Shown: positions 1 to 64,000 of the stretch, in pieces
How the letters are laid out: each line of letters begins with the position of its first letter
How positions within the stretch are numbered: the first letter of the stretch is position 1
DNA from: Physcomitrium patens
Lineage: Eukaryota; Streptophyta; Bryopsida; Funariales; Funariaceae
DNA: 64,000 nucleotides
Reading direction: 5' to 3'
Assembly (NCBI RefSeq): GCF_000002425.4
Contig: NC_037274.1
Span: 406,937 to 470,936 of the forward strand
Position numbers and translations under genes: made by a program
The notes under the pieces: generated by a model
Told to the model about the DNA's origin: nothing
The model's input: only the letters and a program-made list of their open reading frames with translations
Database searches by the model: none

Positions 1-627
1 GGGCAATAGGAGCAGCTAATAACACACAAGACGAATTATATGGAGCTTTTCTAGATGTTAAAATTTGGATTAGAGATGGTGTGATAGAATAACATTTCTT
101 TATTCAAGATACAATGTCTTATCCATTGATTTTATGACAACCTTATATTATGGCAATATGGATGGAAATAAAAGTACTTCACGATGGTTTTGCTTATGCA
201 AGGATATGTAGTGAAGCTGGAAGAAAAGCTGTACAATTTGTATTTTTTCATCGAGTTCTTGTCCTTGATAACGAAACATAGATGGACAATAGGAGCAGCT
301 AATAATACACAAGACGAATTATATGGAGCTTGTCTAGATGTTAAAATTTGGATTAGAGATGGTGTGATAGAATAACATTTCTTTATTCAAGATACAATGT
401 CTTATCCATTGATTTTATGACAACCTTATATTATGGCAATACGGATGGAAATAAAAGTACTTCATGATGGTTTTGCTTATGCAAGGATATATAGTGAAGC
501 TTGAAGAAAAGCTGTATAATTTGTAATAGTACCTCCTAATCATGAACGAAATCGAGATTGGTTGAAGGAGAAATCCTTGCCAAGGATTGTTGAAGAATTT
601 AAGGATTTTGGAGAAGTACCATTATAA
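1..627 (+). pseudogene. Element B protease domain C-terminal part (decayed, duplicated)
   Basis: The translation matches the element A protease downstream of its active site: the AANNTQDELYGACLDV stretch, then FFIQDTMSYP, a stop where A has G-QPNI, and RMETKVLDDG-like sequence. The catalytic motif itself lies left of the window. After the duplicated block the frame continues to V-P-L followed by a TAA stop at 625-627, exactly where A has V-P-L then TAG. The following RT region is in the -1 frame, also as in A. It is a pseudogene because of several internal stops. Confidence 0.75.
3..568 (+). repeat. 283-bp tandem duplication within element B protease region
   Basis: The block beginning near 5 (AATAGGAGCAGCTAATAA) recurs at 288 with only a few substitutions. 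Both copies contain the protease flap region, the stop replacing Gly in the L-G-Q-P-Y-I motif, and the segment ending in AGAAAAGCTGTA. The period is 283 bp. Both copies share the stop mutations, so the duplication came after most of the decay. Confidence 0.85.
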
Positions 628-2123
628 AGCAAGATTATGGAGGTACAAAAGAAGAGGTACTCTCGTGAGATGTAGGTACCTTTGATGTAAGTTTTATTGA
701 TATTTTTGAGAATAGAAATATTGTGTATAAGAAAGTTGATGATTTTAAAAGAAAAAAAAGAAAAAAATTATATAGTATTGAAAGGGATCTATGCAAGTTA
801 GGGACATTAGAAGATGATGAGAGGATTTTAGGTGTTTATGAAGAAAATGAATTGGAGGATTCTTTGGAATTAATTGCATCTCTTGGATTAAGGGATAATG
901 ATAAGATTGTGGAAATTCATTTGAAGGAGGTTTATACTATAGTTGAATCTTTTCAAGCACCAGAAGTTATTGTAGAAACAAAATATAAAACAATAGATAA
1001 AAAGATAAAACTTGTTGCCGGAGCTTTATTAAAGGATTTTAAGGAATAAATGGAAGAAGCATCAAAAGAAGAGAGTTTAAGAGATCCAAAGAAGATAGAA
1101 AATCTGTTTACAAAGGAGACTTTTGAAGAATTGAAGATTGGATGTGATGGTTCTTTATTTCCAATAAAAATTGAATATTTTAAAAAAATGCTTGTAAAAC
1201 GAGATAAATCATTTGCCTTTGGATCTCATGAAATAGGATGTGTAGATCTTAATATTATTGTTCCTATGATTATCTTTACAGTACCTCATATGCCTTGGAA
1301 CTTAAGGCCAATTTCTGTATCGAGGGCACATTTACCTAAATTGGTGGAATTATTGAAAGAAAAGATGCGAATGAAAATTTTAGAGCTTTCTTTTGCTCCA
1401 TATTCTAGTCATTGATTTATGATGCCTAAGAAAAATGGATCGTTATATTTTATTCAAGATATGCAGCCAATGAATGTAGTTTTTATAAGAAATGTAGGTA
1501 TAGAACCTTTAGTAGATGAGTTTATAGAAGCATTTGCGGGAAGGACAATTTATACAATGGATGATTTATATTTGGGTTATAATCAATTTCAACTTGTGTA
1601 TGGGAGTAGAGATCTAACAATTATGAGAACGCCACTTGGATTACTTAAAATGTCTACTCTGCCATAAGGTGCTATTAACTCAGTTGCACATATGATGAAT
1701 GGGATGAACAAGATACTAAGAGACTTCATTCTTGAAAAAACTATGCCTTTTTTAGATGATGTTCCTATCAAAGGATGTTAAGAAGGAGAAAAAGATGAAA
1801 CTTTAGATTAGAGAGGGTATTGCAAATGTGTTCTTGATCATATACAAGATTGTGAAAAGATTTTAACTTGACTTGAAGAGGTTCATCTTACACTTTAAGG
1901 AGCAAAATCAACGTTTGGAGTGCAAGAAGTTCTTATTGTTGGACATTTGTGTGGTTTTTATGGGAGAAAGCCACATCCAAGCAAAGTTGATGTAATTGGA
2001 AGGATGAAAGATTCATGTGATTTTTTAACAGAGATAACCAAGTTTTTAGGAGCTTGTGTATTTTATCATATATGGATTCCTCATTATGCTCATGTAGTGG
2101 ATCCATTGTATGAATTATTACGT
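628..2123 (+). pseudogene. Element B reverse transcriptase (Ty3/gypsy), decayed
   Basis: Frame 723-2123 reads continuously apart from stops. It shows the linker ETKYKTIDKK, then MIIFTVPHMPWNLRPISV, PKKNGSLYFIQDMQPMN (primer-grip/fingers region), DDLYLGYNQFQL (first catalytic Asp region, D-L-x-x-G-Y), RTPLGLLKMSTLP, and MPFLDDVPIKG carrying the catalytic DD, then the connection GHLCGFYGRKP and FLGACVFYHIWIPHYAH. About six in-frame stops (near 1415, 1664, 1780, 1809, 1870, 1896) look like CAA/CGA/TGG transitions. The domain is cut at 2123 in ...ELLR by the solo LTR and resumes at 3462. Confidence 0.88.
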
Positions 2124-3457
2124 TGTCATCTGGCATGATTTGCTATCTGGGAATACACTGGGTATCTAGCTGTAGAGAGTGTACCTTAACCTTTATAAGA
2201 TTCTTTTCTTAGCTTCCAAAAACTCCTTTATTTTTGTATAAAACTCCAAATATAACAAAATCCCTTCAAAACATATTTTTTTCCGCGAAGGGTTTTCTCG
2301 CCCCAAACTTTAGAAAATCATAACTATTGATCTAACCGTTCAGTTTGTTTCACATTTACAAGATAGGTAGAATTTATCCTTAACTTGTACCACAAAAAAA
2401 AACCAATTACAAATTCACTTCCGATCTTCTGGCATCTAAGAAACCCTAGCAGACACTCCAAATCCTAATTTACAAGCACCTGAAAACTATTTTCCTTATA
2501 TCTCAAAAACCCGAACTCTAAATGTCATAAAACTTATGCAAAAAGTTTAATAACATGAAATTACTTATTCCTTGAAATTTTGAGCCAAAACCTCACAAAA
2601 TTGCTCAAGATATAGCTCAAGAGACAAATACTAGTAAATCGGTTTACTTACTACCCTTAGATTGCATGTGCTGACTTCAAAATCCAATAACTCCTTCATC
2701 CCAACTTGGAATCCAGTAAGCAGTATATGAAAAGTATAGCCGCAAAAGTGCTCTCTCTAGTCGCTGTCGCCGATCCTCAATTGCCATCCGTACGCGTGCG
2801 TTATGCCCAAACGAGTGACAGTAGGTCCAAAACTAACACCTTAACTTTGAGTGCCTATAACTTCTTCATAAAAACCCCAAATGTCACAAAACGTGTGCCA
2901 AAACCTTAACCAAAAACCTAAACCTTCTGACCCTAGCCTTCAAAGTTCGAATGGCCTCGAGAAACTAACCCTAATCCCTAATATGGCCTCGGACAGCCTC
3001 CTCAAAGCCCATTGGTCATGATTTTTGACCAATAGGAATGGAGATTTTTATTTTTCATCTCCATTCATCTATATTGGTGCCCTAATTCCTCCCTTTGCTA
3101 CCAAAATCCTTTTTCAATCCTTTTTCTTATAAGATTTACATAATATATGCTCTAAACACCAAATAAAAGAACCAAAATAAATTTTCAAATGTCACCAATG
3201 TCTAACAAAGGTGACTCTAAATATTTAGAAGTTACTATCAACCAAAACCAATCTTAAAAGCCACTATCAAAAGAAATTAAAGTTATACAAATTCTATAGT
3301 AATCTTTTTAAACACCCTCTTCTCAAAGTAATAATCAAATTATATTCTACAACCAACTAAAATCTACTAACATGGCTCTTATCATGTTACTTAATAAATT
3401 ATATATTACGTACATAATTACATTATTTTCATATAGTAGCCGAACCACAATACGACA
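2124..3457 (-). mobile_element. Solo LTR of family A, inserted in element B
   Basis: This 1.33 kb sequence is nearly identical to the two LTRs of element A at 8780-10112 and 16129-17462. On the plus strand it begins TGTCATCTGG and ends CGACA, so TGTC/GACA termini. It is flanked by a 4-bp direct repeat ACGT (2120-2123 and 3458-3461). Removing the LTR plus one ACGT rejoins element B exactly in frame: ELLR then KGYRFKW, matching the undisturbed region of A. No internal sequence remains, so it is an LTR-LTR recombination product. The 67-codon open frame inside it (2706-2909) occurs in all three LTRs and is not regarded as a gene. Confidence 0.93.
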
Positions 3458-3461
3458 ACGT

Positions 3462-4136
3462 AAGGGTTATCGATTTAAATGGAAAAGAAAGCATACTGAA
3501 GTAATATAGAAGCTAAAGGTGTTATAGGTGACACTTCTTATTTTAAGAAAAATTTATTATGACTGTATTAGACAAGTAGTTCTTATTGTGGATACTAGTC
3601 CTATTGCTATTGAATGGGCTATGGGTCAAGATGATTCAAGTGGAAATAGATTTGTAGTTTGATTTGGAGCTAAAATTTTAAGTACTCGTTAACGTACATA
3701 TTCACAAGTCAAAAGAGAACTTTGGCGAGTTGTTTCAACTATGAAAGCTGAAAGAGATTATTTGATTGGTGCAGCGGTAGTAATTGAAATCGATTGCTTG
3801 CCATTGCTAGGAATGATTACTAATTGTTCAATACCAGATATTGCAATATTAAGATGGATTGCTTATATTAAGTCATTAAATCCGAAATTTAAGTATGTTA
3901 CTGGAAAAGACAATTTAGTAGCAGACATGCTATCTCGAACAAGATATGAAAGAGAAGACGAAATGGTTGAAGACATTGATGATATTGGGTCAAAATTCTA
4001 TTCAGTATCAAATCTTAGCAAAGAAGACAAGCTATTTCTTGAAGAAAATTATGAAGGAGAATTATCGGATATTAGTCATTACTTGAATACCTTGACTAAG
4101 CAAAAAAATTGGTCTACAAAAAATTTAAACAAATAA
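3462..4136 (+). pseudogene. Element B RT connection and RNase H
   Basis: Continues the frame broken by the solo LTR. After the RFKWK region come VDTSPIAIEWA (first RNase H Asp), a stop at 3661, KRELWRVVSTM (catalytic Glu region), EIDCLPLLGMI (Asp), ILRWIAYIKSLNPKF and KDNLVADMLSRTRYE (last Asp). All four acidic positions remain visible although upstream stops make it non-coding. The order and motifs equal those of element A (minus strand, 11666-12061). Confidence 0.87.
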
Positions 4137-5350
4137 GAAAAAAAAACATATGGATTTTTGTTTCAAGAAGGATTCTTATAGAAGAGATCAAAGAAAGGAA
4201 TTGGAATGCCACAAAGACTGATAGGCAATATGAAAGAGAAACAAAAATTATTAAATGGATTTTATGATAGTTTATGGGTAGGACATAGAGGAATTTGGGC
4301 TACTTTTGCTTAACTTAAGGAATGATATTGGTGAAAAAATATATATCAAGAAGTGCTCTTATTTGTAAAGTCATGTGAAATTTGTCAAGCATATTCTAAT
4401 ATACGACATCGAGATGGTCTTCATCCTACATATCCTCTAGCTATTCATTTTAAATGGGTTGTTGATTTAGTTATTATGCCAATCAGATTATGGCAAATGA
4501 GATATTTGGTCTTAGCTCGTGAAGATTTATCAAATCAAGTAGAAGAAAGAGCATTGAGAATAAAATCTACAGAAGGAATTTGTAGATTTTTGCTTGAAGA
4601 TGTTATTTGCCGTTACGAATGTGTAAGAAAAATCATTGCAGATCATAGATAATTAAATGCACAAGAAGCTCGTGAATAAGCAGTAGTCAGTAATAGTTTA
4701 ATTCCACATCTTTCAAAGAATCCACAACTTTTGTCATTTACATTATGGGCTGATCGAACAACTCATAGCTCAGTAACAAGATATATACCTATTAAGCTTA
4801 TGACAAGTCAAAAACCAATTATGCCAATTGAAGAAAAAGTACCTACTTGGAGTGTGCTACCATAAGAAGATGGATTGACAAGAGAAGAACTTCTAGCTAT
4901 TAGAATTCAACAATTAGAGTAAAGATCAGAAGATGTGTAAATAGTATTAGGAAGGTTAAAAAAAGCGAGGTTACAAAATAAGGTACGATTTGATAAGCAG
5001 CATTGATTGAGGCCTAAAATAATTGAAGAAGGTGATTGGGTTTTGGTCTATGTTAGTAGCTTGGACAATCTACATAGTACTTTAAAGAAGTTTTTTAAGT
5101 GATGGTTTGGACCGTATGTGGTAACAATTACTCATGATAATGTAACTTATTTGTTGCGGGAGTTAGATGGAACAAGGTTAAAAATACCAATTATAAGGAA
5201 GCGAGTAAAAATATTTAAATAAAAATATACGGAAATAAATATAGAAGACCTTATTGAGGACATAGATATTCATCAACAGGAAGATGAATTTGACTTGAAT
5301 AACAAAAGTGATGAAGAGGATTTGAATGGAAACTTGAAGAACATATTATG
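4137..5350 (+). pseudogene. Element B integrase, decayed with internal inversion
   Basis: The reading shows H-x-H...CEICQ of the HHCC zinc domain (about 4270-4390), then the core beginning WVVDLVIMPIRLWQ with the first catalytic Asp. It continues to the second Asp region (I-A-D-H-R, stop). The next ~45 bases (about 4679-4727) are inverted relative to A, and the catalytic Glu region is missing. The C-terminal part resumes at FTLWADRTTHSS, then WFGPYVV and LLRELDGTRLKIP. It ends before a purine-rich tract. Many in-frame stops are present. No chromodomain is recognisable. Confidence 0.82.
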
Positions 5351-5395
5351 AATCAAACAACAACTAGGTGATTTGGTGCATACCATTAGATGCAC

Positions 5396-5480
5396 AGGTT
5401 CAGAGGGGATGTATGTCGTATTGTAACATGACTATATGATGAAAATATAAATTAAAAAGATTTTATTAATATTTAGTCAT
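5396..5480 (+). repeat. Element B polypurine tract and 3' LTR start
   Basis: A purine run (CAGAGGGGAT, 5401-5410) follows the integrase tail. At 5414 TGTCGTATTG matches the first 10 bases of the family LTR in sense orientation (compare the complement of 3457 leftward), followed by a related CTATATGATGAAAA stretch. Similarity fades after ~5480, so the LTR is truncated or replaced there. Confidence 0.6.
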
Positions 5481-5539
5481 CTTGGATGTTAGAAATAGTG
5501 GCCAATTCCAGTACCAATATTCAAGGGCCAGTTAATGTC

Positions 5540-6100
5540 ACTCTATTGTAAGTTATACCACCGTATGTGACATCAGCAATATGCTCTACCAACGTCATCA
5601 AATTTAGTATCCTCCATATCAACGGGACAACTAGAATTATTTTCTAACCCTATATGGAACAAGCCTAGTAGGTATGTACCGATGGAGACAACCAATATGC
5701 TTGATGGGGGTACAAGAAGACTATTTCGTTGTTTCTATTACAAACAGATTGGTCATTATGCTAATGAATGGTCCAATCCCAGACCCAGTGACAATTGTGC
5801 ACTAGTGTGTGGGAATTGCAAGCAGTCAGAGCATACTTATTAGCAAAATAATGCTCCGTTCAATTTTAATAATCAAGATCCGCAAATCCAAAGTCAAGAA
5901 AGAAATTGAAGAGATAAATGGAAGACTCTAAGATTCTCTGATAAATTGAGTGGAATGTGTCTAAGCCGTTCTTACCGAGAGTCCGCAAAAGGAGATAGGA
6001 CCAATTCAACAATTAGATGAGCCTGATGCAAAGGGCCAATTTGACTCAATTACAAGGACATCCAATCTAAGACCTGTTACGATGTCATGATGTAATATGA
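5540..6100 (+). pseudogene. Retrotransposon gag remnant with two zinc knuckles
   Basis: A + frame reads STGQLELFSNPIWNKPSRYV..., then RCFYYKQIGHYANEW from 5728 and CGNCKQSEHTY from 5808. These are two CCHC-type knuckles, the first with Cys2 and Cys4 replaced (Y, W) and the second with its last Cys lost. Stops occur near 5840 and 5908. Two adjacent knuckles suit a plant gypsy gag. Its parent is unclear; it could be the missing 5' part of element C. No start codon or capsid could be assigned. Confidence 0.6.
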
Positions 6101-7110
6101 TTAGTAGGTGAAAGGATGAAGAAATATATCATATTTTGAGGATCTCACTTCAAAAATATTGTAGCAAATTATCTTCGAAAAATAGATATTAGTAAAAGGG
6201 TAGAAAAATTAAAGGTGCTAATGCTACCTTTTTACAAATTATGCTTCTATTTACTTTGTAAGGCCATAAATAAGGCAAAACAAGGTAGATTAAAAAAATA
6301 AGGATATAGACATATGTAGGGAGGAGTTAGGAGTGCAAATTAGTAAAAATTACCTCAAGAAGACGAAAGTTGATACTCGGAGAGGGCCGGTTATAAACCA
6401 GGGTCGAAATCAGACCCTGAGGCACAAAACCGAATCTCGACGATGACTCAAGGACTCTTTGGCAAATCAGAGAGTAGGATTTGATAGAAGATTGGATAGA
6501 GTTTCTACGGGGGTTGATTTTGAATGATTTAAAGTTGATATGACATTGTAAAAGCTTTGCAAAGTAAAGGTTTGTTTTGGATGACCTGGATTTTATGAAA
6601 TAAAATAGGGTTTATGTTTTGAGTGATTTCGAGAGTTTTGTTGTAGATCTACAGATGAAATTTTTTGAATTCATGTTTTTAGTTGTGTTAAATACATGTT
6701 GTGAATTTGAGCTCGATCTAACGGTTGAAGCGAGAGATATTGAGGTTTAAGCGGATCAAGGTCTCAGAAAGTAGAATTTTAGGTCTAGTGAGCATTTTTA
6801 AGATTTCATGCAATCTACTAGTTGGATTTGAATGAAATTCATTAGGGTTTTAACTAGAATTAAATTAAGGTTGAATTGACATATATTTGAGTAATATTTG
6901 TGATCATTCTAATATTTCTTTAAGAATTTTATTATTTGTTTGAAATTTCTTTGAGTTGTTTTGAATTTGATTACGTTTGTTTACCATTATTATAATCTAA
7001 TTAGAGCATTTTTAGTATTCTATTAGAATTAGGATTTTGTTATCGCAATTTCTATTCTTCCTTCTATAGCCAGGTGCTCGGAGCATTCTCAAGCAAGACT
7101 TCACACATTA
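6101..7110 (+). repeat. Unassigned sequence with LTR-like character
   Basis: No coding region seen. The stretch 6700-6850 (TCTAACGGTTGAAGCGAGAG, then ATCTACTAGTTGGATTTGAA) resembles 7920-7970 (ATCTATAAGTTGGATTGGAC). Both blocks end in a shared GCATTCTCAAGCAAG (7090 and 8326). I infer two diverged LTRs of one family, but ends and duplications could not be fixed. Confidence 0.4.
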
Positions 7111-7334
7111 CGACAATAAGCCTCTTACCCAGTATGAGACTTGACTCGGTTGGGTAACCCAATGAGGTCCGGATTACAGAGGCTTTGGTTCCATTTCAAG
7201 CTATTTTGTTCTCTATGTCGTTTCGGAGAAACCTCCTTTTTGTAGAAAGATTCTCTTAGAGGCGGGAATTCTATAGAAGCGCGGTCTGTTGTTTCAATTC
7301 CGAATCCAAGACGGAAGAATAAGAGACCTCACAG

Positions 7335-7369
<35 letters not shown>

Positions 7370-7378
7370 AGAAAAAAA
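7111..7378 (+). repeat. GC-richer block ending in long A-run
   Basis: About 220 bases (TTACGACAATAAGCCTCTTA onward) are clearly less AT-rich than the neighbours and end in a run of about 27 A at 7341-7367, followed by GAGAGAAAAAAAAAGGAAG. The tail could mark a retroposed transcript. No gene, tRNA promoter boxes or target duplication were identified. Origin unknown. Confidence 0.35.
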
Positions 7379-8368
7379 AAGGAAGAGGATATGGAGAGAT
7401 CGGGATTTTGGGAGTTGAAGAGCTAGCTTCAAGCTCCTTCAAAAGGTATAAGACTTAGTTTTCATAGGATTTGGCAAGACTTTGCAATCGTTGTTCAAAG
7501 CAGGTGTTTGTATTGGTGATTTGGTTTTTTGCAATAAAATTAAGGCTAGTACTCTTGACTGTTTTGTGAAATTGGAAAAACATCTGCGATTGAAATTTTA
7601 GAGGTATCTAGATGGTTGAGTATGCCAAGCGCATGTAAAAACTTGTGTTAATCTAACAAAACGGATAGAGGATATTTGATTGTTAGTATAAAGAGATATT
7701 AGAAGTTGGTAGATGGAGGTTGTTTAGGATTTTTGTGATATCTATAGATCTACTAGCTAGAATAAGGTGAATTTTGGCATGGTAAGTCAAAGACTTAAAG
7801 GTGGAGCTCCACACAAAGTTTGAATAAGAATTCACTGTTGGAGAAGGAGAAATTACAATTCAAAGTTTGTCATCAACTTTCTAAGTGGCGGTCAAGGAGC
7901 ATCAGTGTTGATTTATGGCATTTTCTTGCAATCTATAAGTTGGATTGGACTGAAACTTCTTGAGTATTTAGAGGACTTGCAAAGACACTAGTGGTAGAAG
8001 TTTTACAACAATCGAATGGTCAGATTGAAAATTACAATTTTCCGAAGCTCGCTATCTAGGGTTAGGGTTTAAAAATTTAAAAATTTAAAATTTAAAATTA
8101 AAAAAAAAGAATAATATTAATAATAATAATAAAAAAATAACAAATAACAAAAGAATTTGTACTTATAATATCTTGAAGTTATAAAAAATAATGTTTGTAA
8201 GCACTTTATATTGGAATTAAGCTTTTACATTGAAATCCAAAATAGTTTGTATTTAGATGGTTGAAACCTACTAGACTACTTGGATACTTGCAAAACATTG
8301 TTTTATCTTCGAGAGCAAGATGCGTGGTGCATTCTCAAGCAAGTTAGCATGTAATTTGACATCATATT
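7379..8368 (+). repeat. LTR-like block, related to 31640-32160 (reverse)
   Basis: 7600-7930 aligns by eye with the reverse complement of about 31640-32050: shared ATCTACTAG...AAGGTGAA.TTTGGCATGGTA and CATCAACTTT.AAGT.G followed by A.CAT.AGTGT. Neither copy codes. It is probably a long plant-gypsy LTR. The AT-only stretch 8070-8150 is low complexity. Confidence 0.5.
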
Positions 8369-8779
8369 GCATATAAAGTTATTACCAATGCTACTCCTTT
8401 TCAATTGGTTTATGGCCAGGAAGCAATATTACCTATTGAATTGGAAGTCCAAAGTTTACAAATTGCTATAGATAATAGATTGAGAGATCATGATTCATTA
8501 TGGCACCGTTTAGAAGAATTGAAAAAATTAGATGAAACAAGAGCTAATATATTAATGATAATGGAAACTATTCAAAAATGAAGGAAGATTTATTATGATA
8601 GTAAGTATAGACCAAAGGCTTTTATGCCAAATGATTTGATACTTCTTTATGATAGTCAATTTAAAAAATTTTCAAGAGAATTTCAAGTTTGATAGCATGG
8701 GCCATATCAAGTTATTGACGGATTTTGAAATGGTTCAATGTAATTGGAAGATTTTATGGATACTAAATTTATGACACGG
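8369..8779 (+). pseudogene. Element C integrase C-terminal fragment (left part)
   Basis: The + frame reads AYKVITNATPFQLVYGQEA, ILPIELEVQSLQIAI, LDETRANI, YYDSKYRPKAFMPNDLILLY, a stop, WHGPYQVIDGF and LEDFMDTKFMTR. The TPF-LVYGQEA-LPIE block, the GPY motif and the terminal NGxRLK motif (after the insertion) are typical of plant Ty3/gypsy integrases without a chromodomain (Tat/Athila-like). The frame is cut by element A at 8779 and resumes in phase at 17467. The upstream catalytic core is absent; an LTR-like block abuts it, so the copy is rearranged. Confidence 0.8.
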
Positions 8780-10112
8780 TGTCGTATGGCGTGATTTGCT
8801 ATCTAGGAATACACTAGGTATCTAGCTGTAGAGAGTGTACCTCAAACCTTTGTATGATTCTTTTCTTGGCTTCCAAAATTCCTTTATTTTTGTATAAAAC
8901 TCCAAATATAACAAAATCCCTTCAAAACATATTTTTTCCGCGAAGGGTTTTCTCGCCCCAAACTTTAGAAAATCATAACTATTGATCTAACCGTTCAGTT
9001 TGTTTCACATTTACAAGATAGGTAGAATTTATCCTTAACTTGTACCACAAAAAAAAACCAACTGCAAATTCACTTCCGATCTTCTGGCATCTAAGAAACC
9101 CTAGCAGACACTCCAAATCCTAATTTACAAGCACCTGAAAACTATTTTCCTTATATCTCAAAAACCCGAACTCTAAATGTCATAAAACTTATGCAAAAAG
9201 TTTAATAACATGAAATTACTTATTCCTTGAAATTTTGAGCCAAAACCTCACAAAATTGCTCAAGATATAGCTCAAGAGACAAATACTAGTAAATCGGTTT
9301 ACTTACTACCCTTAGATTGCATGTGCTGACTTCAAAATCCAATAACTCCTTCATCCCAACTTGGAATCCAGTAAGCAGTATATGAAAAGTATAGCCGCAA
9401 AAGTGCTCTCTCTAGTCGCTGTCGCCGATCCTCAATTGCCATCCGTACGCGTGCGTTATGCCCAAACGAGTGACAGTAGGTCCAAAACTAACACCTTAAC
9501 TTTGAGTGCCTATAACTTCTTCATAAAAACCCCAAATGTCACAAAACGTGTGCCAAAACCTTAACCAAAAACCTAAACCTTCTGACCCTAGCCTTCGAAG
9601 TTCGAATGGCCTCGAGAAACTAACCCTAATCCCTAATATGGCCTCGGACAGCCTCCTCAAAGCCCATTGGTCATGATTTTTGACCAATAGGAATGGAGAT
9701 TTTTATTTTTCATCTCCATTCATCTATATTGGTGCCCTAATTCCTCCCTTTGCTACCAAAATCCTTTTTCAATCCTTTTTCTTATAAGATTTACATAATA
9801 TATGCTCTAAACACCAAATAAAAGAACCAAAATAAATTTTCAAATGTCACCAATGTCTAACAAAGGTGACTCTAAATATTTAGAAGTTACTATCAACCAA
9901 AACCAATCTTAAAAGCCACTATCAAAAGAAATTAAAGTTATACAAATTCTATAGTAATCTTTTTAAACACCCTCTTCTCAAAGTAATAATCAAATTATAT
10001 TCTACAACCAACTAAAATCTACTAACATGGCTCTTACCATGTTACTTAATAAATTATATATTACGTACATAATTACATTATTTTCATATAGTAGCCGAAC
10101 CACAACAGGACA
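8780..10112 (-). repeat. Element A 3' LTR
   Basis: Left LTR of element A. The plus strand begins TGTCGTATGG and ends CAGGACA. It is nearly identical to 16129-17462; differences seen include TCTAGG/TCAGGG, AGCTG/AGTTG, an A-run indel near 8877, CGAAG/CAAAG near 9596 and CCGAAC/TCGAAC near the end. The outer flank is ACGG. Confidence 0.95.
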
Positions 10113-10132
10113 TCCACCCCTTCTAAACCTAT
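10113..10132 (-). other. Element A polypurine tract
   Basis: On the minus strand, immediately before the 3' LTR, lies AGAAGGGGTGGA, an almost pure purine run suited to plus-strand priming. A similar run (AGAGGGGATG) precedes the LTR start of copy B. Confidence 0.8.
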
Positions 10133-10177
10133 ACATCCTCCGGTATGCACCAAGAAGAACAAAAGTTGTAGTCGGCA

Positions 10178-11665
10178 TCATGTTACCTCTTCAGCAATGT
10201 CTTCTTCAAAATCCAATTCTTCTTCCTCATAACTAGATGGATCAAATTCTTCTTCAACATCTTCAAGGATTAATTCTTGATTCCGTTGTTTGAAAATTTT
10301 TATACGTTTTCCTACAATTGGAATTTTGAGTCTTGTTCTGTCTAATTTCCTTAATGCATATGTAGCATTATCCAAAACATGTACAACCACATAAGGCCCA
10401 AACCAACGCTTAGAGAACTTTTTAAGAGCACTATGTTGATTATCCAAGCTGTTGTCATATATCAAAACCCAATCACCTTCTTGAATATCTTTTGGCCTCA
10501 ACTTGTGTCGCTTATCAAATCTATCTTTATTCTTCAAACGTGACTGTCTTAGCCTTATAATTACTTTTTCCACATCTTCAGGTCTTCTTTCTTGTTGACG
10601 AATTCGAAGTACAAGAAGTTCTCCTTTAGATATATTGTCTTGCCAAGGCAAGATACTCCAAGTAGGTTCTTGCTCTTCAATGGGCATAATGGGCTTCTGT
10701 CCTTGTATTAACTCTGCTGGCATATATCCTGTCACTGAACTGTGAGTAGTCCGATCAGCCCAAAGAGTAAATGGCAATAATCTTGGCCATTCTCTTACTC
10801 TTCCTTTGCAGGCTTTAACAATAGCCTTTACAATAGGAGGATGACCTCTCTAACTCTTAGCATTGCCTTCTGGATTATAAGATGTAGTAAGTGTTAGCTT
10901 GATTCCACATTTCTCAAAGAATTGTCTAGCCTCATGTGCATCCAATTCCCCACGATCAGCAGTAATTTTTCCAATACATCCATATCTACAAATCACGTCT
11001 TCCAATAAAAATCTACAAACTCCTTCAGTGGATTTTTTTCGTAGAGCTCTTCCTTCTACTTGGTTAGATAAATCTTCTCGTGCCAGAGCCAAGTATGGCA
11101 TTTGCCATATCCCCATAGGCATAGTAATGAGGTCTACAACCCATTTATAATATATTGCAAGTGGATATGTAGGATGCAATCCATCTCTATGTCGAATCTC
11201 CGAGTATATCTGACAAGTTTGGCATGATTTTACAAACTTCACCACATCTCTATACATATTACGCCACCAATATTTTTCTTTGAGTTTGTTAAAGGTGGCA
11301 TAAATACCTTTATGTCCAGTCCACAAACTATCATGAAATTCATAGATTAGTTGTTCTTGCATCTCTTTCTTGCAAACTACTCTTTCTGGCATTCCACTAT
11401 CCCGTTTGCGTCGCTTCCATAGGTAACCACCTTGTAAGAGATAATTATAAGCCTTCCATCTAATCTGCTTGAAATGAATATCACTCCATCCTGATTGTCT
11501 TGATAATGTACTTAAATAGCATCAAATATCAATCCATTCTTCTTCATACAATTCTTTTGTAAATAGTCTTGGATGTTCATCTTCTCTTTGTTGTATCCTA
11601 GAATAAAAGGTAGTACCTATATCTTCAGTATCTTCAATCAAATCTTCTTCTTGTTCATATCTAGC
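10178..11665 (-). pseudogene. Element A integrase
   Basis: Minus-strand frame with the HHCC zinc domain (H-DSLWTG-H, then CQTC around 11220). The catalytic core follows: VVDLITMP (Asp), ADRGELDA (Asp) and YNPEGNAKS (Glu), about D-D-35-E spacing. The C-terminal domain has FTLWADRTTHSS, WFGPYVVVHVL and RLKIPIVGKRIK, and an acidic tail ending in EDIAEEVT. One stop (TAG) directly follows NAKS at about 10853. The linker 11400-11665 to RNase H also contains stops, including TGA right after VADMLS. No chromodomain was found. It would insert element cDNA; this copy is interrupted. Confidence 0.88.
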
Positions 11666-12300
11666 TCAGGATAACATATCTGCTACAAGATTATCCTTGC
11701 CTGCTATATGCCTAAATTCAGGATTCAAAGATTTAATATATGCAATCCATCTTAGTATAGCAATATCAGGGATATTACAGTTGGTAATCATTCCCAATAG
11801 TGGCAAGCAATCTGTTTCCACTATCACTGGTGCTCCAATTAAATAATCTCTTTCACTTTTCATAGCTATAACTATTCCCCATAGCTCCCGTTTCACCTGT
11901 GGATAGTTTCTTTGTCGTTCACTTAATACTTTAGCTCCAAATCTAATAGCAAAACTGTTCTCTTCTTCATCATTTTGTCCTGAAGGCCAACCAACAGCTA
12001 TTGGACTAGTATCAACTGTAAGTATCACCGATTTGCCATCCTCATAACTTATCCTTCGCAATACAGGTCGAGAAGATAATAATTGCTTTAGCTTTTGAAT
12101 TGTTTCTGTATATTTTTTTCTCCCATTTAAATCTCTTTTCTTTTCGTAGCAAACTATAAAGAGGATCAGCTACATGTGCATAATGACGAATCCATACACA
12201 ATAAAATATGCAAGCTCCTAAAATCCTCCGTACCTTTGTTTGTGAGCTACAAATATCCTTCATTCGTTGTATGGCATCCACCTTATTAGGATTAGGTTTG
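11666..12300 (-). pseudogene. Element A RNase H and RT connection
   Basis: RNase H motifs in order: ILTVDTSPIAVGW (Asp), KRELWGIVIAM (Glu), ETDCLPLLGMI (Asp), KDNLVADMLS (Asp). Upstream is the RT connection/thumb: KVDAIQRMKD, ILGACIFYCVWIRHYAHVADPLY. Between them an A-run near 12115 puts the two parts in different frames. The copy B sequence has no such shift, so this is a single-base insertion or an assembly error at a homopolymer. Confidence 0.87.
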
Positions 12301-13643
12301 CGACCAAACCATCCACATAAATGCCCTACAATAACAACTTCTCAAACTCCAAAAGTAGATTTAGCTCTTGACAGTGTCAAGTGAACCTCCTCAAGTCGAG
12401 ATAAAATTTTGTCACAATCTAAAATATGATTAGATACAAATTTACGACACCCCTTCTGATCCATTGTTTCATCTTTTTTTTCTTCCACACACCCTTTTAT
12501 TGGAATATCATCTAAGAAAGACATAGTCTTTTCTGGAATGAAATTACGAAGAACCTTATTCATCCCATTCATCATATGAGCTACTAAGTTTGTTGCTCCT
12601 TGTGGTAATGTACACATCTTAACCAACCCTAAAGGTGTCCTCATAGTAGTAACATCTTTGCTTCCTTCAGCTAGTTGAAATTGATCATATCCAAAATAAA
12701 GATCTCCAATAGAGTAAATAGCTCTACCAGCAAATGCTTCAGCAAATTTTTGAACAATTGGTCCAACTCCAGTATTTCTAATAGTTACTTGATTTACTAG
12801 TTGCATATCTTGAATAAACCATAGTGTTCCATTTTTCTTTGGTACTGTAAACCAACGGCTAGAATATGGTGCAAATGATGGCTCGAGGATCTTCATTTGC
12901 ATCTTTTCTTTTAAAAGCTTCATAAGTTTAGGTAGATGTGCTTTAGGCACTGAAATTGGTCTTAAAATCCCAAGGAATATGTGAAACTGTAAATATAATC
13001 ATTGGTGCCACAACACTTGGATCAACACATCCAATTTTTGAAGGTTCAAAAGCAAAGGCCTTTCCATGCATACTTAACATTTTTCTAAATTCCATTTCTT
13101 CAACAGGCAATAGAAAATTTATAGATCCTATTTTTAACTCATTAAGTGTGTTCTTAGTAAACTTATGGCCAATTTGTTTAGGATCCCATAAGACCTTCTC
13201 CTTCAAAGCTTGTTGAACTTGTTGATTGGAATCACTAGGTAATGGTATAGCTACTGGTTTTATTTTTCTCTCCACAGTCTTGTACTTAGTTTCAACTTCG
13301 ACTTCATAATCTTAAAATGCTTGTATAGCTGAGTAGAGCTCTCTTGAATGTACTTGCATCACTTGATCTTCATTTCCTTGTTCAACCTCTAAAAGTTCTT
13401 CCATAAAATTTTCTAAACCAGTCTCCATATATACACCTATTATCTTATCATCTCCATCAAGCACACCCACTCTTTTTAGGTCTTTTTCAGATTTTTGCAC
13501 AACTTTTTTCTCCCACTTTGGTAGATCATTAAGTTGTGTATAGATAGCAAATCTATTCTTAGATAATTCTATAACACCTGTACAAAAGGTACTTTCTTTT
13601 TCATGTGAGAGTACCTTTTTTGATGTACCACTACATTCCCGCT
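12301..13643 (-). pseudogene. Element A reverse transcriptase
   Basis: Minus-strand RT with HIPWDFK, FTVPKKNGTLWFIQDMQ, SIGDLYFGYDQFQLA, TPLGLVKMCTLPQGATN and MSFLDDIPIKG. The catalytic motif is FLDD rather than YxDD, and the usual C-V-D-Y-R block is F-I-Q-D-M-Q, both also in copy B. The N-terminal linker (13312-13662) precedes it. Lesions: a stop at 13312 (absent in B), a one-base T insertion near 12960, and a stop before EVVIVGHLCG near 12341. RT lies in the -1 frame relative to protease, as in B. Confidence 0.88.
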
Positions 13644-14294
13644 CTATAGTGGTACCCTGCAAAAATCCGTAAACTCTTCACTAACCCTTGGTAGTAATTC
13701 ACTTCGTAAATAATTCCGATTGTGCTCATCGTTTGCAGGTACTGTTAGAAATTGCACTGCCTTTTTTCCATCTTGACTACTAATACGGGCACATGCTGAT
13801 CCATCATCCAAAACTTTGGTCTCCATCCTCACAACTGTAATATTTGGTTGACCAAGAATCATCGGGTATGAAGTAGTGTCTTGAACAAAAAAATTTTGTT
13901 CTGTGGTCACATCTCCAACCTTTACCTTCACATTAGGGCAAGCACCATAAAGATCTCCTCGTGTATTATTTGCTGCCCGAATCACCCATCTATGGTTAAT
14001 ATCAATGGGCCACCTTCCACGTTTATAGACCTCTTTTGACATAATATTAATTTCAAATCCATGGTCAATGAGAGCAATTATTGGTTCTTCCAAGTCTTCC
14101 ATTTTTACTAAAGTCTCTGTGGTGGCTCTTGCCCAATGTCCCTTGATATAGTGTCCAGGGTCCTTGTCATCATCCTTGTATTCATCCAAATCAAATTGTC
14201 CCTTTTTATTGATACAACATTCTGCCAATTCATGCTCCTCTTCTTCAGTCAAGATTGTATCCAAAGCATTAGATACAGCAGATTCTCCTGTCAA
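13644..14294 (-). pseudogene. Element A aspartic protease region
   Basis: The frame covers DTILTEEEEHELAE..., then the protease: IIALIDHGFEINIMSKEVY, WVIRAANNTRGDLYGACP, NFFVQDTTSYPMILGQPNI and METKVLDDG. The ALIDHG block is in the position of the retropepsin ALLD-S/T-G catalytic motif, with His in place of Ser/Thr; the flap and I-L-G-Q hydrophobic motif follow as expected. It ends VPL-TAG at 13644-13646, a stop shared with copy B. It probably matures the polyprotein; activity with DHG is unproven. Confidence 0.8.
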
Positions 14295-14363
14295 CTGCCT
14301 CTTTCGCTTAATAGTGTCTATGATGACTTCATGAAACTCTCTCTTTGCAATGCCTAAAATTTC

Positions 14364-16061
14364 TCATAGAGTAAATTCAATTTTGGCATTCAATACTCTT
14401 TCTTCCAAGACTCCTTTCAAATCTATAGCTGCCTCAATATCAGATTGAAGTTTACAAGTAACATGCTTACTCTTTCCTTTGACTCTATCAACCTCTATCC
14501 TTTCTTCCCATTTTTCTTTTGGCAGTGAAGCATTTCCAGGATGCAATATTGATGGCCCAGCCTTAGATGGTCTATTAATATGTGGTATAGGTAATTCTTT
14601 ATTTTGTGCTGTTTCTGCATGCCTTTGAGATCTCCTCTTGTTTGTTGGCTCTTCAGGATTTTCTTCTATTTCATTTCTTCTCCTTTTCACCTCCATTAGA
14701 GCTTCATGTTGAGACTTTGCCAAATAAGCATGTACAGACATAGTATCTACAGGGTCATTCCATCCTGTAGTATTTCTAATTATTGTAGCTGTATTAAGTA
14801 ATTCCTGCCTTGTTATTTTTCCTTTATTCATGCTGATAATAGCATGATTCCATAGATCCTTTGTATTTATATACTTATTAAAAACATCCTCCTTCTCCCT
14901 TACAGCCTCAATGCTATAAGTAATAGCTTCTCTTGATGCCATAGCTTGTTGAGATAAATGCTCTTCCAAAACTTTTCTCATCCCTCCTTTTCCAAAATTG
15001 GTTTTGAGAAACTCACCTATATCTCACAATGCAATTTTTCCATCTTTCCATAAAATTACTCCATGTCGCAGAATATCAATAAAATCTCCACACTCCCTTC
15101 GAGGATGCTCCATACAATCGCACCAAATACATCATTGTATATATCCTGGCTTTGATACAAATTTGCTCTCAGGTAATCTTTCTTTCTCCTCTAGCTTTGC
15201 TAGTTTGATTTGTAAGTCTTTCATTCCTTTTACCAACTCATCAATTACATCTTTCTGTAGTGCAACTGTAGACATAGGAATTGAAATAGTTCTTACTGGT
15301 ATAGCAAGTTCTGGCTGTTGCCTACAAGATGTTGTAGTTGGTGGAGGTCTAATCTCTTGCCTTACTACCACCTTACCCCTCCGATACTCTCTTTTAGCAT
15401 GTATGCCCAGAGCTTCAGAGACTTTCTTCCAATCAGTAGTAAGTCCATTGTCCTCTATATTATCCTCCAATAATAATTCCAACTCTCTTTGTAAATCATT
15501 GCTAGGTGATTGAAGAAATAACTCCACCTTATCATTTTCAAGTGTAAGCTTTTTCACTCGAGACAATTGAAGAAACTGTCTTTCAAATTCTCGAAATAAC
15601 TCTGTTGCAACCAACTCCTTGTTAGATTTATTGACCCATTCCATAAACGATTTTCTTGTCACCCTTTCTGCATCTTCCAAAGAATACTCTTCTTTTAGTT
15701 GAAGGGTAAAATCCTCCCATTTCTCTCCATGAATTTTAATAATATCCTTTATATGCTCACAAAGCTCTGGTACAATTGCAAGCTCAAATGTTAGAATCAT
15801 ATCTTTCTCTGGCACTTCATTGAGCTCCATCTCTCGAGAATAATACTTGAGATACTTGGAAATATTTCTTCCATCAAATTGATCTAATAAACCAACAACA
15901 TATTGTAAGGCTTTAGTAGCCATTGCCTCCTTGCGTTCCACAGCTTGCTGTTGTTGCATAAAAAGTGTAAATGCTTGAAACATTTGAGTTGTAGCAGGAT
16001 CCAGTTGCAATGGAAATTTTCCAATGTAATTCCTACTACCACTTCCTTGCCCCCCTTCCAT
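14364..16061 (-). pseudogene. Element A gag with CCHC knuckle
   Basis: The first in-frame ATG is at 16061 (MEGGQGSGSRNYIG). Capsid-like region: FDGRNISKYLKYYSREMELN, VPELCEHIKDI, FERQFLQLSRV; about 300 residues to a TGA at 15132-15134. In the same frame, directly after that stop, comes CIWCDCMEHPRREC, a perfect C-X2-C-X4-H-X4-C knuckle, then GDFIDILRHGVI. A further stop lies at about 15036. A basic, Gln/Lys-rich segment (MRKVLEEHLSQQ...) follows to a stop at 14364. Gag and protease are otherwise in one frame. It packages element RNA; this copy is interrupted. Confidence 0.82.
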
Positions 16062-16108
16062 AATAAAAGCCAAAATATTTCTTCAAAACTCTCTACCTCA
16101 GAAATTTT

Positions 16109-16128
16109 CACGTCGGGTTCACCAGGAC
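16109..16128 (-). other. Element A primer binding site candidate
   Basis: Four bases after the 5' LTR the minus strand reads TGGTGAACCCGACGTG. It begins with TGG, the complement of a tRNA 3' CCA end, so it is a tRNA-type primer site. I could not assign the tRNA with certainty. This contrasts with the D/E/F group, where no TGG site is present. Confidence 0.65.
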
Positions 16129-17462
16129 TGTCGTATGGCGTGATTTGCTATCAGGGAATACACTAGGTATCTAGTTGTAGAGAGTGTACCTCAAACCTTT
16201 GTATGATTCTTTTCTTGGCTTCCAAAAACTCCTTTATTTTTGTATAAAACTCCAAATATAACAAAATCCCTTCAAAACATATTTTTTCCGCGAAGGGTTT
16301 TCTCGCCCCAAACTTTAGAAAATCATAACTATTGATCTAACCGTTCAGTTTGTTTCACATTTACAAGATAGGTAGAATTTATCCTTAACTTGTACCACAA
16401 AAAAAAACCAACTGCAAATTCACTTCCGATCTTCTGGCATCTAAGAAACCCTAGCAGACACTCCAAATCCTAATTTACAAGCACCTGAAAACTATTTTCC
16501 TTATATCTCAAAAACCCGAACTCTAAATGTCATAAAACTTATGCAAAAAGTTTAATAACATGAAATTACTTATTCCTTGAAATTTTGAGCCAAAACCTCA
16601 CAAAATTGCTCAAGATATAGCTCAAGAGACAAATACTAGTAAATCGGTTTACTTACTACCCTTAGATTGCATGTGCTGACTTCAAAATCCAATAACTCCT
16701 TCATCCCAACTTGGAATCCAGTAAGCAGTATATGAAAAGTATAGCCGCAAAAGTGCTCTCTCTAGTCGCTGTCGCCGATCCTCAATTGCCATCCGTACGC
16801 GTGCGTTATGCCCAAACGAGTGACAGTAGGTCCAAAACTAACACCTTAACTTTGAGTGCCTATAACTTCTTCATAAAAACCCCAAATGTCACAAAACGTG
16901 TGCCAAAACCTTAACCAAAAACCTAAACCTTCTGACCCTAGCCTTCAAAGTTCGAATGGCCTCGAGAAACTAACCCTAATCCCTAATATGGCCTCGGACA
17001 GCCTCCTCAAAGCCCATTGGTCATGATTTTTGACCAATAGGAATGGAGATTTTTATTTTTCATCTCCATTCATCTATATTGGTGCCCTAATTCCTCCCTT
17101 TGCTACCAAAATCCTTTTTCAATCCTTTTTCTTATAAGATTTACATAATATATGCTCTAAACACCAAATAAAAGAACCAAAATAAATTTTCAAATGTCAC
17201 CAATGTCTAACAAAGGTGACTCTAAATATTTAGAAGTTACTATCAACCAAAACCAATCTTAAAAGCCACTATCAAAAGAAATTAAAGTTATACAAATTCT
17301 ATAGTAATCTTTTTAAACACCCTCTTCTCAAAGTAATAATCAAATTATATTCTACAACCAACTAAAATCTACTAACATGGCTCTTACCATGTTACTTAAT
17401 AAATTATATATTACGTACATAATTACATTATTTTCATATAGTAGTCGAACCACAACAGGACA
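16129..17462 (-). repeat. Element A 5' LTR
   Basis: Right LTR of element A, plus strand TGTCGTATGG to CAGGACA, followed by the ACGG target repeat. The promoter should lie here and drive leftward transcription; a TATA box was not assigned with confidence. The 67-codon frame at 16711-16914 is identical in the other LTR copies and is treated as chance. Confidence 0.95.
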
Positions 17463-17560
17463 ACGGATCAATGGCAATCGGCTTAAATTTTACTATACAA
17501 AAATTTGGGATAGATTTTCTATTACGAAAAGGAGGAGTCGACCCAATTGATTGGACCATA
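17463..17560 (+). pseudogene. Element C integrase C-terminal fragment (right part)
   Basis: Resumes the frame cut at 8779: INGNRLKFYYTKIWDRFSI. NGxRLK-x-Y is the typical last motif of plant gypsy integrases after the GPY domain. The phase is restored exactly once the 4-bp repeat is counted once, which proves A inserted into C. Confidence 0.82.
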
Positions 17561-17770
17561 GTAAGAAGTAGGAGGGGGGCTCTTGACAAGCATCATATTT
17601 TCTTTTGTGGTTAAGGAGAAGTGGATGGCGGAAAAAGAGAGTTGGCAAACATGGTGTCTGAGAAAGCAAGGATGGAGATTGATTAGAAGGAATGACAAGA
17701 GCGGCTGTAGGTAGAAGATGGGATGTTGCAGATTGAACTAGCCGCATAAGTAAAGGAGGCCAATAATTTA

Positions 17771-18052
17771 GTGTGGACCACTACGCTAGTTTTAGCGACA
17801 ACACCTTTGGAGATATCTTTGAAATCAATCAAAAAATGGCAAAAGATGTTGGAGGATTACGATCACCAAATTATCCATCTTGAGTCCCAAGTAGAAGAAT
17901 TGGATTTGTTGAATGAAGATCTTATGGTGCGTTTGGATGAAGAACCCTCAAACACCAAGGCAGATGACAAAGATATAGCAGAGGAAGAGGTCACCAATTC
18001 AAAGGGTGGTAAGCCAATGCCATTGACTGAAGAAGCCAATGCCATTGACTGA
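17771..18052 (+). CDS. Small coiled-coil ORF in 3' part of element C
   Basis: 93-codon open frame, GTG/ATG start uncertain. Residues ~20-60 (IKKWQKMLEDYDHQIIHLES, then VEELDLLNEDLMVRLD) have heptad-like Leu/Ile spacing, so a coiled coil is likely. The C-terminus is acidic and ends in PLTEEANAID, created partly by a 22-bp tandem duplication. It lies between the element C integrase tail and its polypurine tract, where plant Tat/Athila-type elements can carry extra ORFs. No known domain recognised; it may be a remnant of a longer ORF beginning upstream. Confidence 0.4.
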   Translation: MWTTTLVLATTPLEISLKSIKKWQKMLEDYDHQIIHLESQVEELDLLNEDLMVRLDEEPSNTKADDKDIAEEEVTNSKGGKPMPLTEEANAID

Positions 18053-18060
18053 AGAAGCCA
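18014..18060 (+). repeat. 22-bp tandem duplication
   Basis: GCCAATGCCATTGACTGAAG occurs twice in succession (from about 18013 and 18035), with a third partial start at 18057. It truncates the coiled-coil ORF with an in-frame TGA. Confidence 0.85.
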
Positions 18061-18325
18061 ATGCTGCTACGTCTTTATAAAATGAGGCTAAATAATGTTT
18101 GCGAAGGTGCTACATAATTAAAAGTGGAGCTATGTAGAATATGTAAATAAATTTTGTCATAAGTTATTGATTGGTTATTGACAACTTTGAGAATTAGACT
18201 TATGGTTAGGTAGTTTAGTTGGTAACTGTAGGTTATTAGTGGAATAAATGGTTAAAAATTCTAAGGTTCATAACCTTTGGAATCTGTTGGCCGATGGTCC
18301 ATCTTTTGGTAGAATAAAGAGGTTG

Positions 18326-18776
18326 AAAAAAGGGAGATCGGGGCCAGACTGTGAGAGTCATAAGTCGGGGTAAGCTTGGTGCCACCTCTTTATTTTTTTT
18401 GCTTTTATTATTTAGTTATGAAGAATTGTGATTGAGAGAAATATTGTAGAAAACTGTGATTAGAATATTGTAGAATATGACTTTGGACTGACCATTTTGG
18501 AGAAAATCTGTGATCTTGAGAATTGAGATTATCGAACTGTTTTGTGTTAAGTGAAGATATTGAATTTTGTGTGATGAATTGAGAAACTGAATATAATAAG
18601 TAAGCTGGAGATTAATAATTGAATATATATAAATTACAAAGAGAATAAGTGGGACATGAATCAATAAGAATATGGAAGTATTGTTGAATTGATAGTCATA
18701 GAATGGATTATGTGTTGAATTAAGACGGAAGTAGTAAGCCTTGGTATTTTGTGGTTTGATAATTGATTTCAGATAA
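18326..18776 (+). repeat. Element C polypurine tract and partial 3' LTR
   Basis: AAAAAAGGGAGATCGGGG (18326-18343) is a polypurine tract. TGTGAGAGTCATAAGTCGGG from 18350 is then the likely LTR start. The remaining ~430 bases to the junction with element D are AT-rich with no coding sign. The right end is cut by element D. 18061-18325 holds nothing recognisable. Confidence 0.5.
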
Positions 18777-19834
18777 CTAGAGTACAATCAATTGTGACAC
18801 TAATAGACTCAATTCATATAACCAATCTTTCCTCGTGTTCAAACCTACCTCTGTTAGTTCAATTGCTTTGGTATATTGAAGCTTGAATACAACGAAAACA
18901 AGAAGCTCTGACAAGTGATTTTCTAAATCTTCCATCGTAGTATTATTAACTTTTGAAAAGTCAAAAGTATCAAGATGTGGATAACGATGATATTTGGCAA
19001 AAAAAGGTATTTGTTGAATAGAAGAATGTACCAAATTATTATATGTAAACTCTACCAATGGTAGAAGAGTTGTCCAATCATCTTGATGATAGTTGATGGT
19101 ACATCTCAAATACTGCTCTAAAACTTGATTTATCCATTCTCTTTGTCCATTAATTTGAGGATTAAAAGCTAAAGAAAGCTTTATATCCACCTTTAGAATC
19201 TTAAATAGGATTCTCTTAAATCTTAATATAAATTGAATCCCCCTATCTGATATAATATCCTTTGGCAATCCATGATAGCAATAGATTTTATTAATGAAAA
19301 GCGTAGCTATTTTTTCACCTGTGATAGAATTTGTATATGGTTTAAAAAACGTGCCATCTTGGTAAAACGATCTACTATCATCAATATAGAGTCATAAGAA
19401 CCTGAGATTGAAAGATCTGTGATAAAATCCATAGAAACAGAAGTCCATGGTTATTTTGGAATAGGTAATGATTGAAGAAGTCCGTAAGGTCGATGATGAG
19501 GAGTTTTTGAACTTGAGCAAACATCACAAGATTATACAAAATCTTTGACTACCTTCCACATTTGTGGCCACCAAAAATCCTTAGATATTAGTTCCAAAGT
19601 TTTATTGTATCCAAAGTATCTTGTTGTTGGAAAGTCATGACGAGCTTGAAGAACAAGTAATTGGGCTTCACGATCTGGAACATATATGCATCTTTCAAAA
19701 TAGAATAGATTATTCTTGAATTCAAACTTAGAAGTATCATGGGACTTAGAAGAAGTATCCTTGATATTCCGAATAAGAGGATCAAAGGACATGCTTGATT
19801 GAATTTGCTTTACAAATATTGAATCAATAATCAA
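18777..19834 (-). pseudogene. Element D integrase (truncated)
   Basis: Zinc domain: LQARHDFPTTRYFGYNKTLE, then FWWPQMWKVVKDF followed by C-D-V-C around 19525. Core: second catalytic Asp in PKDIISDRGIQF. Third region [20 protein letters not shown] has Glu in the Q-R-E position where relatives have Q-T-E. Then TTLLPLVEFTYNN. Stops and a frameshift lie between 19270 and 19530. It ends at the element junction, before the chromodomain. Confidence 0.85.
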
Positions 19835-19861
19835 TGTTGATTTTATAGCTCGAATATGAAA

Positions 19862-21150
19862 TTACTCGAAATTTAAGAGAATTGATCTTTGTTGATCAAG
19901 AGATACATCTCTTTCTTTTGATGCAAGATAAGAACATCTAAAAAGAGCATCCAATAGACCTTGTTGTTTTTTGGATTGATAAGTGTTCTTGAAATTGAAT
20001 CTAGATAAAGACATGCTCCAACGGGCTTGACGACGATTTAAGACACATGCTGACATGAAATATTCGAGGTTCTTATGGTTTGTATACACGGTAACTGGAC
20101 TTGAGTTGCCTTCTAGATAATGACACCATTCTTGAAATGAATCCACGATTGCAAGGAGCTCTTTGTCATGGATCTCATAATTAATCTCGGCTGTTTAAAA
20201 TTTCCTCGAATGGAAAGCTATTGGATGGAGTTTGTCATCCATTCCCAATTGTGACAACACGACACTTATAGCAAAATCTGATGCATTTGTTTCTATAAAA
20301 AATACCTTCAAGAATTCAATGCAATATAAGATTGGTGAAAAAATAAATTTCTTCTTTAAAGCGTAAAATGATGCTTTTGCTTCTTTATTCCACTCAAGTT
20401 TGTCTTTATAAGTCAAACGTGTGAGTAGAGCTATAACTTGAGAAAAATTCTTGATGAAGATTTGATAGTAATTAACAAAGCCCAAAAAGCATTGTACATC
20501 TCGTACTATTCTTGGAATCTTCCAATCTATGATAGTTTGAACCTTCTTAGGATCCATCATAAGGCCTTTGTTGGAAATAATGTATCCTAAAAAATCAACT
20601 TGAGTAGTGTGGAATACACACTTTTTCAACTTGGCATATAATCCCACATCTCTATGTTTTTGTAACATGCGACGAATATAAAGCTCATATTTTTCTGTGT
20701 TCTTAGAAAAGATTAGAATATTGTCTAAATACAAAACAACAAAATCATCTAAAAACTCACAAAAAATATTATTTATAACATGTTGAAAAGCGGCTGGTAT
20801 ATTCGTGAGTCCAAAAGGTATGACATTATATTCAAAATGTCCATACCTAGTTTGAAAAGTAGTCTTCCTTTCATCTCCTTTTTTGATATGAACTAAGTTA
20901 TATGCTCCTCATAGATCTATTTTGGTATAGATCTTTGCTTGATTGAGTTGGTCAAAAAGTCTTGAAATCAAAAGCAAAGGATACCTATTTTTTATAGTAA
21001 TTTTGTTGACTCCTTGATTATCCACATACATTCGTAGAGATCCATCTTTCTTCTTCACAAATAAGATAGAAGCCCCGGCTGGAGATTTAGAATGGCGTAT
21101 GAAGTTCTTTGCTAAATTCTCATCAATGTACTCCTTTAATGCAGCCAACT
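19862..21150 (-). pseudogene. Element D RT and RNase H
   Basis: [30 protein letters not shown] (first Asp), the polymerase motif read as YLDN at about 20725 instead of YLDD (second Asp lost), GYIISNKGLMMDPKKVQTII and VQCFLGFVNYYQIFIKNFSQ. RNase H follows with ETNASDFAISVVLSQLG, stops near 20195, KELLAIVDSFQEW, YTNHKNLEYFM and LDALFRCSY. The YLDN change alone would abolish polymerase activity. Confidence 0.88.
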
Positions 21151-21447
21151 CATTCTGTGATAAACTATAGATTGGTCCGAATGGTAGTTGAGTTCCTTCT
21201 TGTAGATCAATTGAACAATCATAAGGTCGATACTCAGGAAGAATATCTATATTTTTTTTTTAAAAACGTCTTGGAATTCTTAATATTGCTTGGGAATACC
21301 ACTTCACGTTGTTTTACCATTAGAAATGGGTGTAGCATATATAGCAAAAGATGATCCTTCTTTTGCAGCATGCATAAAAGCTTTTTCATCTATTAGTAAA
21401 GATTTGGATGTATTGGACTTACATACTTCTACTTTGCTAATGCAATC

Positions 21448-21873
21448 TTAGATTATACTATCAAGAAAGTTAAGGTTACGAGAAATCCAAACTATTTGAG
21501 GGTTATATTTTTCTAGCCATGATAATCCTAAAATAAATAGATTAGAGGGAGATTTTATTACTTTAAATACTACTATGCTTTTATCATCTTTAATTGCTAT
21601 ATCTAAAGGAATATTTTCATGGATAAAATTTCTAAAAGACAGCGAATGACCATCTATGACTTCTATATGTACGGATTTAATTTTCTTCACTAAAGGTATT
21701 TTTTGATTTTTAGCAAAATCTTCGTCTATAAAACATGTCGAGGCTCCTAAATCTAATAAGGCAAAGATTTTGTAATTATTAGGTCCTAAATATACTTCTA
21801 TTATAAAACAAGATGAGGGATCTGAAGAGACGATAGAACCTTTACTAGGTGTTGCATATGATTCCAGTCGCAT
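21448..21873 (-). pseudogene. Element D protease
   Basis: Open for 141 codons: FALLDLGASTCFIDEDFAK (active site DLG where relatives have DSG), then VEVIDGHSLSF and NLFILGLSWLEKYNPQIVWI. The LLDSGAS...F-x-E-x-F-A-x...VIDG and ILGLSWLEK-x-NP-x-I-D-W pattern is that of sushi/Tf1-group proteases. It is read in the -1 frame relative to gag. Confidence 0.85.
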
Positions 21874-21887
21874 GGTCTCTATTGTAG

Positions 21888-22913
21888 CTAGAGAAACTCA
21901 TTTTTTGACACACTATCTTCTTTCATAATTGTACTCCTCATTTTATAATTGTGTTGCTTCTTTGGACAATATTGAGCAGTGTCCTTAGCTTCTCCATAAT
22001 ATAAAGACAATCTCTTTTGGTGACGTTGAATCTTTTCTTGCTTCGTGAGAGGTTTAAAATATATCATATCAATTTACATTGGTTCTGATTTTGACAAATA
22101 CGTTTTAAAAAACATGGGAGCTGTCGCCATTACTTAATTTGTTCCTCTTCAATCAAATCTTTGTTCTTGATACCTTTCAAATAAATAATTGTCGCATGCA
22201 ATGGCTTGAGTAATAAATTATTTCAAAGATTCTACTTTTGGCATTGTTAATAAAAAATCTTTGATGCTATCCTTCAATCCATATCAAAATTAATTGATAA
22301 GTGCTTTGTCATTCCAGTCCACATTGGAAGCAAGATTTTGAAATTCGGAAGCATATATAGTGGGTGATCATGATCCTTGTTATAAGGATAGAAGCTTGGT
22401 CTCTGTTACTCGTTCTCAATCACTTTCTTTGAATGTGGCCGTAAATACTTCTAGAAATGAATTCAAATCGTAAAGGAGTCATGAATGTTTTTCCATTAAA
22501 GCTGCAAATCAAGAGAGAGCACTTCCTAATAGTAGTCTGCCTATAAATCCGACTTGGATAAATCCATGAAGATATTGGAAAGGATGCAACTTTAGATAAA
22601 GCTTGATTTGTTACAAAAATCCTCGAAATTTTGATCTTGTTCCATCAAACTTCTCAGACATACTAATCCTTGTCCATGTCATACTTATAGAAGCAAAACT
22701 CCCTAGATTTGATTATGACGTTGATCTACTTGCTTCTTTCAACTTCACAACTTCTTGTCACAGACTCTGAACTTTTTTCATAGGCGTAGGCATAGTACTT
22801 CCATGATTTATGTTGGAAATACATGAGATTTCCATTCTTAGAGTGTTGACAAGCTCATGAAGATCTCCTATAGTTGCAAATCTATTCTCACTTCCATTAA
22901 AAGTGGCATCCAT
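21888..22913 (-). pseudogene. Element D gag
   Basis: From ATG at 22913 (MDATFNGSENRFATIGDLHE): N-terminal coiled segment, then capsid FRGFL, KLHPFQY, GFIGRLLLGSALS, LNSFLEVF, then a knuckle remnant LYYGEAKDTAQYC, one Cys lost. It ends at TAG (21888-21890), shortly after the A-AAA-AAT heptamer. Several stops (Gln to TAA, Trp to TGA) interrupt it. The capsid pattern with L-x-W-F-A-P-L and the D-N-R-L ending seen in relatives is that of sushi/Tf1-type gag rather than typical angiosperm chromoviruses. Confidence 0.8.
21900..21906 (-). promoter_or_regulatory. Probable -1 frameshift heptamer, element D gag/protease
   Basis: The gag frame reads TCA AAA AAT GAG TTT CTC TAG. A-AAA-AAT has the X-XXY-YYZ form. 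The protease frame is -1 relative to gag and is entered here before the gag stop. Equivalent positions in E (G-GAA-AAC, 35168-35174) and F (A-GAA-AAC, 54956-54962) suggest an ancestral A-AAA-AAC. Confidence 0.55.
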
Positions 22914-22960
22914 AATCTTTCTTTCTATAGACAATTCAAACGAATTTAAAAGTTAAATTA

Positions 22961-23150
22961 GAGGAGGGTAATCCGCAACCTCTAAAAAAAAATCCCACAA
23001 AGAGGGATAATCCACTCTCTTTAAAGAAAAGATCAGTGTTAGAAAAGAAGATTTTTTGTTTAAAGGTGGATAGTCCACAACCTTCAAAATACAATAATAG
23101 AAGTAGAGTAATTCACTCACTTTTAGAACAAGACACAAAAAATATGTTAG
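22961..23150 (-). promoter_or_regulatory. Element D leader with four GGATTACC-like motifs
   Basis: Minus-strand motifs GCGGATTACCC, GTGGATTATCC, GTGGACTATCC and GTGAATTACTC are centred near 22973, 23009, 23072 and 23110. E and F leaders have four corresponding motifs. The intervening frame spells repeated V-x-D-Y-P-P/S-L in both D (22953-23162) and E (33874-34080). Function unknown: packaging signal, translational control or a short upstream ORF. Confidence 0.6.
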
Positions 23151-23162
23151 CACTCTTGTCAA
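23151..23162 (-). promoter_or_regulatory. Element D self-complementary primer site
   Basis: Minus strand TTGACAAGAGTG begins 2 nt after the LTR end. It is a perfect 12-nt complement of CACTCTTGTCAA at 23330-23341, which lies 30 nt downstream of the first T of the TATA box. There is no TGG tRNA-type site. This is the layout of self-priming Tf1. Confidence 0.85.
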
Positions 23163-23164
23163 AT

Positions 23165-23712
23165 TATCAAGGATATGAATCTTGAAGAAAAGAAATCCTC
23201 AATACAATCTTCTATTACTGAAGAAAATTAAAAAGTCACTCAAAAGATGATGTAATATTAATTAGAATGGCTATTGCCAAAAATAAGAAGACTAGAAAGT
23301 CTTGAAACAAGACTAAGACTAGAAAGGTGTTGACAAGAGTGAAGAAGGCTTCACTCTTGCCTCCATATATACTATCTAACTAAGAGCCACGTGGCGATGT
23401 CCTATAGGACCTGCAACATGTGTTGATTTTGCTAGCCACATGTCTTATCTTGTAAGGCAAGTTATCTATGTATGAGCCACGTAATTGGCTTGTTCCACAA
23501 GCTAATATACGAAGGTAACTTATTCTACAAGTTATCAATACATGGTTAGCTTTTTGGCCAAGTTTCTAACCTATGAACAAATCTAAAGTCAAAACTATAT
23601 CTATGAAGCTTCTAGGAAGCTTCACTAGAAGACTTTATGAAATTATTATATTTTACCTACTTCTACTTAATCATATAAGTAACTATTGAGGTAAATATAT
23701 ATGTCTATGATA
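23165..23712 (-). repeat. Element D 5' LTR
   Basis: 548-bp LTR, minus strand TATCATAGACATA to CCTTGATA (TATC/GATA ends, where other copies have TGTC/GACA). U3 carries two GAAGCTTC palindromes (23605-23612, 23616-23623). TATATAT runs 23371 to 23365, and the predicted start of transcription falls within the 26-bp palindrome 23334-23359. Assigned by alignment with LTRs of E, G and H. Confidence 0.85.
23365..23371 (-). promoter_or_regulatory. Element D TATA box
   Basis: TATATAT followed by GGAGGCAAGAGTGAAG. The same TATA-to-primer spacing of 30 nt occurs in the LTRs at 30127, 39245, 47556 and 59479, and 31 nt in F. Confidence 0.75.
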
Positions 23713-23749
23713 GGTGATGTGAGATAGAATAATTGTCTTGATTTTTTTT

Positions 23750-24900
23750 TTGTACAGATTTGTAGTCTCCTAGCTCTTGAGTTGTGGTGCCAAAGATTAA
23801 CAGTATGGAGTCTAAATCTAGCTTTAGCTTATTTAAGATATTTTGTAGTTCTATCTAACCCAATGTTACACAATAGATTAGTCTAAGTTATGGATTGACT
23901 TGTATGAATTGCTCATTATCTTTCCAACGTGACTTTAGGAGTTATTTGAGGTTTTAAAGGGCTTGTACTACAAAGTTGTTTAGTATTGTTATGAACTCCA
24001 TATCTTCACTTGCAATTGTCTCCTTTGGGATGTGGTCTTAAGATGTGGGTATTGTTGTTGGTGAGCAAGGTATGTGTTGTAGTTGATTTAAAGATTCATA
24101 TTCACGTGCAAAAAGAATAGAATATGATTATTTCATAATTAGATGGCCGTCTACTACAGGTTGTGTCACATCAATGATTGCACGCTAAAGAATATGTGTT
24201 GTCTTTCCAGTGTCTTTCTGTATTTGATGATCTCTTATATGAATATTTTGTGTTATTGTTTGTTTTGTCCCTTGTAGCCTAATTTCACTCACATATGGCC
24301 GTGCGAGGTCCTTATTGTATAATTTGTAATGTCTCGTGGTTGTGTCGTCTGAATTTGTGTCTAAGAAGTAGAGTACTTGGATTTAGAAGGTGCCCATTGA
24401 TGCCCTTGCAATTGTTCCCAGGCTATTGTATCTATCTTCTATGCTGTTATAATTCAAGGGGTTCTGATAAGTCATGACCTCTGGCTGGAATTGTTCTTTA
24501 TTTTGTTAGTCTATTGTGGATTCTTCTCTAGCTATCGCATCTTTTGTCTTGCGGTCATTGTTGTGGTCACCTTCTCATTGTCATATCTCAGCAATATTTT
24601 CTAAGTGGGATTCTCTTCTGTATCGTTAGTCCATTATGTGAATCCCTCATGGTGATGCAGCCAAAGTTGTCTATGTTCTAATCTAGTATTATTTTTTTTG
24701 GTATTGATGTGGTACTAGGTCCTATGTGCGATGGTTTTGTAGATCTATTCTCTCAAAATTTCTAGCGGTACTATTTCTTATAATGGTGGTTTTTTTTGAT
24801 GCCTAAGGCAAACTATGATTTGACTTCAAAAACCCTCTAGGCATGTTCAATATACTCTGGTGGTAACCATATCAAAAAATTCTAACATCTTTGGCTGCAC
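23750..24900 (-). pseudogene. Unassigned degenerate reading frame
   Basis: One minus-strand frame is unusually open through about 24580-24250 and onward. It reads ESHLENIAEI, stops, EEST, EQFQPEVMTYQNPLNYNSIE, YNSLGTIARASMGTF, LYFLDTNSDDTTTRHYKLYN and KDLARPYVSEIRLQGTKQTI. Stops are at codons one transition from Gln or Trp. No family recognised; a retrotransposon gag or accessory ORF is possible. No LTRs or ends were assigned. Confidence 0.3.
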
Positions 24901-24934
24901 AAATTTGATCAGAGTATGCTTCTAGTTTCTCTAA

Positions 24935-26420
24935 GAAATTATTTAAAAATTAAGCCATAATTTAAATTTTAATTCAATCATTAGTTGTTATTGATAAAAT
25001 ACCAAGTTATTAATCAAATCTTCTAATCATTATTGACATTTACAATGATAATTCACTCATTAGATTTCATGCAAAACAATTATTTCTTTTAATTCTAATT
25101 ATATAATTTAATTTCAAATAATTTCTTTTCTTTTTTTTCTTTTTTATTAGGCTATTTTTATTTTATTTTATTTTTATTTATTTTATTTTTTTATTTTATT
25201 TTATTTTATTTTATTATTATTTTTTAAATATATAAATTATGACTTCTTAAATAATTGGTGGTAAGAGTAATTAATTAAATTATTATTATTAATCCATAGT
25301 AAAAGTAAAATCTTAAGTAAAAATTAAAAGTTTAAGTTTTAACAAATTGAAAATAAAAAATAAAATTACCGATTAAGTAAAAAGTTTAAAGTAATAAGTA
25401 AAAGTTAAAGTTCAAGTTTACATATGGAAGTTACGAGTTACTGTAAAAATAAAAGAAAAAATAAAAACTAAGAAGGATGAAGAGAAGGCACCTTGATGAC
25501 GACCAAGAATTTAGGGCAGCAACTCCCTTCTACTCCAAAATTGGCCAACCATTTGTATCAGCTTCAATTTTGACGATTTTTACTTGGTTGGAAACCTAAC
25601 TTGAAGGCGCTCCTGCTCCAAGAAACTAAGTGGCAATCCAATACGTGAGGCGTGCGCAATGTTCCTTCAAAGTTGAATAACTGAGACCGCCACTGCAGCT
25701 TACCACCCTTCACTCCAAAATGCACCAAAAATTCGGATCTGCTTCAAACGTAATCAAACTTACGCCATTGAAAGCTCAACTTGTATGAGCTCTAATTCTT
25801 AAAATATCAGAATGTTTTAAGTAAACAGCACTGTGAAATGTCTTTTCAAAGACTAGTGACCCAAACTGCCAAGGCAGCCAACTCCCTTGCACTCAAATAT
25901 TCACAAAAAATTTGTTTTAGCTCCAAATTGAGCAAGTTTGAGCTTGTTGGAAAGCTGACAGTAAGAGGTATGTGCTCAAAACAATTCAATACAAATATTA
26001 AAAGGATCAAAGTCTTATTAGGAAAAATCCTATGCCCTTCAAACCTACTTATCTATAGAAGTATTTGGAAACCACTAATTCTAAGGAAGTGCCTTCTAAA
26101 CCACAATAAGCACCACCCACAATACAAAATCAATGATCACACATTCAAAAGGTGCATAATGAGCATTAGGATCCAAAATGAAATTGGAATTAGGATTTTA
26201 GGCCAAGATTTGGCATGGCTTCATCCTTCATCAAAAAAGAGAGAGAGAGAGGGCTTGAAAAACCAAGCCACTTTTATACTATTGAGTGGTGGCTTGTAGG
26301 AGGGTGGCTACATCTCCACCCTTTATTTCTAAGATTCCTAATGAAGATCTATGGCCTTCATTCATCTAAGAGCTAATCCTGTCACTATGATTAATAGATT
26401 TTGTAAATAGTCAAAAAAAC
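24935..26420. repeat. Left arm of ~1.5 kb inverted repeat
   Basis: Aligns by eye with the reverse complement of 32165-33705 through several landmarks: AAAATACCAAGTTATTAATC, GAAGTTAC.AGTTACTGTAAA, ATGTCTTTTCAAAG and CTAAGATTCCTAATG.AGATC. Divergence is substantial, including different-length AT-rich runs at 25120-25230. Open frames such as 25838-26299 are not supported as genes. Probably two opposed copies of a long LTR. Confidence 0.75.
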
Positions 26421-28061
26421 ATTTTTTTTGTAAATCTAACTTCCCAAATGTATTTCAAACACCCTTTTATGCTAAGATTAACTACTCAACTTTCCCAATC
26501 TACATTCATATGCAATTTTTATGAACTTTTTATCTCCAAGAGTTTTAGTAATTATTGAAAATTCCTTCAAAAATGACATCTTCATGGCTCCACTTTTAAT
26601 TTGGTGGAGAGGTGCTGATCTTGTTTTCTTCACTCCATGAGGCAAATCCAATGCTGCTATTGCATTTGGAAGGCTTCTATTAATTAGAAAAGCCACCTTG
26701 TTGCTTGAATTTGTTGAATTGGGAGAAAAACTTCAAATTGCCCTTGCTAATTTTTACTACAATCTTTTTTAGAAGATTATGATTTTAATTCATTCTAAAT
26801 CATATGAGATGATTGTAAGTGAATTCATAGGCTCTCAATAAATTCTTGTAGCAATAACTATAATTTCTAAATTACTAAAACTAATTAATTTGTTATTCTA
26901 ATTTTTTAAAGTCTGTAATTTTGGTCCCAATTTAAAGAATTAGGTTAAGATTTATACCATCAAAGGTTATAACTCTCAAAATTCTACAAAATTAGATTTT
27001 ACTTATATAAATCATGATCTAACTTATTCAATTACCACAAAATATGAGAAAAAATATAAAATTTAATCTTAGAACATAATTTAAAGCTCACAATGATGTT
27101 CCTAAAAAAGCGGATATGGATGCAGTTCCAATTTTCACAGAGCCCCCTCTTTTTCCTTTCCATTCTCTCTACTCTCTCTAACCGCTCTTATATGTGAGCT
27201 ACACCTATGAAGAATTTCTCCTCAATCATTGTGGCAGGACATTAAATACAATGATTCATTTTAATACATTACAAAAAATGCCATTTTTCTTAGACAATCC
27301 ATCTTTTTTAATATTCATTCTTGTAGAAAAAATTTATTAGTGCTACTATAAAATCAAGTAAAAAAAATATTTTAAATTATATTAAACAATAAAATTTTTA
27401 GAAAAATCTATAAGATTAAAAATATAGATTGAAAAAATTCTTTAAAAAATTCTTATATTTGAATCCATTAATATTTTAAAAATAAGCTCTAATTTCTTCT
27501 TAACAACATTATTGTGTTGTAGGAAAGTTACGTCATACTTGAAAAGTATACAATTTTTTTAATTAACTAATTTTTTAAAAAATAATTTTAAATAAAAAGA
27601 TATATTATTTTTTAAAAATTATAATAATTATAATGATTTTTTATTATATTTTATTTTGAATTTTAGGAATAAGAATATTTATTAATTTATATAAATAACT
27701 TCTTAAAAAATCTAAAGTCAATAGAAATTTTTATCTTAATAGTTTAAAGATGTAGTTCCTTTGGTTTTAATAGGACATCTAATTTGTAATTAAGAATTTT
27801 ATTTATTTTTTTTGGAAAAAAAAAAAAAAAAAAAAAAAAAACATTTGTACAATGCATTTAATTAGCTTTAATGATTTTAAGTCAATAAAACATGTTAAAA
27901 TATAAGTTTTAACAAAGATGTGTTCTAATAGGTTTGATAACAATCTAAGATACATCGACATAATTTTTTTATTTTGGATATTTTGAGTGACTTTGGAATT
28001 AGAAATCAACAAGAAAACACTGATGATGATTTTTGGAATTACATTGATATGATATCTAGAA
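26421..28061. other. AT-rich stretch without recognisable gene
   Basis: No coding, RNA or element structure identified on either strand. It contains a CT-rich patch (27144-27190) and an A-run at about 27820-27841. The short minus frame 26478-26696 lacks any recognised motif. Confidence 0.5.
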
Positions 28062-29180
28062 TTACATGTTGATGAAATTTAAGATGCAATAGATTATATT
28101 TAATATATATTTTGATTTTTATTTCTTTTGAAGGTAATTGATAGATTTTCTTAGCCATTGATAATATTCCATACTAAGAGGAAAAATCACCTTGATATTT
28201 AATCATTTTTGAAGCCTTTAAAACTTCTTTCAAACAAAATATTTAGAACACCATCACAAGTAGTTTTCTTTTTTAATAATATCAACAAACATCAAGAGTT
28301 TCTTTCAAAGTTGTAATATCAAACATGTTATATCTTACTATCTATTCAAAGAAGAATATGTTGTTCTTAATTAACTTCATCTTTATTATATTGTCTTAAA
28401 AATTGTGACAATCTCAATGCATCATATAATAACTTAACAAAGAATAGCTCTTAATTTAAATTTTCTTGTTGTTGATTCTCCATTTCCTTAGTGCCACAAA
28501 TAAATAAAAATTATAAAAAAATAAAGAAGATAGAATGCAATCTCTACTAAATTTTATTTCTTTTGTAGCAATAATTACTTGATTCTTCATCTTAATTTTG
28601 ATAGACATCGTCAATGCAAAGCATCAACCTTCTTTTGTGTATTTGCAAGATTCTTCGATAGTTCCTATGTATATTCATTGACATCATATCCATACCAATG
28701 TACAAACTATTCTAACCTATTTTGGTGTTGCCTTAAATCTGATACTTTTTTTACTTCAAATACTTGATTATTATCTAATTCTATAAAAAGAAGTGGTATT
28801 TATCTTTTTTTAGATATATCTACTATCTTGTTGGACTTAAAAAATGATATATAGATTATATAATGGATTTTTATAGACTTCAATAGATATAATTAATATA
28901 CAAGTTGATTGATTTATTCACAAATACAAAATAGTCTAAGTTTATGATAATCTAATTTATCAAAAAGACAATTAGCCTTGATATTACAACAAATTAATCA
29001 TATCTTTTTGTACATATAAAATGAAGGTTATTCTTTATAATAGACTTTTGAATTGATCTTTTGTCATTTTTGAGCTTCATTTGATTGTATCTTTATTGTT
29101 GCATATAGTTTTGATAAAAAAAATTACAAATCTTTTGCCACATGATTATCAACTTTTAAAAAGTAAAAAATATCAAATTG
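28062..29180 (-). pseudogene. D-family 3' fragment: ORF3, chromodomain region, integrase tail
   Basis: Closely collinear with the minus-strand 3' part of element G (60061-61170). 28062-28493 corresponds to ORF3, with its ATG still at 28493. 28494-28800 matches the chromodomain tail and 28800-29180 the integrase C-terminal region. It stops at the MITE-like element. It is strongly decayed with many indels; there is no LTR on its left side. Confidence 0.65.
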
Positions 29181-29189
29181 TAGATATTT

Positions 29190-29453
29190 TTATCAAAAAC
29201 ACTGATATTCTTAATATTGACTTAGAATATTCTTAATATTGACTTAGATGATAATCATAATTAGCATAAAATTATGTTTTTTGAAAAAAAACATGTAATA
29301 TGTTATTTTATTAAATTCAAATGCTTCTAAGCATTTTGCAAAAAAATGATCAACTATAATCATTTACACCATACTTATTTCTAATGGTAGAAAGACTACA
29401 ACATTCTAAGTCAATATTAAGAATATCAGTGTTTTTGTTAAAAAAAAATATAG
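29190..29453. mobile_element. MITE-like element with ~45-bp inverted termini
   Basis: TTTTATCAAAAACACTGATA, continuing through TTCTTAATATTGACTTAGAA, at 29190-29230 is repeated inverted at about 29404-29453. The outer flank TAGATAT is directly repeated on both sides (29182-29188, 29454-29460), a plausible 7-bp target duplication. The AT-rich core has no ORF. The left terminus contains an extra partial copy of ATTCTTAATATTGACTTAG. Confidence 0.6.
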
Positions 29454-29467
29454 ATATCTTTTAAAAG

Positions 29468-30080
29468 CATCATCGATGTGATTGTTCAATTAATCTCTAA
29501 GAAGGAACTCAATCGCCATTTGAACCAATTTATAGATTATTACAAAATAAGCTGGTTGCACTTAATGAATATAATGACAAAAACTTGGCTAAAAACTTTA
29601 TACACCATTCAAAATCTCTAATTGGTGCTCTTATTATATTTGTGAAGAAAAAAAAGAAATTATAAGAAATATGTATAGATTACTGAAAACTCAACAAGAT
29701 CACCATGAAAAATTTATATTCTTTATCTTTGATTTCAAGACTTCTTGATTAACTCAATTAACCAAATATTTTAATAAAAATAGATCTATAAAAATCACAC
29801 CTTTTAATATGCATTAAAAAAAGAGATAAATAGAAGATTATATTTTAAATCAAATATAATTATTTCTAATATAATTTCATGCCTTTTAGACTCATAAATA
29901 CACCAATTTCTTTTTAATATCTAATAAATAATATTTTTTGAGATTTTTTTGATGATTTTGTTATATATTATTTAAATAATATTCTAATATATTCTAAGAA
30001 TACAAAAGAGCATAAACTTCATATTTATTGTGTGTTATAAAAATTTAGAGATGCAAGACTATACATTATTGAGGTAGGAG
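29468..30080 (+). pseudogene. D-family RT fragment in opposite orientation
   Basis: + strand reads [43 protein letters not shown] and further decayed RT motifs to about 30080. It corresponds to the linker between protease and RT plus the RT start of E (35840-36450). It abuts minus-strand integrase/ORF3 sequence across the MITE, so an inversion or independent insertion occurred here. Confidence 0.65.
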
Positions 30081-30126
30081 TATTTAGCTTTAGAAAAGCA
30101 TATAGTCCTAAAATTAAATAAGGCTT

Positions 30127-30673
30127 TGTCAAAGACAAGAACTCGATGAAAGCAAATAATCAAATGAGGCTCTCTCAAAGAAATATGACAAAATTAAAAT
30201 AGAGAAGTATGTGTAATAAAAAAGAAATTAGAATGGCTTTTGTCAAAGATAAGGAAACTGGAGACTCTTAAAACTAAACTAGAAGTAAGAAAGGAATTGA
30301 CAAGAGTGCAAAAGGCTTTATTCTTGCCTTTATATATACTATCTATTGAGGATTTATGTGGCAACATTCTATGAACCTCCAAAAATGTATTGATTTTGCA
30401 TAACATATATTTTAACTTACAAGACAAGTTTTCTATATGGATGCCACAAAATTAGCTTGTTTTACAAGCTACTAACACATATGGTACGTGGTTAGCTTAT
30501 TGACAAAGTTTCTAATCTACTAATCAATTATAAATACATGTAAAGTCAAAAAAACATCTAGAAATATTTTAAGAAACTTCTCTAGAAGATATTATGAAAT
30601 TAATCTACTTATACTTACTTCTACCTATTCATATTACTTAAATAATAATTACAGTGGATATATATCCATGATA
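30127..30673 (-). repeat. Element H LTR
   Basis: 547 bp; minus strand TATCATGGATATATA to TTGACA. TATATATA starts at 30338 and CACTCTTGTCAA sits at 30308-30297, 30 nt downstream, identical to the D self-primer. A GAAACTTC motif is at 30573-30580. Confidence 0.8.
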
Positions 30674-30714
30674 TTACTCCTCCTTCTAGAAACAAGTTCT
30701 ATGAGGAGCGGTGA

Positions 30715-31137
30715 TCATATGTTGAAGAAGTCTAAGATGTGGAAAATTATATTTGCTACATATTCTAATCTTTGTTTTCTTCAAAGGTAATTAATAGATC
30801 CTCTCAACCATGGGTAATGTCCTATTCTAAGGCAAGAAGACAACCCTATGATTTGATTATTATTGAAACCTTGAAAACTTTCTTCAAACAAAATATTTGT
30901 AACACCATCAAGAGTTGTATCTACCTCTAATAAAATCACCAAATATTGAGAGTTTTTTCCTAGATCATGATACCAAATGGATTCTATTTTTCCATCTATT
31001 TGAAAAAGAACATATTGTTCTTGAAGATCTTCATTCCTATTATATCATCTTAAAGACTATGATAATTACAATGTCTTATCCGGTAAGTCAACAAATGATG
31101 ATTCTTAAGTTAAAATAGCTAATTATTGATTCTCTAT
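30715..31137 (-). pseudogene. ORF3 copy of element H
   Basis: Exactly 423 bp between the aligned start (ATG changed to ATA at 31137) and the TGA at 30715-30717, the same length as the E and G copies. Internal stops are present. It shows that ORF3 is a regular component of the family. Confidence 0.6.
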
Positions 31138-31345
31138 CTCTTTAATGCCACAATTATACAAAAACTACAAACAAGGATAGGAGATAGAATGTAATTTTTT
31201 CTAAATTGTGTTTCTCTCATAACCAAGGTTTGTTATCTTTCATCTTAGATTTGATGGATGTTGTTAATAAAAAACTTTGACCTTCTGTACTACATTTGTA
31301 AGATTTTTTGCTCGCTCCCATGTGTATTGTTATATTACATGTTGT

Positions 31346-32164
31346 CTTGTTTGGAAATACATAGGACATATGACTATTGAAGGTGAAGTCGTATTTTATA
31401 AATATTTAAGAAATCCTAATAGATTTCACTTATATAAGAAGAATGCAATTCGAATTTTAATTCAAAAGTCCTTAAAGCTAGTGAAAAGTGTTCAAAAACA
31501 CTGTTTTCAGTAATCACGATCATACATAAATTCCAATTACCTTACTACTTTCATAATTAAGAAATTTTGATTTCTCTTTACAAGTCCTAATCCTAGTTAG
31601 TGAGCTTTGGCAAGTTGTAACTCCTTATTTGATCATCTACTTGGTACAAAATTTTGCATATAAATACCATTATAAATCTTATATATATATAAAAAAAAAA
31701 TCAATTCAATCCAAATTATAGATTGTGAGAAAAAGTCCAAAAACCACACTAATGTCACTTGGGCACCAACTTGAAAGTTGATGCAAATGTTCCAATAGCA
31801 ATTTCTTCTTACCAATTGTTAACTTCAACTCAAAATTAATGAATAGCTTAATATTGCAGTGTTTTAATACCATGCCAAATTTCACCTTGATCAAACTAGT
31901 AGATCTTTATATATTATAGAAATCCTATGTAATCCCAAACTGCCAATTTCTAATACCTTCTTATATCAAAATCCAAATATCTCTCAATTACACTATTAGA
32001 TTGATCCAAAATTTTAAACATACATAGCACATCTAATCAACTAATTACTATCAAATTTTAAACTATAGATGTGACATCAATTGCACAAACTAGCCTAGAG
32101 TGCTAACTCTAATTGTATTACATGAATTCCAAATCACTAATACAAACCTAATACAAAAATAAAA
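31346..32164. repeat. Non-coding, LTR-like sequence
   Basis: 31640-32050 in reverse resembles 7600-7930. 31346-31640 has no assignment. Small open frames here lack motifs. Confidence 0.4.
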
Positions 32165-33472
32165 GGAATTTTTTTTCCTCTTATAAGAGTTATCAACCTT
32201 GATCACGAAATTAACTCTTGGAGGAAGGAAGGCCGTAGATCTACATTAGGAATCTTAGAAATCAAGGGTGGAGATGTGGCCGCCCTTCTACAAGCCACCA
32301 CTCAATTTCATAAGAGTGGATTGGTTTCCTATGCCTCTCTTTTTCTTTCTTTGGATGAGGGCGAAGCCATGCCAAAGTTTGGTCTCAACCCTAACCCTAA
32401 TCTTATTTTTTTTGCTTCTTTCTTGATCTTAGATCTCATTATAAACTTAAGGAACATATGAGCATTGGTTTTGTGTCATAGGTGGCACTTGTTGTGGTTT
32501 AAAAGGCGCCCCTTTGCAATTAGTGGTCACCAACCATTTCTATAGTCAAAAGGGTTTGAGGGGCTTCGGATTCTCCTCAATCATTCTATGGTTTTTTATG
32601 ATTTGTAAGTGAAGATTTATCTTCACATATCCCTTGTTATAAGCTTTCCAACGAGCTAAGGCTTGCTCAATTTGAAGTTGAATTGAATTTTTGGTGAATT
32701 TTTGAGTGCAAAGAGTGGCTACCTTGGCAGTTTCAATAATCCAACTTTGAAAAGACATTTCTCAGTTCCACTTAAAGGAAAAATTAATGAAATTTCGGAA
32801 GTACAAGCATCTTTAACCTAAAATTTTATTGGCACAAATTACATTAAATTTAAAAAAAATTTGAATTTTTAACGAATTTTGAGTGAAGGGGTAGGCTGTA
32901 GTGGCAGGCCTAATGATCCAACTTTGAAGAAGCATTGCTTGCAGCTCAGGTACAAAATTGCCACGAAAGTTGCAGAGCAAAAGCATCTTGAAGTTAAATT
33001 TCCAATACCACAAAAATCACTAGATCTGGAGCTAATTTGGATTTTTTTTAATTTTGGGATAAAAAGGAGGTGCTTCACTCAATCCTTGGCATTGTCAAGG
33101 TACTTCTACTTGTACCTCTCTTAATTTTATTTTTTCTTTTTATTTTATTTTATTTTATTTTTTTACAGTAACTTGTAACTTCTACATTTCAAATTTGGCT
33201 TTAATTTTTAACTTTAAATCTTCTTTCATTTTTTTATTTTATTATTTTTTAACCTTTACTTTCTTTTTGTTTTTTACTATACTTTTATTTTTTAAAATTT
33301 ACTTTTAACTTTTAATTTTTAATCCAAACTTTAAAAAACTTATAGTTACTATGGATTAAGTATAATAACTTAATTAATTACTTTTACCATCAATTATTTA
33401 AGAAGTAAAAATTTATATATTTTTAAAAATGATAAAATAATAAAATAATAAAAAGTAAAAAAAACACCCTAA

Positions 33473-33503
<31 letters not shown>

Positions 33504-33705
33504 TAAAATAAAAAATAAACCAAATTAATTAATTAGAAGTAGAAGAAAGAATTATTTTGCATGTAGTTAAGAAGCGAGTTATAATTGTCAATATGAGTAA
33601 TGTTAGAGGATTTGATTAATAACTTGGTATTTTAATAAGAACAAGTAATAAGTAGATTAAAATTTAAATAATAGCTTTATTTTTAAATTCACATAGTTAA
33701 TTCAT
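32165..33705. repeat. Right arm of ~1.5 kb inverted repeat
   Basis: Reverse-complement partner of 24935-26420. Its right end meets the truncated 5' LTR of element E at about 33706. It includes AT-rich runs and the microsatellite at 33472. Short frames at 32276, 32546 and 32813 are not supported as genes. Confidence 0.75.
33472..33503. repeat. (AAT)n microsatellite
   Basis: About ten uninterrupted TAA/AAT units inside the right inverted-repeat arm. Confidence 0.9.
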
Positions 33706-33910
33706 TTATTGTGACAAGAATGAAGCCTTCTCCACTCTTGTCAACTCCTTTCTTATTTCTAGTCTAGTTTCAAGAGTCGTCATGTTTTCTAGTCTTTGGC
33801 AATAGCCATTCTAGTTCAATATATTATCACCTTTAAGTGATTTCTAAGTATTTTCGAGTGACACAAGAGTGTATTGAGATTATCTTTCTTTAGAGTTCAT
33901 GTCCTTGATA
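33706..33910 (+). repeat. Element E 5' LTR (U3 missing)
   Basis: Aligns with the last ~200 bp of the LTR at 39245-39797. It ends GTCCTTGATA at 33910. It contains the self-primer CACTCTTGTCAA at 33733-33744. The upstream half is replaced by the inverted-repeat arm, so promoter and heat-shock-like motifs are lost. Confidence 0.85.
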
Positions 33911-33912
33911 TT

Positions 33913-33924
33913 TTGACAAGAGTA
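33913..33924 (+). promoter_or_regulatory. Element E self-complementary primer site
   Basis: TTGACAAGAGTA begins 2 nt after the LTR end. Eleven consecutive bases (33913-33923) are complementary to the R-region sequence at 33734-33744; the twelfth is a G to A difference. Same position and sequence as in D. Confidence 0.85.
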
Positions 33925-33954
33925 CTAACATATTATTTCTGTCTTATTCTAGAA

Positions 33955-34112
33955 GTGAGTGGATTATCCTACTTCTATTATTGTATTTTGAAGATTACAG
34001 ACTACCCACCTTTAAACAAAAAATCTTATTTTCTAACATTGATCTTTTCCTTTGAGAGAGTGGATTATCCCTCTTTATAGAATTTGTTTTTAGAAGTTGC
34101 CGATAATCCTCT
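33955..34112 (+). promoter_or_regulatory. Element E leader motifs
   Basis: Four motifs: GAGTGGATTATCCT (33957), GATTACAGACTACCC (about 33993), GTGGATTATCCC (34060) and GCCGATAATCCT (34099), matching order and spacing in D and F. A short frame across them (to 34080) is similar to that of D (ILK-x-x-DYPPLNKKS, RVDYPSL). Confidence 0.6.
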
Positions 34113-34145
34113 ATTATTTAACTTTTGAATTCATTTGAGTTGTCT

Positions 34146-35186
34146 ATGGAAGGAAAAATCATGGATGCTACACTTGGTGGAAGTAAAAATAGATTTGCAA
34201 CTATTGCAAATCTTCATGAGCTTATCAACACTCTTAGGACCAAAATTTCACGCATCACCAACACCAACCATGGAAGCACTATTCCTACTACTATGGAAGA
34301 ATTTCATAGTCTATGCCTAGAAGTTGTGCAGTTGAAAGAAACAAGTCGACTAGCCTCACAACCAAATTCTAGGAGTTTTGCTTCTACAAGCTCGAAGGAG
34401 GCAAAGATTAGTATGCTTGAAAAGTTTGACGAAACAAGATCAAGATTTCGAGGGTTTTTATAACAAGTTAAACTCTACTTAAGATTGCATCCTTTCCAAT
34501 ACCCTAATGGATTTACTCAAGTTGGATTCATAGGTGAACTTCTATCTGGAAGTACTCTCTCTTGGTTTGCACCTTTGATGGAAAAAGATTCATGACTACT
34601 CTATGATTTGAACTCATTTTTGGAAGTATTTATGACTACATTTGGAGAAAGTGATCAAGAAAGGGTAGCAAAGACCAAGCTTGTATCACTATGACAAGGA
34701 TCACGTTCAGTCACCACATATGCCGCTAAATTCCAAAGTCTTGCTTGTGATGTGGACTTGAATGATAAAGCCCTTATCAATCAATTTCGCTATGGATTAA
34801 AGAATAATGTCAAAGATTTGTTATTGACAATGCCAAAAATAAATTCTTTAGAACAATTCATTGCTCAAGCTATTGCATGTGATAATCGTTTATTTGAAAG
34901 ACATCAAGAACAAAGATATGGCTGAAGAGGAAGAAGTCAAGTCATGGCAACACCTTCTAAGTTTTTGGAAACCTTTCCATCAAGGCCAGAGCCAATACAA
35001 ATTGATACGGTATGTTTTAAATCTCTCACAAAGCAGGAAAAGACTCGACAATGTCAAGAGGGCTTATGTCTATATTGCAGAGAAGCTAAACACACTGCTC
35101 AACATTATTCAATGAAGCAACGCAATCACAAAATGAAGAATATGATTGCAAAAGAAGACAATGTGTCGGAAAACGAGTTCCTTTAG
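34146..35186 (+). pseudogene. Element E gag
   Basis: ATG at 34146 (MEGKIMDATLGGSKNRF). Coiled N-terminus (LHELINTLRTKIS, EFHSLCLEVVQLKE), capsid (EKFDETRSRFRGFL, YPNGFTQVGFIGELLSG, LSWFAPLMEK, FLEVFMTTFGESDQE, YAAKFQSLACDVDLN, FRYGLKNNVKDLLLTM) and D-N-R-L-F-E-R, then knuckle CLYCREAKHTAQHY with the last Cys lost. Three stops (Gln or Trp codons), no net frameshift. It ends TAG at 35184-35186. The pattern resembles sushi/Tf1-group gag. Confidence 0.85.
35168..35174 (+). promoter_or_regulatory. Probable -1 frameshift site, element E
   Basis: Gag frame TCG GAA AAC GAG with heptamer G-GAA-AAC, ten bases before the gag TAG. The -1 frame is open through this region into the protease (LATIGTVRLES). 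Position equals the A-AAA-AAT of D. Confidence 0.5.
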
Positions 35187-35890
35187 CTACAATAGGAACC
35201 GTGCGGTTGGAATCATGTGCAACACCTAGTCAAGGTCTTATTCTCTCCTCAGATCCCTCACCTTGTTATACAATAGATGTGTGTTTAGGACCCAAAAATC
35301 ATAAAGTCTTTACATTATTAGATTCAGGAGCCTCAGCTTATTTCATAGACGAAGACTTTGTCAAAAAATAAAAAATATCATTGGTCAAGAAAATCAAACC
35401 CGTACATATAGAAGTCATAGATGGTCATTCGTTGTCTTCTGGTGATGTTACCCATGAGACTGTTCTTTTAGATGTAATAATTAAAGATCATAATAGTGTG
35501 GTAATATTTAATGTGATATGATCTCTTTTGAATTCAGTCATTTTAGGACTATCCTAATTAGAAAATACAAACCTCAGATAGATTGGATTTCTCGTAACCT
35601 TAACTTTTCTAGTAGTTTATTTCAAAATTCTATTAATCAAGAAGAAATACATAAGTCTAGTGCATCTAAGCCCTTACTAGTAGGGGCAAGAGCTTTCATG
35701 CATGCAGCCAAAGAGGGGTCATCTTTTGCTATATATGCCATATCTATTTCAGATAGTGAAAAGACGTCAAGTGGTATTTCTAGTAAATATCAAGAATTCC
35801 AAGATGTTTTTGAGAAGAAGAATGCAGATATTCTTCCAAAACATCGACCTTACGATTGTTCAATTGATCTTCAAGAAGGAGCTTAACTTC
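35187..35890 (+). pseudogene. Element E protease and linker
   Basis: [16 protein letters not shown] carries the intact DSG motif near 35330. VEVIDGHSLSSGDVTHE and VILGLS follow, a stop after VIFNVI, then DWISRNLNFSSS. The linker has PLLVGARAFMHAAKEGSSFA and [14 protein letters not shown]. Stops near 35371, 35520 and 35556 and a frame change make it non-functional. Confidence 0.83.
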
Positions 35891-36700
35891 CATTTGGACC
35901 AATCTACAGCTTATCACAAAACAAGTTGGCTACACTAAAGGAATATATTGACAAGAACTTGACTAAAAACTTCATACGCCATTCAAAATCTCCAATAGGA
36001 GCACCGATCTTATTTTTGAAGAAAAAAGATAGATCTCTACAGATGTGCGTAGACTATCAAGGCCTTAATAAGATCACCATCAAAAACACGTGTCCTTTAC
36101 CTTTGATTTCAGGACTTCTTGATCAACTCAATCAAGCAAAGATCTACACAAAAATAGATCTACGAGGAGCATATAACTTGGTCCGCATCAAAGAAAGAGC
36201 TGAATGGAAGACTGCTTTTCGAACTAGATATGGATATTTTGAATATAACGTCATATCTTTTGGACTCACAAATGCACCAACTGCTTTTCAACATCTTATG
36301 AATGATATTTTTCATGAGTTTTTAGATGATTTTACTGTTTGTTATTTAGATGACATTCTAATCTACTCTAAGAACACAGAAGAACATGAACTCTATGTTT
36401 GTTATGTGTTACAAAAACTAAGAGATGCAGGATTATATACCAAGTTGGAAAAGTGTGTATTCGACACTACTCAAGTTACCTTTTTAGGATACATCATTTC
36501 CAACGAAGGCCTTATGATGGATCCCAAAAATATTCAAATTATCATAGATTGAAAGATTCTAAGAATAATATTAGATGTGCAATGCTTTTTAGGCTTTGCA
36601 AATTACTATCAAATCTTCATCAAGAACTTTTCTCAAGTTACAACTCCACTTACGCGTTTGATTTGTAAAGACAAATTTGAGTGGAGTAAAGAAGGTGAAG
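35891..36700 (+). pseudogene. Element E reverse transcriptase
   Basis: [40 protein letters not shown] (catalytic Asp), [37 protein letters not shown] (catalytic YLDD intact), [14 protein letters not shown], then one stop at 36550 and VQCFLGFANYYQIFIKNFSQ. Uninterrupted for 208 codons (35926-36552), among the better preserved RTs here. Confidence 0.9.
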
Positions 36701-37260
36701 TAGCGTTTGATGATTTAAAGAAGGAATTTATTTTTACACCAATCTTGTATCACGTCAACTTCTCCAAGGTATTTTTTATGGAAACAGATACATCAAACTT
36801 TGCCTTGGGTGCCATTTTGTCACAAATAGGAGTAGATGACAAGCTCCATCTAGTAGCTTTCCATTCTAAGAAATTTTCAACAGTTGAGATTAATTATGAA
36901 ATCCATAATAAAGAGCTTCTTGTAATTATGGATTCATTTCAAGAATGGCATCATTATCTAGAAGGCACCTCAAGTCCAATTACCGTGTACTTAAATCATA
37001 AGAATCTCGAGTATTTCATGTCAACACGCATATTAAATCATTGTTAAGCTCGTTGGAGCATGTCTTTATCAAGATTCGAGTTCATCATCACTTATTGACT
37101 AAGAAAACAACAAGGTTTGTTTGATGCCTTATCTAGACATTCTTATCTTGCATCAAAAGAAGGAGATGTAGTTTTTGAGCAACAAACAATAGTTCTCTTC
37201 AAGCTGGAGCAATTCATCTTCAAATAATAAAATCAACATTGACTATTAATTTAACTTTTT
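36701..37260 (+). pseudogene. Element E RNase H
   Basis: METDTSNFALGAILSQIG (Asp), HSKKFSTVEINYEIHNKELL (Glu), YLNHKNLEYFMS (Asp position replaced by Asn), a stop at 37046, then SRFEFIIT and LFDALSRHSY. The hallmark EINYEIHNKEL...DSFQEW sequence is shared with fungal chromoviruses. Confidence 0.85.
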
Positions 37261-38663
37261 TCAAGCAAGTCTAGTTAAGTATGTCTTTAGACCCTCTTGT
37301 TCATAATATCAAGAATAATTCTTCTAAATCTCATGATCCCTCTAAATTTGAGTTCAAGAAAAATCTACTCTATTTCAAAGGATGCCTATATGTTTCAGAA
37401 GGAGAAGTACATTTACGTGTTCTTCAAGCTCGTCACGACTTTCTAACAGTAGGACATTTTGGATATAATAAGACTTTGGAGCTGATATCTAGGGGTTTTT
37501 GGTAGCCTCAAATGTGGAAGGTAGTCAAAGATTTTGTACAATCATGTGATGTTTGCTCAAGATCAAAAACTCCTCATCATCGACCTTTTAGACTTCTTCA
37601 GCCATTACCCATTCTAGAACAACCATGGTCTTTGGTTTCTATGGACTTCATCATAGATCTTTTAAGCTCAAGTTCTTATGACTCTATATTTGTGATAGTA
37701 GATCACTTCACGAAGATGGCACATTTTGTGCCATGTACAAAATCCATCACAGGTGAAGAAACAGCTAAGCTTTTTATTGATAATATCTATCGCTATCATG
37801 GATTATCAAAGGATATTATATCGGATAGGGAAACTCAATTTGTATCAAGATTTTGGAGAATCCTTTTTAAGATTTTACAAGTGGATATAAAACTATCTTC
37901 GACTTTTCATCTTCAAATTGACGGACAGACAAAGCAGGGAAATCAAGTCTTGGAGCAATACTTAAGATGTACCATCAACTATCAACAAGATGATTGGACA
38001 ACTCTTCTGCCATTGGCAGAGTTTTCTTATAATAATACGGTGCATTCTTCTATGCAATAAATACCTTTTTTTACCAATTATAGTTATCATCCACGACTTG
38101 ACACGTTTGATTTTTCAAAAGTTGATAATCCTGCGACAGAAGATATGGCAAATCGGTTATTAGAATTACATGCAATAATGAAGGTGCAATGAAAAGAAGC
38201 TCAAGAATGACAAAAGATAAATGCGGATGTTTATCGAAAGGAACAACCACCATTCTACATGAGCGATAAGGTATGATTACTTTGTCGCAACATTAAGACC
38301 ACTCATCCTTGTGACAAATTGGACTATCGAAGGCTTGGACCATTTTCTATTTCTGCACAAATCAATTTAGTTGCATATCATTTACATCTATCGAAGACAA
38401 TGAAAATTCATCCAATATTCCAAGTGTCTCTTCTTGAACCATATAAGACAGTGGACATACCAAAAAGAAGACAAGCTCCACCTCCTCTTATAGAAGTGGA
38501 CAATAATAAAGAGTTTGAAGTGGAAGAAGTCTTAGATTCAAGGCGGCGCCAAAATAAATTGAAATATCTTATCCATTGGCGTGGATATGATATTAGTGAA
38601 TGCACATGAGAGTCGGTAAAGAATCTTGTAAATGCAGTAAAGGCGGTGGAGGCTTTTCATTGA
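37261..38663 (+). pseudogene. Element E integrase with chromodomain
   Basis: Zinc domain LQARHDFLTVGHFGYNKTLE, a stop, then VQSCDVCSRSKTPHHRP. Core: VSMDFIIDLLSSSS (Asp), IISDRETQF (Asp), [16 protein letters not shown] (expected Glu lost, relatives have T-E). GPF segment YRRLGPFSISAQINLVAYHL, then FQVSLLEPYKTV. Chromodomain 38515-38660: FEVEEVLDSRRRQNKLKYLI, HWRGYDISECT, one stop at the Trp, NLVNAVKAVEAFH, ending TGA 38661-38663. The chromodomain would target integration to marked chromatin. Confidence 0.88.
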
Positions 38664-38781
38664 CGACATCCATCAAAATGAAGATAAAAATATTTTTTAT
38701 AAAAGAAACAAGATCTAGACAAGATAACATTCTACTTTCAATCTTTATTTGTAGCTTCTTTGTAGTTGTGATGTTAAGAAG

Positions 38782-39204
38782 ATGGAGAACCAACAACCAC
38801 TGAATTCGACTCAAGAGCCTTCATTTGTTGATCTATAGGATGAGACATTATGATTGTCACAACCTTCAAGACGACGCAATCGAGATGAAGATCTTCAAAA
38901 ATGACATGTTCTTCCTCGAATAGATGGCGAGATACAACGCATTTGGTATCACGACCTTAGAAGGGACTCCCAATATTTGGTGATTTTTCTAGAGGTAGAA
39001 ACAGCTCCTAATGGTATTCCAAATATTTTATTCAAAGGAAGTTATGAAGGCCTCAACAATGAGCAAATAACTGGGTGGTCTTCCCGCCCTGGTATGGGAC
39101 ACTACTGATGGTTGAGAGGCCCTATTAATCATCTTTGAAGAAAACAAAGATCAGAGTATGTGGCAAATACAATTTGTCGCATCATAGATTTCTTGAACAT
39201 ATGA
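38782..39204 (+). pseudogene. ORF3 copy of element E
   Basis: 141 codons from ATG 38782 (MENQQPLNSTQEPS) to TGA 39202-39204 with five to six internal stops. Key segments: LSQPSRRRNRDEDLQ, DGEIQRIWYHDLRRDS, NILFKGSYEGLNNEQIT, SSRPGMGHY-stop-WLRGPINHL. It lies between chromodomain and polypurine tract and shares length with G and H and sequence with F. No known family recognised; the W-S-x(5)-G-x-GHYRWL-x-GP-x-NHL core is the diagnostic part. Confidence 0.7.
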
Positions 39205-39230
39205 TGACCGCTCCTCGTAGAACTCATCCT

Positions 39231-39244
39231 AGAAGGGGGGATAA
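39231..39244 (+). other. Element E polypurine tract
   Basis: AGAAGGGGGGATAA directly abuts the 3' LTR. The matching tract in G is AGAAGGGGGGGTAA. Confidence 0.85.
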
Positions 39245-39797
39245 TGTCACGGACATACTCATGTAAGCTAGTAATTACATATATAAATAAATAGAAGTAA
39301 ATAAAAGTAGATAAAAGTAAGTCAATTCTATTGTATTTGATATGGAAGCTTCCTAGAAGCTTTATAGATGCTGCTTTGACTTCATAGGTGTCTTTAATTG
39401 ACTTTTTGGATTAGAAATGTGGTCAACAAGTTGGCCATGTGCCACACATGTTGTTAGCTTGAAGACCAAGTTAACTATGTAGTCTACACGTGAAAAAAAC
39501 TTGCTTTGTAAGTCAAGGCAAGTGTCCTACAAAGTCATCACATATTGGAGGTCCTATAGAATGTCGCCACATAGCCCCTAGTTAGATAGTATATATAGAG
39601 ACAAGAGTGAAGCCTTCTTTATTCTTCTCAACTCCTTTCTTATTTCCAGTCTAGTTTCAAGAGTGGTCATGTTTTTTAATCTTTGGCAATAGCCATTCTA
39701 GTTCAATATATTATCACCTTTGAGTGATTTTTAAGTATTTTCGAGTGATACAAGAGTGTATTGAGATTATCTTTCTTTGGAGTTTATGTTCTTGATA
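39245..39797 (+). repeat. Element E 3' LTR
   Basis: 553 bp, TGTCACGGACATA to TTCTTGATA. GAAGCTTC palindrome near 39349 in U3, TATATATA from 39590, and a decayed self-primer TATTCTTCTCAA at 39620-39631. The LTR end is fixed by comparison with 33910. Confidence 0.9.
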
Positions 39798-40439
39798 CAA
39801 TCTTGCATCCAGACTACATACTATAGGATATTTTCCATACTATTCACAATAATGAGAGAATTTTTTTGTAAGATCCTTGTCAATCTCAATCTCTTAGTGA
39901 ATCAATTGATTATTTATAGACAAATATCCATCCTAGAGAATCACATAGAATGGTCTCATATATAAATAATAGTATTCTTTCTTCAAAAAATTACAATGGC
40001 ACTTTCAAAGATAGTTATCAACATGAATAATATTAAAAATTTATTAAAAAAATGAAAAGATGCTATATGAAGATATCAATGGAGAAAAAATGGCAATATA
40101 ATGGCATACTACATTTGAGTAGGATTCATCCCAATTGCCTCAAGTATAATAAAACTTAAAAAACTAAATTAACATACTTAGATCCTAATGCACAGCACTT
40201 TATGTGAATTTGTATCAATTATATAGAAAAAAATATTAAAGCTACTCCTAGAACAAGCCAAGATAACTATATGGACATTATTGAGTAAGAGAAGATAACT
40301 ATACAAATATTTGGAAAAGACATATTTCTTTTTAGATTGAAGAAAAAAAAAGAACAAATCCATTCTATCACCAATAGAGGGACAAGGAGGATATATAGAA
40401 TATACTATCTCAAAGGAGGATATCAACCACAATACTATC
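39798..40439 (+). other. AT-rich stretch upstream of LINE
   Basis: No assignable feature; may include the 5' part of the LINE. Small open frames have no recognised motif. Confidence 0.4.
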
Positions 40440-41939
40440 TTTTTTGAATGATAGAATATAATATTATTCTTGCTTCTCTCAATGTTAAGTCACCTAGACC
40501 AAAATATGTAATTTATTTTAGGAAGCCTAATCTCAACTTGAGATTATTTTCATGCAAGAACATCATTAGAACATAGACAATTACATAAAATAGATAAGCC
40601 AAATCTTATTCAAAAGGGGCAAAAGTTTTTGTAATAATGTAATGTACTCCATAGATGAGAATAGGTATTTGGAAGGCATGACCATCTTCATATCATATAG
40701 ACTCTTCAATCGCATTCAAGATTATAGAGTAATTGAAGAATTTCTTGTCTAATTTATAATCATTAAAATAAAGAATAAATCAATCATTATATTGAATATA
40801 TACATTTCAAACACAATAAGACAAAGAGTTCAACTATGGAATATACTGAGCTAATATTTTTTCTTCCAAATATCTTAGATTGTAGATAGAAACTTCAATA
40901 TGACAGAACTAAGATCAAACAAGAATACCAGATTCAATATATCTAGTATAGACCAAAGAAAATAAGTGACATGGATTAATTTGATGATGTACCTCGGCAT
41001 CCTTAATAAGATCTACATGGATTCATATTGATAGATTGGGACAAAAAGATTCACATAGTAGAGACAAAATCCTACTTAGTTAGTTGCAAATCAATAAATT
41101 CTACATAAACTATAAGCTCTATATATAAGGAAGGTCATACGGCATCTAGCTACAAATTACATATACATTGGACCTCTTGGCCTCATTCTTTTAAATCTAA
41201 TATGTAAAGAAGAAGAAGCTAAATAAGGCCTACTTTAATCGAGATCACATATACAATATAAAAGTAAAAAAAAAAAATTATAATAGTATAAAAAGATGCA
41301 ATGGATAATATAGACCTTAAAACCTCAAGGAAGAAAGTCATGATGGCACTTGAATAGATACAAAGAATAAGCATCATATTAAAAAAAATAATGAGACAAT
41401 GTCAAATCTTATATATAAATTAATTTTAAGCAACTGAGAAAGTAGAGAGTTGTCCCTAAGGAAATTATATAGAATTCAAAGCTTAGATAAGCTTCATTAA
41501 GGCCTTAGCTTCCTTCAAAGAAATTAGAAGGAAAAAATTAGAAGAAATAAAAAATTAAACTACAACACCATGGAATAGAATAGGTGATAAATATTTAAAG
41601 GAATTTTTTGATTTCTACAAAAATAAAGATACAAGAGCCAACACTAGAGAATTTATTATTATCAATAATAAGAGCTTGAAAAAATAAGCCAAAGTAGCTA
41701 GCCTCATCTATCAATTTTATACAATCTTATATACAAAAAATCAAAGGATTAAAAACAATCAAGTAGCATCTAACAACTATCTACAAAGCATATTAAAAAA
41801 GATTATATACATACTAAATAAGGAGCTCATTACTTCTATCTTTATGATAGAAATAGATAAGGCCACAAAACACCTTCTAAAGAATAAAGCTGTAAGAGAA
41901 GATACCATCCTAAAAAATAAAGCTGCAAGAGACGAATTC

Positions 41940-42420
41940 TTTATCCAAATGTAAGACACAATAGACTAGGTTGTTTCCACACTCATCAACACTATTCTTA
42001 GTGAAGAATGCCTCTACAGAATCTTCAACAATGGATTAATTAGTCTCCTATCAAAAAGAAAATAGCATCAAACATAAAAAATTACTACTCTATCATGGAG
42101 TTAATAGTCATATATAGACTGACACCTAAAGTCTTTACTAATAGACTCCAATTAGTATTGCTAACCTACATCCATTTTTTACAAAAAAGATTCATCAAAG
42201 AATGATATATCTTAGATAATATATTATTGGTCCAAGAATCAATATACTAGGCCAAAGAGAGCCAACATGAGATAGTAATCTTACTAATCAATTTTGAAAA
42301 AGCCTATGACCGAATTAATTAGACCTTTTTCTAGCAAATGATAGAAAAATTAGGATTCTTAGAGCAATGGATGAAATAGACAACATTGTCATGATGCACT
42401 TAATTTAAGCATATCAAAGA
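41940..42420 (+). pseudogene. LINE reverse transcriptase, N-terminal half
   Basis: SEECLYRIFNNGLISLLSKR (INEGLI-LLPK-like), then RFIKE, ILDNILLVQESIY, HEIVILLINFEKAYDRIN (first catalytic Asp in FEKAYD, about 42297), MIEKLGFLEQWM. Frameshifts occur between blocks. This FIKGRYILDN/FEKAYDRI pattern is typical of LINE RTs, not LTR elements. Confidence 0.78.
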
Positions 42421-43856
42421 TATTTAGAGGATAATTAATTTTACTTGTAGGAAGAGAAAGAGTATAATGCTAATATATTTATAAATTTGAATAGAATTTA
42501 GAATATGAAATTTTTGTCTTGAATAGATTATTTGAGCTTAAGGATATCATCTTTTAAAATAGATACCCAACTCTGGTTCAAGATGGATATTGAAAAGAGA
42601 TTAAAAATAGAAATATTTGATATTAAAGATTTTTATTTCTATTATTTTTTATTATTTTGGAGGCTAGAGGTAAAAAAAAGAGAAAAAGATGGTTGCTAGA
42701 AATTTTTGGAAAGTGATAAAATTTACATCTAATTTGGGGTTTTGAAGGCCACTTAAGGTATTTTTATTTTTTTATTCTAAAATTTTGAGGAAAGTTAGAT
42801 CATATTGTTAGAATTTCAATAAACTATAGCATACAAGAAATGGAGCTATGAAAGAAGAAAACTATGCAAATTTATAAAAAAGGAGGTCAATGGAGTTTTT
42901 AGGCAGTGAGATTCAAGCTTGGTTAGAGATTTCTATGCCATTTCTTGTATTTTCTTCTTTTTGTTTTGAAATTTGAGAGAATCTGAAGCTTGTTAATTTT
43001 TTAATATGCTATTTCATGCAAGAAATGGAGCTATAAAGACAGAGATCTAAGCAGATTTGTCAGAAGGAGATCCTTGGAGTTTGTAGATCGTGAGATTCAA
43101 GACTGATTAGAGATTTCTATGCCATTTCTTGTATTTTTTTCTTCTTATTCTAAAATTTTGTTTGAAACTAGATCTTATTGTTAATTTTCCAACAAGCTAT
43201 TTTATGCAAGAAGAAGAATTGTAATGAGGGAGATTCACGTGAATTTATTGGAGGGGATTTTTTGTAGAGTTTTTAAGTGATAGAATTCAAGATTAGTTTG
43301 GAACTTTTAATGCCATTTATTGGATTTTATTTTTTTATTTTAAAAATTTCGAAAAAACTAGTGTTCATTGTTAGCTTTTTAATAAGTCTTAGCATACAAG
43401 AAAAAGAGCTATAATGAGGAAGATCCAAGCTAATTTATAGATAAGGGTTTTAAAGCAATGACTACAACAAGCAGCCAATTTTTTTTTCCTTGATTTGGCT
43501 CTCATTTCATCAAGATTTTATTTATAGAATTTAATAATTTAAAGTTTGTAACTTGAATTAAGCTCAAAAAGCTAAAATTTTCTTAAATTGAATTAATAAT
43601 AAGTAAGTTATAGATATTTTAATAAAATGAGGTTTAGATTTAAGATTTGAATTAGAAATTGGATACATCTTAGCACAAGAAAGAAATTAGTCTAAATTTT
43701 GAACTTAATCTTTGGCTATTCTTTTATATTTGACTTCATTTGGACAACATTGTACTTCTTATAATCCACTTGTAATGAAGGACCCTATGTTCTCTCAAGG
43801 AGGCTTGCCTTTTTAACATCGATATTTTATCAAAATATCTAATTAACCATCCTAGT
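42421..43856. repeat. Insertion in LINE with four ~188-bp tandem units
   Basis: The LINE frame stops being recognisable at about 42420 and resumes at about 43857 (VNE, then FTIERLIKKRCSLVPYLY). Inside, a unit containing TATGC/CATACAAGAAATGGAGCTAT recurs with marks at 42836, 43021, 43209 and 43399 (periods 185, 188, 190). No ORF. Possibly a solo LTR with internal subrepeats; the borders are approximate. Confidence 0.6.
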
Positions 43857-46150
43857 GAATGAATAAAAAAATCAAAGATTCACAATAGAGAGATTGATTA
43901 AAAAAAGGTGCTCATTGGTACCCTACTTATATCTCTTCATATTGGACATGATGTTATACATTATAAATGATCCCACTTATGTAATAGATAGCTTTTGTTT
44001 CTCCAATGGCAATATGATCTGCAAGTAGTACTTTACAAACAATATGACTTTCTACCTCAAGGAAATTTTTGACAATATGCAATGTAATTTTGAAGTATTC
44101 GATTTTTTTTTGTCCAACCTTGAGATCACTTCTCAATTAAAATAAAATAAGAGCACTACTGATTAGTAATGATCTATGATCATAGAATTAAAGAAGAGAA
44201 CAAGGCCCTCATATAACTTCCTTGAGGCATCTACATCAAATACATAGGCATTGTCTTTAAAGATGAAATAACTTATTATGACAAAGATTAAGTAGTTATG
44301 CAACAAATCCACAAAAAATTAGCATAATAGTCAAACAAAAAATTCTCCCTTCTAATCATAGTACTTGTATCAAATCAAGTTATACTTAAGAGCATATGAT
44401 ATTTGGCTTCATACAACATCTAATAAAAGGTCCTAACAAGGATAAGAGCCTTCATTTAAAACTTTATATAGACAAGTAATTTAGACATGAAGATGAGAGC
44501 CATAGTGGCATGAGACATAATAATTACTTTAATAGCCAAAAAAAGGATTAAGTTATTTAATCCATTAGGCCAAACAAGAGCTCTCTTAGCTAAAATGATT
44601 TTGAGAGCCCTAATCTTGAAAAAACAACCTTTAAAATTTTTCATCTTATACAAGATGAAAAATGCACAACTCTCTAAGGATGGAAATTGGAGCAAATATT
44701 CTAGTTGGTTATTCATGACCTTCAAAATATGACTTCAAGGCTCAAATCTTTGCCAAGTAATATGGACGATCTCATTGATAGTCAAAAAATAACTTTTCAA
44801 AGCTTTTATCAACATACATGCCAAAAAGATGTGTCAACTTCTATTTTAAAATATAAAAATCACTACAAATAATAATATCACCTTAGAAATAGAGGCCAAA
44901 TGAAGGTTTTGTACATAGTCCATTAATGAGGTCAAAAAGGTGGAAGACATATGGCAGGGCCACCAATACTATTGATAAATTAATTAAATACTAAGACAAA
45001 AGACATGATCCAAGAAGATTGAGATGTTCATATACATTGTACATAAAATGGAATCTCAGACAATTAAGCCCTCCAACAAAAGAAAAATGGATAACGTTGG
45101 GGTGCAAGACATGGATCTACTAAAAAATAAAAAGTGGACTTGAAAGGTGGAAGGATTCATGATATACAAGAACAGTCAAAACAAACCAACTTGATATGAT
45201 TGAAAATCACATGATGATATATATGGAAGTAATAAAAAAGAATGAGGATACTCATAAAAAATTAATTAGATAGAATAGTAGAATTAAACCTAATTGATCA
45301 TTTGGAAGGAACTTACATGGTATGGATATAAAGATAAGGCCTCACTAAAGGCCTTGAAATTCATTTAAAAGAATGAGTGTGGTCAAATAAGGGTCCAATG
45401 CTAATCAAACAATTATTTTACTATACCACAAAGAAAAGATATAGAACCATCTTGACACAACAATGTAAGTAGATAGAATTTGATAAGACTATAGTGAATT
45501 GTGGCTACTTTTTGGCTGAATAAATATAATACTTTGCCAAAATATGGCATCCATGGCTATCTTGTAAGATCTCTTCTATGGTGTCTTCTTAATCGTAGAA
45601 GATATTATTATTGTAAAATAGAGGTATAAAATATAAAAAGATAATGACTACAACCTCTGCGTCAATTAAATCTTTGAAATAGTAGAATATACATTCTTTG
45701 CATGCCTACAAATTGCACCAATATAAAAAAAAATATGCAATCATCAAGAGACTCACAAATTCGACCACCTCTAATACCATATAGAAGATTGCACTCTATG
45801 GCATCCTTTCAATTCTACTAGTCAATAATACAAATATATAAGATGAATCTATATTCTAAGATGCAGACAATATATGCTCCATCACCAAAAAAAAATTGAA
45901 ACATCCTACGACATGCTATTATCAATTATATATGGTACTAGAAATGCATATACGACCTTAAAAAAAAGAAATTCCACCTCAAGATGGCATTGTATCAAAG
46001 ATGGAAGATCACAGCCTATGTAAATATAGATACATTGATAGAGCTATAAAAATACAAGTATAGTCACTCATTCAAATACCATAAAAAAATAGAATCCAAA
46101 TTCATGACAATATGGGCATAGGAAAATATATTCTGCAAGGCAACACACCA
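43857..46150 (+). pseudogene. LINE reverse transcriptase C-terminal half and tail
   Basis: IERLIKKRCSLVPYLYLFIL, INDPTYVIDSFCFSNGNMIC, then YFTNN at about 44029 where the catalytic FADD is expected, so the active site is destroyed. KEIFDNMQCNFEVF, VLVSNQVILKSI, IKLFNPLGQTRALLAKMILR and FFILYKMKNAQLSKDGNWSK follow to 44800. Weaker matches continue (ALYQ-like, KFHLKMALYQ region) to about 46150. The antisense frames 43954-44136 and 44456-44725 are shadows. Confidence 0.72.
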
Positions 46151-47555
46151 ATCCAAATAAAAACCAATCTCCTAGCTTATCTTCTTTTCTATGGACCTAA
46201 CCAATAAATTTCAAACCATCTCGATACTCATTGCAAATTCAATATAATTGCAAGAAGAACTTAGAAATGAAAACTCATTTCAACAAAGTATAGAAAAAAA
46301 TTATGCCTCACATGCAGACACAGATCCAACCATGCTTCATCTCTCTACCACAATCCAAAGATATCAAAGAATAACTTGCATAGTTGATGGTAGAATACAT
46401 CCTAACACAAATTATACATAATATTGAAGACTTAGAGGAAGACCAATCCTCACAAAATAAGCCAAATCAAAGCCTTAGGCACATGTCAACACAAACAAAC
46501 AACATATTATAGATAGCCAAAGACAAAGCAACATTTGCTGAGGTTCCAGATCCCCAGAACTAAGTAATGAGCTGCCAAACATAAATCAAGATAATACTTG
46601 ATAAGAATTTGGATACTCAAATACCATAAGATAGGAACTCGAGCAATACCAGCCAAAAACTTAGATACCCAACAGAATAAGAAGCTTGGATAATATCCTT
46701 TAGAAACCCAAATACCTGAATTTAATAGAATAGGAATAAAGATGATATTGAGTCAGCTACGGAACATGACATATAGGCTTAAAATTAAGAGCTTTACACT
46801 TGGCATACTCTGCATGCCAAGAGAACTTAACTTACTTTAAATTTTTAGTAAATTTTATAACAAGTCATTTTGATACATTTCAATTTAAATGGAAGAGTTC
46901 TTGCTATGCATATGAGAGTTATGAAGATTGATATCTGAAAATTCCAAGATTTCTTATATTGCATTCATTGATTATTTAATGATAGTTGTCTATAATTATT
47001 AATATAGCCAAGTTGATCTAATGTATTAGTTTTAAGTATTGCTCTAAAAGAGCGTAGATTTAAATTCTATTGTTGCATCTTTCTTCTCTTTAATTCTCTT
47101 TGTCCTAATTCCACTTTTTTTCTTCATGCCTCCTTCATTGCCTTGTAGAATTGAAATGCAATAATCTCACTACTCAATTGACTAGCTCTGCCATTGTAGA
47201 TTGTCAAATCACAGTTGTTGCTTAGATGCAATTTCAACTATCAATTGGATTTTTAAGAACAAAGGGAAGAAACATAGGACAACTATAGAAGCAAGTAAAT
47301 TAGAGGATAAGTAATTTATAGCACATTATTTTATTATCCAAAATTTTTAGTTCTCTAAAGTTTTTTATCTAACTAAGATTCAAACTTAATATATTTGGAT
47401 TCTTCATTACACTTGATTGGAACTTTAATCTAATCTTGTTCTATCACATATGTTAAATTAATAGGCTTATAGTACTAATCTTTAAATATTGGTAGATAAG
47501 TAGATATATCATGTTTAGCTTTAATATCTTGAGATATATGTATAAGTTGTAAAAG
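46151..47555. other. AT-rich, no recognisable gene
   Basis: May hold the LINE 3' end. A weak tRNA-like stretch near 46999-47080 was rejected. Nothing else seen. Confidence 0.4.
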
Positions 47556-50240
47556 TAATAAGGACATGAATCATAAAGAATCATAGGATCAATAATTTTT
47601 TGTATTACTTGAAAAGAATAGATATTCATTCAAAAATAATATAATATTAGAACTAGAATGATTTTATTCAAAGAAAAGAAATTTAGGTACTCTTAAAATA
47701 AGATTAAAAGTAAAAAAGACATTTAAAAGAGTGAAGAAGGACTTATTGTGGCCTCCATATATACTATCTAACTAAAATCTATGTGGTGATGTTTTATAAA
47801 AACTCCAATATATATCTAATTTATAGGACATGTATCTAATTTGAAAGACAAGTTTCTTACATATATACCATATGGCTAACTTATATCACATACACAAACA
47901 TGTGTAACATGTGCAAACTTATTGATCAATTTTTTAACATAACAATCACCTATAAATATGCAAAAAGTTAAATTTGTATTTGTGAAGCTTTTTTGAAGCT
48001 ATTAAAGAGCTTTTCTATAAAATATTATTAAATTTATTTATTTCTATTTAATTTCTTTAATTTAAATAAATATATATATTTATATTATTAACACTTTTTT
48101 TTCTAAGAATAAAATTGACAAAGATTGATTATCATTCATTAAAAAAATTAAAGATAAAATAAATAATATTTTTGACATATTTTATTCTTAATTTTCTATG
48201 AAGATAATTAATAGATCTATTTAGCTATTGATAGTATTCAATATTAAAGCAAGAAGACCTCTTTGTTATTTAATCATTGTATTTAGCCTTTATAAATTCT
48301 TTCAATTAAAATATTTGAAACACCATCAATGGTTGTTCTTACTTTTAATAATAAAAAGTATTTGGAGTTTTTTCTAAGGTTATGATATAAATTATATTAT
48401 ATTCCATCATCTACTTGAGAAAGAACATATTATTTTTACAAGTAATTATTTCTATTATATTGTCTTAAAGGCTATAATAATTCCAATTACTTGTTTGGTA
48501 ATTCAAAAAATAATAGCTCTTGAGTTAAATCTACTAATTTTTAATTCTCTATCTCATTAAATTTTTAATTACTTTAAAACTAAAAATAATAATATAAAAT
48601 AGAATACAATATCTATTAAATTTTGTTTCTATTATAACAAAGAATTGCTTGGTTTTTGTCATAGCCTTAATGGATGTCATTGATAAAAAGTATCAACCAT
48701 CTTTGCTACATTTGTAAGATTCTTGGTTGGCACCTATGTATATTTACTAATATTATATTCATACTAATATACAAAATATTCCAAGTTACATTCACATTGT
48801 CTTGAGTGAAATACTTCTTTGACCTTTAATTCTTAGTTATTATCTATTTATATAAGAAAAAGTGGCATTTGTCTTCTTTTTGATATATTTATTATCTTGT
48901 ATGATTTAAAGAGAGACACATGGAGTACAAGATAGATTTTCATAGATTTCAATGAGTGTAATTAATAAGCAACTAGATTGATTTCTTTACTAATAGATAA
49001 TAGTCCAAGTTTATGACAATCTAAGTTGTTATAAGAGAAAATAGTCTTAATATTACAAAAAAATAATTATACCTTATTATTGATATAGAATTGAAGTAGT
49101 TACTTGTGATAGGTATCTACATTGAGTTTTTGTTGTTCTTAATATTCTTTTAGTTTTGCCTTTATCATTATATAGAACTTTAACAAACAATCTGCCAAAT
49201 CTTCCACTATAAGGTTATCAACTTTTGAGAAGTCAAAAGTATCAAATTGTGGATAATAAACATAAGTAGCATAAAAAAGTATTTATTGAATAGAAGAATG
49301 TAGTGTGTTATTATAGATAAATTAAACCAATAAAAAAATAGTTATTCCATCATCTTAATTACAATTAATGGTATGTTTCAAATATTCTTCAAAACCTAAT
49401 TCATATATTTTGTTTGTCCATTTTTTTAAAGATGGAAAGCCAAAGATAGTTTTTATATTGACCTTCAATAAGTTAAAAAGAGTTTTTTAAAAATATGATA
49501 CAAATTGAATCTTTCTATTTAATATAATATTCTTTAATAATTCATGAGAGTAATAATCATAATCTAGGAAAAAATATAATTTTTTTTTTATCTATAATAG
49601 ATTTTGTATATGATACAAAATATGACAGTTTGATGAAATAATCTAATGTCACAAATATAAAATCATAAGAACTTTAAATTAAAATATTTATAAAAAATTC
49701 TATAGAAATAAATGACCATAGTTGTTTTGGTATAGATAGTGGTTGAAAAAACCCATTAGACCAATGACATGGAGTTTTTGATCTTGAACAAATATCACAT
49801 GATTCTACAAAGTTTTTAAATACTTTTCACATTTTAATCCATATTAAATCTTTTGATACTAACTACAAGGTCTTGTTGTATCCAAAATATCTTGTAACTC
49901 AAAAATTGTAATGAGCTTCAAAAACATGTAGTTGTATTTTATCTTTTAAAACATATAAACATCTTTTAAAATAGAAAAGAATATTCTTACATATAAACTT
50001 GGAAGTATCACAAGATTTAGTAGAAATATTTCTAACATCATAAACAAGAAGGTCTAAGAACATACTTGATTGAACTTTCTTAAGAAAAGTTGAATCAATA
50101 ATAAATATTGATCTTATTACTCAAAGATGAAATTATTATAGTTTCAAAGAAATATTTTCTTATTGATCAAAAGATATATTTTTATTTTTGTTTAATTTTT
50201 TAGTATATTTAACAAATACTTTAAAAAATGCAAGTTGATC
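47556..50240 (-). mobile_element. Strongly decayed D-family element I
   Basis: Minus-strand LTR (about 47556-48092) with TATATAT from 47763 and a decayed primer sequence 30 nt downstream (47733). Then come ORF3 remnant 48132-48552, chromodomain region 48640-48860, and integrase to about 50110 (recognisable by collinearity with G 61130-62050), ending within the RNase H end near 50240. Many indels. No protein-level integrity. Confidence 0.7.
48132..48552 (-). pseudogene. ORF3 remnant of element I
   Basis: About 421 bp aligned to ORF3 of G, start codon changed (ATG to ATA). It is the most decayed copy; only nucleotide collinearity supports it. Confidence 0.45.
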
Positions 50241-53200
50241 CCTACAAGAAGATCTTTTGTTGCTTAATCATCTAAATACTTCATATAATATCAAATCAGC
50301 TTAATAAAGAATCCTAATTGAGGCCAATTTTTTATTTAAAAAATTTCTCTTACATTATTGGAATGTATGATGTCTTAACTGAGGATGCATTTGGCACTTG
50401 GCTATAAAAGATAAATTTTATTTTACAATAAACAAAGAATCTAACAATCTCAATAAAACCTTAAATAAACCTTAATTGAATCTTAAATCTTTTAATAAAA
50501 TCTTAATCAAATCCTAAATGATCTATAAAAAATTTAAAAGATTCATTAAATAAATCATAAAAAATATTTTAAAAATTCTAACAAAATCATAAAGAGTTTA
50601 TTAAAAAATTATAAAGAAATTCTAAAAAATTCTAATGAAATTAAAAATAAGTCCTAAAAATATCCTAATCAAAATTTAAGTAAATTTTGATTAAATCCTA
50701 AGTAAATTCTTATAATTCTATTTAAATCCCAAAAAAATTAAAAAATCTTAATCAAATTTTAATCAAATTTTAACAAATTATAGAAAAAAATTAGCCAAAT
50801 CCTAAGTAAATTCTAATAAATCTTAATAAAATTCTAAAGATATTCTTATCAAATCCTATTCAATCTTAATCAAATTATATAATACTTTTAAAATATCAAT
50901 AATTGTTATTTAAATTAATGATTTTATTCTAAAAGTTTTACATATTGTAATCTATTAGTTAGCAAGTTATCCTTAAGAAAATAATATAAAATAATATAAA
51001 AATTTATACTAGATTATATTAAATAAAATAAAAAATAATAATATTATAATTTAGAAATAAAAATAAAAATAAAAATAATTTAATTTGACTAAAAATATCT
51101 GTACTTGTAGCAAATTTTTGTTTAGTTCATTGACTCAATATTTGGTAGTATCTATGATTCTTGTAAAGATATGAATTTTATATTTGAAATAAAAAATTAC
51201 TAATTTAATTTAAAATTACATAATAGTTTATTAAACCTATATTAGATTATGTAGAAGTAGAAGAATTAAACTATATTACTAAATTATAATACATCCACAA
51301 GGTAAAAAAATAAAATTAAAATATAATTTAAAAAGAAAAAGAAAAGATAAGAAGGTAGTAAATACATATAGTATTAATTTTTTTTTTTTTTTTTGTAAAA
51401 AATCTTCTGCTTACTTTATAGGAGCTTTAAAAAAAGAAGATAAAATAATATAATAAAATTAAAGATAGTGTTTAACTCAAGAATATGTTTCATTCTATTC
51501 TTATAAACTATTCAAAATATTTTCTTCAAGTGAATCCTATTAATTCATCTTAATTTGTGGAATTATTAGAAATCAACATTTAAATTATTTAGAAACAAAA
51601 ATATTCAACATTTAAAATCTTATTTGATTATTTAATATTTAATATAATTTAGAAGGATTCATGCATTACAAGAGTCTTTTTAGATAAAATGTCATAAAAA
51701 TAAAATCTAAGTATATTTTTGAGGCAATTATCTATTATAATTTAGTATTTTTTTAATACTAAAAATTAGTATATAATTATTCAAATAAATCTCTATATTG
51801 GCCTAATACTTAAATTTAATACTGATTTAAAATATTTAAAATTATTAGTTGGTAGGTAGAAGATACATGAGAATAAATCTCATAAATTTTTAGTTATTTA
51901 TGTAGAAAATAGAATTTTTAGTTGATTAAAATTTATTCTACTAATATAAAAATAAAAATTTCAAAAAAATTAGTCTTGAATATATAATATCATTATATGG
52001 ACAAAATAAGAATTTTTAGAATATATTAAAAATATATTAGAATTTTTAGAATATATTAAAAATATATTAGAATTTTTAGAATATATTTTAAAGACTTCAA
52101 TAAATATGATTGACCACCTTAAGAGGCAATTATAAAGGATTTAAGAAAGATTTGAAGGTCCCAAAAAGTTTTAAGGTTGATTGGATGTTTTTAAAAATTA
52201 TAATAAAGTCAAAAATATAGAAAAAAGTGATTTTATTAATAAAAAATAAAATGACCACCAATTGTTTTTAGAAAGAGACGTGTACATATTCTATAGGAGT
52301 TGTAGCATCCTAAATGCAGGTATGAGTATAAGGCAAAGGCCTTATGGCATCTCTAAAACACCCACGTATACTACTTATGAGCCTTGGTGAAGCTCAAATT
52401 CTTGGTCCCTTAAGCAAGTTATCCTTAAGATAAAACATATTCAATTGATTCTTTTATTTTTTATTTTAGATCTTTAAATCTTTATAATTTACTCAAAATA
52501 ATTTAGATTTACATATATTTTGTATCAATAAAAAGATAATTGTACATATAATATTAGTTGAAAATCAAATAAATAAAGTATGACTAGTATTTGAAGTAGA
52601 TATTTCTTTGAAAATATTTTGTTTATTTTTTGTAATTTATTTATTTATTTATTATTAATACCATCTTTTATTTCATAATATCAATTACAAGTAACTCTTA
52701 ATTAATTCCAAATTATCATTTAGGTTCAAAGATAAATTTTTCTTTAAGAACTTGCTACAATATATTCCAACGACTTGGTTGATAGCTCACATACAATATG
52801 TAGTAATTTCCTCCTCTATAAAGGCAAAACTTTAAAAAAAAGTTGTATTATAATTCATGCATTCAATAATAAAAAATATTATATAATACCACATAGATAA
52901 CACATGGTTTGTTATAACTTGATGTAACTCTTTCAAAATATTATTATTGTTGTTTTTTATATATATTCTTATTATACATAATCTACCTTCCCTTCTTCTC
53001 ATAAATAGTAGTTGACAAAAGTAATTAAGAGTCACAAGTTGTCATAATCAACTTTGGTAATTGTACAAGTGGTTGACAAATATGCCTTGTTGTTTCAAGC
53101 TTGAATTTAGGACAACTTGAAGTAACAGTAGCAAAAACCATGGTAGTATGTAGTGGATGACAAATTGAGGTATAAATGGCAAAAAATAAGGTAGCAACAA

Positions 53201-53381
53201 TAACACCTTAAAGATATTGCATAAATAATATCAAAACCAATGAAACTAAGCAATTATCAATATACCAAGCAAATAGTGTAACAATTGCATATGTTATTCA
53301 ATTAAATAGAAATAGATCAAAATAAATATTAGATAATAAATATATTCTTTAAGAAGCTTTAAAAAAGTTTCTTAGACATTG
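50241..53381. other. Very AT-rich stretch without gene
   Basis: No coding or RNA gene recognised on either strand. 50430-50890 is a degenerate array of AATCCTAA/AATCTTAA-like words. A T-run lies near 51380 and a 30-bp tandem repeat at 52011-52089. 52260-52400 is slightly less AT-rich (AGACGTGTACATATTC... CCTTGGTGAAGC) and may be an LTR scrap. Confidence 0.5.
52011..52089. repeat. 30-bp tandem repeat, 2.6 copies
   Basis: Unit AATTTTTAGAATATATTAAA plus AATATATTAG, perfectly repeated at 52011-52040 and 52041-52070, third copy partial. Confidence 0.95.
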
Positions 53382-53401
53382 TGTTAGGGACATAGTCCTT
53401 A

Positions 53402-53497
53402 GAACCTTCTAGAGACAAGTTTCTAGAACCTTCTAGAAGCAAGTCTCTGGAACCTTCTAAAAGCTTCTTAGTTGGTAGAAGTTGCTTGAGAAGCTTC
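53402..53497 (+). promoter_or_regulatory. Heat-shock-element-like array in element F LTR
   Basis: GAAccTTC at 53402-53409; TTCtaGAAccTTCtaGAA at 53421-53438, four alternating nGAAn units in perfect phase; GAAccTTC at 53450-53457; GAAgcTTC at 53490-53497. All lie 12-107 bp upstream of the TATA box. The canonical heat-shock factor site is three or more inverted nGAAn units, so the second motif is a full site. Confidence 0.75.
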
Positions 53498-53508
53498 CTA
53501 AATAGGAG

Positions 53509-53516
53509 TATATATT
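53509..53516 (+). promoter_or_regulatory. Element F TATA box
   Basis: TATATATT, 31 nt upstream of the self-primer sequence CAGTCTCGACAA (53540-53551). This places the predicted mRNA 5' end at or within a base or two of the primer. Confidence 0.75.
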
Positions 53517-53520
53517 GGAA

Positions 53521-53551
53521 TCGAGGCTGAAGAGTTCTTCAGTCTCGACAA
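53521..53551 (+). promoter_or_regulatory. Core-promoter palindrome and self-primer, element F
   Basis: TCGAGGCTGAAGA and TCTTCAGTCTCGA flank GT with one mismatch. The right arm contains CAGTCTCGACAA, complementary to the primer site at 53681-53692. D has an analogous but different palindrome in the same place. Confidence 0.8.
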
Positions 53552-53680
53552 CACATTTCTTGGAGCTCTAACTCACCTCTCTGGTGTTGTTCTTGTATTC
53601 ATCTGATTAATCTATTTCTTGCCAATTCTTCTTCAATTTCTTGTTAGATCTGGAGCCTGTATTCTTATGTCCATGACAGT

Positions 53681-53692
53681 TTGTCGAGACTG
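53681..53692 (+). promoter_or_regulatory. Element F self-complementary primer site
   Basis: TTGTCGAGACTG starts 2 nt after the 5' LTR and is a perfect 12-nt complement of 53540-53551. No tRNA-type TGG site occurs here. Confidence 0.88.
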
Positions 53693-53731
53693 TACTCACC
53701 TCAGATATCATAGCTAGTTTCTTCCTCGTTA

Positions 53732-53910
53732 GAGTGTGGATTACCCCTTTCCTTGGAAGTGTACTAGCATTTTAGAGGTTGCGGATTACCCTCCTCTAAA
53801 CTGATACTTCTTTTGTTACAATATTGGACTCTTATTCTTCTTGGAGAGAGTGGATTACCCCTTTTCTTGAAACTCTTAAGGCATTTTAGAGGTTGTGGAG
53901 TACCCTCTTT
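53732..53910 (+). promoter_or_regulatory. Element F leader motifs
   Basis: GTGGATTACCCC (53736), GCGGATTACCCT (53781), GTGGATTACCCC (53850), GTGGAGTACCCT (53894), arranged as two ~113-bp repeats. The same four-motif plan is present in D and E despite otherwise diverged leaders. Confidence 0.65.
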
Positions 53911-53958
53911 TAAACCAATATTATCTTTTTGTAGAGTCATTTCTGTCCTTCTCTTAGA

Positions 53959-54983
53959 ATGGCCGGAGGCCAAGACATTAGTATGACGAAAAGTTCAGAG
54001 TCCAAGTTGGATGCTATCATGAATGCCCTTGCTACGTTATCGCAAAGAATTACTGAGATTGAAGGAGTCGTGGCAAGGCTTCATAATGATGGAGCATCTG
54101 GGATGGTACAATCTAGGTTGCACCTACCTCAAACTTCTGCACTTGGAAAAGCAACTTTGCCTCAGGTTTGACAAACACCATTGGTTCTACAACATAAAGA
54201 GCCTCAAGTTAGCCTTCCAAACAAGTTCGATGGTACGCATTCCAAGTTTCAAGGATTCGTCAACCAAATCAGATTGATAACAGATTTATAGCCCGAACGC
54301 TATCCAACGGAGGAGTCACATGTTGGGCTTGTTGGAACCTTACTTACATGACAAGTTCTATCATGGTTTGCTCCTTTGTTTGAGAAACGATCGTCCATAC
54401 TAAAGAACTTTGAAACCTTTTTGGAAGCATTTGCAGAAGCATTTGGTAAACACGACAAGGTTCGATGGGCTACAACAAAGATCCGATCACTACGACAAGG
54501 GATGCGCTCTATATCAGTCTATGCATCAGATTTCAGGCAATTAGCATGCAACATCAATTGGAATGAAGAAGCATTGATGAGTCAATTCTATTGGGGTTTA
54601 AGAGACGATGTGAAGGATTTGCTGTTAACTCTTTCTGATCCGTAAACGCTCAACGAAGCTATTAGCCAAGCTGTGAAGTGCGATAACCGCCTATTCCAAC
54701 GCCGCCAAGATCAACGTTCAAGACAACATATGGTTTGCCACGTCCCAACTATGTTAGCAAGTAGCGTGAATTCACATTCAGAGGTAGAAGACATGCAAAT
54801 TGATGCGGTACGTGTCAAATCCCTTACTCTAGAAGAAAAAAAGCGGCATATGGAGGAAGGTCTATGCTTGTATTGCAGTGAAGAAGGCCATAAAGTTGGA
54901 AACTACCCAAGAAGCAAAATCGACGTATTATCAGGACTAGGGGCGCGTTTGTTCAAGAAAACGAGGATGCCCAGCCACAATAG
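53959..54983 (+). pseudogene. Element F gag
   Basis: ATG at 53959 (MAGGQDISMTKSSESKLDAI). Coiled N-terminus (LATLSQRITEIEGVVARLHN), capsid (NKFDGTHSKFQGFVNQIRL, LSWFAPLFEKRSS, FLEAFAEAFGKHDKVR, SVYASDFRQLACNINWNEEA, YWGLRDDVKDLLLTL), CDNRLFQRRQDQR, knuckle CLYCSEEGHKVGNY with the last Cys changed to Tyr. Stops at about 54168, 54288, 54348 and 54643. A small indel after the knuckle shifts the frame before the expected gag end (CAA TAG, 54978-54983). The capsid also recalls the sushi-derived gag type. Confidence 0.87.
54956..54962 (+). promoter_or_regulatory. Candidate frameshift heptamer, element F
   Basis: A-GAA-AAC in the inferred ancestral gag frame, seven codons before CAA TAG. Protease (ATIETVRLNSE) is in the -1 frame, as in D and E. 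Confidence 0.45.
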
Positions 54984-56194
54984 AAACCGTGCGATTGAAT
55001 AGTGAAATATCGCAACAACAACCAGGTTCCTTTCTTTCCGCTTAACTTGCCTTTTGCTTTATAATTCCTTTGTTTATTGGCCCTCAAAAACTGAGGACCT
55101 TAGCATTATTAGATTCAGGAGCATCTGCTTGTTTTTTAGACAAAGAATTTGCAAAGCGTCATAAGATCCCTTTAGTACAAAAATCTAAACCTGTTCATGT
55201 TGAGGTCATAGATAGGCAACCTTTATTGTCTGGTAGTATCAACCATGAATCAAAACCTATAGAAGTGACGTTTAAGGGCCATAGTAGTCATATTATTTTT
55301 AATATTATTAGAACTCCATTAAATCCTGTTATTCTTGGTCTTTCTTTGTTGAAAAAGCATAACCCATCCATAGATTGGAGGTTGCGAAAGATGACCTTTC
55401 CCACAAAACCACTCAAGAGTAAGCCTAGTAGAAAACCCCGAATAAAAAAATCCTTATTCATTGGAGCAAGAGCGTTTGTAAGATCGTCCAAGGAAGGTAC
55501 ACTGTTTGTCATTTATGTGACTCTAACTACCAGAGAGAAGATCTCGACAGGAAGTATATCAGAGCAATATAAGGATTTTAAAGATGTGTTTCAAAAGAAG
55601 AATGCCAATATGCTACCGGAACACCAACCATATGATTGCGCCATAGACTTGAAGGAAGGAGCACAACCACCTTTTGGCCCAATCTACAATCTATCGCAGA
55701 TGGAGTTGGCGGAATTGCGAAAGTACATCAATGAGAATCTAGCCAAGAACTTCATTCGTCATTCAAAATCGTCAGCTGGAGCACCCATCTTATTTGTGAA
55801 GAAGAAAGATGGCTCGTTGCGTATGTGCGTGGACTATCGAGGCCTCAACAAGGTAACAAAGAAGAATCGTTATCCGTTACCCTTGATTTCTAGTCTCTTA
55901 GAACAACTTGGACGTGCAAGGATCTTTAGAAAAATTGATCTAAGGGAAGCTTACAACCTCGTACGAATCAAGGAAGGAGATGAGTGGAAGACAGCGTTCC
56001 GTACAAGGTATGGCCATTTTGAGTATAATGTCATGTCTTTTGGTCTTACCAATGCTCTAGCAGTCTTTCAACATATGATGAATGATATTTTCCGAGAGCA
56101 CCTTGACGATTTTGTTGTCATTTACTTGGATGATATTCTGTTATTTTCCAAAAACGAGAAAGAGTATGAAAAGCACATTCGTTTGGTCTTATAG
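54974..56194 (+). pseudogene. Element F protease and reverse transcriptase
   Basis: A 374-codon open stretch (55070-56194). Protease: [20 protein letters not shown] (intact DSG), [36 protein letters not shown]. Linker [72 protein letters not shown] (Asp), [36 protein letters not shown] (YLDD intact). All visible catalytic residues survive in this segment; the first stop is at 56192. Between gag and 55070 there is one stop (near 55043). Confidence 0.92.
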
Positions 56195-57030
56195 AAACTA
56201 AGCAAGTGAGGACTATATGCCAAGTTGGAGAAGTGTTTATTTCACCAAATAGAGATGGAATTTTTGGAGTTCGTTGTGACTACAGATGGCTTAAAGATGG
56301 ACCCCAAGAAGGTGGAAGCAATCGTATCTTGAGAGGTTCCGAAGACGATTAGAGACATATAATACTTTTTTAGTTTTACCAACTTCTATCGGATCTTCAT
56401 CAAGAATTACTCTCAAGTTGTTGCTCCTTTCATTCGGTTGACATACAAGGATAAGCTAGAATGGGGACCTCTAGCGGAGAAGGCGTTTCAAGCCCTGAAG
56501 ATCACATTTACTACGGCTCCAATCTTGGTATATCCAGACTTTACAAAGGCCTTTTATTTAGAAATTGATGCTTCAGATTTTACTTTGAAAGCTGTACTTT
56601 CACAAATGGGAGAAGACAAGAAGCTCCATCCAGTTGCATTCTATTCTCGAAAGCTCTCTGCTGTTGAAATCAATTATGAGATCCACCATAAAGAACTTCT
56701 TGCTATAGTGGATTCTTTCCAAGAATGGCGTCACTTTCTTGAAGGAGCTGCACACCCAGTAACCATATACACAGATCACAAGAATTTGGAGTATTTCATA
56801 TCGGCTCGAGTTTTAAATCGACGTCAAGCTCGGTAGAATATGTCGCTATCTAGGTTCGATTTTGTTATCACTTATCGACCTGAAAAGCAGCAAGGACTAT
56901 TTGATGCCTTATTGAGGAGATCGTATCTTCTACCAAAGGCTGGAAAAGCAGCGTTTGATCAACAACGTTTGATCAACAATAATTTTGATTTTGTGCTACT
57001 ATTGTGCCAATTGATGCTGACTTCCTGAAT
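56195..57030 (+). pseudogene. Element F RT thumb and RNase H
   Basis: Thumb segment LYAKLEKCLFHQIEMEFLEF with stops at 56192, 56207, 56328 and 56359, then FYRIFIKNYSQVVAPFIRLT. RNase H: YLEIDASDFTLKAVLSQMGE (Asp), YSRKLSAVEINYEIHHKELL (Glu), YTDHKNLEYFISARVLNRRQ (Asp), stop at 56834, LFDALLRRSY (Asp). Confidence 0.9.
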
Positions 57031-58448
57031 CAGGTACGTACCGTGACCATTGAAGATTCAGTAGCCATTGATATCAAGCAACGTGCCAATGACCACAAGT
57101 TCAAGGTGGAGGGAGATCTTTTATACTTTGAGGAGCGGTTGTATATTCCAAAAGGACCAGCACGACTCTGAGTTCTTCAATCTTGCCATGATTTTCTAGC
57201 TGCGGGACATTTTGGATTCAACAAGACCTTAGAGCTTATTTCTCGAGATTTTTGGTGGCCCCAAATGTAGAAGGATGTGAAAGATTTTATCCTCTCCTGC
57301 GACATATGTTGAAGATCCAAGAATCCTTGACATCGCCCTTATAGACTCCTAGAACCATTGCCGATTCTACGTCGACCATGGTCTTCAGTTTCCATGGACT
57401 TCATCACAGACCTGCCATCATCGAACTCATTTGACAGCATCTTTGTCGTGGTAAATCAGCTTACAAAGATGGTGCACTTTGTCCCTTGCAAAAAGATGTC
57501 GTCTAGTGAAGTCACAGCAAGGCTCTTTCTCGATAATGTATATCGATATTATGGACTACCAGATGATATCCTATCAAATCGAGGAATCCAGTTTGTATCA
57601 AAGTTTTAGAGATCTCTCTTTGAGATACTGAAGGTAGATATCAAGTTTACTTCGGCTTTTCATCCTCAAACTGACGGCCAAACGGAACAGGTGAACTAAG
57701 TCTTGGAACAATACTTACGATGTAGCATCAACTATCAGTAAGATAATTGGACCGCATATCTGTCGCTAGCCAAGTTTGCATATAACAACACCCTCCATAC
57801 GTCGACTCAATACACACCATTCTTTTCCAACTATGGATATCATCCGAAGCTTGATTTATTGAGTCTGTCAGCAAATAACAATCCAGCAGTTGAAGGATTT
57901 GTAAAACAACTATCATAGCTTCAAAATACGTTGAAACTTCAATTACAATCCACTCAAGAATCCTACAAGGCGTCTGCAGATAGATTTTGGAATCAAGCAC
58001 CTACTTTCAAAATTGGAGATAAAGCATGGCTTCTTCGACGGAATATCAAGACCAAGAGACCATGTGATAAGTTGACTATCGAAGATTGGGACTATTTATC
58101 ATCCAGAAGCAAATCAATCCAGTGGCATACCGTTTGGAATTACTGGCTTTTATGAAGGTACATCCAGTCTTTCATGTTTCTCTGTTGGAGCCTTATCGAG
58201 AGTCGTCTTTTTCTGAAAGAGTGCAATGTCCACCACCTAGTATTGAAATCGAGAACCATGAAGAATACAAGGTTGAAAAGGTACTAGATTCACGATGAAG
58301 GTGGGACAAGTTAGAGTATCTTGTTCATTGGTGTGACTACGACATTAATGAGCGAATGTAGGAGCCAGTTGAAAATCTCGCCAATGTGCCGCAAAAGGTA
58401 CAGGAGTTTCATCAACAACATCCTCATAAATCTAAGCTGGTTCGATGA
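57031..58448 (+). pseudogene. Element F integrase with chromodomain
   Basis: Zinc domain: CHDFLAAGHFGFNKTLELIS, FWWPQM-stop, FILSCDIC. Core: PWSSVSMDFITDLPSSNSFD (Asp), ILSNRGIQFVSKF (second Asp replaced by Asn), TDGQTEQVN-stop-VLEQYLR (Glu kept). GPF-like segment, [16 protein letters not shown]. Chromodomain about 58255-58420: [11 protein letters not shown]-stop, WDKLEYLVHWCDYDINE, EPVENLAN; ends at TGA 58446-58448. About nine stops. The chromodomain shows the same VLDSR...LEYLVHW core as E. Confidence 0.88.
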
Positions 58449-58582
58449 TAGCTTCCTTTTGAAGCTTGCTCATCCAAGAATATAAGAAAGGGGGAGAGCA
58501 CCACCAAAATTCGTAGTTGATGTAGTTATTTTCTCCAAGATAAAGTAGAATTTTTTCAGTATCCATAGTTTGGTCTACTGAT

Positions 58583-58906
58583 ATGGATAGCCAAAAGATA
58601 GATACTATGCTAGTCAGATTATCTCAATCAACTAGCTCACAAAGGCGACCCCAAGATGAAGAACTGCCTACACCATGACGACAACGGAGGATACCGAGTA
58701 ACTGATCATTGGTGATTGTATTTGAGTTCGAGTCTGCTTATGATGGTCAGCCAGAAGGGGTGTTTGCAGGACAATTTCACAATGAAGACACGGAAGTTCA
58801 TGCTTGGTCAAAAGTCGAAGGCGTAGGCCACTACCGTTGGCTTGAAGGGCCAATGAACCACTTGCCTCGTGAACAACAGTTAGAGTTCATAGTAGACGTT
58901 ATATGA
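58583..58906 (+). pseudogene. ORF3 copy of element F
   Basis: 108 codons from ATG 58583 (MDSQKIDTMLVRLSQSTSSQ) to TGA 58904-58906, with two stops near 58676 and 58703. The downstream 65 codons are open: LVIVFEFESAYDGQPEGVFA, then EVHAWSKVEGVGHYRWLEGP, MNHLPREQQLEFIVDVI. Alignment with E and G is clear in the LSQ-S start, the LVI-x(2)-E centre and the GHYRWL-x-GP-x-NHL core, despite strong DNA divergence. No known domain recognised. Confidence 0.72.
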
Positions 58907-58972
58907 CAGATCTTCATTTTCTTGCGTTGATATTGATTAACAACAACATTGCTTCTCAGAGACCTTGAAGCT

Positions 58973-58986
58973 AAAGGAAGGGGTGA
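58973..58986 (+). other. Element F polypurine tract
   Basis: AAAGGAAGGGGTGA immediately before the 3' LTR. Confidence 0.85.
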
Positions 58987-59307
58987 TGTTAGGGACATAG
59001 TCCTTAGAACCTTCTAGAGACAAGTTTTTAGAACCTTCTAGAGATAACTTTCTAGAACCTTCTAGAAGCAAGTCTCTGGAACCTTTTAAAAACTTCCAAG
59101 TTGGTAGAAGTTGCTTGAGAAGCTTCCTAAATAGGAGTATATATTGGAATCGAAGCTGAAGAGTTCTTCAGTCTCGACAACACATCTCTTGGAGCTCTAG
59201 CTCACCTCTCTGGTGTTGTTCTTGTATTCATCTGATTAATCTAATTCTTGCCAATTCTTCTTAAACTTGTTGTTAGATCTCGAGCATATATTTCTGTGTC
59301 TATGACA
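58987..59307 (+). repeat. Element F 3' LTR
   Basis: 321 bp; same TATA (59138) and self-primer (59169-59180) as the 5' LTR. It contains the phased TTCtaGAAccTTCtaGAA at 59050-59067 and one additional GAAccTTC unit compared with the 5' LTR. Followed by target copy CATTG. Confidence 0.95.
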
Positions 59308-59478
59308 CATTGATTATATATTTAGACTTTTATAGATATATCATATGGCTATTTATCCTTATCTTACATATTTTTTTGATCTTAGGAAGTTATATTAGAA
59401 GCAATCTATAGCTTGATATTTAGACCATGAGCCTTACAATTTATAGGAGGGTTCTATAAGATCTTTTTAGTAGCTTAT

Positions 59479-60019
59479 TGTCAAGGATAAGAACTCGATG
59501 AAAAAACAATCCAGAGAAGTGAGCCTTCATTCAAAGAAAGGTAACAAAATATAAATAAATAAGTATGTATATTGAAAGAAAAACTAGAATGGCTATTGCC
59601 AAAAGATAAGAAAACTAGACACCCTTGAAACTAGACTAAAAGCAAGAAAGGAATTGACAAAAATGAAGAAGGCTTCACTCTTATCTCTATATATACTATC
59701 TAACTAGAGGCTACGTGGAGACATTCTATAGGACCTCCAATATGTGTTGACTTTGTAGGACACATGCCTTGACTTATAAGACAAGTTTTTCTATGTGTGG
59801 GCCACATAGTTAGCTTGATCTTCAAGCTAACAACATGTGTGGCACATGGTCAACTTGTTGACCACGTTTCAAATCCAAAAAGTCAATTAAAGATACCTAT
59901 GAAGTCAAAGTAGCATCTATGAAGCTTCTAGAAAGCTTCCATATTAAATACTATAGAATTAACTTATTTTTAGCTATTTGTATATGTAATTACTAGCTTA
60001 CATGAGTATGTCCGTGACA
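59479..60019 (-). repeat. Element G 3' LTR
   Basis: 541 bp, minus strand TGTCACGGACATA to CCTTGACA. A perfect three-unit heat-shock-like site GAAgcTTCtaGAA lies at 59921-59933. TATATATA from 59695; primer sequence CATTTTTGTCAA at 59665-59654, two substitutions from the D version, 30 nt downstream of TATA. Confidence 0.9.
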
Positions 60020-60033
60020 TTACCCCCCCTTCT
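60020..60033 (-). other. Element G polypurine tract
   Basis: Minus strand AGAAGGGGGGGTAA directly before the LTR. Confidence 0.85.
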
Positions 60034-60060
60034 AGGGACGAGTTCTGCGAGGAACGGTCA

Positions 60061-60483
60061 TCATATGTTGAAAAAATCTATGATGCGACGAATTATATTC
60101 GCCACATACTCTGATCTTTATTTTCTTCGAAGATGATTGATAGGGCCTCTCAACCATCGGTAGTGCCCTATACCAGGGCGGGAAGACCACCTAGTTATTT
60201 GATCATTATTGAGGCCTTCATAACTTCTTTCGAGTAGAACATTTGGAACACCATCAAGAGTTGTTCCTATCTCTACCAAAATCACCAAACATCGGGAGTC
60301 CCTTCCCAAATCGTGATATCAAATACATTGTATCTTGCCATCTATTTGCGAAAGAACATGTCGTTCTTGAAGATCTTCATCTCGATTACATCATCTTGAA
60401 GGTTGTGACAATCGTAATGTCTCGTCCGATAGGACAGCAAGTGAAGGCTCTTGAGTCGAATCCACTGGTTGTTGATTCTCCAT
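60061..60483 (-). pseudogene. ORF3 copy of element G
   Basis: 141 codons from ATG 60483 (MENQQPVDSTQEPSLAVLSD) to TGA 60061-60063, with three stops. Clear segments: NRDEDLQERHVLSQIDGKIQ, YHDLGRDSRCLVILVEI, NVLLERSYEGLNNDQIT, RWSSRPGIGHYRWLRGPINH, RSEYVANIIR. Identical in length to E and H. The overlapping frame 60342-60659 is a shadow. Confidence 0.7.
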
Positions 60484-60601
60484 CTCCTGAACGTCACAAC
60501 TACAAAGAAGCTATGAACAAGAATTGAAAGTAGAATGTTATCTTGCCTAGATATTGTTTCTTTTATAAAGAAGGTTTTCATCTTAATTTTGATGGATTTC
60601 G

Positions 60602-61990
60602 TCAATGAAAAGCCTCCATCGCCTTTGCTGCATTTGCAAAATTCTTTATTGGCTCCCATGTGCGTTCACTAATACCATATCCACGCCAATGGACAAGATA
60701 TTCTAATTTATTTTGGCGCCGCCTCGAATCTAAGACTTTTTCTACTTCAAACTCTTCATTATTGTACACTTCTATAGGAGGAGGTCGAGCTTGTCGTCTT
60801 CTTCATATGTCCATTGTCTTATATAGTTCAAGAAGAGATACGTGGAATACTAGATGGATTTTCATTGACTCCTGTAGATGTAAACGATATACAACTGGAT
60901 TGATTTGTGCAAAAATAGAAAATGGTCCTAGCCTTCGATAGTCCAACTTGTCACAAGGACAAGTGGCCTTGATATTGCGATGAAGTAGCCATACCTTATC
61001 ACCCAAGAAGAATGGTAGTTGTTCCCTTCGATAGACATCCGCATTGATCTTTTGTTGTTCTTGAGCCTCTTATAACTGCGCCTTCATCGTTGCATGTAGC
61101 TCTTATAAATGAATTGCCAAATCTTTCACAACAGGATTATCAACTTTTGAAAAGTCAAAAGTATTTAGTCATAGATGGTAACCATAATTAGCAAAGAAAG
61201 GTATTTGTTTTGTAGAAGAATGTACTGTGTTATTGTAAGCAATTTCTGCCAATGGTAAAAGAGTTGTCCAATCATCTTGTTGGTAGTTAATGGTACATCT
61301 TAAATATTGCTCCAAAACTTGATTAACACGCTCCATTTGTCCATCACTTTAAGGATGGAATGCCGAAGATAGTTTTATATCTACTTTTAGAATCTTAAAA
61401 AGAGTGCATCAAAATCTTGATACAAATTGAGTTCCCCTATCTGATATAATATCCTTGGGTAATCCATGATAGCGATAGATATTGTCAAGAAAGAGCTTGG
61501 CTATTTCTTCACCTGTGATAGATTTTGTACATGGTACAAAATATGCCATCTTGGTAAAATGATCTACTATCACAAATATAGAATCATAAGAACCTAAGAT
61601 TGGAAGATCCGTGATGAAGTCCATAGAAATAAAAGACCACGGTTGTTTTGGAATGGGTAATGGGTGAAGAAGTCTAAGAGGTCGATGATAAGGAGTTTTT
61701 GATCTTGAGTAAACATCACATAATTGTACAAAATCTTTGATTGCCTTCCACATTTGAGGCCACCAAAAATCCCTAGATATCAGCTCCAAAGTCTTATTAT
61801 ATCCAAAATGTCCTGCTGCTGAGAAGTTATGACGAGCTTGAAGAACACGTAAACGTGTTTCTCCTTCTGGAACATATAGGCATCCTTTGAAATAGAGTAG
61901 ATTGTTCTTAAATTCAAATTTAGAGTGATCATGAGATTTAGAAGAATTATTCTTGATATCGTGAACAAGAGGGTCTAAAGACATACTTAA
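60602..61990 (-). pseudogene. Element G integrase with chromodomain
   Basis: Zinc domain LQARHNFSAAGHFGYNKTLE, FWWPQMWKAIKDFVQLCDVY. Core: ISMDFITDLPILGSYDS (Asp), IISDRGTQFVSRF (Asp), a stop, [16 protein letters not shown] (Glu kept). Then GDKVWLLHRNIKAT, YRRLGPFSIFAQINPVVYRL, HVSLLELYKT and a chromodomain ending at TGA 60602-60604 (EAFH-stop). The 191-codon segment 61409-61984 is open. Five or more stops elsewhere. Confidence 0.88.
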
Positions 61991-62083
61991 CTAGACTTGC
62001 TTGAGAAAAGTTAAATCAACAATCAATGTTGATTTTATTGCTCGAAGATGAAATTGCTCCGGCTTCAAGAGAACCGTTCTTTG

Positions 62084-63565
62084 TTACTCAAAAGCTACAT
62101 CTCCTACTTTTGGTGCAAGATAAGAACGTCTAGACAAGGCATCAGACAAACCTTGTTGTTTTTCTGGCTGATAAGTGATGATGAACTCGAATCTTGATAA
62201 AGACATACTCCAACGAGCTTGACGACGATTTAATACGTGTACTGACATAAAATATTCGAGGTTCTTGTGATCCATATACACGGTGATTGGACTGGAAGCG
62301 CCCTCTAGATAATGATGCCATTCTTGAAAAGAATCCATAATTGCAAGAAGTTCTTTGTCATGGATCTCATAATTGATTTTTGCTGCTGAGAATTTTCTTG
62401 AATGAAAGGCTACTGGATGAAGTTTGTCATTTGTTCCCATTTGTGATAAAACCACACCCAAAGCAAAGTCTGATGCATCTATTTCCATAAAGAATGCTTT
62501 GGAAAAATCAACACGATACAAGATTGGTATAGAAACAAACGCTGTCTTCAAAGATTCAAAAACAACTTCTGCTTCTTGATTCCATTGGAGTTTGTCTTTA
62601 CAAGTCAAACGTGTAAGTAGAGCTGCAACTCGAGAAAAGTCTTTGATGAAGATCCGATAGTAGTTGGCAAATCCCAAAAAACATTGGACATCTCTTACCG
62701 TTTTTAGAATCTTCCAATCTATAATAGTTTGAACTTTCTTAGGATCCATCATAAGTCCATCATTTGAAATGTTGTAACCTAAGAAATCGACTTGAGTAGT
62801 GTGGAATATATACTTTTCTATCTTGGCATAGAGTCCTGCATCTCTTAATTTTGTAACACACGACGAACATGAAGTTTATGTTCTTCTGGATTCTTAGAAT
62901 AGATTAAGATGTCGTCTAGATAACAAACTACAAAATTGTCCAAAAACTCTCGAAAAACATCATTCATTAGATGTTCAAAAGCTCCAAGTGTATTTGTAAG
63001 TCCAAAAGGCATGACGTTGTATTCAAAATATCCATACCTAGTTCAAAATGCAGTCTTTTATTCATCTCCTTCTTTGATGCATACTAGATTGTATGCTCCC
63101 CGAAGATCTATTTTTGTATAGATCTTAGTTTGATTCAGCTGATCAAGAAGTCCAGATATTAAAGGTAGTGATACTTGTTCTTGATGGTAATCTTGTTGAG
63201 TCCTCGATAATCAATACACATCCGCAATGATCCATCTTTTTCTTCACAAATAGAATTGGAGCTCCTATCGGAGATTTAGAATGGTGTATGAAATTCTTGG
63301 CTAGATTTTCTTCAATATACTCCTTGAGTTCAGTCAACTCATTTTGTGATAAACTATAGATTGGTCCGAATGGCGGTTGTGCTCCTTCTTGAAGGTCAAT
63401 TGAGCAATCATAGGAACGATGTTCCGAGAATGTATCCGTATTCTTCTTTTCGAATACATCTTGAAATTCTTGATATTGGCTTAGAATGCCACTTGAAGTC
63501 TTTTCACCAATAGGAACACGTGTGGCATAAATAATATATGGTGATTCTTTCATAGCGGCATGCAA
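62084..63565 (-). pseudogene. Element G reverse transcriptase and RNase H
   Basis: Linker [54 protein letters not shown] followed by a one-base shift, the YLDD motif near 62915, a frameshift near 62840, MMDPKKVQTIIDWKILKTVR, VQCFLGFANYYRIFIKDFSR. RNase H: MEIDASDFALGVVLSQMG (Asp), NYEIHDKELLAIMDSFQEW (Glu), YMDHKNLEYFMSVHVLNRRQ (Asp), LSDALSRRSY (Asp). Open for 222 codons at 62084-62752. Confidence 0.9.
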
Positions 63566-63622
63566 GAAAGCTTTTGCACCTATAAATATGAGTTTAATTG
63601 AAGTGGACTTATGACTCTCTAT

Positions 63623-64000
63623 TTAATTAACTACACTGTTAGTTATACTTTTAGAAAAAGTAAGAGTTCGGAAAATCCAATCTATTTGAGGGTTGTATTT
63701 TTCTAACCACGATAAACCTAAAATGACTGGATTAAAGGGAGATCTAATGATATTAAATACTACAAAACTATTATGACCATTAATTATTACTTCTATATGA
63801 AGGATTTTATGAGTAATATCTCCAGAAGACAATGGACGATCATCTATGACTTCTACATGAATAGGTTTAGTTTTCTTTACTAAAGATATACTATGTCTTT
63901 TAATAAATTCTTCATCTAAAAAATACGCTGAGGCTCTCGAATTTAACAAGGTAGAGACTTTGTAATGTTTAGGTCCTAAAATAATATTTAATGTAAAACA
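63623..64000 (-). pseudogene. Element G protease (partial at window edge)
   Basis: LLNSRASAYFLDEEFIK stands where D/E/F have LLDSGAS, so the catalytic Asp is Asn and Gly is Arg: inactive. Then VEVIDDRPLSSGDITHK and [19 protein letters not shown]. The frame continues out of the window. Confidence 0.85.

Follow-up and report, generated by a model that had tools for sequence, protein, structure and literature searches.

Probable self-priming in a decayed Tcn1-type chromovirus of the moss Physcomitrium patens, and a conserved hairpin facing its primer

How is reverse transcription begun in a plant LTR retrotransposon whose primer binding site (PBS) is complementary to the predicted 5′ end of its own RNA? 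This question is posed by element F, a retrotransposon in the window, by which we mean the whole 64,000-nt stretch of Physcomitrium patens DNA analyzed here (NC_037274.1, positions 406,937 to 470,936); coordinates below are those of the window. We regard element F as very probably a decayed copy of a Tcn1-type chromovirus whose reverse transcription was started from its own RNA, and the part that we consider worth following is a hairpin formed across the border of U3 and R.

Structure and lineage of element F

Element F is an LTR retrotransposon on the plus strand (53382-59307) with both LTRs present and a decayed interior. Self-comparison together with the LTR ends delimits a 5′ LTR of 297 nt (TGTTAGGG...ATGACA, 53382-53678) and a 3′ LTR of 321 nt (58987-59307), both on the plus strand, and a target-site duplication, CATTG, can be read directly on either side (53377-53381 and 59308-59312). 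Of the 297 sites that align between the two LTRs, 18 differ (K2P distance 0.064), and the 3′ LTR has one more unit than the 5′ LTR of a 24-nt U3 repeat (TAGAACCTTCTAGAAGCAAGTCTC), of which the 5′ LTR has 2.7 copies at 53400-53464. The open pieces of pol, all on the plus strand, encode a retroviral protease and reverse transcriptase (RT) (55046-56194; Pfam RVP_2 and RVT_1, RT tree), an RNase H domain (56363-56836; Pfam RT_RNaseH_2 / RT_RNaseH) and a weak, decayed integrase core (57331-57609; Pfam rve, E 2e-4, below its cut-off). A polypurine tract, AAAGGAAGGGGTGA, named by its position and read directly, adjoins the 3′ LTR on the same strand (58973-58986). Within the leader, a 76-nt motif occurs twice (53731-53806 and 53845-53920, 80% alike), and a part of it, GGTTGCGGATTACCCTCCTCTAA, is also found in the leader of element B, a related element described below.

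The LTR pair, target-site duplication, PBS, polypurine tract and gypsy-type RT and RNase H place element F in Ty3/gypsy, and its nearest solved RT is that of Ty3. No chromodomain profile matched at 58706-58903 of element F itself; a family copy, L023, has gag, integrase, SH3_Tf2-1 and chromodomain matches (PF00385, E 6.4e-15), and by the chromodomain of this copy the family is classed as a chromovirus. In a 14-row RT tree element F is placed beside a fern RT (86/93); its grouping with a fungal RT is weak (73/76), and five angiosperm chromoviruses stand apart at 100/100. Published Tcn1 and Tf1 sequences are not among the rows, and the Tcn1 lineage name therefore rests on the tree together with the PBS. 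Among ten named proteins compared, the closest is from the fern Ceratopteris richardii, 81% identical over 118 RT residues, which suggests the presence of Tcn1-type elements in ferns. A search for relatives in viral contigs gave eight stretches that matched a pattern, none of them confirmed.

The window also holds five other related gypsy elements or fragments (18904-23505, 28066-31328, 33704-39797, 47547-50179 and 59582-64000), in both orientations and at about 67-83% DNA identity. A different LTR element (8776-17466) has LTRs of ~1.33 kb (8780-10112 and 16129-17462) that are 99.5% alike and a 4-bp duplication, ACGG, and a solo-like LTR (2124-3457, region 2120-3461) is flanked by ACGT; for Phygy, Galadriel and Bryco, duplications of 4 bp are reported to be the most frequent (PMC6911290).

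Primer and binding site in two families

A sequence-only reading of this DNA had proposed that the start of the element F mRNA is a perfect complement of the primer site. The 12-mer CAGTCTCGACAA (53540-53551) is indeed the exact complement of 53681-53692, with both stretches located as claimed, and the PBS does begin 2 nt past the 5′ LTR, whose end at 53678 is fixed by the LTR pair and the target-site duplication. The spacing of 31 nt from the TATA box also holds: counted from the first T of TATATATT (53509-53516, plus strand, read directly), C53540 lies at 31 nt and A53541 at 32 nt. Allowing at most one mismatch, CAGTCTCGACAA is found in the window only at these two sites and in the 3′ LTR copy (59169-59180), where shuffles expect 0.12. 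When the LTR was dinucleotide-shuffled, an exact complement of at least 12 nt to the 25 nt past the LTR arose 7 times in 20,000 trials with element F and 11 times in 20,000 with element B, counts that do not require the match to lie at the predicted RNA start. A generic search for a TATA box plus a complement does not discriminate: a crude scan of 239 kb (window and loci) for a 10-mer that lies 27-37 nt past TATATA and has a complement further downstream gave 30 rows against 36 TATA sites with a mirror control, and 16 of the 30 rows came from the two families, the remainder being mostly AT-rich.

The length of the duplex can be judged from family copies. Nineteen elements of the F family were chosen only by RT similarity, and 17 were scored (L021 and L027 have no site pair; L006 and L007 are the same place). 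Over 11 nt, primer and PBS agree exactly in 11/17 and with one mismatch in 6/17; past the 11-nt PBS, 14 copies have A, two have G and one has T, and all 17 have C in front of the primer. Because the base past the PBS varies while the base at -1 is always C, the pairing appears to end at A53541. A 12-nt primer from C53540 was rejected, since its 12th base varies among copies of both families, and judged by these copies the 12th base pair in element F is incidental. The complement at the predicted RNA start thus stands, and the kept primer has 11 nt from A53541, not 12 from C53540. A53541, the predicted +1, is the base expected for a CA-type initiator, and a duplex that ends there is as expected if matching is limited to transcribed bases. 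The primer of Tf1 is also 11 nt long. We accordingly place the candidate self-primer AGTCTCGACAA, predicted RNA nt 1-11, at 53541-53551 (complement match, family copies) and the PBS TTGTCGAGACT at 53681-53691 (complement match, family copies, junction count), both on the plus strand.

A second family carries a different pair of sequences at the same places. We call the element F primer and PBS type II and those of element B type I. On the minus strand, element B has the self-primer ACTCTTGTCAA at its predicted RNA start (23330-23340) and the PBS TTGACAAGAGT at 23152-23162, and element D, on the plus strand, has a copy of the same primer in its 5′ LTR (33734-33744) and the same PBS (33913-33923). 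This pair differs from that of element F at three positions, each changed on both strands. Genome-wide, junctions of LTR end and PBS number 1,689 for type II and 4,488 for type I, against 0 in the control for both. In the first 30 of the 4,488 type-I junctions, all on contig 1 and picked by LTR end and PBS, the primer starts exactly 31 nt after TATATA in 30/30 loci; the corresponding distance in type II is 32 nt in 18/18 elements. Primer and PBS of the type-I sample agree exactly in 22 loci, with one mismatch in six and with two in two; the 12th PBS base is A (23/30), G (6/30) or C (1/30), and the base at -1 is C in 30/30. By this comparison the conserved thing is the primer-PBS pair, not its letters. 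Such agreement need not mean selection on each copy, because self-priming would copy the primer into the PBS in each cycle.

Within the F family the record of matched change is less clear. A variant PBS, TTGTCAAGACT, occurs at 162 places genome-wide, and in 40 of these the primer matches the variant exactly in four, carries the matching change and another in two, is canonical in 26 and is otherwise in eight; among 20 of the 1,689 places with the canonical PBS, none has the variant primer. Concerted change inside the family was set aside as proof, the contrast of 4/40 with 0/20 not being significant (Fisher p 0.29), and most F-family PBS variants look like decay after insertion. In a single concerted case, L022, both LTRs and the PBS have changed alike, and a subfamily of two copies, L066 and L079, has a matched change of primer and PBS together with an altered hairpin tip; these are too few to lean on. 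The contrast between families is stronger than any concerted change inside the F family.

From the layout, which can be read in the DNA itself, we infer the RNA start, the cleavage and the extension as follows. The TATA box at 53509 would set the RNA start at A53541, and nt 1-11 of the RNA (AGTCTCGACAA) would fold back to pair with the PBS (53681-53691). If the cleavage site corresponds to that of Tf1, RNase H of the element's RT would then cut past nt 11 (53551/53552), and the new 3′ end, A53551, would be extended from 53680 into U5. The primer-PBS helix is present in the predicted minimum-energy fold of the element F leader, and the stability of the entire leader does not exceed that of its shuffles (z 0.21). 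When elements were folded singly, at least 9 of the 11 primer-PBS pairs were present in the minimum-energy fold of 14/21, and none in 7/21.

A hairpin across the U3-R border

The last 20 bases of U3 are made up of a 12-nt arm, a 4-nt loop and CTTC, and the arm pairs with CTTC plus primer bases 1-8. The resulting hairpin reads TCGAGGCTGAAG-AGTT-CTTCAGTCTCGA in element F and GCAAGAGTGAAG-CCTT-CTTCACTCTTGT in element B, with 12 pairs kept in both families. In element F the U3 arm TCGAGGCTGAAG lies at 53521-53532 (fold z-score and conservation) and its partner, CTTC of U3 with self-primer nt 1-8, at 53537-53548 (folding and conservation), both on the plus strand. The fold z-scores are -6.67 in element F, -5.7 in element B and -3.5 in the decayed 3′ LTR copy of element F.

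Conservation was assessed in 108 segments (43 type I, 59 type II and six near the variant), which include both LTRs of some elements as well as overlapping loci; since they were selected for their closeness to one of three primer types, the test bears on the U3 arm alone. Hairpin cells pair in 95.7% of cases in type I, 97.0% in type II and 93.1% in those near the variant, as against 35-46% once one of the arms is slid. In three of the pairs both bases differ between the families, and a further pair is distinguished by a fixed G.T wobble; in the tip stem of L066 and L079 a G-C pair replaces A-T. The U3 arm does not duplicate the PBS: at a position where the PBS has A, G is found in 59/59 type-II segments. 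A conserved hairpin opposite the primer is possibly a new feature; in the part of the literature surveyed, which lies outside the original Tf1 papers, we found no mention of a U3-R hairpin facing the primer.

Element D bears on the same border in another way, as its 5′ LTR has no U3: the match to its 3′ LTR (33704-33923 / 39591-39797) begins at 33704, about the base of the hairpin. This could reflect insertion of an incomplete cDNA or a later deletion.

What might the hairpin do? The primer sequence would occur twice in the genomic RNA, at the very 5′ end and again where R of the 3′ LTR begins (59170-59180, plus strand, complement match, read directly). An RNA starting at +1 would have no U3 arm at its 5′ end; its single copy of the arm would lie close to the 3′ end, next to the second primer copy, where folding places the arm copy expected in the RNA (59150-59161, plus strand). 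A tentative proposal, to which we give rather less than even credence, is that the arm acts as a decoy lock, holding only the 3′ primer copy in a hairpin so that only the 5′ copy takes the PBS. The hairpin would cover R nt 1-8/9, roughly the part that strong-stop DNA cannot contain after the primer is cut off, and the remainder of R would be left open for strand transfer.

We modeled this competition by joining a leader piece to a 3′ U3-R piece through 30 A's, and the argument is thermodynamic only because this linker is far shorter than the real RNA. For element F the PBS is predicted to pair with the 5′ copy at a mean probability of 0.97, and when the arm is barred from pairing, with the 3′ copy at 0.95. 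The model was extended to 48 elements, namely element F, 17 type-II loci with their own 3′ LTR and 30 type-I loci with the 5′ LTR standing in; here 46 elements favor the 5′ copy when the arm is free to pair, and 24 do when it is barred. With the arm barred, mean pairing of the 5′ copy drops from 0.44 to 0.30 in type II and from 0.62 to 0.36 in type I; for the 3′ copy, which starts at 0.00 in both types, it reaches 0.25 and 0.37, respectively, and stays at 0.00 if 12 control bases are barred instead. The modeled effect of the arm is weaker across the 48 elements than in element F alone.

Other readings and known systems

Might the PBS instead bind a host tRNA or an internal half-tRNA, with the match to the LTR incidental? 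Plant LTR elements are as a rule primed by tRNA, and some copia lineages are described as using a half-tRNA (PMC6317226). In both families, however, the PBS is complementary to the predicted RNA 5′ end and has no tRNA-type TGG start: TGG, the complement of CCA, is absent from the 15 nt past the LTR in 30/30 type-I loci and from the LTR end through the PBS in 18/18 type-II junctions, so that a tRNA 3′ end cannot pair there. Moreover, three primer positions distinguish the families, and the PBS differs at the three positions that pair with them; matches of such length are also rare in shuffled LTRs, all of which makes tRNA or half-tRNA priming very improbable. No tRNA genes were found in the window.

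We assign as small a probability to the idea that the inverted repeats serve transcription or DNA structure, as a promoter palindrome of which the PBS match is a by-product. Both families do have a palindrome of 12-13 bp between the TATA box and the first bases of R, but the matched PBS is not part of the LTR, the match is accurate to the single base and breaks off at the predicted start, and pair 6 is a fixed G.T wobble in 59/59 type-II segments, tolerable in RNA and imperfect as a DNA palindrome; self-priming relatives are also known. Slightly less probable still is an RNA start upstream of the hairpin, which would make the matched 11 nt internal and the hairpin the 5′ end of the RNA. The hairpin would then gain a role in the 5′ leader, and the 5′ LTR of element D begins near the hairpin base (33704); against this, the hairpin base is only ~12 nt past the TATA box, too close for a usual start, and the PBS match stops 31-32 nt past TATA, preceded by C in 47/47 scored copies. 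Collectively, the 11-nt complement at the predicted start, its presence in two families, the missing TGG, the chromodomain and the placement of the RT support the self-priming, Tf1-like reading well, and element F most likely works as a self-primer with 11 nt from A53541.

The first demonstration of self-priming came from Tf1; since then it has been implicated in elements of hosts ranging from fungi to vertebrates (PMC4600332). The sequence-only reading had known of no described plant example, and predictions are in fact in print: according to Neumann 2019, 12% of the plant elements surveyed are predicted to prime themselves, among them the majority of moss and club-moss Tcn1 elements and the TAR copia lineage, including Houba and Osr-1 (PMC6317226). 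Self-priming as a kind is therefore already predicted for the lineage of element F (PMC6317226). For a Selaginella Tcn1 element, Novikova 2010 reports evidence for neither tRNA priming nor self-priming (PMC2864245). Like the F family, the Tcn1 lineage of REXdb, which includes PpatensLTR2, has a chromodomain integrase, no tRNA PBS and predicted self-priming, and its RT, like that of element F, stands apart from other plant chromoviruses (PMC6317226); we found no decisive difference from it in a comparison with the published moss elements by description, not by letters.

PpatensLTR2 is also the moss element in an analysis of Tf1/sushi elements, whose RNAs are described as forming a three-duplex 'pretzel' (PMC10085805). 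In element F this structure is only partly visible: duplexes of the PBS flanks with the LTR are predicted, including one of the PBS 3′ flank with U5. As predicted for element F, the RNA of Tf1, Tj1 and Tosmo1-3 carries at its 5′ end a primer that can pair with a PBS just past the LTR. These elements share with the F family a chromodomain and an 11-nt primer, the length known from Tf1, and differ from element F in host and sequence. A tRNA-primed plant chromovirus differs from both moss families in its TGG PBS start, seen here in 0/30 type-I and 0/18 type-II cases. The TAR elements Houba and Osr-1 belong to Ty1/copia, not gypsy, and TAR copia elements are not known to have a chromodomain. What they have in common with element F is self-priming predicted in plants (PMC6317226).

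The thousands of copies in two families provide a large natural test set for self-priming in a plant genome, and the moss is a tractable host in which priming could be measured in a plant. The problem that the 3′ LTR copy of the primer poses for self-priming was not found raised in the part of the literature surveyed; if the U3 arm does act as a decoy lock, the hairpin would answer how the RNA avoids pairing of the PBS with the identical primer copy in the 3′ LTR.
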